Source of the DNA: Haliotis asinina
Taxonomy: Eukaryota > Mollusca > Gastropoda > Lepetellida > Haliotidae
Assembly (NCBI RefSeq): GCF_037392515.1
Contig: NC_090280.1
Span: 18,354,001-18,418,000, forward strand
Direction of reading: 5' to 3'
Length of the DNA: 64,000 nt
Positions 1 through 64,000 of this stretch are shown in pieces. Below the pieces are notes generated by a model. It was given only the letters and a program-made list of their open reading frames with translations, made no database searches and was not told where the DNA came from. Both the position numbers and the translations under genes were made by a program. The stretch's first letter is position 1, and every line of letters begins with the position of its first letter.

Positions 1-724
1 ATTCCTACATAAATCATACAATATAATATAAGTCCCTCCTCTACAACCTTCACTTTGATGTCGAAACCACATCCTTATGCATCCTGAAGATAAAATTCGC
101 TGTTTTGAATTGTTTGAAATTCGCTTTTTTATGCTATCATCTGCTCATTGCAGGGAAAATTTAGTTAATTAATTACATCGATTGTAAATATAGCCAGTCT
201 TGTCACTAAATCACCATTCATTGTTTTTTTCATACTTAATCTTGTTTATAGTATGTTGAATTTCACTGAGAGAATATAATTTTTAAAAAACACACACAAT
301 GATGATGACAATTCTCCTCATGTCTGACAATTGCCCCCTTGATCTCAATGAAAAGAAAATAACTACAATCAGATTGTCAGATTATTTTTTTAGATGGACT
401 ACTTATGTATGACATTTAGAAACATACGTTGCTTGAAACAACTCTCGGTATATCAGACAGTTCTTCACCTCCATTCCCCCTTCCAGCTTCCGGTTCAACG
501 GAGTGAAGAACAGGAGGGTATTATTCTATATGGAATACGTACAGTTACCTCCCCTGCTTCATTCGCCCATTGTGCCAGAAGTGTTTATATGCAGAATAAA
601 TGTTACAAAAATTCTACCAATAGCGACGACAGACAAAACATATAAACCCCAACAGGTTCATGATAAAATTAGGCAATTTGCTATTTCTTTCTAATTTCTG
701 CTTATTCTTGTTCCGTCACTCCGT
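1..724. other. No recognised gene (left edge)
   Basis: AT-rich sequence with only short unremarkable open frames. It lies downstream of the 3' end of the Ig-like gene on the minus strand and could hold its 3' UTR or a further 3' exon. I see no domain, RNA gene or repeat structure here. Confidence 0.4.
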
Positions 725-3700
725 TCAACCGGAAGCTGGCAGGGGTAATGGAGGAGAAGACTGATCTGAATACCACGAGTGGTGCTTAAAATGTTGAATA
801 AAACATATTTCACGTGAGTAATTACTAAACAAGGGGTAGAAATGTAAGAGCACAGCCAAGTGAGGGAACTGAAGTGTACCTCTGTTTTTCAAAAACAAGG
901 ACAAGATTAATAAAACAATTAATACTATTATGATCAGAAACCAAACATCCAAAACATCTTTCATATCTGATGTTGCTGGACGCTGTCACTGCAGTCACAC
1001 TATAAAATACAATTTGTGATGATTTTAAAAACAGTATAGCAAAACAGATATCACAATTCTGCAATATTCAAAGGTAAACATGGATGCATCGTGGCCAGTT
1101 TGAAGTATCATCTTGGGCTATGCAACAATATGAAACTTTGTAGCGATTCGCTGTATCAGCGGTCCATGGATTGCAATGAATTGTCACAACTTAGATTTAT
1201 AACAAACTAAAAACCAACTCACACGATCCAGATACCTGTGCTGATGTCTCCTTGGTCATGGTGGTCCCATTCTGGTATGTGAACTTGCATGTGTACATCC
1301 CAACATCTGCACAAGATACATTGTTGAACCTTAGGTTCAAGTACGAAGATGTAGCCAAATCTGTGTTGATTGTCCCTTCCACTGTGGCTCTGTCCGAGAT
1401 GTCAGGACTCAACGTGGGATTATTCCCACTGCCTTGTACACTTGCACGTATACTTGTACTCACTGATGATGTCTTATTGAAGTTTAGATAGATTGACTGA
1501 GGTGACACCCCATCATTGCTGCCGGTGAGAGAGCATCTTACAAATAACGTTTCTGTTACGTTATCAATTATGCTGGTTGGTTGGAGGAATACATTCACGT
1601 GGACTGAAATAAAATGGGAAAATTAGTCAACTCTGAAACAAGCCATCTGTTACATTATCAGATATAATGTAGCCTGGAGTAATATGTTTACTGGGTCGGA
1701 AATATGATAGAAAAATAGTCAATCCTGACAAAAAAGTTATATATCTTTATTCTGCAGGATATAAGCTGTTTGATTATTTGTTATTTAACTCCTTATTCCA
1801 GATGCATAGTGGCAGTCTGTAAATAACTGAATCTGCCAACCCAGTGACCATCAACATTCATAAGCATTAATCTACACAAATGGGATATGATCACATGTGT
1901 CAACACAGTCAGGAAGCATGATCACATGATCCAGTTAGCCTCTTACAACAAACATGGGTGGCTGAAAATCAATTCAAACCACAGATTTCTAAAGAATATA
2001 TATGCATTATTAATGAAATGCAAGTATATATTTCACTGTGACTTGATCAAATGTCATATAAAATACATGGTTCAGAATGTCACATCTATTCCAGTGTTGT
2101 GGAGACAGCACCTTGTAAAGAGGGAGTGAGTGAGTTTAGTTTTACAACACTTTTAGTAATATTCCCACAACATCATGTTGGGAGACACCAGAAATGGGCT
2201 TCACACATTGTACTCATGTCGGGAGACACCAGAAATGGGCTTCACACATTGTACTCATGTCGGGAGACACCAGAAATGGGCTTCACACATTGTACTCATG
2301 TCAGGAAAAACCAGAAATGGGCTTCACACATTGTACTCATGTCGCGAGTCTTTGGTGTGACAAGGGAATGCTCTGACCGCTTGCTATCTATGCCATATCT
2401 TGTAAAGACCTACACACCAACCTTATGCAGAGCTCCTGGTAAGTTTTCAAAATCAGAAGTACATACTCCTTATCTTGTCAAGACATGTGTACTGGAAAAC
2501 CTTAAAAGTACACTTAGAGTACTGAATGGAATTCAAATGAGTACTTGTGATCTAGTGTTTTGTTACTATATATGCACCACAACATTTCTGCTCTTGTTTA
2601 AACAGGTCATTGAACAATAAAACAGCACATTATTCAGATAAATACATTTAATACTATGCATCATTGCTGTGGTGCGTATCTGCTAATTTTTTAAAAAAAA
2701 TTATTTCCTAGTGTATTATGCATATTTTTTATCCGAACACACACCAATGCGGCCCTTATAGGAGCCCTGGTTGATCAGGTGAAATGACATCAATATGTTG
2801 GTCACCACTGACCTTGGAGTCTGTGATGCAATGCATGAACTAATGAACTACCAAGCAAAGGTCAAGGACATTTATACATAAATCATGTGACCAATGGTTG
2901 TGCAATAGCAATGTATTCTCAACAGATGCAGACAGGTGATGTTTCCTATTATTTACGAGTAAACAACTCTGTGTAATCTTGCAAAACACACACACCATTG
3001 TATCCTAATTGCATGGATCAATGCTTGTACTGTTGATTACTGGATTATCTGGTCCAGACTCGATGATTTACAGACCACTGCCATAAAGCTGGAATATTGC
3101 TGAGTGTGGTGTAAAGCTAATCTCACTCATTCACTGTTGTCATTGAACCTCCAGTATCCTTGTTATCCTTGATTTGAACCTAATGTCTAATTAATGGTCA
3201 TGCTATGGTTTTCAAACTGATTGAGTACAGGTTTACACTGCACACAGAAATATTACAGTTACCGGGAGTGCATCGTCTGTAAATAATCACCGGACAAGAC
3301 AATAAATATCTTAATTTTTGAAAAACAATAAATATTTTAATAAGGGGCAGTAAGTCACAAATAAATGTATGCTTTTTCAAACATTTCCTACCATCGAATG
3401 AAACAACTATCTGAGAGAGTGAGTGAGTGAGTGTAGTTTTACGTCGCACTTAGCAATATTCCAGCTATATGGCGACGGTCTGTAAATAATCGAGTCTGGA
3501 CCAGACAATCCAGTGATCAACAACATGAGCATCGATCTGCGCAATGGGGAACCGATGACATGTGTCAACCAAGTCAGCGAGTCTGACCACTCGATCCCGT
3601 TAGTCGCCTCTTACGACAAGCATAGTCGCCTTTTATGGCAAGCATGGGTTGCTGAAGGCCTATTCTACCCCGGGACCTTCACGGGTCATCTGAGAGAGGA

Positions 3701-4395
3701 TGGAGGGCAAATTCCTTTAACCGACATACATTATATTCCTGCAAATAATCTCATTTATTTATCGAAATATGTATACATTTAAAAAGATAAAATATTTTCA
3801 ACCTGTTTAGACATGTGTATAGTATAACAAGATAGTCATATATTGTTGCTTCAATTGTTCACATTTTCCCCGTTACAAGGCATTGTTAAAACAATATCAC
3901 ACGCCAAGGATGTGATTGGAAACAAAGGGTTTAACTGTGAGTAAAGGTCCGAACACTATACTTATTTCAATGTTGATATTTTGAAACGTACTATTTTTCT
4001 CTAATGAATTTGTCGTTCCGAATGCACACGGAACTACGGTGTGTGGGTCAACTTGTCACCTCGCATCAACAATGCCTCCTTATATCGCTGACTCACTGAC
4101 CAGGCATGAAGCAAATGCAGAGAGGCCGGATCGAAGCATTTTCTGATACCCAATACGTGTGAAAACGCATCTGACAAATTCAAACACGAATATTTAGCTG
4201 TTAACTGTGTTCGGTCCTGGATGACAATTGTGAATATTGTTCAGGCAAATGACCTAGATTCGGTTACGAGTTTACAAATACCTGTTACCTTGAACAGGTG
4301 AAGGAAAATCGGAGACACTTACATTGCGCGAGACACAATGCTGGAACGCTTGCTAGAATGACCAGTAGAGTGGCCCAGTTTCTAACCGTTTCCAT
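725..4395 (-). CDS. Ig-like domain, single-pass membrane protein (three-exon model)
   Basis: Predicted exons on the minus strand are 4395-4323, 1603-1236 and 982-725. Exon 1 encodes a 24-residue hydrophobic signal peptide (METVRNWATLLVILASVPAL...) and ends at a GTAAGT donor in phase 1. Exon 2 follows a TTTATTTCAG acceptor and encodes one Ig-like domain: Cys48 and Cys130 in a D-V-G-M-Y-T-C context, an extra Cys122, and four N-glycosylation sequons (NVT, NKT, NVS, NGT). Exon 3 joins in frame at a GACAG acceptor and holds a transmembrane stretch (VWFLIIIVLIVLLILSLFL, about residues 160-178) and a short tail to a stop at 725-727; the model protein is about 232 residues. A possible donor (AGAG/GTACAC, last exon base 880) could end exon 3 earlier and lead to an exon outside the window. 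Seen: splice sites, frames, Cys spacing. Inferred: the exon joining. No cytoplasmic signalling motif is recognised. It could be an adhesion or immune receptor; the family is not identified. Confidence 0.55.
1785..1965 (+). repeat. Degenerate SINE-like copy
   Basis: This is a strongly diverged partial match to the SINE-like repeat seen in full at 3420-3687. Recognisable blocks are the 'GTCTGTAAATAA' region, 'CATGTGTCAACA' and 'TTAGCCTCTTAC...ACATGGGTGGCTG' (interrupted). No target duplication is visible. It is probably an old insertion in intron 1 of the Ig-like gene. Confidence 0.55.
2127..2170 (+). repeat. SINE-like head fragment
   Basis: GAGTGAGTGAGTTTAGTTTT followed by a sequence close to the first 40 bp of the SINE-like family; it then runs directly into the 41-bp minisatellite. 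It lies within intron 1 of the Ig-like gene. Confidence 0.6.
2180..2343. repeat. 41-bp minisatellite, four copies
   Basis: Four head-to-tail 41-bp units start at 2180, 2221, 2262 and 2303, each beginning GGGAGACACCAGAAATGGGC (the fourth begins AGGAAAAACC). The first three are nearly identical. Because 41 is not a multiple of three, the same peptide appears in all three frames of overlapping open frames, which marks them as artefacts. Confidence 0.95.
3050..3140 (-). repeat. Truncated SINE-like copy
   Basis: Reverse-orientation head of the same SINE-like family: it reads GTTGATTACTGGATT, CCAGACTCGATGATTTACAG and GGAATATTGCTGAGTG on the plus strand, ending in CTCACTCATTCAC. It is diverged, and the body of the element is absent. 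Confidence 0.65.
3420..3687 (+). repeat. Full-length SINE-like element with 11-bp target duplication
   Basis: A 268-bp element beginning TGAGTGAGTGTAGTTTTACG and ending GGGACCTTCACGGGTC. It is flanked by a perfect 11-bp direct repeat ATCTGAGAGAG at 3409-3419 and 3688-3698, as expected for LINE-mediated retroposition. It is the best reference copy in the window; others lie at 40634-40862 and 47640-47872, with truncated copies upstream of every FReD gene. The family appears abundant in abalone from memory; I did not verify this. Confidence 0.85.
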
Positions 4396-5075
4396 GCTAT
4401 AATTTCTTGTAAAACACGGATTTAGAGTCTCAGAACTGTTTGGCGTCTTCGTCTCGTCAGGTAACCGTACCGCCAGTACAATGATACTCCTTACAGGGTT
4501 CACGGGACTCGCTCCCATAATGATTCACCGCTGTAGTATTTATGGCATCAATTTAAACTGTCACGCATGCATACGTCCCACGCAGGATGACGCGGAGTTT
4601 ATAATTAGCAATTCGGAACCCGGAAATACAGGTAGATACAGGTGTTGAGTGACTTGGATATTCGCCTGTGGTCTACCCCAAAAGATTACCCTAAATCTGA
4701 AGGTGATAGAAAAAAAGTCACAGGAATAAAGTCATAGGAAGGAGCTCACCTGAAAACCAACCACAATAAAACATCGTGTTTTCCAGTTCTGTACTTTACT
4801 TGTTTATACTGTATTTTATGAATACTATTTCATTGAACCGTCAGAAATAAAACATCCTGTTAATATTGTATTTTATAAATACTATTTCAGTTACATCATC
4901 AGTAAAAACCAATTCAACAAAAATGTTACAGAAACTATTTCACTTTCACTTTCATTATTCAATGTGATGCTGTAAGCAACTGGGTCTTATGAAACCATGC
5001 AGGCGAGTCGAACTCGGGTTTGATTGTGACGAAAGGACGATATAACCATTAGAGTATCCTATCGGCACCGCAAAC
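4396..5075. promoter_or_regulatory. Upstream region of the Ig-like gene; no clear elements
   Basis: This stretch precedes the minus-strand start codon at 4395 and should hold its promoter, but no convincing TATA box was found. Two copies of a short TTTATAAATACTATTTCA-like unit occur around 4813-4890. A tRNA-Glu-like pseudo sequence lies at about 4995-5068 and is discussed under rejected items. Confidence 0.3.
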
Positions 5076-5530
5076 TATGGTGGCTGATTCGGGCCATCGC
5101 TTTATCGCCCGGCAAAATCAAGGCGACATCGCGACAAAGCGATAGCACGACACGACATTGCGATACGGCGACACGATATAGCGATATTGCGATACAGCCA
5201 GAAAACGAAATAGCGAAAATCCGACACGATATAGCGATAACACGATACGAAATGGCGATACGGCGACACGAAATGGCGATAACACGACACGAAATGGCGA
5301 TATCACGACACGAAATGGCGATATCCCGACACGAAATGGCGATATCACGACACGAAATGGCGATAAAACTGGGCGACATTGCGATATGGCGATAACGCGA
5401 AAAGGCGACATTGCGATATAGATACACGATATGGCGATACAGCGACATTGCGATAACGCGAAAAGGCGACATTGCGATATAGAGACACGATATGGCGATA
5501 CAGCGACATTGCGATATGACGATATTGCTC
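5076..5530 (-). repeat. 21-bp minisatellite arm, copy 1 (left arm of E1)
   Basis: Built of 21-bp units CGACACGAAATGGCGATATC(A) with variants, then 12-bp-like GCGACATTGCGA units. It starts at the outer TIR sequence and ends at the inner boundary GCTCCCTTTCC. It lies in reverse orientation relative to the arms at 9711 and 13806. Confidence 0.9.
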
Positions 5531-5542
5531 CCTTTCCATTTG

Positions 5543-6090
5543 TATGGTGGCTGATTCGGGCCATCGCTTTATCGCCCTGTAAAATCAAGGCGACATTGCG
5601 ACAAAGCGATAGCACGACACGACATTGCGATACGCCGACACGATATAGCGATATTGCGATACGGCCAGAAAACGAAATAGCGAAAACCCGACACGATATA
5701 GCGATAACACGACACGAAATGGCGATATCACGACACGAAATGGCGATAACAAGACACGAAATGGCGATAACCCGACACGAAATGGCGATATCACGACACG
5801 AAATGGCGATATCACGACACGAAATGGCGATAACACTGGGCGACATTGCGATATGGCGATAACGCGAAAAGGCGACATTGCGATATAGAGACACGATATG
5901 GCGATACAGCGACATTGCGATAACGCGAAAAGGCGACATTGCGATATAGAGACACGATATGGCGATACAGCGACATTGCGATAAAGCGATACAGCGACAT
6001 TGCGATATAGCGACACAGCGATATAGCGATACAGCGACAATGCGATTTGGCGATACAGCGACATTGCGATATGACGATATTGCTCCCTTT
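5543..6090 (-). repeat. 21-bp minisatellite arm, copy 2 (left arm of E2)
   Basis: Same organisation as copy 1 but longer, with extra GCGATACAGCGACATT units at the inner side. The 21-bp period keeps several frames open, so long translated frames on both strands here (heptapeptide repeats such as MAISRHE and IAISCRD) are not evidence of a gene. Confidence 0.9.
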
Positions 6091-6571
6091 CCATTTGTGA
6101 AATGTGGAAAAGTGGATAAATTTATTCACTTTTAGAATCTAATATGTGGAGTATGGGATTAAACATCTGGTTAATAAAAAACAATTTACATGATTAATGT
6201 TCATGGGTTTCAGTCTATCTCTACAGACATTTATAGATTAAGAAAGTCTGGGTCTTGTAGTTGTTATTGCATGATGCCTCTGGAAGACGATTTGGAAACA
6301 AACAGTTAAAATTATGTGTGGCCATGGTAATGTGCACAAAAGGATGAAGCTGATTTCCCGTTTTCCGAAAGTCTACGTCTTGCCGTGTCAAGTTAATGTT
6401 TAGTACTAATGTCATGATTTTTATCAGTTCATAATGCACAAAGTGCAATTTTGAAATATACTAGTATACCTCAATGTGCTAGGTTCGTTCACAGCACATC
6501 ATCCCTGCCGCCGACTGGTACATACTGGATGAAGAACGTGCTTTACGTGTGCATTCTAGTAATATCTCATG

Positions 6572-6572
6572 T

Positions 6573-6628
<56 letters not shown>
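6572..6628 (+). repeat. (TTTA)n microsatellite
   Basis: About 14 TTTA units inside E2. The corresponding run in E1 (10619-10710) is about 23 units, so its length has changed since the two copies separated. Confidence 0.95.
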
Positions 6629-6879
6629 AATCGGAACCTTATCTTTTACTTGTTAAAGTTAACACTTTCTCGATTTGGTTGTAGCTTAGAAGTTCGTTTT
6701 AAAGTACGACAATGATTAATTTGTGGACGTGGCCGATAATACCGCTTAACCGTTATATTGCCATACGAGCTTCACAGTACTATATATTGCGGTACACTTT
6801 TCGCAAACCGGTTCACCCGATACGATCTGCCATTTTTGTGATGTAGCCAAACTTCTAATAATATTCGTATTTCCTTTAT

Positions 6880-8350
6880 ATCATTATACATTAATACACT
6901 CCGTATTGGGTCCTCTTATGTTCCTTGTTTAGATAAATGAATCACTTATTGGCATCAAGCAACATACTTTTATTTGCTGATGATACCTGCCTTTACATAA
7001 TCATACGTAACCCCACCGATGCAACAAGAATGTTGAACAGTGATCTTGCTAATCTGTCTGAATGAAGAAATGAATTGCAGGTGTCGTTTAGTCCCCCCAA
7101 ACCAGTGACTACGTTATTCACTGAAAGGCAATACCTAGAGCGAAAACAGATTTAATGATGGATGACTAGCATAAACATTTAGGGCTACGATTTCAAAGCA
7201 ATGGTATATAGAATATGCAAATCGAATATCAAGCAAAGAAACTAGTCCTAAAATATATTGCTTTTGGAGGCTTAAATATGAACTAATAAACTAAACAGAA
7301 AGACTGTATATATCATTCCTCCTTCCTGTCTTTGAATACTGTGACTTCATTTGGGACAACTGATCCCAAGACCAAGGATCAGTGCTAGAAAGATTACACC
7401 TTGATGCTCATCGTACCTTAAGTGAGGCCATCATGGGTATCAATCATTAAACAAATGACGAAGAAACATGTATGCCATCTCTCTTTCAAAGGAGAAAGAA
7501 TCATAAATTGTTTATTTTGTATAAGATGGTACATGTTTAACGCCAGAGTACTTAACAAGATAAACTCCACAAGAAGTGGGCAAAATACTCACTATTTCCT
7601 TCATAATGCCAAAGATACTCAAGACAGCCAGAACAAAAACAACTAGACGAGTTTAACACTATAACACTCTCTTCTTCCATTAGTCATACAAGGCTACAAT
7701 AATCTGGACGAATATGTAAATCGGCAAAGTTATTGTCTAAATTTAAATTATATCTTACTTATTTATTACACTCTCATTTTCAGAGCTATAAATACTTTAA
7801 TTATTGCCAAATTATCCAACTTTTTCCAAATTATCATGTCCAAACTGAGACTGGGTGTAGTGTTTTAAACTTACACCATTTCGAAAGACATATAAAACAA
7901 AACAGTTCATACCAATGTGGCTTTTTAACAGAAGATACCCCGTACTTCATTTTTTGCCCTGTATTTCGTCACATCAGACATAATATAACCAGTACTTCTA
8001 CCGCAATAGATTCTCTGTTGAAGAAATAATCTGTGGCAAAGATAACGTATCCAATATTCATGCAGAATTACTTCTTACATCCATTTATCATTTCATAATT
8101 CAACTCCAAACGTATGGTTAAATAACACATAAACTCGTTTTCTTGGTTTTGAAAATTGACTCATTGAATTATACATCCTTTTACAATCTCTTAATCGTGT
8201 TTAATTCGTTTAAGCTGTTTTCTCTTGGGAGAGGCATCAATACAGGCCTTGTTCGATCTGTTTGCCATTCCTTTTTGTGGTTTTCTCTGTTGTCTTTCTG
8301 ATGTCTTTTCTTTTTTTTGAATAAATACTGTTTAAACCGCATACTTTTAG
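6880..8350 (+). mobile_element. Degenerate LINE fragment inside E2 (reverse transcriptase C-terminal half plus 3' region)
   Basis: The translated plus strand shows reverse transcriptase motifs: SVLGPLMFLV followed by N-I-L-L-F-A-D-D-T with the catalytic FADD at 6973-6984, then a C-terminal region with LERLHLDAHRT-like and PEYLT-like blocks near 7390-7560, broken by many stops and frame changes. The 3' part near 8200-8330 reads like a LINE 3' UTR ending in TTTGAATAAATAC. The same fragment with the same borders lies in E1, so it entered the foldback family before the nested insertion. Jockey/CR1/L2-type is my best guess. Confidence 0.75.
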
Positions 8351-8970
8351 TTTCGAAAATGTTTATTGGTCATGTGATTGTACTAGCATGAATTTTAAAC
8401 CATGTGAATTAAAGAAAATAGATTGGTGGGGCACTTGTTGTGGGGATAAACAAACCGAAATGGTGGACCCTGCTGCAGACGCTTTTTCTCGAGTTCCAAA
8501 CATTAGAGCAAAGCATTCAGAAACATGTTCATTTGATCTCTCCTACAATCACACCTGATTCCTAACTGGCTAGTGGCATTGTTTCAAAAGAAATGAAACA
8601 GTAATTTCATGACCTTAAACCATGTGTTCCACTTTCACAATGTATTGCAATACATATTGCAGTACGCCAAAGTATATCACAAAACATCGGTATACGATCA
8701 TTTTGATAACACGCAACCCTGCTAATGTCTATTAGGGAAAATCGGTAAATATCTCAAACATTTCTACATTTAGTGTAATATTTTTTGTCCTTATGTATGG
8801 AACAATGAGTCGACGTTGTTCCATTATTCTTTAGTTAGTGGTAATATGACGCCGCAGTTACACAGATGGTAAGAGATAAGAGATAAGAGGTACGGTTTAA
8901 ATAGTAATAACCACCCCACCATTCAAATACAACATTGACATGGTCAGAAAGCAAACAAACAAACAAACAT
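8351..8970. other. Foldback element interior, no recognised content
   Basis: Present in both foldback copies (12390-13010 in E1) with few differences. No open frame, repeat or motif was recognised apart from a CAAACAAACAAACA run near 8955. Confidence 0.5.
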
Positions 8971-9710
8971 ACATGTTTTTATCTGTTTGTTTCCAAATCG
9001 TTTACCAGAGGGATCATGCTATAACAACTACAAGACCTACAATTTCTTAATCTATAAATATCTGTAGAGATAGATTGAAACCCATGTGCATTAATCATAT
9101 ACATTGTATTTTGTTAACTAGATGTTTCACCCCAAAAACATTTACATCCCCGTACATGTACCTTTCCAGTAAAATTCTATTGCTCTAGCCTCAACAAACC
9201 TAAACTAAAGTCAATTCCATCCAATTTTGTATCAAATTGTTTAATCTAATCATGTGTAATATTGTATCTCGGACTGTTCAATTGGGCTGTCTCCTCAAAC
9301 GCTGAAGGTCATCAGTGGGTCCACAATACTGTATTCGGCGTCAAATATGTTTTGCTTTAAATTCTTTAAATTCTGAGAGTGACTTACTATACTTACTGAA
9401 ATTAATTCAGTGTACAATGTAATATTTTCTTATATATAGATACAAGAATAAAAAGTCTTCTACAACTTTTCTTTATGATCATTTCGTAAAGAAGAAAAAA
9501 AAAGGCACGGTATGATGCCAAGTCCGTTCTGGTGAAATCCTATAGAGTACAAAATTAGCATGACCATGGCCTGCACAACTATCACAGTTTGAAATATGTC
9601 ATCACTCATCGTGCTTTTGGATGAGCTATAGCTATTTCTGTAAACTGGGTGGTTTTACAAATGCGTTTATCTCACATACTCCACCTATCAGATTCTAAAA
9701 CTGAATCAAT

Positions 9711-10135
9711 GGAAAGGAAGCAATATCGCAATATCGCAATGTCGCTGTATCGCTATGTCGCAATGTCGCTGTATCGCCATATCGTGTCTCTATATCGCAA
9801 TGTCGCCTTTTCGCGTTATCGCCATATCGCAATGTCGCCCAGTTTTATCGCCATTTCGTGTCGGGATATCGCCATTTCGTGTCGTGATATCGCCATTTCG
9901 TGTCGGGTTATCGCCATTTCGTGTCTTGTTATCGCCATTTCGTGTCGTGATATCGCCATTTCGTGTCGTGTTATCGCTATATCGTGTCGGGTTTTCGCTA
10001 TTTCGTTTTCTGGCCGTATCGCAATATCGCTATATCGTGTCGGCGTATCGCAATGTCGTGTCGTGCTATCGCTTTGTCGCAATGTCGCCTTGATTTTACA
10101 GGGCGATAAAGCGATGGCCCGAATCAGCCACCATA
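9711..10135 (+). repeat. 21-bp minisatellite arm, copy 3 (right arm of E2)
   Basis: Starts ATGGAAAGGAAGCAATATCG and ends GAATCAGCCACCATA, the inverted counterpart of 5543-6090. It contains about seven TCGCCATTTCGTGTC-bearing 21-bp units. Confidence 0.9.
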
Positions 10136-10618
10136 CATTTGTGAAATGTGGAAAAGTGGATAAGTTTATTCACTTTTAGAATCTAATATGTGAAGTATGG
10201 GATTAAACATCTGGCTAATAAAAAATAATTTACATGATTAATGTTCATGGGTTTCAGTCTATCTCTACAGACATTTATAGATTAAGAAAGTCTGGGTCTT
10301 GTAGTTGTTATTGCATGATGCCTCTGGAAGACGATTTGGAAACAAACAGTTAAACTCATGTGTGGCCATGGTAATATGCACAAAAGGATTAATGAAGCTG
10401 ATTTCAAGTTTTCCGAAAGTCTACGTCTTGCCGTGTCAAGTTAATGTTTAGTACTAATGTCATGATTTTTATCAGTTCATAATGCACAAAGTGCAATTTT
10501 GAAATATACTAGTATACCTAAATGTGCTAGGCTCGTTCAGAGCACATCATCCTGCCGCCGACTGGTATATACTGGATGAAGAACGTGCTTTACGTGCGCA
10601 TTCTAGTAATATCTCATG

Positions 10619-10619
10619 T

Positions 10620-10710
<91 letters not shown>
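10619..10710 (+). repeat. (TTTA)n microsatellite
   Basis: About 23 TTTA units in the E1 interior, allelic to 6572-6628. The open frames translating as LFIYLFIYL come from this run only. Confidence 0.95.
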
Positions 10711-10711
<1 letters not shown>

Positions 10712-10939
10712 AATTAGAACCTTATCTTTTACTTGTTAAAGTTAACACTTTCTCGATTTGGTTGTAGCTTAGAAGTTCGTTTTAAAGTACGACAATGATT
10801 AATTTGTGGACGTGGCCGATAATACCGCTTAACCGTTATATTGCCATACGAGCTTCACAGTACTATATTTCGCAAACCGGTTCACCCGATACGATCTGCC
10901 ATTTTTGTGATGTAGCCAAACTACTAATAATATTCGTAT

Positions 10940-12390
10940 TTCCTTTATATTATTATATATTAATACACTCCGTATTGGGTCCTCTTATGTTCCTTGTTTA
11001 GATAAATGAATCACTTATTGGTATCAAGCAACATACTTTTATTTGCTGATGATACCTCCCTTTACATAATCATACGTAACCCCACCGTTGCAACAAGAAT
11101 ACTGAACAGTGATCTTGCTAATCTGTCTGAATGAAGAAATGAATTGCAGGTGTCGTTTAATCCCCCCAAACCAGTGACTACGTTATTCACTGAAAGACAA
11201 TACCTAGAGCGAAAACAGATTTAATGATGGATGACTAGCATAAACATTTAGGGCTACGATTTCAAAGCAATGGTATATGGAATATGCAAATCGAATATCA
11301 AGTAAAGAAACTAGTCCTATAATATATTGCTTTTGGAGTCTTAAATATGAACTAATAAACTAAACAGAAAGACTGTATATAACATTCCTCCTTCCTGTCT
11401 TTGAATACTTTGACTTCATTTGGGACAACTGATCCCAAGAACAAGGATCAGTACTAGAAAGATTACACCTTGATGCTCATCGTACCTTAAGCGAGGCCAT
11501 CATGGGTATCAGTCATTAAACAAATGACGAAGAAACATGTATGCCATCTCTCTTTCAAAGGAGAAAGAATCATAAATTGTTTATTTTTGATAAGATGGTA
11601 CATGGCTTAACGCCAGAGTACTTAACAAGATCAGCTCCACAAGAAGTGGGCAAAAATACTCACTATTGCCTTCATAATGCCAAAGATACTCAAGACAGCC
11701 AGAACAAAAACATCTAGACGAGTTTAACACTATAACACTCTCTTCTTCCATTAGTCATACAAGGCTACAATAATCTGGACGAATATGTAAATCGGCAGAG
11801 TTATTGTCTAAATTTAAATTATATCTTACTTATTACACTCTCATTTTCAGAGCTATAAATACTTTAATTATTGCCACGCGCTTTTTCCAAATTATCATGT
11901 CCAAACTGAGACTGGGTGTAGTGTTTTAAACTTACACCATTTCGAAAGACGTAAAAAGAAAATAGTTCATACCAATGTGGCTTTTTAACAGAAGATACCC
12001 CGTACTTCACTTTTTGCCCTGTATTTCGTCATATCAGACATAATATAACCAGTACTTCTACCGCAATAGATTCTCTGTTGAAGAAATAATCTGTGGCAAA
12101 GATAACGTATCCAATATTCATGCAGAATTACTTCTTACATCCATTTATCATTTCATAATTCAACTCCAAACGTATGGTTAAATAACACATAAACTCGTTT
12201 TCTTGGTTTTGAAAATTGACTCATTGAATTATACATCCTTTTACAATCTCTTAATCGTGTTTAATTCGTTTAAGCTGTTTTCTCTTGGGAGAGACATCAG
12301 TACAGGCCTTGTTCGATCTGTTTGCCATTCCTTTTTGTGGGTTCTCCGTTGTCTTTCTGATGTCTTTTCTTCTTTTATTTTGAATAAATA
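10940..12390 (+). mobile_element. Degenerate LINE fragment inside E1
   Basis: Counterpart of 6880-8350. SVLGPLMFLV ends near 11001 and FADD is at 11052-11063. Stops and small indels are largely shared with the E2 copy, so the LINE was already dead when the foldback element spread. Confidence 0.75.
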
Positions 12391-13805
12391 CTGTTTAAAC
12401 CGAATATTTTTAGTTTCGAAAATGTTAATTGGTCATGTGATTGTACTAGCATGAATTTTAAACCATGTGAATCAAAGAAAATAGATTGGCGGGGCACTTC
12501 TTGTGGGGATAAACAAACCGAAATGGGGGACCCTGCTGCAGACGCTTTTTCTCGAGTTCCAAACATTAGAGCAAAGCATTCAGAAACATGTTCATTTGAT
12601 CTCTCTTACAATCACACCTGATTCCTAACTGGCTAGTGGCATTGTTTCAAAAGAAATGAAACAGTAATTTCATGACCTTAAACCATGCGTTCCACTTTCA
12701 CAATGTATTGCAATACATATTGCAGTACGCCGACGTATATCACAAAACATCGCTATACGAACATTTTGGTAACACCCAACCCTGCTAATGTCTATTTAGA
12801 GAAAATCGGTAAATATCTCAAACATTTCTACATTTAGTGTAATATTTTTTGTCCTTATGTATGGAACAATGTGTCGACTTTGTTCCATTATTCTTTAGTT
12901 AGTGGTAATATGACGCCGCAGTTACACAGATGGTAAGACATAAGAGGTACGTTTTAAATAGTAATAACCACCCCACCATTCAAATACAACATTGACATGG
13001 TCAGAAAGCAAACAAACAAACAAACATACATGTTTTTATCTGTTTGTTTCCAAATCGTTTACCAGAGGGATCATGCTATAACAACTACAAGACCTACACT
13101 TTCTTAATCCATAAATATCTGTAGAGACAGATTGAAACCCATGTGCATTAATCATATACATTGTATTTTATTAACTAGATGTTTCACCCCAAAAACATTA
13201 ATTTTACATCCCTGTAAATTGTACCTTTCCAGTCAAATTCTATTGCTCTAGCCTCAACAAACCTAAACTAAAGTCAATTCAACCCAATTTTGTATCAAAT
13301 TGTTTAATCTAATCATGTGTAATATTGTATCTCGGACTGTTTAATTGGGCTGTCTCCTCAAACGCCTGAAGGTCATCAGTGGGTCCACAATACTGTATTC
13401 GGCGTCAAATATATTTTGCTTTAAATTCTTTAAATTCTGAGAGTGACTTACTATACTTACTGAAATTAATTCAGTGTACAATGTAATATTTTCTTATTTA
13501 TAGATACAAGAATATAAAGTCTTCTACAACTTTTCTTTATGATCATATTCTCATTTCGTAAAGAAGAAAAAAAGGCACGGTATGATGCCAAATCCGTTCT
13601 GGTGAAATCCTATAGCCTACAAAGTTAGCATGACCATGGCCTGCACAACTATCACAGTTTGAAATATGTCATCACTCATCGTGCTTTTGGATGAGCTATA
13701 GCTATTTCTGTAAAGTGGATGGTTTTACAAATGCGTCTATCTCACATACTCCACCTATCACATTCTAAAACTGAATCAGCTTACCCGCTTTTCCATATTT
13801 GATAA

Positions 13806-14195
13806 ATGGAAAGGAAGCAATATCGCAATATCGCAATATCGCAATGTCGCTGTATCGCCATATCGTGTCTCTATATCGCAATGTCGCCTTTTCGCGTTAT
13901 CGCCATATCGCAATGTCGCCCAGTTTTATCGCCATTTCGTGTCGGGATATCGCGATTTCGTGTCTAGTTATCGCCATTTCGTGTCTTGCTATCGCCATTT
14001 CGTGTCGTGATATCGCCATTTCGTGTCGTGTTATCGCTATATCGTGTCGGGTTTTCGCTATTTCGTTTTCTGGCCGTATCGCAATATCGCTATATCGTGT
14101 CGGCGTATCGCAATGTCGTGTCGTGCTATCGCTTTGTCGCAATGTCGCCTTGATTTTACAGGGCGATAAAGCGATGGCCCGAATCAGCCACCATA
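13806..14195 (+). repeat. 21-bp minisatellite arm, copy 4 (right arm of E1)
   Basis: The shortest of the four arms, with about five 21-bp units. It begins ATGGAAAGGAAGCAATATCG and ends at the outer TIR. Unlike E2, the sequence just inside it (GCTTACCCGCTTTTCCATAT) is retained and pairs with the inner left arm near 6095-6130. Confidence 0.9.
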
Positions 14196-14569
14196 ACAAA
14201 CAGGTGCTGCACTAATTTACTTATCTTTTTTCTACATAAATTTGTTGCAGGAAAATGCATAAAATGCACACTCTGAAGCTAATCTGAGCCTTTACCTCAC
14301 TACCATCAAGACGGACACTGGCCATTTAACATCACACTACACTGAAATCAAACAGCAACGTAAAAAATAAGAGTAGTTAAATCAATATTTATATATGGAT
14401 GTAGGAGACATGTGGATGACAGTCTTAATAAACCAGTACTCAGGGCAAGTGTACTGACATGGAACTTGAAATGAAATCCAATTAATGTTAGGAATAATTA
14501 TCCGACATAACTGCTGAACTGGTTATAGCTGCTGAAGTTACGCCACTTTACGCAATGAATACGAGAATG

Positions 14570-16055
14570 CCAATCAAGGTAGGTATGCAATGCTTTTGAC
14601 TTTAACAGTGAATGGGTATTTTATGTACGCTTAAATCAGTTACTGTGGGCAAACAGATATCTCATGGCATGAAAGACTATGTAAAGTCTGTAACACTGAA
14701 TTCGTGATGGCTGTATGTCACTTCCTACTGACCTGTGTAACTTATGGTAACCTCTGCCAAAGATACATACCCCTCTAATATTCTGTATTCCCAACTATGG
14801 CAAATTTTAACCCACGCATGTCTTCCCAACACGAATCTGCTGTTAGAAACTTGTCCTGCTACATTTTCCATACAGATTTGACAGAAGCGCTCGATATATC
14901 ATCCTTGTACCATTGACAGTGGTCTGAGCATATTTTCTGTGCTGCACTTAACCGACCTTCATGCACTCGTGTATTGGATGTGTAAAACATTTCTATGTCA
15001 CGATATATCTGCACCTTGTTAAAACCCATGAATTACCGGTTACGAACCGTTTTATTTTCCAAGTCTTGATGCCTTGTATGGGTATCCTTGGTAACAGGTT
15101 GCGTTTGATATGGTCTGTTATAACTGTTATGACTCCAACTTCTTTTTTGTTTATACCCTGTAATGCTATATTATGCATCATTGACTCTACTGAACGCATC
15201 TGAATAATAATCCTGTAAAACTGACTGTATATACATGCTGAACTTGCACATGCCGTCTTAAAGCTTTTGTATGTCCACTTTGTAGTGTAATGTCATCATT
15301 GAAACTAGAAGCCATATATGGTTATGTCTGGCTACACATGACTGAAAAACCTGTATAACCGATTGTACCATTATGTGGACCATGCTGTATATAGACTTAG
15401 CTTTAAAATGAATGTGGAATGGTATATCATGTCTGTACCAATGATAGTGGTTTCTAGTATATCATCCATGCTGCGCAGGTGGCATCCAGTACGCTCTGTT
15501 ATATCCGCTAGGAGTCAAACCTTTTTTAAAGAAATAAAAATCTTGTATATATACCCCGTAGTGTAAAATTATTCATCATTGATCGTGGAATGGTATATAT
15601 CCCATGCCTGAACACACCCGTATAAACATTCTGTGAATATCGATTGCATGTATTTGTCGTACTTGCATAAGTCTTGATCACTGAACGTAGACTGCAACAG
15701 CTTACATACCAGGGTACACATGGATAATTATTTTGCAATGCCGATCAATTGTGTCATCATATAGCCTTGCTGTTTTGCATGCATTCCTGTGTGATGTATC
15801 TACTATGCTATACAGTGGGCTCCGTCTTAAACATTTGTACATTTGCTTTATAGTATAAAACTAGGCAGTTTGGATTGTGGAATTCTATAATTATTTTTTC
15901 ATGTTTGCATCCAGTTAGATAAATTCTGTATCAAATTGCTTTCACAGTTTTCCTGTGCTTGTTTAAGTTCTTGTATAATGCATGGACCTTGTTCTTGTAC
16001 ATAGGGCCGTTGACCCACTCATTGTACTGAATAAAGAGAATTGAATTGAGTACAG
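14570..16055 (+). mobile_element. LINE1 3' end (plus strand), dimer 1 copy
   Basis: A decayed C-terminal reverse transcriptase tail near 14663-14880 (RLCKVCNTEF-like Cys pair, then CHFLLTCVTY, ending in CYIFH) is followed by about 1.1 kb of noncoding 3' region made of loosely repeated GATxGTGGAATGxTATAT blocks. It ends in ACTGAATAAAGAGAATTGA. Copies at 29560-31180 and 61504-62530 preserve the peptide better. Confidence 0.7.
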
Positions 16056-16152
16056 CGTGGTGTGCATGTTTGTGTGTACAGGGAGGTGTGTACATCATTC
16101 TGTGTGTAAAGTGAGTTGTGTAGATGCCTGTGTATGTACAGCGTGATGTGTA
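16056..16152. repeat. GT-rich spacer between two LINE 3' ends
   Basis: GTGTGTACA-type simple sequence separating the plus-strand LINE1 tail from the minus-strand LINE2 tail. The same tail-to-tail arrangement recurs in dimers 2 and 3. Confidence 0.7.
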
Positions 16153-17960
16153 CAATGAATGAATGAATGATCTTTATTTCCTCCGGCAAGTGAAAAAACG
16201 TTCATTATTCTTTTAACATAATGCTCACACTTAACACAACACACACACTTAACACAACACACACACTTAACACAACGACATACTAAACACAACGCACATA
16301 CTTAACACAACGCACACACGTAACACAAAGATGTATTGTAAAGAGGAAAAAGAAGTTTTACAATGCCACATATTTACATCATTCTGTTAAGCATTAAGCT
16401 ATTATCTATAGCTCACTGTCCATAGACACTGCAATGATCTCAGGATCCTGGAGCTTCGCAGACTCTGTGATTGCTTCGGCATAACCTTCCGAGGAAAATC
16501 GGCTTCATTGTGTCTATAGTAGCTGTCACAGTCCCCAACCCTTCAGTTTTGAATAGTTGCAACGGTCGGACATCTCTGAGGAAAATTTTACACAGTTCGT
16601 GTAAAGTAGCGCTGGATAGTTTCAATGTTATTTGTTTTTGTCCGGGACATATGTGACCACCGCTCAATCGCGAAGAAGGAGCATGGAATTATTACTCTCC
16701 GCCGTATGTTAAGACCCCTGGGGCTTGTATTGATGAAAATAATCCAACAAGCGTAGACTGACATCCATATACATGTACCGTCTTTATATGTATGTGGATG
16801 TCAGTGTACGCTTGTTGGCCCCAGGACGTATTATTTTCAGCAATACTAGTCCCTGTGGTTTAGCCAACAGGCTGGGTTTAGGCCACCAGCTCTAAGACCA
16901 ATATCTCTAAGTGAGTTCAAGGTTTCTCTCGCCTTAGCACGAGATCTCGTACTCCTTTCGGATTCCGAATGAGTACTCATAAAGGATCCTGCGTATATTG
17001 TGTTCGATGTCATGGACGGTAAGTGATTACCCAGGCTGAAAGGGCACGACTGGTCAATTTTACTCCCACCCTTGAATACTAGGACACTGCTTTTGCTTGC
17101 ATTATATGTCAGTCTCCATCGGCAAGGATATTGATGGTCAGTTTCTAAGGACATATGTTGGCCACTATTTGTCGGGCTTATGAGAGTCGTGTCATCCTCG
17201 AGTAGGACTACTGGATAGTGATCACGTCCAAGGATAGGACCTTGTCTTAACTGATCAAAGCGACGAACAAGTTCATCTATATAAACAAGGAACATAAGGC
17301 ATGCCCTTGTCATACGCCTTGTCTGACTTTGAACGTTCGAGTTGTCTCGTCAGCATATCTGACACATTGATTCATGCTGACGGCGTATTATATGCGAGGC
17401 TTTTCCTTGCACACGAAGAAGAAATACTTTCAGCAGCAGTCCGTTGTGCCAGATACGACCGAACGCTTAATTTTTGTGTTGTCGAGAAAGAAGTGTATAA
17501 ATTGGACGGACCTTTCCGTGTAAAAAGATATCACTGCCAAGCTTTTGATCACTTGTGGGGAGTAGATGGTGTGGTTTACATGCAGTACCATTGAGCATGT
17601 CGACATGAAGGGAAGCAAATACAGGGAAATGATCAGATACATGGAAAGGGGATGAATCGTAAATATGTGAAGTGATGGCCGACTGTCCTAGGTGTTCGGG
17701 AACAAATGTGTAATCAGTTTTGGTGTATTGTGTATTTCTCCTGTTTCGGTGTTATCATCATGTTATCATTTGTCCCACTTCTTTGCCGTCGTAACAGGAA
17801 GGTAGCATATTCCGCACAGAGAGATACTGTTGAAGTAAACGTGATCTGTGGGACGTTGATAATTGATGATGTCGGTGTTAAAATCGCCACACAAGACAGT
17901 GTGGCTAGTTTCAGAGAGTTCATCAACAACGTCAGATGTTTCATTTAACCGGTCTTGATA
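16153..17960 (-). mobile_element. LINE2, 5'-truncated and decayed, dimer 1 copy
   Basis: Minus strand, 5' to 3': an endonuclease-domain remnant (about 17944-17600; ...SSPFHVSDHFPV-like, an exonuclease-endonuclease-phosphatase C terminus); the reverse transcriptase palm with LLEDDTTLIS (E-D-D at 17199-17191 where the family usually has Y-A-D-D); and a C-terminal block near 16667-16440 (NNIETIQRYFT, MKPIFLGRLCR). The 3' end is a (CATT)n-like tail at 16153-16190 preceded by GAAATAAAGATC. Several frame breaks are present. The family resembles jockey/RTE-like LINEs of molluscs. Confidence 0.75.
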
Positions 17961-17997
17961 GACAGACAGTGCTATTGGTGGTCAGCCTCGCTGGGTT

Positions 17998-18144
17998 GAT
18001 TGACACAGTTGCGCAGATCGATGCTCATGTTGATCACGTGATTGTCCAGACTCGACTATTTACTGACCACCACCATATAACTGGACTATTCCTGAGTGCG
18101 ACTTATTTAAACTAAAGTCTAAACTAACCCACTCACTCACTCAG
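17998..18144 (-). repeat. Truncated SINE-like copy upstream of FReD gene 1
   Basis: Minus-orientation head of the SINE-like family (ATCGATGCTCATGTTGATCA ... CCAGACTCGACTATTTACTG), ending in a CTCACTCACTCA tract. An equivalent fragment sits at the same distance upstream of all four FReD genes, so it predates their duplication. Confidence 0.8.
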
Positions 18145-18562
18145 ACTTTACTTTCACAAACAAATGTGATGTACGGTTGTAGACATGAAGTCCCTATGTA
18201 ATTGTTGCGATACATAGGTTTAGCTGGTGACCTGGCAACTGAACAACTTTAAAATCCGGATCTACTTTGTTTTAAGTGTTGAATAATGGTTATACAAGTG
18301 TTCGACTCGTGTTCATCAAGTGTATTTAGATAAGTGGAAGACAAGTGTGTGCACCATGAGGAGATGGATACCAGAGAGGGCCGGGATTATGACTTACTTT
18401 AGTTACAGCAGAGGTCCACTTGTCATGGCACTGTTTGTCAGTTCAATGTACAAGTACCTCTCGGTGTGTGATACAGCATATAAACACCACAAGTGTTGCC
18501 ATTGTGTGAATCATATTCCTTGTTAAATATGCAGGGTGTTTTGATTGGCACTGAAGTTAGCC

Positions 18563-18570
18563 TTTAAATA
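18563..18570 (+). promoter_or_regulatory. TATA-like element, FReD gene 1
   Basis: TTTAAATA 76 bp upstream of the start codon, within an upstream block of about 300 bp conserved before all four FReD genes. The spacing fits a core promoter with a 5' UTR of roughly 45 nt. Confidence 0.55.
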
Positions 18571-18638
18571 CACAGTGCTCCACACTCAAGACCCATTCAG
18601 TCGGATTCAGTTCGTACAAACAGCTATCAGAGAGAAGC

Positions 18639-21014
18639 ATGGTGTTCCCACTATGTCTGTGTGTAGTGTTGCTGGTTGGTGGTGGATATGCTAACATATC
18701 CGGCGACTACTGTCAGGTTCTGGACAACTACGACACTTTCAAGACATCCATGGATAACTTCCTGGCTTCCAGGGATGAAACTTGTGGGAACACGGACATG
18801 CGCAGTGGTGAGTACGTCGTAGTGTAGAAAGTTGCGGCATCACTTACTTTACAGCTTTGTTAGTATTCTGACAGCTCTATATCTATGCATTTCAACCAGT
18901 GGTAAAGGTTTTTCCGAATACACACACCTCCCAAATGTCTTTGTACACTGGGCACTAAGACATAGAAGAGAAGCACATCCCTCGCTCCTTCTTGCTTTTG
19001 AAAATTAAAATACAGGAATTTCCAGCTCCTGTTTTCTATCTGTTGGCGCACATGCTCTTTGAGTAAACATGTTAAGGAGCGTCACATGCCTCAGTAAAAT
19101 GTTATTCAGCTTTCTCCTGTTATTAAACTTTAGTTAGGAAGTTAAGAAGGATTAATTCCAGGAACAGCATTCCTTGTTCCAAGTGGTTGACATACGTTGA
19201 GACTGCAAGAGACATTATGTAAATGAGGAAATACCGAAATAACGCCAAATACGCTTCACATTGAACAGACTGTAAGAGCATGTTGGACGAGTTTCCCGAA
19301 GCTGATGACGGAGTTTAGCGAATCAAACCGACAGATGGGAAGGGGTCATTTCTGGCCTACTGTGACATGACTGGCGGAGGATGGTTGGTAAGTTCCAGAC
19401 AATATCTGCAGCATGGCAGTTCTTCCTTCAACGTCTAATGTCATTGTGTCATATATCTCAATATTCGCACAATGACACATTGATTTTCCATGAACAGGTA
19501 TTTCAAAGGCGACTGGACGGGTCAGAAGATTTCTATCGAACCTGGTTTGAATACATGGACGGATTTGGAAACCTCACCCGAGAGTTTTGGCTTGGTGCGT
19601 ACAAACATCAATTTCCTGTCCCATGAATGCTTCGTACTTCCGTGACATTATACTCATTTCATGGTTTAAATGTTGAGCATTTGACCACAAAAACACAGTG
19701 AAGCATATGATAGTGTTCGTCTGTCTTAGTTCTGGATCTGTGATAACTTGGTGTCTGATATGTTGTAAGTCATAATTGGTTGTATGTGTCTGTAACTATT
19801 ACACAAAGAAACTGTCGTTATCGAGGTTTAGGACAATTATGTACCGAATTATGTATAAGGGCTATGCGATAGAATAGCGCTTCTTGAAAACGGATTTCGT
19901 AAAGGAAATCGTGATAAATATTTCATTGATATTTAAGCCAAAAGTAAATCATTCCCGTACAATTATGCATTTGCGTCTGGATTGTGTGTTGGAGTTTGAA
20001 CAGAGACATCCTTTTGGTGGTCGGGTGCTACAGAAAGGCTGGTTCCCGACATGGAACAACTTATGAAACTCCATTCTGATTTTTTAGTAATACTGCACAG
20101 TATCTTGCTGTACTGATTGACTCGCCTCCTTGACCCGGGGTGTCACTATAACCCATGACTGAGTTTTCATTTCATACAGTGTGTGATTGGAATCGTTTCC
20201 AGAACTTCGGGATAGTGTAAACTGTGGTCATATTTCAGGAAATGAGAAGATACACAGAGTGACAAAGCAGAAAACCTACGAACTGAGAATCGATCTGGTG
20301 AACAAATCAGGAAGTCATTTCTATGCCGAGTATAACAGCTTCCACCTGGGCAGCATGTCAGAGTTCTACACTCTGTTCATCGGGAAATATTCAGGAACAG
20401 CTGGTGAGTTTGTTGGAGATATTAATTTGTGCTTGTTTCAGAATGTCATATATTCTTATTGTGTTGATTAAATCATTGTTACTTCTGACTGGATGATTAG
20501 AATGAAGGAATGTAATACACTATTGTGAAGGTACACATTTCTCCATGAAGGAAGCTATGAAACCGTAAATCGTTATGTGAAGCGGGAGATGACGCGTGAG
20601 CATGTTGCTCAATTTCAGCAAGAATCTGTTTGTACACACTCTCTTTGACACTGTGTTCATACTATTCTCTGTTTGGCTCAGACGCATACAGTGTTATCAA
20701 ACAAGCCATGACTGAACGGTATGTTACAGTTCAGATTGGAGTGTTCAAGTAATAGTCAAAAATATGTTTGTGTATATGCAGGTGTTTGTGCATTTTCAGG
20801 AGACAAGATGTTGTATCGCATCAACACCAGATTCACAGCAAAGAATTTGGATCTGGATACATCTTCGAGAAAACTGTGCGCTGCAAAAAAGGGGGCTTGG
20901 TGGTTCAAATCGTGCTACCAGTCACACCTGAATGGTCTGTACAATGAGGGACCAGGATGGTTTGGTTTGTCAGGACTTAAGTCTTCCTCCATGAAGATTC
21001 GACCTCTCAACTAA
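18639..21014 (+). pseudogene. FReD gene 1: fibrinogen-related protein with one premature stop
   Basis: Five exons: 18639-18807, 19269-19387, 19498-19594, 20239-20403, 20800-21014, all with GT/AG borders and intron phases 1-0-1-1. The spliced length is 765 nt, equal to 254 codons plus stop, matching the intact gene 4. Parts in order: signal peptide (MVFPLCLCVVLLVGGGYA), short N-terminal stretch with Cys25 and Cys49, and a fibrinogen C-terminal domain ([15 protein letters not shown]..., [35 protein letters not shown]). The only lesion seen is TAG at 19316-19318, replacing the Tyr codon found in the other copies of exon 2. It could be a recent pseudogene, a segregating null allele or a sequence error. 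The AATAAA signal present in gene 3's tail is altered here (CATGAA). Confidence 0.85.
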
Positions 21015-21790
21015 ATGATGATTACTTGATCACGTAGAGTATCACCACCACAGCAATAACACATTTTCATTTTGAATATCAATTTGAATAATTTTGTAAT
21101 CAGTCTGCAAACCATGAAGAGCAACATTTGTCCTTCATCTTCCACCAGTGTTTTCTTGTTTACAACAGATTCATAAACTGAACCATGTATTGCTGAATGC
21201 TCACACTTAAACAGAGAAATGCGTAGGGGCTTTCAGCAGTTCATTTCCATATATTTTGACAGCAATTGTCATTCCTTTGTTGCATTTCCGTTAATCATTG
21301 AGACTTTCCTGTTTCCATACTTCGAATGGCGATATTTCAAGTTTTGCTGAATGGAAAGGTTTGTAAAAAATATGAATTCGGGTTGGCCTTCTAGAGTCGA
21401 TGTCTTTATTCATGCACGTGCATTACTGAGAAAAGGTTCCAGTATGCACTTTCAAGTATCATTTTCACTTTTTATGACTAACATTTTTTTTGTGATGCGT
21501 TTGCGCAATACACATCCACGATTAATTGGATTCAAACATAGGAATTGTCTTAATAACGATTGCTGTCAAAATGTATCGAAATCAGCTTCTGAAAATGCCT
21601 ATTCTGTTTTTGAAAAGAGTACATTCTGTTATCAACCTCAGCCCGTACTTGTGATATATTTTATGAAACACACCCGAAAGCTGAAATATGTACAATCTAA
21701 TAATCATTCAACTTAGAGTATTGAAGGTACCATGCGACGTCATCAGGTACACAAGTATATTATCGCTACACTGACACATATACAGATTTA
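21015..21790 (+). other. FReD 3' tail alpha (gene 1 version)
   Basis: Shared with the region after gene 3 (37135-37930) but absent after genes 2 and 4. The gene 3 copy has an AATAAA about 100 bp after the stop, so this is probably the ancestral 3' UTR and flank. No other gene is seen; the 121-codon frame at 21351-21716 is not kept open in the gene 3 copy. Confidence 0.6.
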
Positions 21791-22129
21791 CATATATGCA
21801 TGCATTTGTTGTGGCTTCATCTTTGACAAGCACCTGTATGCTCAACAGTAGTTAGAGTTATTGCTAGAGTTGGATAGTGGTAGTTGCAATAGCTGCGCCG
21901 TCTCCAAACAACAGGCAAGGTGACCGGAATGGACTGACATGTGCAACGTCTTCATTTATGAAGTACTATCTCTCAAGTAACTAGGGATTTTCCCAACCTG
22001 TGGATTTAAGTTGCGAATGCCGACGAAGATAGTCAAAAACATTCCAGAGGAGATAACACATCCTCACACCCTCAGATGTTTCATTGTGATATCATCACAT
22101 CTGATCCATGTGATGATACATTGATGTTG

Positions 22130-22620
22130 TTTTCAGTTACAATGTTCTGTGTACAGGGTTCTCTGTTCAGCATTCACTGTTCATTTTGTATATTCCTCGG
22201 TGTTCGGTGTTCACTGTGTTCACCACGGAGTGTTCATTGTTCGTGTTCAATGTCTGTGTTCACTTTTCAGTTACAGTGATCCGTTTTGAATGATCGATGA
22301 TGGGTGTTTACTGTTCACCACTCAGCGTTCGACGTACTGTGTTCAGCATTCACTGTTCATTGTTTCAGTGTTTACTGTTACATTCAGTATTCAATATTCA
22401 GTTTAGAAATCACTATTCGGTGTTCACTGTTCAGTGTCCATGTTCACTTTTCACTTATAGCTTTCCATGTTGAGTGATCGGTTGTCGGTGTTTACTGTTC
22501 AGTATTTACTGTTCATTGTTCAGTGTTCACTGTTCAACGTTCACTGTTTAGTATTGACAGTGTCCCGTGATCAGTGATCAGTGATGGTTGTTCACTGTTC
22601 AATATTCATAGAATGATGTT
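22130..22620. repeat. Irregular GTTCACTGTTCA minisatellite
   Basis: Dozens of short, imperfect units of the type GTTCACTGTTCAGTGTTCA with mixed 10-20 bp spacing. It is absent from the equivalent place in dimer 2. No coding signal. Confidence 0.85.
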
Positions 22621-23109
22621 AAGTTGAACAGTATGTTTACTGAGTAGAATGTAAGTAGGAATTATGGTAAAAGATAAACCAGGCCTACTATTATTGTATA
22701 AGTGACATGATGGGAGTTTCAGCAATAGATATGTAGCAATACCTGGATGTCATTTATACCTGTTATCTAGGCACCACTGTCGTTTAACTGAATAAACATG
22801 CTTCCCCTGTTTTCTTCATCTCCACCATCTAAGAATGTAGTTGTTCGAAAAGTATTTATCTGTGAGATTGGTTTAATTTATTACATAATGCGTATGTTTT
22901 AGATAGCATAAAACAAAGGATAAATATTGTATCTCGTGGTGTTGTTTAAGGACATCTCAGTAATGTTAAAGGTCAGGAAGGTGCTATTTTGTGTTTATGC
23001 AAACAAACATAGTGTCGTACTTCTCTTTTGGTTGTTAGTTTTAAGAAATACATATGTTGAAATAGTTCTACAGTCGAATATGTTGCATTGATAGAGAAAA
23101 TATAGTTCA
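22621..23109. other. No recognised content
   Basis: AT-rich interval between the minisatellite and the 3' end of the minus-strand LINE; nothing supported. Confidence 0.4.
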
Positions 23110-24000
23110 ATATATCAATTCAATTGTTTATTCGTCATGTGTGGCTTCCGACCCATAGAAAAATAATGCACATTTATAATGCGCCTTTTCCACGCCCTTA
23201 AGTATGCTCAAAGCGCTACAGAAGTGAATAAAAATATGTACAAGGATGATGATGGGTGAAATTATGTGAAGTTTGCTGAGAAAAGGTGGGTTTTCAGTCA
23301 GAGGACTGCTGGGTTTTCAGTTTTGCTTTAAAACTATCAAAACTTTGATGTCACATGGAAGAGCATTCCAGAGGACTGGTGCTGTGTAGGAGAAGCTGCG
23401 GTGTCCAAAAAATTGTAGTTTGTAGGAGGGTATCACAAGAAGATTCTGAGAGTTGGAACGGAGACTGCGGGCTGGTACATATGGGTGAAGCAGGTCAGAG
23501 AGGTAGGAAGGGAACAAGCCATGAAGACATTTGTACGTCAGGCAGAGTATTTTGAAATCGATTCTTGCCTTGACCGGAAGCCAATGGAGTTCTTTAAGGA
23601 CAAGAGTGATGGGGGCACGTTTGGAATCCTCTGCAGTTTATCAGTCAGATTGGAGTTGATGCTAGTAAGAACACTGTTACAATAGTCAAGCCCAGATGTT
23701 ACTAGAGCTCGAACAAGGGCTGGAGTTGCTGCAGAAGTCAAGCCCTGGCGAATGTTGCTGATCGACCTGAGATGGAAGAAGCATGCTTTGCTCACTTGGT
23801 TAACATGGGCACTGAACGTCAAAGAAGAATCAATGTGAACGCCAAGATTCCTCACCACATCTGATGGACAGACATCCGCATCTGCAACTTTGAGGGTGAC
23901 AGCATCCACCTTGCTTAGTTGTTGTCTTGTGCCCACAAGGAGAGCTTCAGTCTTCGTGTCATTCAGCTTGAACTTATTTGTAGTCATCCACGACTTTATG
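23110..24000 (-). mobile_element. CR1/jockey-like LINE, 3' part
   Basis: Minus strand: 23987-23538 encodes the post-catalytic reverse transcriptase region (NKFKLNDTKTEALLVG, NLGVHIDSSLTFSAHVNQ, SGLDYCNSVL), then after a frame change 23517-23317 encodes the C terminus (SYLSDLLHPYVPARSLRS, APVLWNALP). The frame change comes with loss of roughly a dozen residues around 23620. The 3' end is near 23115 (AATAAACAATTGAATTGA). It is better preserved than the other LINEs here and is absent from dimer 2, so it is a later insertion. Confidence 0.85.
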
Positions 24001-24019
24001 TCTAGTGTACAGTCAGCGA

Positions 24020-24340
24020 TGCGTTGAAGATACCCATATACAGATGATACAGCTGCTAATACATGTTGGACGTTGTATGTTACAAACGTGGATGTACCAA
24101 ACTTAGTGCGTAGTAAACATGATGTTGTAGCTTGATAATACCTTTGTGTTTATAAGTTCAATAATGGCCAACTTACACACTTTCCACAGTTGTGATCCAT
24201 TTGTTACATTACAATATTGCCCATATACGGATGATATAACCAGCAGGTTGAGATTTGCAGTTTACAACATTTGACATCTCAGACGTAGTGCACAGTGAAC
24301 ATAAAGTTGTAGCTTTATAACAACGTTTGTATCACTAGAT
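24020..24340. repeat. Two diverged copies of a ~140-bp repeat
   Basis: A block with CATATACAGATGATACAGC, GGACGTTGTATGTTACAAAC and ATGATGTTGTAGCTTGATAA at about 24028-24150 recurs in diverged form at about 24215-24340, and once in dimer 2 at 37945-38050. Function unknown; possibly an internal LINE3 segment. Confidence 0.55.
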
Positions 24341-24869
24341 GCCATTGAGTTAATACAACTAGATTTTATACTCTTAAAGAAAGTAGGACGTAATGAACGT
24401 TTAATTTGGATGGGAAGTGTAAACGCTAACAAACGTTTCAAGGACAGACATCTTATGAACGTACCACCATTTCCCTCTATTACCATCCCTAAACACAACA
24501 CATGATATACACATGAACAACGCAGTAGCCCCATACACGTGCATCGGGTCCCATTCTTGATTTTGACGTTTTCTCAAAAAGGTCGAGAAATCACTTAAAA
24601 CATTAATTTTGACAATCATCTTGCATCACATATTTGTTAGTGTTTGTTTCTAGTCGTTTGTTTTAAAACGAATATCCTATACATGAAAATTACATGCCAT
24701 ACACCAATCGCCTTTCAAAAGCGACTACATTCCAAATAACTATGGTAGTAAGGAAGTGCAACACTCAAAACATTCAATGAAATCATATCAACATTGATTG
24801 ACTCCGATAAATCTCTTAAATATTTTTGATCGTAAATTATAAAAAATGAAGAATATATATTATACGATG
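24341..24869. other. No recognised content
   Basis: Sequence between the 140-bp repeats and recognisable LINE3 homology. Short frames on the minus strand show no family signature. Confidence 0.35.
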
Positions 24870-25860
24870 TACAGACAAACGGTATGTATTTAGATATTAA
24901 GCTTTCCGAAGCTGGATATATAATAATAAAATTCATCTTCAGTCCTGGCTAAGTTACACTTTTTACACAGTCGCAGTGTTCTCATTACGTTATGATATCG
25001 CCCACGTTCAACTCGTAGTCTAGCCATGTCAATACGCACTTTCGTCATGTCGCGACGATATAAGGAACAGTCACCATGTGTTAAATACACTTGCGGTTGT
25101 AAGTTCAGTATGGAAGAAGCATAAGAGTCATACTGCTACTACACTGCAAACAAGATTTCCATTCCTGATTTAAAATATCAGTAACACGTTGCTTAAACCC
25201 TGACAAATATACTTCAAGACTGCCAACAAACTGAAACACCCAGTCGTACCGTAACTAAATAAAACTTGCCTAACTAATGAAGCCCATGTATGACGATCGA
25301 CCTTATCCAGTGAATACATCATTTCATATGCTTTACGTAGATACGGGTAACTCTCAGCCAAAATTTGACACATCTCAACAGAGAAGACGGAGAATATACT
25401 TGGAATCTGCCACATTCGCCCATAACTAGAACATTTGGAGCCCTTGCACGAATGCTAAGAAACCGTTTGATAGTACTGTAGACGTTGAAAGCCCCACAAC
25501 TCGGATCCGTATAAAAGTGGCATGATCTGGGAGTCAAATATTGTAAAGAAAAGCTTGTAGGTAAACTGCCAATAGGAATACATCGTTCTTAAAACTTCAA
25601 ACAAGGCTTTCTTGACCTTTATAGCAAGGGAACTGCAGCTCTGTGAAAAACGTAACTGACTTGTAAGAATTAAGCCCAAATAATAGTAGTTAGAAACTAC
25701 ATCCATATTGATCCGACTGTAGGTCGACTTTTCCACACATGATATTTTTTCACGCTCCGGAAAACCATTAGTTTAGTTTTAGACCTATTAAGAGTCAAAG
25801 CCCGTGATTCACAATACCTTTGGGGACTATCAAGACGTTTCTATGGACTGATTTCGCTAT
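24870..25860 (-). mobile_element. LINE3 3' half, dimer 1 copy
   Basis: Minus strand: post-catalytic region with NYYYLGLILTSQLRFSQ and MPLLYGSELWGFQRLQ (25736-25455), then NVLVMGECGRFQVY and a Cys-containing tail RYHNVMRTLRLCKKCN...DE. This order (YLG, SELWGF, MGE.GR, C..C...DE) is typical of the C-terminal reverse transcriptase region of mollusc LINEs. Several frame changes. The 5' side is fused to a LINE2 endonuclease fragment. Confidence 0.75.
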
Positions 25861-26130
25861 CTGCAACATGTAGACATGAAGGGAAGCAATTACAAGGAAA
25901 TGATCAGATACATGGAAAGGGGCTGAATCATATACATGTGAAGTGATGACCGACTGTCTTAGGTGTTCGGGAGCAAATGTGTAATCAGTTTAAGAGGATT
26001 GTGTACTTTTCCTGTTTCCTGTTATCATCATATTATCATTTGTCCCACTTCTTTGCCGTCGTAACGGGAATGTAACATAGAGTTCATCAACAACGTCAGA
26101 TGTTTCATTTAACCAGTTTTGATAGGCAGA
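25861..26130 (-). mobile_element. LINE2 endonuclease fragment joined to LINE3
   Basis: Matches the 5' part of LINE2 at 17600-17960 and 33700-34030, including the part encoding ...VSDHF-like residues, and then switches abruptly to LINE3. The identical junction lies at about 50330, so the chimera predates the dimer duplication. Confidence 0.65.
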
Positions 26131-26162
26131 CAGTGCTATTGGTGGTCAACCTCGCTGGGTTA

Positions 26163-26324
26163 ATTGACACAGTTGCGCAGATCGATGCTCATATTGATCA
26201 CGTGATTGTCCAGACTCGACTATTTACTGACCACCACCATATAACTGGACTATTCCTGAGTGCGACTTAACTAAACTAAAGTCTAAACTAACTCACTCAC
26301 TCACCCAAACCCACTCACTCACTC
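26163..26324 (-). repeat. Truncated SINE-like copy upstream of FReD gene 2
   Basis: Equivalent to 17998-18144, with an expanded CTCACTCACCCAAACC tract at its end. Confidence 0.8.
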
Positions 26325-26746
26325 AGACTTTACTTTCACAAACAAATGTGATGTACGGCTGTAGACACGAAGTCCCTATGTAATTATTGCGATACATAGG
26401 TTTAGCTAGTGACCTGACAACTGAACGATCCACTTTGAAACCGGATCTATTTGGTTTACGTGTTGAATAATGGTTATACAAGTGTTCAGCTCATGTTCAT
26501 CAAATGGCGTTAGATAAGTGGAAGACAAGTGTGTGCACCACGAGGAGATGGATACCAGGAAGGGCCGGGATTATGACTTACTTTAGTTACAACAGAGGTC
26601 CACTTGTTTGTGGCACTGTTTGTCAGTTCAATGAACAAGTACCTCTCGGTGTGTGATACAGCATATAAACACCACAAGTGTTGCCATTGTGTATGTCATA
26701 TTCCTGTTACATATGCAGGGTGTTTTGATTGGCACTGAAGTTAGCC

Positions 26747-26754
26747 TTTAAATA
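26747..26754 (+). promoter_or_regulatory. TATA-like element, FReD gene 2
   Basis: TTTAAATA 76 bp upstream of the start codon; same context as in the other copies. Confidence 0.5.
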
Positions 26755-26822
26755 CATAGTACTCCACACTCAAGACCCATTCACTCGGATTCAGTCCGTA
26801 CAACCAGCTATCAGAAAGAAGC

Positions 26823-29051
26823 ATGGTGTTCCGACTATGTCTGTGTGTAGTGTTGGTGGTTGCTTGTGGATATGCCAACATATCCGGCGACTACTGTCAG
26901 GTTCTGGACAACTACGACACTTTCAAGACATCCATGGATAACGTCCTGGCTTCCAGGGATGAAACCTGTGGAAACACGGACATGCGCAGTGGTGAGTACT
27001 GAGTAGGATAGAAAGTTACGGCACCAGTGACATTACAGCGTAAACAGCTCTATATCTATGCTTTTCAACCAGTGGTAAAAGCTGTTCCAGATACACACAC
27101 CTCCAAAATGCCTTTGTACACTGGACAGTAAGACAGGAAAGCGGCACATTCCTCGCTCCTTGTTTTCGAAACTTAAAATACATTTTCAGTTCCAGTTTTC
27201 TATCTGTTGGCGCACATACTGTTTGAGTAAAAATGTTAACTAACATCACATGTTATATGCCTCACTAAAATGTTATTCAGCCTTTTCTTGTTATTAAACT
27301 TAACATTCATTTTTCACCTCGATATTTACAGGGTTTTAAATTTAATCGTATTGAGAGAAGTGTTGCTACAATAATGAATGGTTGAGAATTTTGAGTTGAT
27401 TCTGATTTTCAAGATGCAAGTTAAGAAGGAATGATTTCAGGAACAACATTCTCTGTTCCAAGTGGTTGATATACGCCGAGACTGCAAGAGACATTATGTA
27501 AATGAGGAAATATGGAAATAACCCCAAATACGCTTCACATTGAACAGACTGTAAGAGCATATTGGACGAGTTTCCCGAAGCTGATGACGGAGTTTATCGA
27601 ATCAAACCGACAGATGGGAAGAGGTCATTTCTGGCCTACTGTGACATGACTGGCGGAGGATGGCTGGTAAGTTCCTGACAATATCTGCAGCATGACAATT
27701 CTTCCTTCAAAGTGTAATGGTGATGTCAATGTGTCATATATCTCAATATTCACACAATGTGACACTGAATTTCCATGAACAGGTATTTCAAAGGCGATTG
27801 GACGGATCAGAAGATTTCTATCGAACCTGGTTTGAATACATGGACGGATTTGGAAACCTCACCCGAGATTTCTGGCTTGGTGCGTACAAACATCAATTTC
27901 CTGTCCGAACCATAAATGCTTCGTCAGGCTGTGTTTTGGGATGTAAACAGATTGATTCCTTAGGTCGTCAGGTTGTGTGCTGGGGTGTAAACAGATTGAT
28001 TCCTTAGGTCGTCAGGTTGTGTGTTGGGGTGTAAACAGATTGATTGCTTAGGTCGTCAGGTTGTGTGTTGGGATGTAAACAGATTGATTCCTTAGGTCGT
28101 CAGATTGGAAACACTGATGAAACTCAAGGCCTCCATTCTGGTTTTTCTGTAAGACTGTACAGTATCTAGCTGTACTGATTGACCTGCCTCCTTGACCCGG
28201 GGTGTCACTAAAACTCATGATTGAGTTTTCATTTCATACAGAAATCTGACTGGAATCGTCTCCAGAACTTCGGGATAATGTAAACTGAGGTCATATTTCA
28301 GGAAATGAGAAGATACACAGAGTGACAAAGCAGAAAACCTATGAACTGAGAATCGACCTGGTGAACAAATCAGGAAGTCACTTCTATGCTGAGTACAACA
28401 GTTTCCACCTGGGCGGCATGTCAGAGTTCTACACTCTGTTCATCGGGAACTACTCAGGAACAGCTGGTGAGTATGTTGTAAATATTACTTTGTGCTTGTT
28501 TTAGAATGTCATATATTCTTATTGTTTTGATCGTGTCATTTTTCTTTCTAACTGGATGATTAGAATACCGCGAATGAAGGAATGTAATAAATTATTGTCA
28601 AGGTACACATTTCTCTGTAAAAGAAGCTACGAAACCGTAAATCGTTATGTAAAACGGGAGATGACACGTGAGCATGTCGCTCAATTTCAGCAAAAATCTG
28701 TTTGTACACACTCTCTTTGACGCTGTGTTCATACTATTCTGTGTTTTGCTCAGACGCATACAGTGTTGTCAAAACAAGCCATGACTGAACGGTATGTTAC
28801 AGTTCAGAATGGAGTGTTCAAGTAATAGTCAGAAATATGCTGGTGTTTGTGTATTTTCAGGAGACAAGATGCTGCATCACAACAACACCAGATTCAGTGC
28901 AAAGAATCTGGATCTGGATACAGCCTCGAATAACAACTGTGCTGTGCAATATAAAGGGGCGTGGTGGTTCAAATCGTGCTACAACTCACACCTGAATGGT
29001 CTGTACAATAAGGATGGATTGGTTTGTCAGGACTTAAGTCTTCCTCCATGA
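26823..29051 (+). pseudogene. FReD gene 2: fibrinogen-related protein with frameshifted C terminus
   Basis: Exons 26823-26991, 27548-27666, 27783-27879, 28302-28466 and 28861-29051. Exons 1-4 are open and of standard length. In exon 5 about 7 bp are missing near 29010 compared with genes 1, 3 and 4, so the frame shifts after GLYNK and ends at TGA 29049-29051. The product would be 246 residues and lacks the final fibrinogen segment ([18 protein letters not shown] in the family), which forms core strands. Everything upstream is intact, including [19 protein letters not shown] and [17 protein letters not shown]. It is probably non-functional, though a secreted truncated product is possible. Intron 3 carries a 44-bp tandem repeat. 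Confidence 0.85.
27922..28098. repeat. 44-bp tandem repeat in intron 3 of FReD gene 2
   Basis: Four units of GTCGTCAGGTTGTGTGTTGG...AGATTGATTCCTTAG (44 bp; the first is partial and variant). Each resembles a single stretch of intron 3 in genes 3 and 4 (GTGTAAACAGAGAGATCC, GTCGTCAGGTTGTA), so it arose by local expansion of intron sequence. The intron lost a few hundred bases relative to the other copies. Confidence 0.85.
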
Positions 29052-29559
29052 AGATTCGACCTCTCAACTAAATGATGATTACTGGGGGCATGCTTGGTCA
29101 CGTAGAGTATCACCACCACAGCAATAACACATTTTCATCACACTACCATCAAGACGGACACTGACTCTTTTACATCACACTACACTGAGATCAAACAATA
29201 ACGTAAACAATAAGAATAGTTAAACCAATGTTTATTTATGGATGTAGGAGACTTAGTAAACCAGTACTCGGGGCGACAGTAAAGTTTACTGACATGGAAC
29301 TTGAAATTAAAATCTAATTAATGTTAGGAATAATTATGCGACATAACTGCTGAACTGGTTTTTACCGGGTTTTGAGGTAACTGCTGAAATTAATTAAACG
29401 TTACGCAATGAATACGAGAATGCCAGTCAAAGTAGGTATGCAATGCAATGTGATTGGGTACTTTATGTGCGCTTAAATCAGTTACTGTGAGCAAAGGGTG
29501 GTGAGGACGTTTGTGTGTACACGTTTGTGTGTGTAATGTGTGGTGTGTACATGCTTCTG

Positions 29560-31180
29560 TGAGTACAGCGTGCAAAGTTCACGCTGCAGCTCACACAAAC
29601 TAGCCATTGAAACTGGCAGATGTTCAGATATGCCAAGGCATGAAAGACTGTGTAAAGTCAGTAACAGTGGGTACATGAAGACTGAATATCACTTCCTGTT
29701 GACTTGTGTAACTTATGATCACCTCAAAGAAAGATACATGCCCCTTAAATATTCTGCATTCCGAACTATGGCAAAGTTTAATCTACTCATATCTTTCCAG
29801 CACGGATCAGTTATAGGAAGCTTGGCCTGCTACATTTTCCATGCCTCAAACCTTAGTAGGAAAGCTGTCGTATAGAATAAAGCCTATGTAGCATACATCA
29901 CTGATGATTAATATGGGACATTACTATCCCAGCCTCTTGTGGTACCTCTACTTGTCTTATGTATCACAGTGTTGCATTTGCAGAAGCGCTCTGTATATCA
30001 TCCTTGTACCATTGATTGTGGCCTGAGTATATTTTCTGTGCTGCACTTAACTTCATGCACTCGTGTTTTGGATGTGTAAAACTTATTTGTATTCCCCGAT
30101 ATATCTGTACCTTGTTATAACCCATGAATTACCGGTTACAAACCGTTCTATTTTCCAAGTATTGATGCCTTGTATGGGCATCCATGGTAGCAGGTTGCAT
30201 TTGATATGGTCTGTTGTAACTGTACGGCCTCAAACCTCTTTTTGTACCCTGTAATGTTATAGTATCCATCATTGATCGTGGAATGTTATATATTCCATGC
30301 GTGGACACACCTGGATATCATCCTGTAAAACTGACTGTATGTACATCCTAAACTTGCATATGCCCTCTTAAAACTTTTGTATGTTTACTTTGTAGTGTAA
30401 TATTCGGTATCATTGAACTTATAATGTGTAGTCTTTATGCCCGGATGCACATGACTAAAGAGTCTGTATAACTGATTGTTCCATAATATAGTTTATGTAT
30501 GTGTTTGGACCATGTTGCCAACAAGACTTCGATTTAAAATTTTAAAATTAAGCAGCACTCAATGTGGAATGGTATATATCTGTAACAATGATAGTGGTGT
30601 CTGATATGTTATCCAGGCTGCACAGGTAGCATCCAGTATTGTCTGTTATTTCCGCTAGGAGTCAAGTGTTTTTTTGATTTTCTTGCATATCTACCCTGTA
30701 GTGTAAAATTGTTATCATTGATGATGGAATGGTGTATACCTCATGTTTGGACACACCTGTATAAACATTCTGTGAAGATCGATTTTGTATGTATTTGTCA
30801 TACCTGCATAAGTCTTGATCACTGAACGTAGAATACAATGGCTTTCATGCCCTGGTACACATAAATAATTATTTTGCAATACAGATCGATGGTATCATCA
30901 TATAGCCTTGTTGTTTTAGCATGCATTCCTGTGTTATGTATAGACTATGCTGTACAGCGGGCTCTGTCATTAACGTTTGTATTTAGTAGTATAAAACTAG
31001 GCATTTTGGATTGTGGAATGCTATATTTTTCATGCTGGGACACACTTGGACAAATTCTCAATCAAATAAATTGTATTGCTTTCACTGATTTCCTGTGCTT
31101 GCTTAAGTCTTTGTATAATGCATGGACCTTGCTGCTGTACATAGGGCCGATGGCCCATTCATTGTACTGAATAAAGAGAA
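29560..31180 (+). mobile_element. LINE1 3' end, dimer 2 copy
   Basis: Encodes HKLAIETGRCSDMPRHERLC near 29599-29658 and continues CKVSNSGYMKTEYHFLLTC to about 29875, the Cys-pair and HFLLTC tail of a LINE reverse transcriptase protein, followed by a 1.3-kb 3' region ending TGAATAAAGAGAAT near 31180. Confidence 0.7.
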
Positions 31181-31264
31181 TCGAGTACAGCGTGGTGTGC
31201 ATGTTTGTGTGTACAGGGAAGTGTGTGCATCATTCTGTGTGTAAAGTGTGGTGTGTACATGAAT

Positions 31265-34030
31265 TAATGAGTGAGTGAATGATTGAATGATCTTTGTATC
31301 CTCCAGTAACTTCGGCGGCTGATTATTCTTTTAACACAACGCACATACTTAACACAACACACACAGTGATGTATTGTAAAGAGAAAAAAGAAAGTTTTAC
31401 AATGCCTCATATATACATCATTCTGTTGAGAATTAAGTCATTGTCTATAGCTCACTGTCTATAGATGCAGCAATGATCAAAGGATCCAGGGGCTTCGCAG
31501 GCTCTGTGATTGCTTCGGCATAACCTTCCAAGGAACATCGGCTTCATTGTGTCTATAGTATCTGTCACAGTCCCATAGCCCTTCTTTTTGAATAGTTGGA
31601 ACGGTCGAAGATCTCTGACGAACATTTTGCACAGTTGGTGTAAAGTAGCGCTGGATAGTTTCAATGTTATTTGTTCTTGTCCGGGACATATTTGACCACC
31701 GCTCACTCGCGAAGAAGGAACATGGAATTATTACTCTACGCCATATGGTAAGACCACAGGGGCTTGTTTTGCTGAAAAGAATACGTCCTGGGTCCAACAA
31801 GCGTACACTGACATCCATATACGTGTACCTTCTTTGTATGTATGTGGATGGTTTGGGCCAATATCTCCAAGTGAGTTCACCCCCCCCCCCCCTCGCTCCC
31901 CAAATAATTTAAGGAATTACAGCAAATTTGAAGGAATTGCATCTCAAATGTAAACAAACGGAGTCCGCTCGCGAGACAATTGCAGCCATATCGCCAATTT
32001 AGCGGTAATAACAGACGTCGAATGCGTTTAGGTATGAGGTGATGTTGGGACTATAGCTTAGTTTTTTTAAGGAAAAGACTGTCACTGCAGAAGAGTGTCC
32101 TTGGAAGGGTCTGACTTGTGACACTCTTCTGCAGGGACAGTCTTTTCCTAAGAAAATAAGCCATAGCCCCAACAACACCTCATACCTAAACGCATTCAAC
32201 ACGGGTGGTCAAAGATGGATAAGTATAAAAATGTAACAGTAGGAACTATAAACAAAACTCACCGAGACGGGTACTTGTTGCAACGACTCCATGTTTTGCT
32301 TGGTGAGTTTCCGCTCACGACCGACAAATCACGGAAGTGAGACGAAAAATCTCCGAAGATGGCCGAGCGTGTTTCAAGTATTACCGATATTGCTTCCGAC
32401 ATGGCCGATGTGTTTCTGTTATTACCGCTTAATTGCCGATATGGCTGCAATTGTTTCGCGAGTGGGCTGCGTTGGTTTTTTACTTGGGGGGGCCTGTTCA
32501 AGGTTTCTCTCGCCTTAGCACGAGATCTCGTGCTCCTTTCGGATTCCGAATGCGTACTCATAGAGGATCCTGAGTATATTGTGTTCGATTTCATGGACGG
32601 TCTGTGATTACCCAGGCTGAAAGGGCATGACTTGTAAATGTTACTTTCACCCGTGATTGTAAGGACACAGTTTTTGCTTGCATTATATGTCCATTGGCAA
32701 GCACATTGATGGTCAGTTTCTAAGGACATACGTCGGCCACTACTTGTCGGGCTTATGAGAGTCGTGAGTAGGACTACTGTATAGTGATCACGTCCAAGAA
32801 TAAGACCTTGTCGTAAATGATCAAGGCGTACGAAATGGGCGTGTCTTATATACTCATTTATATACACAAATAACATCCATGCGACTTGTCTTATCAGTAT
32901 GTTTGACACATCCAGTCAATTCATGGTACGACTGACGTATTATGTGTCAGTCTTTTCCTTGCACACCAAACATAAATAGTTTTAGCATCAGCCTGTTGTG
33001 CCAGATGCGATCGAAATCTTTCTCGTTGTCGAGAAAGAAAGTGTATACATTGGAGGACCTTTCCGTGAGTATATAGGTAGCCAAGTTTGCACCATACTCT
33101 TTGTCTGCCCACAAATTACTAACTTCAGCTTTGTACTTCAGGTGTGTGCTAACGGTCTTAGGTTTCCTTTGAATCCTAACAATCAGGATTGAATTGATTT
33201 CAGGAATATCAACTTCGCGAGCAGAGTTTATCCCCACGTACATATCTTTATCCCACTCTCTCCCGGATTGTCTCCTTTTTACAAAGCCGAAAGTCACATT
33301 TAACCTGTTTGTATAAGGTATACGAGTCGTTATCAGCACCTCAGGCCTGCCTTCAGCTGACCCAAACCTGTCTGTTTCGCCCATCCTGTGGTGATACAGA
33401 TCGAGATTCCATCGTTTCCAGAAGGGTTTCAGGTACGGTCTATTGTGTCCACTTGACATTTGCTCATCAGCAGACTTCTTTAATGCACTGACAATTTCGT
33501 CAAAGTAGTTTTCTATCATATCTGCTTCTACAGTCCCAGTCACTGGTGTTATGTCACCTAGCAATCTGTGTACCTCGGCTTCGAACAAATCAGTTTGTAG
33601 TTGACTAGCTTTTGATCCCTTGTGGGGAGTAGATGGTATACTAACCATACAAGCAGTAGTATTGAGCATGTCGACGTGAAGGGAAGCAGATAAAAGGAAA
33701 TGACCAGATACATGGAAGGGGGATGAATCATAAACATGTGAAGTGATGACCGACTGACATAGCTGTTCGGGAACAAATGTGTAATCAATTTTGGTGTATT
33801 GTGTGTTTCTCCTGTTTCAGTGTTATCATCATGTTGTCATTTGTCCCACTTCTTTGCCGCCGTAACAGGAAGGTATCCTATTCCGCACAGAGAGATACTG
33901 TTGAAGTAAGCGTGACCTGTGCGAGGTTTGATAATTGATAATGTTGGTGTTGAAACCGCCTCACAATACAGTGTGACTAGTTTCAGAGAGTTCATCAACA
34001 ACGTCAGATGTTTCATTTAACCGGTCTTGA
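31265..34030 (-). mobile_element. LINE2, dimer 2 copy (best preserved reverse transcriptase N-terminal part)
   Basis: Minus strand: endonuclease remnant about 34030-33690; an open frame at 33669-32947 (240 codons) covering the linker (NRPYLKPFWKRW) and reverse transcriptase motif FFLDNEKDFDRIWHNRLMLK; the palm region 32909-32505, in which the DD-bearing block of the dimer 1 copy is deleted; a palindromic insertion 31880-32495; then the C-terminal region 31818-31477 (RTRTNNIETIQRYFTPTVQN). 3' tail at about 31265-31300. Confidence 0.75.
31880..32495. mobile_element. Palindromic MITE-like insertion in LINE2, with nested hairpin
   Basis: 616 bp absent from the dimer 1 and dimer 3 copies of LINE2. 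It is bounded by GTTCA direct repeats (31875-31879 and 32496-32500). The ends are C-rich at left (CCCCCCCCCCCC) and G-rich at right (GGGGGGGCC). Inside, GCCATATCGCCAATTTAGCG near 31987 pairs with its near-complement near 32430, and a second tighter inverted repeat (GAATGCGTTTAGGTATGAGG at about 32018 to its complement ending about 32201) sits within it. No coding capacity. Confidence 0.8.
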
Positions 34031-34072
34031 TAGGCAGACAGTGCTATTGGTGGTCAGCCTCGCTGGGTTGAT

Positions 34073-34196
34073 TGACACAGTTGCGCAGATCGATGCTCAT
34101 GTTCACCACGTGATTGTCCAGACTCGATTATTAATTGACCATCGCCGTAACTGAAGTAAACTTACTCACTCACCCAAACCCACTCACTCATTCACA
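34073..34196 (-). repeat. Truncated SINE-like copy upstream of FReD gene 3
   Basis: Equivalent to 17998-18144, a little shorter and more diverged. Confidence 0.75.
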
Positions 34197-34623
34197 CATT
34201 CAGAGTGTACACAAACAAATGTGATGTACGGCTGTAGACATGAAGTCCCTATGTAATTATTTAGGTGGTGCATAGCTTTAGCTGGTGACCTGACAACTGA
34301 ACAATGAACTTTAAAACCTGGATCTACTTTGTTTTAAGTGTCGAATAATGGTTATACAAGTGTTCGACTCATGTCCACCAAGTGTATTTAGATAAGTGGA
34401 AGACAAGTGTGTGCACCACGAGGAGATGGATACCAGAGAGGGCCAGGATTATGACTTACTTTAGTTACAGCAGAGGTCCACTTGTCATGGCACTGTTTGT
34501 CAGTTCAATGTAAAAGTACCTCTCGGTGTGTGATACAGCATATAAACACCACAAGTGTTGCCATTGTATATATCATATTCCTGTTACATATGCAGAGTGT
34601 TTTGATTGGCACTGAAGTTAGCC

Positions 34624-34631
34624 TTTAAATA
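34624..34631 (+). promoter_or_regulatory. TATA-like element, FReD gene 3
   Basis: TTTAAATA 77 bp upstream of the ATG at 34701. Confidence 0.45.
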
Positions 34632-34700
34632 CATAGTACTCCACACTCAAGCACCCATTCACTCCGATTCAGTCCGTACAACCAGCTATCAGAGAGAAGC

Positions 34701-37134
34701 ATGATGTTCCGACTATGTCTGTGTGTAGTGTTGGTGGTTGCTTGTGGATATGCCAACATATCCGGCGACTACTGTCAGGTTCTGGACAACTACGACACTA
34801 AGACATCCATGGATAACTTCCTGGCTTCCAGGGATGAAACCTGTGGGAGTACGGACATGCGCAGTGGTGAGTACATCGTAGTGTAGAAAGTTACTGCACC
34901 AGTGACATTACAGCGTAAACAGCTCTATATCTATGCTTTTCAGCCAGTGGTAAAAGCTGTTCCAGATACACACACCTCCAAAATGTCTTTGTACACTGGG
35001 CAGTAAGACTTAGGAAAGCGGCACATTCCTCGCTCCTTGTTTTCGAAACTTAAAATAAATTTTCAGTTCCAGTTTTCTATCTGTTGGCGCACATACGTTT
35101 TGAGTAAACATTGTAACTAGCATCACATGTTATATGCCTCACTAAAATGTTATTCAGCTTTTTCTTTTTGCTAAACTTAACATTCACTTTTCACCTCGAT
35201 ATTTACAGGGTTTTAAATTCAATCGTATTGAGAGAAGTATTGCTAAAATAATAAATGGTTGAGAATTTTGAGTTGATTCTGATTTTCAAGATGCAAGTTA
35301 AGAAGGAATGATTTCAGGAACAATATTCTCTGTTCCAAGTGGTTGATATACACCGAGACTGCAAGAGACATTATGTAAATGAGGAAATATGGAAATAACT
35401 CCAAATATGCTTCATATTGAACAGACTGTAAGAGCATTTTGGACGAGTTTCCCGAAGCTGATGTCATTTCTGGCTTACGGCAGGCGGAGGATGGTTGGTA
35501 AGTTCCAGACAATATCTGCAGCATGACAATTCTTTCTTCAATGTGTAATGGTAATGTCAATGTGTCATATATCTCAATATTCGCACAATGAGACATTGAT
35601 TTTCAATGAACAGGTATTTCAAAAGCGACTGGACGGGTCAGAAGATTTCTATCGAACCTGGTTTGAATACATGGACGGATTTGGAAACCTCACCCGAGAT
35701 TTCTGGCTTGGTTCGTACAAACATCAATTTCCCGTCAGAACCATAAATGCTTCGTACTTCCGTGACATTGCACTCATTCCATTGTTTAAATGTTGAGTAT
35801 ATGACCACAGTTGATATAGTGAAGCATATGATAGTGTTCGTCTATCTTTGTTCTGGGTCTGTGATAACTTGGTGTCTGATATGTTGTATGTCATAATTAT
35901 ATGTACCTATCTGTAACTAGTATACAAAGAAACTGGAGTTATTGAGGTTTAAGACAAATATGTATCGATTATATATATGAGGTCGAAGAGATGGAATAGG
36001 CTTCTTGAAAACGAATTTCGTAAAAAGTAGGTCGTGATAAATATTCTATTAATATTAAAGCCAAAAGTAAATCATTCCCGTAAAATTATGCATTTGCGTC
36101 TGGGTTGTGTGTTTGGGTGTAAACAGAGAGATCCTTCTGGTCGTCAGGTTGTACACAACGACTGGATTTCCGACATGGAAACAGAGATGAAACTCAGGGT
36201 CCCCATTGTGGTTTTTCTGTAAGACTGCACAGTATCTTGCTGTACTGATTGACTCGCCTCCTTGACCCGGGGTGTCACTAAAACCCATGATTGAGTGTTC
36301 ATTTCATACAGTGTGTGACTGGAGTCTTCTCCAGAACTTCGTGAGAACTTAAGATGTGGTCATATTTCAGGAAATGAGAAGATACACAGACTGACGAAGC
36401 AGAAAACCTATGAACTGAGAATCGACCTGGTGAACAAATCAGGAAATCACTTTTTTGCTGAGTAAAACAGTTTCCACCTGGGCAGCATGTCAGAGTTCTA
36501 CACTCTGTTCATCGGGAAATATTCAGGAACAACTGGTGAGTATGTTGTAAATATTACTTTGTGTTTGTTTCAGAATGTCATATATTCTTATTGTGTTGAT
36601 TAAATCATTGTTCCTTCTGACTGGATGATTAGAATGAAGGAATGTAATACCCTATTGTGAAGGTACACATTTCTCCGTAAAGGAAGCTATGAAACCGTTG
36701 ATCCTTATGTGTAACGGGAGATGACATGTGAGCATGTTGCTCAGTTTCAGGAAGAATCTCTTTGTACACACTCTCTTTGACGCTGTGTTCATATTATTCT
36801 CTGTTTGGCTCAAACGCATGCAGTGTTGTCAAACAAGCCATGACTGAACGGTATGTTACAGTTCAGAATGGAGTGTTCAAGTAATAGTCAGAAATATGCT
36901 GGTGTTTGTGTATTTTCAGGAGACAAGATGTTGTATCACAACAACACCCGATTCAGTTGAAAGAATCTGGATCTGGATACATCCTCGAAAAACTGTGCTC
37001 TGCTGAAAAAGGGTGCTTGGTGGTTCAAATCGTGCTACCAGTCACACCTGAATGGTCTGTACAATGAGGGACCACGATGGATTGGTTTGTCAGGACTTAA
37101 GTCTTCCTTCATGAAGATTCGACCTCTCAACTAA
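34701..37134 (+). pseudogene. FReD gene 3: multiply broken fibrinogen-related gene
   Basis: Exon equivalents: 34701-34866, 35425-35497, 35614-35710, 36371-36535, 36920-37134. Exon 1 lacks one Phe codon (in frame). Exon 2 is only 73 nt instead of 119, which shifts the frame and removes the GVYRI...YCDM part of the fibrinogen domain. Exon 4 has an in-frame TAA (36463-36465) where the others have Tyr. Exon 5 has a TGA (36958-36960) where the others have Ala. Splice borders are still canonical. This is a clear pseudogene, the oldest or fastest-decaying of the four, although its tail keeps an intact AATAAA at 37233-37238. Confidence 0.9.
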
Positions 37135-37930
37135 ATGATGATTACTTGGTCACGTAGACTATCACTACTACAACAACAACACATTTTCATTTTGAATATC
37201 AATTTCAATAATTTTGTAATCAATCTGGAAACAATAAAGAGCAATATTTGTCCTTCATCTTCCACCAGTGTTTTCTTGTTTACAACAGATTCATAAACTG
37301 AACCATGTATTGCTGAATGGTCACACTTAAACAGAGAAATGCGTAGGGGCTTTCAGCAGTTCATTTCCATATATTTTGACAGCAACTGTCATTGAGAAAA
37401 TTCCTTTGTTGCATTTCCGTTAATCATATTGAGACTGCCCTGTTTCCAAACATCGAATGGCGATATTTCGGTTAGTAGCATTCACGTTTTGCTGAAAGGA
37501 AAGTTTTGTCAAAAAATGTGAACTTGGTTTGGCCTTCTAGAGTCGATGTCTTTATTCATGCACGTACATTACTGTGAAAAGGTTCCAGTATGCACTTTCA
37601 AGTATCATTTTCACGTTTTATGACTAACGTTTACAAACATTTTTTGTGATGCGTTTGAGCATTACACAACCACGATTAATTGGATTCAAACATAGGAATT
37701 GTCTTAATAACGATTGCTGTCAAAATGTATCGAAATCAGCTTTCTGAAAATGCCTATTCTGTTTTTGAAAAGAGTACATTCTGTTATCAACCTCAGCCCG
37801 TACTTGTGATATGTTTTATGAAACACACCCCAAAAGCTGAAATATATACAATCTAATAATCATTGAACTTAGATTATTGAAGGTAATATGTAACTTCATC
37901 AGGTACACAAGTGTCTTATCGCTACACAGA
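37135..37930 (+). other. FReD 3' tail alpha (gene 3 version)
   Basis: Closely similar to 21015-21790. Contains AATAAA at 37233-37238, about 100 bp after the stop, a plausible polyadenylation signal. No other gene recognised. Confidence 0.6.
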
Positions 37931-38106
37931 CACATACACATATATATAGATGATACAGCTGCAGGTTGGACGTTGTATGTTACAAACGTGGATGTCCCAA
38001 ACGTGTGCGCAGTAAACATGATGTTGTAGCTTGATAATAAGTTTATATCATAGGATGTGCAGACAAACGGTATCGTTTGAGATCATACACTGGGCATCAT
38101 AATTAT

Positions 38107-38277
38107 AGGATATTAAACGAGCTTCCCCTTTCATATCAAGGTTATGTGCAGAGTGAAATACTTTTGGTTTGTCACGAGCTTTAGCGAGTGAAATAATTTT
38201 GGTTTGTCACGAGCTTTAGCGAGTTATTACACTCGGCACATAAACTTGATATGAAAGGGGAACGAGTTTTGTATCCT
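38107..38277. mobile_element. Hairpin MITE with internal 35-bp duplication
   Basis: AGGATATTAAACGAGCTTCC at the left pairs with GGGGAACGAGTTTTGTATCC at the right; the stems run about 45 bp through CCCCTTTCATATCAA and TTATGTGC/GCACATAA. The loop holds two 35-bp direct repeats (38151-38185, 38186-38220) containing TTTGGTTTGTCACGAGC. No obvious target duplication. Confidence 0.8.
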
Positions 38278-39004
38278 ATTTATTACCCACGTTCTAAAAG
38301 TGAAAATATAGTTAAAATAAAGCAATATTTTGCTCTCCTATATAGAACCATGTAACGCCGATTAATACATCATATTGGTGATTGGAATGTCAACCGCTTC
38401 ACTCCAGGAAAACGTACGCTGCGTAGAGGCAATGCATTTCCTATACGGCGCCAAATCACAAGAAAATAAACAAATTCGTTATGAAAATTAAATTCTTTTC
38501 AGTGGAGGATTTGTTTTCAAAAGCAATAATGTAGTTCATCAAAACACTTGTGAAATGTAAATATTTTGAACTTGACTAGATCTGCGTTACCCAAATCTTG
38601 CCTGAACATCAGTCGAGCGTCACTGTCGGGCTAGTAGTCATGTTGGGAAGTGTTCACTAAGAAGAAGATTGTAGGGAGCATTTAATAAGAGCGGCAAACT
38701 CAACAGCAAAGATGAATGTGAATAACTGGGAACTGTATGTCTCAAATAGTTGAGCTTAATGTTCTTCATCGGAGGTCGAGTTAATGTAAATAATTCGGCG
38801 ACGCTTTGCGCAGGATGCTAGTGACGCCTTCTCGGCTTGGAATTCCCACTTGTCGAGGTTCGATGTTTATGTTGAAGACTCCACCGAAAATATTAGGTCT
38901 GAAAACACAGCCTACACCCTCGAACGAAGGCGATTTAAAGCCTGTTGTGTGGAGATTCGTTTTTATTACAGAAACCTGAGTTTTCATAGAACTGAAAATA
39001 ATAC
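38278..39004. other. No recognised gene
   Basis: Unique-looking sequence between the MITE and the palindromic element. Overlapping frames of 62-77 codons on both strands near 38781-39038 show no family signature. Not found in dimer 1. Confidence 0.4.
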
Positions 39005-39119
39005 AACACGTCACAATTTAATTCTGGACTCACAATAGTCCAGAAACTCTCAGCACTGTGGCCACTCTCGCACAAGGGATTTCGCAAAATTAAACAGGCA
39101 GCTGTTATGTATGTGTGCT

Positions 39120-40340
39120 AAGGATGAAAAAATGAAAAAAAATTTTTTCGAAAACTCAAAATTTAAACTCGCTCGCCCATGGGCGAACAGTGGCCAATGG
39201 GTAGGCCCATGGGCAGGCCCATGGGCGAAAGTGTTTCATTTCATCTAGAATGAATGTTTTGGAGGTTGTAAATGAATGAAAAAATGTTAATAAGTATCAT
39301 GACACAAATTTCAGCTTGCTGTGACTTGACTCTGCTAACTGACAGCGATTTTGAAAAATCTCGCCCATGGGTGAAAAACATATTAGCCCATGGACGAGAA
39401 TAATTAATTTCATTGAAACTACATGTTTTTTTTCCAGGCTGTGCAGTCTTTCAATACATGAACGTGTATTTATTATTGTCTTGACACGAAATTAAGCTTA
39501 TTTTGACTTAATTCGGCTAATTAAGAGTGATTTTTCAAAAAGACTCGCCCATGGGCGAAAACCATTTGGCCCATGGGTGAGAATATTTACTTTTACTCAA
39601 AATACACCTTTTCCCATGTTTTGGAGGTTGTGAATGGATGAAAGTATGTTCATAAGTATCATGTCACAAAATTCAACTAATTTTGAATTAATTCCGTTAA
39701 TTTAGAGCTATTTAAGAAAATCTCAACCATTGGCGAAAAACATTTTAGCCCATGGGCGAGAATATTTCCTTTTACCCCAAACACATCTTTTCCAGTATTT
39801 GGAGGTTGTAAATGAATAAAAGTACATTTATGAGTATCATGACAGAAATTTCAACTCATTTTGACTTAATTCCTCTAAATGAGAGCAATTTTGAAAACTC
39901 TCGCCCATGGGAGAAAGACATTTTAGCCTATGGGCGAGAATATTTGCCTTCACTCAAAATACATCTTTTCCTGTGGTTTGGAGGTTGTAAATGAATGAGG
40001 ATATATATATGAGTATCATGGCACAAAATCCAACTCATTATGACTTAATTCTGCTAATTGAGACCGATTTTCAAAAACATCTCGCCCATGGGCGAAAAAC
40101 ACTGGGCCCATGAGCGAGAATATTTCCTTTTCACTCCAAATACATCTTTTCTAATGTTTTGGAGGATGTAAATGAATGAAAGTGCCATTATGAGTATCAC
40201 GACACAAACTTCAACTGATTTTGACTTAATTTTGCGAATTCAGGAAGATTTTTTAAAATATGCCAGAATAATCACTTTTACTCAAAATACATCTTTTCCT
40301 GTGTTTTGGATTTTGTAAATGAATGAGGATATATTTATAT
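39120..40340. repeat. ~181-bp tandem array with CGCCCATGGGCG palindromes, left arm
   Basis: About six units with motif positions near 39361, 39543, 39724, 39900 and 40082. Each unit has two palindromic cores related to TCGCCCATGGGCGA, separated by about 20 bp of A/T, and a common body (CTCATTTTGACTTAATTC, GGAGGTTGTAAATGAATG). The outermost unit has a cluster of GGCCCATGGGC cores at 39170-39230. Confidence 0.9.
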
Positions 40341-40633
40341 GTATCATGGCACAAAATCCAACTCATTTTAACTTAATTCTGCTAATTTGTAACAAGTACA
40401 AGAATCTGGACTTCCACTTAAATTTTCATAGCTTTTCTTATTGTCTTGGAGGTTGTAAATATATGAATGAAAGTGTGTTTATAATTATCACGACCAAAAA
40501 AAATGAAATCATTCCGGTCTTAATTCGACTAATATCTCTCGTGGACGAAAATATATTCGTTTGCTCGTTTTCTTTATTTTGCAAACATATAGATTAAAAA
40601 TAGCTGAAATTCTAATGACAATTCAGTTTAATT

Positions 40634-40862
40634 TCGTGAGTTTAGTTTTATGTTGCACTCAGTAATATCCCAGCAATATGGCGGCGGTTTGTAGATAATC
40701 GAGTTTGGATCAGACAATCCAGTGATTAACAGTATGAGCATCGACCTGCACAATTGGGAACTGATGACATGTGTCAACCAAGTCAGCGAGCCTGACCACC
40801 CGATCCCGTTAGTCGCCTCTTACGACAAGCATAGTCGCCTTTTATGGCAAGCATGGGTTGTT
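40634..40862 (+). repeat. SINE-like copy in the left arm
   Basis: Nearly complete copy (GTGAGTTTAGTTTTATGTTG to GGCAAGCATGGGTTG), lacking the CCCCGGGACCTTCACGGGTC end. Its mirror at 47640-47872 keeps traces of that end (GGGACCCGTGAAGATCTGG), so the SINE was in the element before or during arm duplication. Confidence 0.85.
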
Positions 40863-42712
40863 TAAGCCCTTTACTTCCAGCAACATATACAATACACTTA
40901 GAATACTAAGCCTTGAGATTCTTTTGAATTTAGGTATTCTATAAATATACCAAAATTCAACCTATATCTATGAAGTTGAAGTTATTTGTGAAAGCCCTAA
41001 TCAAGAGTGACCAAACTCCAGTGACTATATTGGGACACAATAGTAAACGGTGTTGTGAGATCTTTAAAGTGTATTGAAATACGTCTTGCCAATTCCGCTG
41101 ACATTCACCAAATGTACCTACCTAGTAGTTTTAAGTGTACCTACCCAGTTTAGCATGTTTCGTTTGAATAGTGTGGTCTCCATTTTTAGTAATTCCCGTT
41201 TGCCCGTCCCGGCTTTTCCTCGTCCGAGGTTTTATGGGGTATTCTCCTATTTGTCAGACCAGAAATTGTCTACAACAGGGGTAGGTCACTCGCTTGTTTT
41301 CTTTACCATTTGTACTAATTAGTATGCGCCTCCTCCTGCTCCAATGCACACAGTGACCTGATTCGTCTCCATCGCAACTTAGGCTGCGTTTAACAGTACT
41401 TCAGCCAGTTTACTGTATCAGTCGAAATCTTACAATGAATGAATGAATGAATGAAGAGCAAGAAGTATATGTGAATGAATGAAAGAAATGATAAAAGAAA
41501 GAAGTGCATATGTGAATGAATGAGAAAGATATAATCAAAGAAAGAAGTACATGTGTGAATGAATGAAAGAATAAATGATACATCACGGCCATCCCTTCCA
41601 AAACATGCTAAAGAACGCAAAACTATCGTTAGATCACATGTGTTAACGTCAGCTTGTTATTGTCTCCCTGGTCAGGCGTAACAATTGTCAGACAGGTTAA
41701 AACAACAAACTATCTGATTGACTGCACAGCTGCCTGTTGACGTAGTATACCCACATCACCTACTTTTCCTGCGTAACCTTCATCTACATCACCACCCTTA
41801 ATATATTGAGCAGAGAGCAAGGAAGGCCCTATAGCTGTAACCACTGAACCGTGGCGTCTCTCTGCTCCCAAGTTCCCAAGTGGGGGTGTCCTTCTCTACC
41901 TCTTCCATTAATCTTAAAACATCTAACAAGCTCAACGCATGCATCTTTTTATTAAAATGTGATGTTATACATAATCATAAAAGTATTTTTATGTATTATT
42001 CAGTTGATTATTATTCTAGAATGTATGACACGCTGGACAGGTCTAGGGCATTTTGTGTTAATTTACCATTCCCATTTTCATAATGCTTGAAAAAGACACT
42101 CATTAATCTATCGCAGAGTTTTGTCATTCCTTCACTCCAACATGGTTGCTAAATCCCCTATGATCATAGTATATCGACTCTGCCATACCCAATTCACCTA
42201 ATCCTGAGATATCAACCAGTCATGACATACCCACACCGCCTAATTAATTTTCCGTACCTATCGAGTAAAAATACATAAAATGGGAGGACGCCTTGTTAAC
42301 TAATGGGAGTGAGCCTTGCAGGGAGTACCCTCACTCTCACAAACCCACGTATTGAGGAGACGCGGCCGTGTTTGTCGGGGATTTTTCTGGCTTTGCTAAA
42401 TAAATCGTACATAAACATGTAAAATATTTTGCTTTGATTCTGTAACTACCCACATTATGACATTGAGACCATTTTGGTTTATCGAGTAAAATACGATTGA
42501 ATAGTTTTGAGTTTGAATCTTGCCACTTTAGCGCTCTATCTTTTTAAATGGGGCGTGCATACTAATATTTAGGTGTTTTTTAGTATTCCGTCTATTTGTT
42601 TAAATTAACTGATTTACCTGTTTTTGCTTTGTTTGGGTTTTTTATTGCAAGTGGCCCAGCGAGTGAGTCTGCTTTGATACCTGTAAATTTATTCTGACGT
42701 TTGACGAGCGGG

Positions 42713-45700
42713 ACGTAAACAAGAACATATATGGAGCCCCTGCATCAATACGTATTAAAGTGTTTGAAACATTATTCGAGACCATTATTTGTACACAACT
42801 GATGAAATGTACCTGAAAGATCAAGATTCATAAGAACGTACAGGGCACATTTCTCCTACCCCATTTAAGAATGTTCATTTCTGATTGGTTCACGTGGCCA
42901 TGCGAGGGAGAATAGATCATTAAGTTTTACCCCGCCACGTGGGAAAAGCCTGCATCCAGTCAGTGAACTGTAAAGCAGTGGTTCGAATCGACTATAGTTA
43001 GTACCATGTTAATATAATACATGGTTTCAGCTTGTTTTGATGCTCTTTTTACATAAAGTGATATTTAAACATTCGTTATGGTAAATACGGTGTAGCAATG
43101 TGATGAAGAGTATGCGGGTTTTCTTCATCCACCGATGAGAATGGTGGTATCCTCTTTTGGTTCACACCCGGATTGTCGATTGTTTTATCAAATACACAAC
43201 AGGACTGTCGAAAAGCAGTGGAGTGTGACAGTGGTCAACACTGTTCTAATGACACCCGGAGCGTCGACTACCTTGGAGAACTGGTGCCCGAGAATAGCAG
43301 AAGACTCGTCTCTACGCTAATTAACGAGCTAAAACACATACACAAAGACTTCGGTGAAAGAATGAGCTGCGGAACCAATTCCTGAATGATAGTCGTCGCA
43401 CGAACAGTAGTCGAGAAAGTTGGCGTCATCGGGAATCGAGGGTCTGTGAGCAATGTAAACTGCATATTGTGAGACAGTGGCCACAATAAAGAATATAGAA
43501 GAACTTGACAGAAGGCTTCAGCGTCTCAACGAGCAGCTCCAAAGACAAGAGATTTCCGTAATGAGCTGTGCTCATCAGACTGTCTGCCTCGCTCATAGTG
43601 ACCACATTACTGTACTTTATAACGTATTTGGTTTTCCTTCATGTCCGGAGCGTCGAACGCCATAGTGTTGACACCTGATTACCTCCTTACGTAATACCCG
43701 AAACATCGAATTTACAAACATTTCAATTCAATTTTAGACAGCCCAGGCAAGTCGTTTGTTTAAGGAGTAAGAGGATTAGGAGGCATGGTCGACTAGATTT
43801 CTTTGTTTAACTAATCCCACACGGCCTTCACCAATAGAGGGAATGATTTCTGTTCAGTTATGACATTGCTGTTCTCCATAGGTCTCTATTTTCTCCACAC
43901 ATCTCCATGTTGTTGTATTTTTGTGTGTTTTGTAACTCTGATAGGGACTGGTGAACAAGCTTTACTGTACCTCACCCATACAGCATATAATACAAAACAT
44001 AAATGAAGCATGTGTCGTCATCCATATGAACTATCATATAATAACATATGCATACATATCATTACATCAAATACATCTATCATATAAGTAAACATGAAAA
44101 ATAGAATTATGGTTTGTTGTGTCTGACTAGCTCTTTGTAGAAACACTGAACATTTGTGAGAAGGTTTTTGACAAGTTAATTAGTTTCCTCTTAAAAATTA
44201 AAAAATCAAGCTTTGTGTTTTATGATAAAATCGTGGACGGATCAACTGGTTTTCACAGTGAATAAGTTCTTTTCCGTTCACCGAAGTCATCATAGACCAC
44301 AGTGAGAAAAGGTCGATCTTCAAGCAGTAAGGAAGACCATGATAGCGTATGGAGTACGTGTGTCTTGGTCATCTCCTCCGTTATCCCCTCCCCGAATCCA
44401 CACCCCACCAGGGCGTGTAGGACTTGTTTCGGTGAATGAAAAGGGACTCCTAAAACCCCATATACCCCTAATCACAATGCTATAATTTGTCGTTTTTGTG
44501 TATCCGGTTTTGTGTATTCTGTAATATTGTATAGTACTGGTGAAGCGTTAATCAAAGCAATATTTTGTTTGCTAAACGAACCACATTTTTTTGAGAATCA
44601 AAATATGTTTTAAGCACATTTCCAAAATTGAAATGCAGCATGCACACAATAACTAAATTGGAAGGAATATCGTGCCGGACAAGGTTTTCCAGAGCACCTG
44701 AACATAAATGTCAATGTCTTTCAAAGACTAATATGTGCAGGTCTTGCAAAAGGACAAAGCAGGTATGCTTGACAAAGTTCTTGCAAAGGAGGTTTATACA
44801 CAACACCAAAACCAACCGGTCAGCTCGACGCCTTATAGAATAATCAATTCGAGATGTCCTTTGAATGTGAGATATTTGGCTGCGCGTCTTGCGCAATCAG
44901 TCTTTTTCATCCATATACACTTACGAACACCTGTTCATTTCAAAGTTGGTGTCTCCTAATGACCTAATGTGATCCATGGATGAATTTTGTATATGACAAG
45001 TAAAATACACATGAAAGCGGCAGCTGTTATACTCCAATAAACAAGACCAGCGGACGAGACATGACTTTTTCTGTGCAAATTGTCGTAGGCGCTTTGCGGA
45101 AATTACGTAAGTGAACGCGGAAGAAACAGAAAGCGTCATCGTTCCGCTCAGTTTCCATTGTCTTTGCGAGTTATGCTGAGATACTCAACAAACTGAGATA
45201 AAAGTCAAAATGATGAAAAAGTGGAAATCAGTGTGTGGATTAGAACTTGAAAATCACTCATGAAGTCTCTGACAAAGTAATATCTGTTCAGGTCATGATC
45301 ATTTGGAAAAAAATACGAAAGTTCTATGGATATACAACTTCTTATAAGGTAAGCAGCATTTCGGCGTAGCTGTTAAACTCGTTCAAGAAAGGAATATCTT
45401 ACAGGTAGTCCTGTAAGTTAAACCTTTGTTTTGGGTCGAGGTCAAAATCGTTTGATGTAGTGACAACGGTGTTGTTTTATGGGATTAGACACGGCTTTTC
45501 TATAAAAAAAGTAAAATGTGTGTCCTCAGGAAACGAAATAAGACACGTGTACCAGAATGTAAGTGAATCGATGTTAGCGAGTTCAATCAGTGATTTCAGT
45601 TAATAAAATGGGCTTTCAGTTCACTCCTTCCAGTAGTAATGAGTTATTTAGTTTCTTGGTAGAATTGCTTGCAAGGTGAATGTTGAAAATGACAGTTTTC

Positions 45701-46198
45701 AGGATCATTTTAACAACTTCAGTTATGGCTTCAGTAAAGCTGCTATGCTTCACGTTTCGTCCTACTTATTTTACGGGAAGATACCTTTGTGTAAACAGCT
45801 ATATGTTCATTCTGGTAAAAAGGGAGAATATATCTCGTGAAAATGAATTTTGGAAGACTGCAGATCAACAGTTCCAGATGTCTCAACAACATAATTTCTA
45901 AAATACTTAGAGACCACAATCACGGAAGCCAAAGTAAATCTGTTCGAGTGTAGCAAAAATAGGGAAAATTTATTTCAAAAATAGAAAAGTAAACGCAAAG
46001 TCAATCTTGATTACATTACGTATTCCTCATAGCCCGATATAATGATTATACATTAATAGTATGGATACGTTAATGTATAGTTTAAACTAATCTCCTCAAG
46101 TAATCGGGACTGGATTGTCAAGCATAAACATACATATCAATGCCGCTCCATACCAATAATATAATTACATAACATACATGATAACACCACTTCATGTT
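42713..46198. other. Centre of the palindromic element, unrecognised
   Basis: Single-copy centre between the two arms. One frame at about 43130-43385 reads DENGGILFWFTPGLSIV... and YLGELVPENSRRLVSTLINE...KDFGERM, then stops. It looks protein-like but matches no family I recognise, and it overlaps another open frame. A second short frame near 43477-43600 is predicted coiled-coil-like (ELDRRLQRLNEQLQRQE). No motif identifies a transposase. A dispersed repeat occupies 43790-44360. Confidence 0.4.
43790..44360 (+). repeat. Dispersed ~570-bp repeat, copy in the palindromic element
   Basis: Shares ordered blocks with 57330-57950 in the CACTA-like element: TTTAACTAATCCCACAC(GG/AG)CC, AGAGGGAATGATTT, CCATAC(A)GCATA(T)AATACAAAA-like and CTTCAAGCAG(T/A)AAGGAA. 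Diverged, with no visible coding or target duplication. Confidence 0.6.
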
Positions 46199-47639
46199 CC
46201 GCTCGTCAAACGTCAGAATAAATTTACAGTTATCAAAGCAGACTAACAGGCCCACTAGCAGTAAAAAACAAAACAAAAACAAATAAATTAATATATCCAA
46301 ATGAATAGATGGAATACTAAACACCACCAAAATATGCACACACCCTTTAAAAAGGTAGAGTGCAAAAGTGGCAAACCAGTAAAATATGCCAAGATTCAAA
46401 CTCAAAACTATACAATCGTATTTTACTCGATAAATCAGAATGGTCTCAATGTCATAATGTGGGTAGTTATAGAATCGAAGCAAAATATTGTACATATATG
46501 CATCATGAAATAATAATTTATCAACTGAATAACACATAAAAATACTCTTATGATATGTATAACATCACATTTGAGTAAAGAAATGCATGCGTTGAGCTTG
46601 TTAGATGTTTTGAAGATCAATGGAATAGGTAGAGAAGGACACCCCCACTTGGGAACTTGGGAGCAGAGAGACGCCACGGTTCAGTGGTTACAGCTATAGG
46701 GCCTTCTGTGCTCTCTGCTCAATATATTAAGGGTGGTGATTAAGGTTACGCAGGAAAAGTAGGTGATGTGGGTATACTACGTCAACAGGTAGCTGTGCAG
46801 TCAACCAGATAGTTTGTTGTTTTAACCTGTCTGACAATTGTTACGCCTGACCAGGGAGACAATAACAAGCTGATGTTAACACATGTGATCTAACGATAGT
46901 TTTGCGTCCTTTAGCATGTTTTGGAAGGGATGGCCGTGATGTATCATTTATTCTTTCATTCATTCACATATGTACTTCTTTCTTTGATTATTTCTTTCAT
47001 TCATTCACATATACTTCTTGCTCTTCATTCATTCATTCATTCATTCATTCATTGTAAGATTTCGACTGATACAGTAAACTGGCTGAAGTACTGTTAAACG
47101 CAGCCTAAGTTGCGATGGAGACGAATCAGGTCACTGTGTGCATTGGAGCAGGAGGAGGCGCATACTAATTAGTACAAATGGTAAAGAAAACAAGCGAGTG
47201 ACCTACCCCTGTTGTAGATAATTTCTGGTCTGACAAATAGGAGATACCCCATAAAACCTCGGACGAGGAAAAGCCGGGACGGGCAAACGGGAATTACTAA
47301 AAATGGAGACCACACTATTCAAACGAAACATGCTAAACTGGGTAGGTACACTTAAAACTACTAGGTAGATACATTTGGCGAATGTCAGTGGAATTGACAA
47401 GACATATTTCAATACACTTTAAAGATCTCACAACACCGTTTATTAATGTGTCCCAGTATAGTCACTGGAGTTTGGTCACTCTTGATTAGGGCTTTCACAA
47501 ACAACTTCAACTTCATGGATATAGGTTGAATTTTGGTATATTTATAGAATACCTAAATTCAAAAGAATCTCAAGGCTTAGTATTCTAAGTGCATTGTATA
47601 TGTTGCTGGAAGTAAAGCTCTGTGTTCGGGACCCGTGAA

Positions 47640-47872
47640 GATCTGGAGTAGAAGAGGGCCTCAACAACCCATGCTTGCCATAAAAGGCGACTATGCTTGT
47701 CGTAAGAGGTGACTAACGGGATCGGGTGGTCAGGCTCGATGACTTTTGCTGGCACATGTCATCAGTTCCCAGTTGTGCAGGTAGATGCTCATACTGTTGA
47801 TCACTGGATTGCCGTCGCCATATTTCTCGGATATTGCTGAGTGCGACATAAAACTACACTCACGAAATTAAA
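47640..47872 (-). repeat. SINE-like copy in the right arm
   Basis: Inverted counterpart of 40634-40862; more divergent in its middle (around 47740-47830) than the surrounding arm. Confidence 0.8.
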
Positions 47873-47959
47873 CTGAATTTTCATTAGAATTTCATCTATT
47901 TTTAAACCATATGTTTGCAAAATAAAGAAAACGAGCAAACGAAAATATTTTCGTCCACG

Positions 47960-49130
47960 AGAGAGATTAGTCGAATTAAGACCGGAATGATTTCATTTTT
48001 TTTGGTCGTGATACTTATAAACAGATTTAAGTGGAAATCCAGATCCCATACTTGTTACAAATTAGCAGAATTAAGTCAAAATGAGTTGAATTTTGTGTCA
48101 TGATACTTACAAATATATCCTCATTCATTTACAAAATCCAAAACACAGGAAAAGATATTCTCGCTCATGGGCCCAATGTTTTTCGCCCATGGGCGAGATG
48201 TTTTTTGAAAATCGGTCTCAATTAGCAGAATTAAGTCATAATGAGTTGGATTTTGTGCCATGATACTCATATATATATCATCATTCATTTACACCTCCAA
48301 ACCACAGGAAAAGATGTATTTTGAGTGAAGGCAAATATTCTCGCTCATGGGCCAAAATGTCTTTCTCCCATGGGCGAGAGTTTTCAAAATTGCTCCCATT
48401 TAGAGGAATTAAGTCAAAATGAGTTGAAATTTCTGTCATGATACTCATAAATGTACTTTCATTCATTTACATCCTCCAAATACTGGAAAAGATGTGTTTG
48501 GGGTAAAAGGAAATATTCTCGCCCATGGGCTAAAATGTTTTTCGCCCATGGTTGAGATTTTCTTAAATAGCTCTAAATTAACGGAATTAATTCAAAATTA
48601 GTTGAATTTTGTGACATGATACTTATGAACATACTTTCATCCATTCACAACCTCCAAAACATGGGAAAAGGTGTATTTTGAGTAAAAGTAAATATTCTCA
48701 CCCATGGGCCAAATGGTTTTCGCCCATGGGCGAGTCTTTTTGAAAAATCACTCTTAATTAGCCGAATTAAGTCAAAATAAGCTTAATTTCGTGTCAAGAC
48801 AATAATAAATACACGTTCATGTATTGAAAGACTGCACAGCCTGGAAAAAAACATGTAGTTTCAATGAAATTAATTATTCTCGTCCATGGGCTAATATGTT
48901 TTTCACCCATGGGCGAGATTTTTCAAAATCGCTGTCAGTTAGCAGAGTCAAGTCACAACAAGCTGAAATTTGTGTCATGATACTTATTAACATTTTTTCA
49001 TTCATTTACAACCTCCAAAACATTCATTCTAGATGAAATGAAACACTTTCGCCCATGGGCCTGCCCATGGGCCTACCCATTGGCCACTGTTCGCCCATGG
49101 GCGTGCCCATGGGCGAGCGAGTTTAAATTT
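47960..49130. repeat. ~181-bp tandem array with CGCCCATGGGCG palindromes, right arm
   Basis: Inverted counterpart of 39120-40340, with palindromic cores near 48170-48200, 48350, 48520-48550, 48700-48735, 48890-48915 and a cluster at 49050-49115. Confidence 0.9.
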
Positions 49131-49489
49131 TGAGTTTTCGAAAAAATTTTTTTTCATTTTTTCATCCTTAGCACACATACATAACAGCTGCCTGTTTAAT
49201 TTTGCGAAATCCCTTGTGCGAGAGTGGCCACAGTGCTGAGAGTTTCTGGACTATTGTGAGTCCAGAATTAAATTGTGACGTGTTATACTAATAACCACAC
49301 TAAATGAAATAAATTTTATCTAATTCCATTGAAGTGTTTTCGTTTTACATGCTCTCAGGTGTGAAAATTTGAATGAAAATCATGAATGGAATGAGTGATG
49401 AAAGTAGTACCAGTTATGTCAAAGTTCACGTATTAGCCAATCAAATCACTCGAAGGTGTTATGACACTCGATATAAAATGAAGATCAAC

Positions 49490-50330
49490 TACATTTTGTG
49501 AAGAATATATATTATAGGATGTACAGACCAACGGTAGGTATTTAGGTATTAAGCTTTCCGAAGCTGGATATATCATAACAAAATGGAATTCATCGTCAAT
49601 CCTGGCTATGTTACACTTTTCACACAGTCGCAGTGTTCTCATTAGTTATGATATCGCCCACGTTGTAGTCTAGCCATGCCAAGTCGCGACGATATAAGGA
49701 ACAGTCACCATGTGTTAAATACACTTGCAGTTGTAAGTTCAGTATGAAAGAAGCATAAGAGTCATACTGCTACTACACTGCAGACTAGATTTCCATTCCT
49801 GATTTAAAATATCAGTAACACGTTGCTTAAACTCTGACAAATATACTTCAGGACTGCCAACACCTTATCCAGTGAATACATCATTTCATATGCTTTACGT
49901 AGATACCTATGATTAGGCATACGGGTAACTCTCAGCCAAAATTTGACACATCTCAACAGAGAAGACGGAGAATATACTTGGAATCTGCCACATTCGCCCA
50001 TAACTAGAACATTTGGAGCCCTTGCACGAATGCTAAGAAACCGTTTGATAGTACTGTAGACGTTAAAAGCCCCACAACTCGGATCCGTATAACAGTGGCA
50101 TGATTTGGGAGTCAAATAATGTAAAGAAAACCTTGAAGGTAAACTGCCAATAGGAATAAATCGTTCTTAAAACTTCAAACAAGGCTTTCTTGACCTTTAT
50201 AGCAAGGGAACTGCAGCGCTGTGGAAAACGTAACTGACCTTTTAGACATATTAAGAGTCAAATCCCATGATTCACAATACCTTTGGAGACTATCAAGACG
50301 TCTCTATGTCCTGATTTCGCTATCTGCAAC
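49490..50330 (-). mobile_element. LINE3 3' half, dimer 2 copy
   Basis: Counterpart of 24870-25860 with extra internal deletions (about 60 bp missing around 49861, where HTWASLVRQVLF stood in the other copy). NVLVMGECGRFQVYSPSSLL is retained. Confidence 0.75.
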
Positions 50331-50690
50331 ATGTAGACATGAAGGGAAGCAATTACAAGGAAATGATCAGATACATGGAAAGGGGATGAATCATAAACAT
50401 GTGAAGTGATGACCGACTGACATAGCTGTTTGGGAACAAATGTGTAATCAATTTTGGTGTATTGTGTATTTCTCCTGTTTCCTGTTATCATCATGTTGTC
50501 ATTTGTCCCACTTCTTTGCCGCCGTAACAGGAAGGTATCCTATTCCGCACAGAGAGATAACCGTTGACGTAAGCGTGACCTGTGCGAGGTTTGATAATTG
50601 ATAATGTCGGTGTTGAAATCGCCTCACAAGACTGTGTGACTAGTTTCAGAGAGTTCATCAACAACGTCAGATGTTTCATTTAACCGGTCT
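50331..50690 (-). mobile_element. LINE2 endonuclease fragment joined to LINE3, dimer 2 copy
   Basis: Encodes KIDYTFVP and VYDSSPFHVSDHFLV (minus strand 50494-50258), the C terminus of an exonuclease-endonuclease-phosphatase domain. Same chimeric junction as in dimer 1. Confidence 0.7.
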
Positions 50691-50734
50691 TGATAGGCAG
50701 ACAGTGCTATTGGTGGTCAGCCTCGCTGGGTTGA

Positions 50735-50862
50735 TTGACACAGTTGAGCAGATCGATGCTCATGTTGATCACTTGATTGTCCAGACTCGATTATTTACTG
50801 ACCACCTCCGTAACTAAAGTAAACTCACTCACTCACCCAAACTCACTCACTCACTCACTCAT
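50735..50862 (-). repeat. Truncated SINE-like copy upstream of FReD gene 4
   Basis: Equivalent to 17998-18144, ending in an expanded CTCACTCACTCACTCATTC tract. Confidence 0.8.
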
Positions 50863-51293
50863 TCACACATTCAGAGTGTACTTTCACAAACAAATGTGAT
50901 GTACGGCTGTAGACACGAAGTCCCTATGTAATTATTGCGATACATAGGTTTAGCTGGTGACCTGACAACTGAACGATCCACTTTGAAACCGGATCTATTT
51001 GGTTTACGTGTTGAATAATGGTTATACAAGTGTTCAGCTCATGTTCATCAAATGGCGTTAGATAAGTGGAAGACAAGTGTGTGCACCATGAGGAGATGGA
51101 TACCAGAGAGGGCCGGGATTATGACTTACTTTAGTTACAGCAGAGGTCCACTTGTCCTGGCACTGTTTGTCAGTTCAATGTACAAGTACCTCTCGGTGTG
51201 TGATACAGCATATAAACACCACAAGTGTTGCCATTGTATGAATCTTATTCCTGTTACATATATAGGGTGTTTTGATTGGCACTGACGTTAGCC

Positions 51294-51301
51294 TTTAAAT
51301 A
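51294..51301 (+). promoter_or_regulatory. TATA-like element, FReD gene 4
   Basis: TTTAAATA 77 bp upstream of the start codon of the one intact gene; about 250 bp upstream of it is conserved among all four copies. Confidence 0.6.
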
Positions 51302-51370
51302 CACAGTACTCCACACTCAAGCACCCATTCACTCGGATTCAGTCCGTACAAACCGCTATCATAGAGAAGC

Positions 51371-54300
51371 ATGGTGTTCCGACTATGTCTGTGTGTAGTG
51401 CTGGTGGTTGCTTGTGGATATGCTAACATATCCGGCGACTACTGTCAGGTTCTGGACAACTACGACACTTTCAAGACATCCATGGATAACTTCCTGGCTT
51501 CCAGGGATGAAACCTGTGGAAACACGGACAGGCGCAGTGGTGAGTACGTCGTAGTGTAGAAAGTTGCGGCATCACTGACTTTACAGATTTGTTAGTATTC
51601 TGACAGCTCTATATCTATGCATTTCAACCAGTGGTGAAGGTTTTTCCGAATAGACACACCTCCAAAATGTCACTGGAAAAAAAGTTCACCTTTACAAGCT
51701 TGTAAATCTCTTGTAAAGATGATGTTTACAAGACATTTACAAGCTTGGAAAGATGATGTTTACAAGACATTTACAACTTGTAAAGATCCACAAGGGGAGA
51801 TAACTGGTGGGTGATAGTAAAACGGTCCGCAAGGCCTCAAAGTCACACCTAATAAATCCCAAAGGCTAATTACAGATTGACCCCTGGACATAATTAATGA
51901 GGTAATTGGGGCGTGAAATGAGAGTGGGACAGACCACTGTTCAGTGGAGAGTGGTCACTCTGTTACGGGTAGGATACTGATGCTCTTACCACAGTGTTCG
52001 GTGGAGTGAAGATGCATGGGTGTTTCTTTCTCTATGCGCAAGCTGTTTAGAAAATAATTCCGACTCAATATCCCACTTATTTTGTGTTTTTGGAACAGTG
52101 AATAACAATAACCATAAACAATATCACCTTGTCACCTCTGATAATATGCTAAATGATACAGATTGTGTTGTGATAACATAACACATGACAGTATATGTTG
52201 CTATGAATCATGTGGTCGATCCAACCTTTACCAATAGTACCAGTGATACAGATGGATAGGTCACCTTTTGAAATACTTTACAATCATATTTGATTTCTGT
52301 TGTTTCTGTTGATTCTTCCCTTCTGTGGTCAGCCAAGCAACAATCAACATAATCCCATAAAATCATTGAGGCATGAAGTCCAATAAGCCGAGTGAACTGT
52401 ACCTAACTGAATAAGTTTAGGCTTCGTGGGACTACACCTGTTGTACACGGGCTAGTTGCAGTTAACACATACTGCTATATTTAACATAACTAAACAACAA
52501 CCTTCAGGAATGGAACTCCATGACAGAAATGTGCCCTGGACAAATAACAGGTAAGAGGTTGGCATGGGAGGTTAAAGTAACTTGTTTGAAAAACCCATCC
52601 AAACGTTTTCGAGGTGATAAATTTCATGTTGGACTGGGGACGCAAATTAATAAACTGAACATGGTGCAACATAGTGCTGGTCAGACACTGTCCCCAAAAA
52701 AGAGAAACATCAAGACCTCCAGAGAGAACTGCCCACCCTGGAGCATAGGGCATTTTTGATATGTTGTATTATTTTGACAGGTTATCTCATGGAACGAAAC
52801 TTTCTAAAAGGTCACATAAAAAAGGAAAACACAACTTTGCAGATTCTGATACCTTTCGGTATGCAGTTACCAAAACAAATCATAGAAAATGCCAATTCAG
52901 CCTATAAAGAAAAAAAACCGCGATGGAAAAAAAATCCGCGAATTCGGAGTTCAAGCGATTCACTAAATTTCACCCAGCGCTGGGGGAAGAAGTAGTTTCA
53001 ACAGTTGTGCTGCGCTGCGCCCATAACATATACTCAGTGAATAGGTTCGCGGAGCTTGAAACAGTATGCATGCCCGGAGTATGAGATCGTGAGCAGTAGT
53101 CTAATCTTGGTTGTGTACACAAACAAGTAAATAATCTACTCGTTACATAAAAAAAACATGTTGATTGTAAGAAGCAGCCTCTACCACAGAGAAAGCTTAA
53201 TGTCTGGTTTATTGACACCTGTATGTATGGCTGCCTGTCTGCTAAAGACAATATACAATACACAGCTTCAATCATTGACCACATGCCATTTGAACTTAAC
53301 ACCTATCAGGCTATACGCCATAAACAAAATAAATTGATTGATGTCTCATGCACCCGAGTCCTGTCTCAGCCACATTATGCTATAAAGCAGGTGTGATACT
53401 TGTAAATATTACGTTTTTTATGTCTCTGGGTTGCAAACAAACTACATCCATTTTTCATGGATGACTGGATCTCACGGAAACTGGTGCAAACGCTTGTCAG
53501 TTTCAAGTCCTGCTTTGTACTTGGACGAATGACAGTTTCCAGTAGTTCACCATCTCTACTGAGATGATTTTTGATTGGATCAAATTCAGAGATTTACAAA
53601 ACCCAACATCTCTACATACATTCTTTATGGATAACAACATAGTGTATTTGATTTTGTTTGACAACGGTATATCAATCCATACTGAAACGATGCATCATAT
53701 ACAATACAAAAAGTTGATATCCACAAAGAATCTTACTTTCTTGTGACTCGCCATACTTCTAAAATGCCCATCAAATACATCTTTCTGAACACACTATGGG
53801 CCCCACCTTATGAGCGCTCGGCGTATCAGCAAATGAAGCAGACAATCGGTTGCCGTCGTTACACTTGAGTACACAGCCACCAGCTATGACTGGGTTTGGT
53901 CTCCCGCGGGCTTCCTTACGAGGGACGAAAGTCCAAGTACAACCAGGGATACTCTACAATACTCTATATAGGCTCCCTGGTACAACATATTGCACTTCTG
54001 AATCGCGATTGTACGCTTGCAATTTTATTTATTTTCTTACAAACAGCAGAACTGATATAATGGAATATATGTTACTAGTACTAGTACTTACAGTGGTGGA
54101 ATATTTGACATGTTGATATTTCATATGTTTTGGGGTTTTTTTTATCTCGTGATCAATACTAGTAAGTTCTTATCCGCCTTGTGCCTGTAAAATACACAGA
54201 ATGGCCTTCGTTCGGCTTTGTGCATTGTCATTTTATTCATATGGCATAGGAACCATATTTGAGGTGTGGCTAGTCACACTGCTTCCATTTCCCCCGCAAC

Positions 54301-57300
54301 TCTACTGCATCTTTCTTGGATAAAAAATTGGATAAAAAAACATTTTGAGTTTTAGGCTGGTTTGACATCTTGTAGTGTCATCATCGCGATAATGCGCCGA
54401 GGAGTGGGTTGTTTAGGTGGTGAAAGTTGTAATGTGCTGAATGTGTTGCATGACGCGTGAACAAGGAATTTAGCATATCATAACATTGGAATAAATTTGA
54501 TGTTCGCTTGATAGCGCTCCGTGGTCAATACTGCAGTGTTGGTGGAAATGGTATTCTATAATGCGGAATTTGTTTCACTTTTATAATACTCATGTCTTTC
54601 ATGCGAATGAAATTACCCCAAAACAAATAGACAGTGTCAAGCTTACACTAGATGTTTATTTACAGATTACAACAAGAAAGAGGAAGATTAAATTTCATAC
54701 AAAAACATTCCATTTACAAATTTACGGAAAACATGTTGCACATTATTATCAAATATACAATAAAAAAACAATGGGGTAGCATTGTAGTTGTGCATTCTTT
54801 AAAACTGGTTTATATTTTGCATTCTTATGGCTCGGGAGGTCTGCCTGTCGCATCCCTTCGACTCGATTTCTGAAGAAAACAGTCAGTATGATTATACTTG
54901 CATTAAGTGAATGGTAAACCAATGTGAAAATAGAATCAATGGTTATTCCCATAATCTCATATCAAGTATTATTGATACTTGTGTATTTAGTGCATTAGAA
55001 CACAGGTGTTGTATGGTACAACCTTTTTTCTCCTTTGAAAGATCACACGGATTAATACAGACTAACAGCTAGTCTCTGAAATGAACATATTTTACTGAAA
55101 AACGTTCATAGTGAAAAAAATAATGAAATGGAGCCCTGAGACTTTCTTCATTTTCTGAAGCTAAGGAAATCTAGACTTGCCACATTTTCTAGACTTGCGT
55201 GGGCTTTCTTGGATATATATACTTCAGGGTCTGTACGACAGACTAGGATTAATACTGTGGAGTGATTGTTACTGTATCTCCCAGCCTTGAACAAAGCCTC
55301 AACACATAACAAGGCCTAATCCCTTGTTCATTGATGAGCAAGTCATGCCAGTAAGGGTTCATTAATTAACAAGGCCTAATGCCTTGATATCATCTCAGTT
55401 GAGATTCATCAATTAACATGCCTTCTTCCTTGTTATTTGATGGTAAGCTAAGTTACATAGTGCATCCTCTTAAAACAGTTTCATCTAATTCTTGATTCCC
55501 GAAAGCTAGTTAAATTGGTTTTCATGTTTACTTACTGTAGTTTTTCTGGAACATTTTCTCATGACATCACTGTGTTTGTTTTGGTTGTTTTTCTTTCTTG
55601 AGACGGTTTCCTTTTTTGTCTGCAAACATCTTGTCATAGCCATTGCAACAAACAAGATACAATACCCTGACAGAAACTTTATGTTTCAATAAAACTAACG
55701 TATATTATAGAGTGATTACAGAATTATAACAAGAAGTCGTCACCAAACACATGCAACCGATTCAAACGGTTGAACAAAATCGCCCTTGAACATCACATTT
55801 TGTTGCATAATTTTATTGTGCAACAAAAGTCACGTTTGGAGCTCAAGAAAAGAGCATTCTTATTTATATGACAGTAGGTTGTGCTCATTTTTTGCTGTGC
55901 ACTGATGCATATAGGACAGAGCATTAAGCAGAACTGCAATACCTTGAAACTCAGCGTGCGGAATAACAGGGAGAGCTGCCTTAGCGTTCTTATTCTGTCC
56001 TGTTTCCAACCTGAAAAAATACAATTCAAAATTTATTGCACAATGAAGATAAATTCATGTAGAGGTTATTGTAGAAACACCAGACGTTTTACTTGTTGAA
56101 TGGTTTAATGCATTGAAACTCTTGCAGTTACTGTATTTAAATCATATCAAATTATATTCTTACATCTGTTGTGGATTTAGGGTCATTCCTCTTACAGACT
56201 CAGCATTCCGTAGAGCCTGCCTCACAGTTGTCTGTGAAAGTAAATTCATGGGAAAAATGCAATTAGCATTTTGAAAACCTAACAAAATGAATAGCAGGTA
56301 TTACAACTAAAGTCTTAAATAAAGTCGAATTACTGCTAATACAACATCGTCTAAGAATTTCCTGTCTGAAAACGTTACAAACATTTACAAAGAGATAAAC
56401 AATCAATTTAGTTTTTAAAATATATTTGTGTTAAATTTGATTTTGAAATGCCTCAGCGATTTTGAAAAGGATATATCTATTAAGGTCACTATTCCATCCA
56501 TATAATGACGTGTGATATTGGAGCTCAAAATACGTATATGCATAAATACTGGGATTAGTCTGTATTGCTCCGTCATTGTTGTTTTTGATGAAACCTATGT
56601 CTGAAAACATAAAGAAGAACGTTTTACGTCTGTAAGAATACGTCCAAAATCAGTCTTATACTAATTATACATTATAATTGAAATTACATGCAACAGGTAA
56701 TCCTTCAGCTCAACCACAAAAAAAAAACAAAAAAAACAGCTGGTGTTACCTGGGGAATATATTCCACCCCCATAGCCTGATTAAGTCCCAGGAAGGATAT
56801 TTATGACATGTAGGAAACCTTTGATCAGCCAATTAGTCGAGCTGTTGTTCTCATATCGTGATTCAATATACTAAACACTTACTGAATGGCAGGGATACTC
56901 TACGACTCTGTCACAAATATCGCTGACAGATATTCTGAACGGGTTTGTAGATGTAAAGTCTCAAATTCACGGCAGCAAAAATGTCCGTATGTTGGTGTGC
57001 AATGATCAACTGCATTTTCCAAACGGGTGTTCATATATGTATTTAGATCTCAAAAGGCCATCAAATTACTTTGAGTTACTCTTCCTCTCTGTAACTTCTC
57101 CAACCAAGAAATACCATGGACAGTGCACGTGTACACAACGGTTTGTGAAACATGTAAATAGAGGTATGTCACTTTAATATGAATTTTACCAATTGACCAT
57201 GTTGTTGAAATAGACTATTGTTCATCAAGACTAAGCGTTATCAAAACACTAACTCAAATCAGCCAAATAATCCCACTAGTGATATCCTCGTTGGACTGAA

Positions 57301-60300
57301 GTTGTTTATTTTAAGTGTAAGAGGATTATAATAAGGCCTGCTCAACTGGGTTTGGTCGTTTAACTAATCCCACACAGCCATCACCAGCAGAGGGAATGAT
57401 TTACACATTTCATTTTTTGTGCTTAATTATTGTGTTTGTTTTTAATTGAAAAAAATTAAATGGGATTGTGAACAGTTTTACAGTTTATATCGACACCGGT
57501 ACCATACAACATACAATACAAAATTTAAATGCAGCATGTGTTGTCACATATGTATATAAATTTGAATTACAAACATGGGTAAAGCTTGAAGACAATCTTA
57601 TATGGAAATAGTGAATTATCTGATCTTAATAATCTGTCCATCTTAAGATCTGCCTACCTCTTCGTCACTTCTTCTTTTAGATTTGATACTAAACATGATT
57701 GAAGAATTAACCTCGTGGTTTGTCATATGATAATCTTTTATTAGAACTTTGGTATATTTACCTTTGTAAAGTGCATTCCACACATACAAACTAATTGTAT
57801 TAATATAGAGCATTTATGAGAATGTTATTGGTAAGATAATTATTTTTGGTGTCTTGATAGTTAAATTATGGATACTCACCGAAGTAACCATAGACTAAAG
57901 ACAAAAAACATCTTCAAGCAGAAAGGAAAACCATGACAGAGTATGGAAAAGTTTTTTCCCATCTTGTTGAGTCAGTTGTGTATAAAGTGAAGTAGAAAGT
58001 GTAGAACTTTAAGAATTTCTTATATTTGCGAAAGTTACCAAATGCAAAACAGAGTGTACAGTTATGTAAGTTATGTTTTATGTATGAATGATAAATTAAA
58101 AAATTATGTACGCCGAACATAAACAAACAAATGATAGACCGGCACGCACCATTTAAATATTCTGTAACATACTTCTTGTAAATGATTATATAAATCTTGT
58201 TACACAATGATTTGTCTTAATTCATTTGAGTATTTGCTCATTCCACAGGTACTGACATCACAACCAATTATCTATTGACATGTTTATGAGATTTCTTGAA
58301 TACGCCAATTACATAACACCGTTAATGAGCACCAACATAAAAGGTCTAGTGACATGTGTTAGTTAGAGAATGCATATAGTTCCCACGGAGTAGAGTGGTA
58401 AAATCACCGGAATGAGCTTGGGATGATGATCTCGAACAAAGGTAAGACATCTGTTTTAACAGGCACAAGTACTTGGTATATAGATCAATGCTGGCCGTAC
58501 ACATCAACTTTCATGTTTTCTCGCACCAGACGCAGTTGCATTGATATAAAGCACAAATGGACTATACAAATTATGGCTTATTCCTTTCCATTATTCCATT
58601 CAGTTTTCATGAATAAATATGTCACATGCAAGATCTATTATGCATATCAACAGTAAGAACTATAACAGAACAAAAAATATAATCAATTAGTAAGTATACA
58701 GATTCATGGGGATTCTTGAGAAATGGAAAAATTGAAAGAAGTAGTGGTAAAATCCTTCCTAAATTTACAAAAGTTTACAAGCCTTGTAAACATCACCTTT
58801 ACAATCGTTGTAAATGTTTGTAAATATGACATTTAAATTTTGTAAATTTTTGTAAATCACCATTTTTTTTCTTGTGTGTCTTTGTACAATGGACATAGAA
58901 AAGCGGCACATTCCTCGCTCCTTGTTAAGGATTGTCACATGATGTCATGGCTCCGAGCTTGGTTGGTGAAAGTTACATTGTTATATGCTTCAATAAAATG
59001 TTATTCAGCTTTCTCCTGTTATTAAATTTAACATTCACTTTTCACCTCGATAGAATAATAAATGGTTGAGAATTTTGCGTTGATCCTGATTTTCAAGATG
59101 CAAGTAAAGAAGGATTAATTCCAGGAACAACATTCACTGTTCCAAGTGGTTGATATACGCCGAGACTGCAAGAGACATTATGTAAATGAGGAAATATCGA
59201 AATAACCCCAAATACACTAAGGTCTTCATATTGAACAGACTGTAAGAGCATGTTGGACGAGTTTCCCGAAGCTGAGGACGGAGTTTACCGAATCAACCCG
59301 ACAGATGGGAAGGGATCATTTCTGGCCTACTGTGACATGACTGGCGGAGGATGGTTGGTAAGTTCCAGACAATATCTGCAGGATGACAATTCTTCCTTCA
59401 TGTGTAATGGTAATGTCAATTTGTCATATATCTCAATATTCGCACAATGGGACACTGATTTTCCATGAACAGGTATTTCAAAGGCGACTGGACGGGTCAG
59501 AAGATTTCTATCGAACCTGGTTTGAATACATGGACGGATTTGGAAACCTCACCCGAGAGTTTTGGCTTGGTTCGTACAAACATCAATTTCCCGTCAGAAC
59601 CAAGAAGGCTTCGTACTTCCGTGACATTATACTCTTTTCATGGTTTAAGTGTTGAGTATTTGACCACAAAAACACAGTGAAGCATATGATAGTGTTCTTC
59701 TGTCTTAGTTCTGGGTCTGTGATAACTTGGTGTCTGATATGTTGTATGTCAAATTGGTTTTCTGTAACTAGTATACAAAGAAACTGTTGTTACCGAGGTT
59801 TAAGACAAATATGCACAGCTTTCATATATAAGGTCGAAGAGATAGAATAGCGCTTCTTAAAAACGGATTTCGAAAAAAGTCGTGATAAATATTTTATTAT
59901 ATTTAAGCCAAAAGTAAATCATTCCCGTACAATTATGCATTTGCGACTGGATTGTGTGTTGGAGTGTGAACAGAGAGATCCTTCTTGTCGTCAGGTTGTA
60001 CACAACGGCTGGATTCCCGACATGGAACAACTGAAGAAACTCAGGGTCTCTATTGCGGTTTTTCAGTAATACTCCATAGTATCTTGCTGTACTGACTGAC
60101 TCGCCTCCTTGACCCGGGGTGTCACTAAAACCCATGATTGAGTTTTCATGTCATACAGTGTGTGACTGGAGTCTTCTCCAGAACTTCGTGAGAACTTAAG
60201 ATGTGGTCATATTTCAGGAAATGAGAAGATACACAGAGTGACAAAGCAGAAAACCTATGAACTGAGAATCGATCTGGTGAACAAATCAGGAAATCACTTC

Positions 60301-60982
60301 TTTGCTGAGTACAACAATTTCCACCTGGGCAGCATGTCAGAGTTCTACACTCTCTTCATCGGGAAATATTCAGGAACAGCTGGTGAGTATGTTGGAAATA
60401 TTACTTTGTGTTTGTTTCAGAATGTCATATATTCTTATTGTGTTGATTAAATCATTGTTCCTTCTAACTGGATGATTAGAATGAAGGAATGTAATACCCT
60501 ATTGTGAAGGTACACATTTCTCCATAAAGGAAGCTATGAATCAGTTAATCGTTATGTGAAACGGGAGATGACACGTGAGCATGTTGCTCAATTTTAGCAT
60601 AAATCTGTTTGTACACAGCTCTCGTTGACACTGTGTTCATACTATTCTGTGTTTGGCTCAGACGCATACAGTGTTGTTAAACAAGCCAGGACTGAGCAGT
60701 ATGTTACGGCTCAGAATGGAGTGTTCAAGTAATAGTCAGAAATATGCTAATGTTTGTGTATTTTCAGGAGACAAGATGTTGTATCACAACAACACCAGAT
60801 TCAGTGCAAAGAATTTGGATCTGGATGCACAATCCGGGAACTGTGCTGTGACACATAAAGGGGCTTGGTGGTTCAAATCGTGCTACAACTCACACCTGAA
60901 TGGTCTGTACAGTGTGAGACCTCGATGGTTTGGTTTGTCAGGACTTAAGTTTTCCTCCATGAAGATTCGACCTCTCAACTAA
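51371..60982 (+). CDS. FReD gene 4: intact secreted fibrinogen-related protein (254 aa)
   Basis: Exons 51371-51539, 59239-59357, 59473-59569, 60218-60382, 60768-60982; canonical borders, phases 1-0-1-1, 765 nt open throughout. Residues 1-18 are a signal peptide ([18 protein letters not shown]) and 19-57 a short stretch with Cys25 and Cys49 and no collagen or obvious coiled coil. Residues 58-254 form a fibrinogen C-terminal domain (Cys58/Cys88, [55 protein letters not shown], Cys209/Cys222, [21 protein letters not shown]). The calcium loop reads N-L-D-L-D rather than the usual D-x-D-x-D. Sequons: NIS, NLT, NKS, NNT. Molluscan relatives bind microbial sugars in hemolymph; that role is inferred here. 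Intron 1 is about 7.7 kb because it holds a 7.2-kb CACTA-like insertion. The 3' flank differs from genes 1 and 3; a possible AATAAA lies at 61168-61173. Confidence 0.9.
52500..53000 (+). other. Short unrecognised frames inside the CACTA-like element
   Basis: Frames at 52520-52759 ([19 protein letters not shown] within) and 52756-52995 (a Lys-rich end) overlap by a few bases and have a mildly protein-like composition, but no family signature. They could be remnants of a captured or transposon-encoded exon, or chance. Confidence 0.25.
53001..57329. other. CACTA-like element interior, no recognised content
   Basis: AT-rich. I see only a short imperfect direct repeat at 55300-55440 (AACAAGGCCTAATCCCTTG, AACAAGGCCTAATGCCTTG, AACATGCCTTCTTCCTTG) and no frame with a transposase signature. 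Confidence 0.4.
57330..57950 (+). repeat. Dispersed ~570-bp repeat, copy in the CACTA-like element
   Basis: Diverged relative of 43790-44360 in the same orientation; see that entry for shared blocks. Confidence 0.6.
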
Positions 60983-61167
60983 ATGATGATTACTTGGTCA
61001 CGTAGAGTATCACCACCACAACAATAACACATTTACATCACACTATCACAACACGGACACTGACTCTTTTACATCACACTACACTGAGATCAAACAACTA
61101 CGTAAAAATAAGAATTATTGAATCAATATTTAGTTATGAATGCAGGAGACATGTGGATGACAGTCTT

Positions 61168-61173
61168 AATAAA
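61168..61173 (+). terminator. Candidate polyadenylation signal for FReD gene 4
   Basis: AATAAA about 190 bp after the stop codon of gene 4, lying in dimer-start sequence instead of the ancestral tail. Weak: chosen only by position. Another ATAAAT context lies near 61803. Confidence 0.3.
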
Positions 61174-61503
61174 CCAGAACTCAGAGCAACAGTAAAGTGT
61201 ACTGACATGGAAGTTGAATCTGAAATCCAATCAATGTTAGGAATAATTATCCGACATTATCCTGGTTAGAGCGGTGTTTGAGGTAACTGCAGAAGTTACG
61301 TCACTTTACGCAATGAATACGAGAATGCCAATCAAGGTAGGTATGCAATGTTGTTGACTTTAACAGTGAAGGGTATTTTATGTGCGCTTGTATCAGTTCC
61401 TTTGAGCAAAGGGTGGTGAGGACGTTTGTGTGTGCACGTTTGTGTGTGCACGTTTGTGTGTGTAATGTGTGGTGTGTACATGCTTTTGTGAGTACAGCGT
61501 GCA

Positions 61504-62530
61504 CAGTTCAGCTGCAGCTCACATAAACTAGCCATTGAAACTGGCAGATGTTCAGATATGCCAAGGCATGAAAGACTGTGTAAAGTCTGTAACACTGAAT
61601 TCGTCGTGACTAAATGTCACTTCCTGCTGACTTGTGTAACTTATGGTAACCTCCACCAAAGATACACACCCCTTAAATATTCTGCATTCCTAACTATGGC
61701 AAAGTTAAACCTACTCATATCTTCCCACGACGAATCAGTTATAGGAACCGTGACCTGCTACATTTTCCATGCCTCCAACCTCAGTAACAAAGCTCTCGTA
61801 TAGAATAAATCCTATGTAGCATACATCACTGATTATTAATATGGGACCTTACTATCCCAGCCTCTTGTGGTACCTGCACTCGTGTTTTGGATGTGTAAAA
61901 CTTATTTCTATGCCCCGATATATCTGTACCTTGTCAAAACCCATGAATTACCGGTTACGAACCGTTCTATTTTCCAAGTCTTGATGACTTGTATGGGTAT
62001 CCATGGTAACAGGTTGCATTTGATATGGTCTGTTATAACTGTTAGGACTCAAACCTCTTTTTTGTACCTTGTAATGTTGTATTATGCATCATTGATCGTG
62101 GAATGCTATATATTCCATGCGTGGACACACCTGTATAAACATTCTGTGACTATCGATTGTATGTATTTGTCGTACCTGCATAAGTCTTGATCACTGAACG
62201 TAGAATACAATGGCCTTCGTGCCCTGGTACACATAAATAGGTATTTTGCAATACAGATCGATAGTACCATCATATAGCCTTGCTTGCATTCCTGTATTAT
62301 GCATAGACTATGCTGTACAGTGGGCTCTGTCATAAACGTTTGTACTTAGTAGTATGAAACTAGGTGTTTTGGATTGTGGAATGCTATATTTTTCATGCTG
62401 GGACACACTTAGATAAATTCTCTATCAAATAGCTTGTTTTGCTGTGCTTGCTTAAGTCTTTGTATAATGCATGGTCCTTGTTGTTGTACATAGGACGCAC
62501 TCATTGTACTGAATAAGGAGAATTGAATTG
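61504..62530 (+). mobile_element. LINE1 3' end, dimer 3 copy (best preserved peptide)
   Basis: The open frame 61558-61803 encodes MPRHERLCKVCNTEFVVTKC..., then HFLLTCVTYGNLHQRY and CYIFHASNL, a Cys-containing LINE reverse transcriptase C terminus. It is followed by a shorter 3' region than in dimers 1 and 2 (about 700 bp) ending near TGAATAAGGAGAATTGAATT. Confidence 0.75.
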
Positions 62531-62599
62531 AGTACAGCGTGGTGTGCATGTTTGTGTGTAAAGTGTGTTGTGTAGATGCTAGTGTGTGTACAGGGTGGT

Positions 62600-64000
62600 G
62601 AGTACAATGAATGAATGAGTGAATGAATGAATGATCTTTACTTCCTCCAGTAACTTCGGCGAGTGCTTTTTCTGTTAACCCAACGCACATACTTAACACA
62701 ACGCACACAGTGATGTATTGTAAAGAGAAAAAGGGAAGTTTTACAATGGATCATTGTCTATAGCTCACTGTCTATACATGTACCAGTGATTTCAGGATCT
62801 TGGAGCTTCGAAGGCTCTGTGATTGCTTCGGCATAACCTCCCAAGGAACATCGGCTTCATTGTGTCTACAGTAGCTGTCACAGTCCTATAGCTAATCTTT
62901 TTGAATAGTTGGAACGATCGAAGATCTCTGACGAACATTTTACACAGTTGGTGTAAAGTGACGCTATATAGTTTCAATGTTATTTGTTCTTGTCCGAGAC
63001 ATATTTGACCACCGCTCACTCGCGTAGAAGGAGCATGGAATTATTACTCTACGTCATACAGTAAGACCACAGGGGCTTGTTTTGCTGAAAAGAATACGTC
63101 CTGGGTCCAACAAGCGTACACTGACATCCATATACGTGTACCTTCTTTGTATGTATGTGGATATGAGTGTACACGTGTTCTACCCAGGACATATTATTTT
63201 CAGTAGTACAAACCTCTGTGGTTTAGCCAACAGGTTGGATTTAGGCCACCAGCTCTAAGACCAATATCTCCAAGTGAGTTCAAGGTTTCTCTCGCCTTAG
63301 CACGAGATCTCGTACTCCTTTCGGATTCCGAATGAGTACTCATAAAGGATCCTGCGTATATTGTGTTCGATTTCATGGACGGTATGTGATTACCCAGGCT
63401 GAAAGGGCATGACTGGTCAATTATACCTTAACCCTGGAATGCTAGGACACAGTGTTTGCTGTATATGTCAGTCTCCATTGGCAAGCATATTGATGGTTAG
63501 TTTCTAAGGACACATGTGTCGGCCACTACTTATGACTTATGAGAGTCGTGATTAGGACTACTGTATGGTGATCACGTCCAAGAATAAGACCTTGTCGTAA
63601 ATGATGAAGGCGTGCGACAAGGGCGTGTCTTATAGGCTACATATATGTTCATTTATATACACAAATAACATCCATGCGGATAAGACACACCCTTGCCGTA
63701 CGCCTTGTCTGACTTTGAACGTTCGACTTGTCTTGTCAGTATGTTTGACACATCCAGTCGATTCATGGTACGACTGACGTATTATGTGTCAGTCTTTCCC
63801 TTGCACACCAAGCATAAATAGGTTTAGCATCAGCCTGTTGTGGCAGATGCGATCGAAAGCTTTCTCGTTGTCGAGAAAGAAAGTGGATCCGTTGGAGGAC
63901 CTTTCCGAGTAAAAAGATATCACTTCTTTGAGTACATAGGTAGCCAAGTTTGCACCATCCTCTGGTTGCAATCCACACGGCAGTCTATGTGGAAAATCAG
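62600..64000 (-). mobile_element. LINE2, dimer 3 copy (runs off the window)
   Basis: Minus strand: FFLDNEKAFDRICHNRLMLN (63971-63789) and the C-terminal block TLKLYSVTLHQLCKMF...MKPMFLGRLCRSNHR (63019-62792). The 3' tail with GAATGAATGAATGATC lies at about 62607-62640. It lacks the palindromic insertion found in the dimer 2 copy. Confidence 0.75.

Follow-up and report, generated by a model that had tools for sequence, protein, structure and literature searches.

What moves a transposon that carries no transposase, and what leads it into a member of its own family? The question is posed by a 64,000-nucleotide stretch of the Haliotis asinina genome (contig NC_090280.1, positions 18,354,001 to 18,418,000; hereafter the window), in which an element that we call E1 is interrupted by a second copy, E2, of the same family (E). 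A sequence-only reading of the window had described the pair as foldback transposons with clean target duplications.

A nested pair with exact ends

The elements and their flanking duplications are as follows.

5076..14195, + strand: E1, the host element, interrupted by E2 (4521 bp without E2)
5543..10135, + strand: E2, the inserted element (4593 bp)
5537..5542, + strand: left 6-bp target duplication of E2, CATTTG
10136..10141, + strand: right 6-bp target duplication of E2, CATTTG
5070..5075, + strand: left target duplication of E1, GCAAAC
14196..14201, + strand: right target duplication of E1, ACAAAC (5/6 against the left)

The 20-bp end of the family occurs in four exact copies in the window, at 5076(+), 5543(+), 10135(-) and 14195(-), and not once in 100 shuffles, and TATGG..CCATA is present at all four E1 and E2 ends. 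The sequence-only reading, which had both elements begin with one end and close with its complement, with perfect CATTTG repeats around E2 and GCAAAC/ACAAAC around E1, was correct on each point. Among random 6-mer pairs, the chance of a match at the E1 and E2 spacings is 0.00036 for six of six bases and 0.0061 for at least five of six. To the eye, the DNA on the left side of E1 resembles a tRNA; at this flank ARAGORN called no tRNA gene, and Rfam gave no match at the gathering threshold and none at E <=1.

With E2 and one CATTTG removed from E1 beforehand, the two elements align end to end with 4306 matches, 128 mismatches (2.9%) and 21 indel events. The nearest relative of E1 among the copies compared (L002, 99.25% identical over 1.9 kb) is uninterrupted at the E2 site, and so supplies a paralogous empty site. 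E2 has thus inserted into E1, in nested order and with a 6-bp duplication, as had been proposed. The accompanying suggestion of recent activity stands only in moderate form: E1 and E2 differ by 2.9%, although identity among other copies reaches 99.8%, the latter figure coming from the closest pair compared, which sits in a tandem array.

The E family does build tandem or rearranged arrays (C15:31825000-31838596, C5:66744045-66752704 and L061), and the layout might in principle reflect tandem duplication or unequal recombination between copies, with no insertion at all. Yet the breakpoints coincide with the exact ends of both elements and carry a perfect 6-bp duplication, the closest paralogue of E1 among the copies compared is uninterrupted at the site, and at C17 another copy occupies that same site. 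Because the target duplication and the empty site already contradict it, we find this alternative hardly credible, and take E2 as an insertion in what follows.

Foldback architecture

Both elements consist of long inverted arms that contain tandem arrays and enclose a non-coding middle.

5076..5542, + strand: left arm of E1 (L1), 99% alike to the copy at C16:40165097
5543..6096, + strand: left arm of E2 (L2)
9720..10135, - strand: right arm of E2 (R2)
13817..14195, - strand: right arm of E1 (R1)
5205..5366, + strand: 21-bp-period array, E1 left arm, 7.7 copies
5672..5836, + strand: 21-bp-period array, E2 left arm, 7.9 copies
9845..10006, - strand: 21-bp-period array, E2 right arm, 7.7 copies
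13926..14066, - strand: 21-bp-period array, E1 right arm, 6.7 copies
6088..6110, + strand: imperfect palindrome TTTCCATTTGTGAAATGTGGAAA at the arm/interior boundary of E2, read from the sequence
6154..6320, + strand: older inner inverted repeat of E2, pairing with 8968-9134 (86.8%)
6961..8100, + strand: putative broken LINE-like reverse-transcriptase relic in the E2 interior, motif by eye, unconfirmed

The arms measure about 400 bp (range 0.4-0.55 kb), with an identity between paired arms of 89.5% in E1 and 97.6% in E2, and the foldback architecture that had been read from the window is evident in both. No intact gene was seen in the middle of either element in three forward frames or among ORFs of at least 120 aa; no transposase was seen in the interiors in three forward frames, nor among ORFs of at least 120 aa on both strands; and the window holds no PF24764 match. 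The earlier statement that the element lacks a transposase therefore holds. The interior of E2 does contain FADDTSLYI, which resembles a reverse-transcriptase motif, and the E1 counterpart of the putative relic lies at about 11027-12170. Because a Pfam search of the E pieces gave nothing and the single PDB match (E 1.5) is not a polymerase, the relic is marked as unconfirmed.

Copies and target duplications across the genome

The 1.14-Gb assembly contains egg-lysin matches, which point to an abalone or a relative. When it was searched with the 20-bp element end, a shorter probe than the 60 bp that the sequence-only reading had recommended, 457 sites (219 + 238) were found with at most two mismatches, against 0/0 for the control; viral contigs held no exact match. 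Target duplications were analysed on 100 listed ends of the 457, chosen by the 20-bp sequence itself. Among these listed ends at least 26 independent insertions have a 6-bp duplication, of which 22 are perfect in place, two match at 5/6 and two are shifted outward by the remnant of an element end. In a first set of 18 end pairs, 13 have perfect 6-bp duplications at their flanks; in a second set of 26 trial pairings, 12 do. Some ends enter the second set in more than one pairing, and four pairs on C9 represent a single segmental copy. In none of these 25 perfectly duplicated pairs (13 + 12, among the listed ends) does the flank match exceed 6 bp. Since the duplications require that the element stop at its TATGG..CCATA ends, both the exact termini and the duplication length of about 6 bp first deduced from two elements are upheld in the genome. 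The two observations that the sequence-only reading had named as contrary to it, homology continuing past the ends and flanks lacking short direct repeats, were looked for at the 100 listed ends, with the duplication present at the 26 insertions. Rearranged or unpaired copies among the listed ends do not show the duplication. None was present at C1:104419516, C1:104419970 and C5:67591377 in the 18-pair set or at C8:10263670, C8:10276218 and C8:10280401 in the 26-pairing set, and the pair at C5:66748344 has a 10-bp repeat in its place. For 21 of the 100 ends the list contains no partner. One candidate autonomous copy, C5:67591377-67600068 (8.7 kb between ends), is a rearranged dimer of the E family, and no transposase was seen among its ORFs.

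Probable superfamily and candidate source of transposase

Elements of the IS3EU/GingerRoot type are characterized by TA..TA ends, which TATGG..CCATA fits, and by 6-bp target duplications (PMC10045372, PMC12730594); those of Pucciniales are described with TAYGG..CCRTA ends and the same duplication length (PMC12730594). E conforms in both respects, TATGG..CCATA lying within TAYGG..CCRTA and the duplication being 6 bp.

Transposase-coding elements with this signature exist in the same genome, where PF24764 has 45 matches against none in 14 controls. Two bounded transposons with integrase-type transposases (PF24764, IS3/IS481-like) have TAYGG..CCRTA ends and perfect 6-bp duplications. The first, of 12,178 bp (C13:39829919-39842096), has ends TATGGCAAGCCG..CGGCTTGCCATA, the left one set where two copies stop matching, and the duplication CAATGT. 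The second, of 6,225 bp (C15:46061767-46067991), has ends TACGGAAGCG..CGCTTCCGTA, 20-bp perfect inverted ends and the duplication TCACAG; it came to light in a scan for the signature itself, which was positive at one of two ten-kb loci (L155 but not L154). The PF24764 ORFs gave weak IS3/IS481 model matches in three of four proteins (best 1.4e-11, far under the curated NCBIfam cut-offs; L157 matched neither), and a PDB search with the transposase of the 6.2-kb element returned ribosomal proteins at best (E 0.53). The negative locus, C2:11044210 (L154), has no TAYGG..CCRTA pair in 10 kb, and its array period is 20/40/47, not 21. Candidate end pairs at L143, L156 and L157 were weak (duplications of 5/6, inverted ends of 8-9 of 14) and were not accepted.

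A further common feature is the spacing of the arm repeats. The 21-bp lag was strongest in six of six arms tested, two each from E2 and the 12-kb and 6-kb elements, and E and the two bounded transposons all carry 21-bp-period arrays in their arms, with units unrelated in sequence. Such arrays, again of unrelated units, also lie beside two further transposase genes; the stretches fetched at C9:28741289 (L158) and C10:22849556 (L146) showed none.

It is thus very probable that E1 and E2 are copies of one non-autonomous IS3EU/GingerRoot-type foldback family moved in trans with 6-bp staggered insertion, the enzyme presumably being an rva_4/IS3-like transposase. A transposase from another element would recognise the TATGG..CCATA ends of E and insert it through a 6-bp staggered cut; E2 entered E1 at the palindromic left-arm/interior junction, where CATTTG was duplicated. 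The sequence-only reading had also suggested seeking a longer relative with the same ends and a transposase, and among the ends listed none was found: no transposase gene with the 20-bp end of E was seen, and none of the 100 listed of 457 ends has a PF24764 match within 90 kb. Over the terminal 12 bases E and the 12-kb element agree at 5, and over the terminal 20 at 8.

A transposase of another superfamily with 6-bp duplications (hAT6, Dada or Polinton) might instead move E, with TATGG..CCATA a coincidence. hAT6 can give 6-bp duplications (PMC12730594), those of Dada are 6-7 bp (PMC3706591), and no enzyme is directly linked to E. We nonetheless judge this unlikely, as the five-base terminus, duplication length and 21-bp arrays are common to E and the bounded PF24764 elements. 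Dada, moreover, is described as lacking terminal inverted repeats and targeting small-RNA genes (PMC3706591), whereas E has long ones and its window site matches no tRNA or Rfam family; Dada was therefore rejected for E.

Self-insertion

Six of the 26 insertions among the listed ends hit the E family itself, which makes up about 0.1% of the genome, and self-insertions thus exceed the family's genome share. All six verified self-sites among the listed ends lie in arms or within 50 bp of them, and sites recur; the clustering has a P of 0.0002 if the six are independent and about 0.0008 if five are. The palindrome at the arm/interior boundary is a recurrent insertion target in E copies: E2 entered E1 at the E1 counterpart of TTTCCATTTGTGAAATGTGGAAA, and the same palindrome was hit at C17, at C13 (CCATTT, with a rearranged host farther on) and, for the left junction alone, at C12.

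The excess could instead reflect local hopping, neutral refuges or composites that move as units. C6 and C8 have the same ATAAAG site, possibly by descent from one composite, four C9 copies are one segmental duplication, and linked clusters occur (C8:10.26-10.28 Mb). Against this stand the arm clustering, the palindrome hits on C12, C13 and C17, and the variety of the self-target 6-mers sampled, five in all (CATTTG, ACAAAT, GATAAA, ATAAAG and GTTTTC), the first two overlapping in one palindrome. We regard an origin of this kind as a serious contender, at rather less than even odds, to a preference of the transposase for the arms of its own family.

The 21-bp-period arrays may bind protein and, in addition, attract insertions to the arms of their own family, 21 bp being two turns of the DNA helix. 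More tentatively, arms that keep the 21-bp spacing and not the sequence could be general in animal IS3EU/GingerRoot elements and, with transposase or a partner protein stacked on one helix face, serve as preferred targets, so that a family would insert repeatedly into its own copies and give rise to satellite-like arrays. Helical phasing at 21 bp with unrelated sequences is a testable rule, and self-targeting, if true, would turn transposon arms into tandem arrays through nesting followed by unequal exchange. Recurrent self-sites, a paralogous empty site and same-signature transposase elements in one genome together make a natural assay of self-targeting. Beyond the sequence-only reading, the analysis adds a superfamily name, the same-signature transposase elements, the common 21-bp arrays and recurrent self-insertion, and gives a transposase-less foldback family a concrete superfamily on which little has been published.

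Comparison with known systems

E resembles IS3EU/GingerRoot elements in its ends and 6-bp duplication (PMC10045372, PMC12730594). Its genome also has IS3/IS481-type transposase-coding elements of the same signature; E differs in encoding no transposase and in having repeat arrays of 0.4-0.55 kb as arms. To our knowledge, Tetris of Drosophila virilis is not an IS3EU element. It is like E in its tandem repeats within long inverted repeats, its non-coding middle and the absence of an autonomous copy in the account given, and unlike E in its 8-10 bp target duplications and 220-bp arm repeats (PMC4079207). The duplications of E, at 6 bp, fall outside that range. Galileo differs from E in its P-superfamily transposase with a THAP domain and in a target duplication of 7 bp against 6 bp. 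It shares with E the foldback form (PMC4079207). CgiSat35 and CgiSat47 of Crassostrea gigas have monomers of 690 and 129 bp and, in the descriptions that annotate them, are not presented as transposon arms, but like the arrays of E they are mollusc tandem repeats, annotated as DNA/IS3EU (PMC8268682).

Nested insertion of E2 in E1

The 20-bp end of the foldback transposon family E, TATGGTGGCTGATTCGGGCC, occurs four times exactly in the window, against no occurrence in 100 shuffles, and delimits a host copy, E1 (5076-14195), and a second copy within it, E2 (5543-10135).

Exact matches to the 20-bp end TATGGTGGCTGATTCGGGCC in the window
5076, plus strand, exact match
5543, plus strand, exact match
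10135, minus strand, exact match
14195, minus strand, exact match

E2 has a perfect CATTTG target site duplication (TSD) on both sides, and E1 is flanked by GCAAAC on the left and ACAAAC on the right (5/6 match); between random positions at such spacings, 6-mer identity occurs at a rate of 0.00036 for 6/6 and 0.0061 for at least 5/6. Once E2 and one CATTTG are removed, the alignment of E1 with E2 spans both elements in full, with 4306 matches, 128 mismatches and 21 indel events. The nesting, common ends and both duplications are as the sequence-only reading had described them.

Among the copies compared, the closest relative of E1 lies at C16:40165097 (chromosomes of the same genome are written C1, C2 and so on), with 99.25% identity over 1,900 bp. 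Its arm/interior boundary is unbroken and constitutes a paralogous empty site for E2, bearing out the earlier claim that the CATTTG repeats rebuild the uninterrupted sequence. Another copy occupies the identical site at C17:2028081, with CATTTG on either side. The nearest relative of this inner copy is locus L004 (99.7%) and that of the E2 interior is L024 (97.5%), among the copies compared; because these relatives differ, the C17 insertion was separate from that of E2. The E1/E2 arrangement is a nested insertion, not recombination.

The inverted-repeat arms, about 400 bp long, are 97.6% identical in E2 and 89.5% in E1; further in lies an older inverted repeat of 86-87% identity. The outer 180 bp of the E1 left arm (5076-5255) show seven differences from the E1 right arm and both E2 arms. 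Exchange between copies is likely, because the other three arms are identical to one another over the 180 bp although E1 and E2 differ by about 3% overall.

The window also holds a second, larger inverted-repeat structure of about 10.3 kb (39005-49284), with arms 97.8% identical over 1.1 kb, 178-bp tandem units containing GCCCATGGGC and, by eye, a possible 4-bp flank duplication, ATAC; the C2 transposase element has a similar array, of period 168/346, upstream of it. Between 14298 and 63924, direct repeats of several kb (79-95% identity) are laid out like tandem or cyclically permuted copies.

Direct repeats of several kb in the window
14298-21784
25867-37940
49499-51671
59051-63924

E ends across the genome

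The genome-wide search with the element end and alignment of flanks, proposed in the sequence-only reading, recovered 219+238 copies of the end with at most two mismatches in 1.143 Gb, and none with reversed controls. The egg-lysin domain PF01303 has 6 matches in this genome (best 2.9e-12) and none in 14 control genomes; because lysins have been described in abalone and related snails, the host is probably a vetigastropod. One hundred of the 457, all exact matches, were examined with 60-bp flanks (four partial). A perfect 6-bp TSD was present in 13 of 18 end pairs of a first set and 12 of 26 trial pairings of a second, the latter including alternative partners for the same ends; four C9 pairs represent one segmental copy. 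None of these 25 perfect-TSD pairs matched beyond 6 bp, in agreement with the duplication length first proposed. Two further pairs, window E1 and C8:10270253, have a 5/6 TSD, and at C2:24923624 and C5:66744045 the TSD, read by eye, is displaced by a 13- or 16-bp end remnant. The 100 ends listed yield at least 26 independent insertions with a TSD (22 perfect, two at 5/6, two displaced). Left out of these are pairs lacking a TSD (C1:104419516, C1:104419970 and C5:67591377 in the first set; C8:10263670, C8:10276218 and C8:10280401 in the second), the C5:66748344 pair, a tandem duplication with a 10-bp repeat rather than a TSD, ends in C5, C6 and C7 clusters with no fitting partner, and 21 ends with no partner among the 100.

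Several copies are rearranged. At C15:31825000-31838596, E copies stand in tandem with a period of about 4.5 kb; two right arms end 24 bp early at ATAAAG, directly against the next left end, and the last copy is followed by a single end remnant. At C5:66744045-66752704, two tandem copies have GGAACGTAAC between them and again after the second, with a 16-bp end remnant on the left; the element plus 10 bp has been duplicated in tandem. Four copies at C9:15139609-15231839, spaced 27.5-31.6 kb, have the same flanks (25 bp compared per side) and represent a segmental tandem duplication. A 230-bp miniature derivative at C8:48171257-48171486 carries a perfect 6-bp TSD, CTTACT.

Insertion into the family's own sequence

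Comparison of flanks with E1 and E2 shows the family's own sequence adjoining at least 32 of the 100 ends listed of 457, tandem and rearranged copies included. At least six of the 26 TSD-flanked insertions fall in such sequence.

Self-insertions among the 100 ends listed
C1:3996897, TSD GATAAA
Window E2, TSD CATTTG
C5:58614238, TSD ACAAAT
C6:58783206, TSD ATAAAG
C8:10270253, TSD 5/6
C9, TSD GTTTTC

The family makes up an estimated 0.09% of the genome (457/2 copies x 4.5 kb), giving a Poisson P of 2e-13 for six self-insertions, or 1e-5 were the family 20 times larger. Local hopping or movement of composites could account for part of this excess: the C6 and C8 insertions have a common site and may descend from one composite, which would leave five. 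All six lie in arms or within 50 bp of them (P 0.0002 for six, about 0.0008 for five). The exact junction of CCATTTG with the end occurs at three places in the genome (C1, C12, C17), and that of GCGATAAAG with the end at four (C6, C8, C15 twice). At C13:29938570 the TSD is CCATTT, shifted by one base, and the host sequence beyond is rearranged.

Transposase-coding elements and 21-bp arrays

The integrase-type transposase domain PF24764 (rva_4) has 45 matches in this genome and none in 14 control genomes, and two transposons bearing it could be bounded.

Bounded PF24764-bearing transposons
C13:39829919-39842096, 12,178 bp, ends TATGGCAAGCCG..CGGCTTGCCATA, TSD CAATGT
C15:46061767-46067991, 6,225 bp, ends TACGGAAGCG..CGCTTCCGTA, TSD TCACAG

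The left end of the C13 element is the point where two copies cease to match, and its right end the inverted repeat; 5 of its first 12 terminal bases are identical to those of E. The C15 element came from a search of two 10-kb loci for the signature itself; the other locus (L154, on C2) had no such signature. Its 649-aa open reading frame (L155:1201-3147), apparently cargo, matches a HECT ubiquitin-ligase domain (PF00632, 7.7e-6). NCBIfam IS3 and/or IS481 models match three of four PF24764 proteins (best 1.4e-11, all below curated cut-offs) and neither matches the fourth. By coordinates, the 100 E ends listed of 457 have no PF24764 match nearer than 90 kb.

According to Tandem Repeats Finder (TRF), the arms of E1 and E2 repeat with a 21-bp period; the two bounded transposase elements show the same period in both of their arms, as does the sequence beside the transposase in L156 (10.2 copies) and L157 (8.7 copies), families whose ends were not found; 21 was the strongest lag in all six arms tested. 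Across seven transposase families, the period is 21 in four and 20/40/47 in one (L154), and no array was found in two (L158, L146) within the stretch fetched, which stops short of the element ends. Among 67 TRF rows from 73,174 control bases outside arms, a single one is of period 21 (3 copies), and period 22 accounts for nine (1.9-3.6 copies). The array units look unrelated in sequence between elements: the E2 left arm gives only 22-bp BLAST matches (E 0.42) to the 12-kb element and none to the 6-kb one. Since 21 bp is two helical turns of DNA, proteins binding such arrays would sit on one helix face. In the library searched, IS3EU did not occur together with 'subterminal'; foldback and IS3EU co-occurred in one paper, in whose passage 'foldback' stands only in a reference title, and one search on subterminal repeats with 21-bp gave nothing on the superfamily.

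The earlier observation and interpretation stand; new beyond them are the superfamily, the 21-bp phasing common to E and transposase-coding elements, and recurrent self-insertion at a small number of sites. The TATGG..CCATA ends and 6-bp TSD of E compare with the published IS3EU/GingerRoot signature of TA..TA ends (TAYGG..CCRTA in rust-fungus members, PMC12730594) and 6-bp TSD. Because of this signature, the bounded PF24764 transposons and the IS3/IS481 matches, the reading that fits E best is a non-autonomous element of the IS3EU/GingerRoot type.
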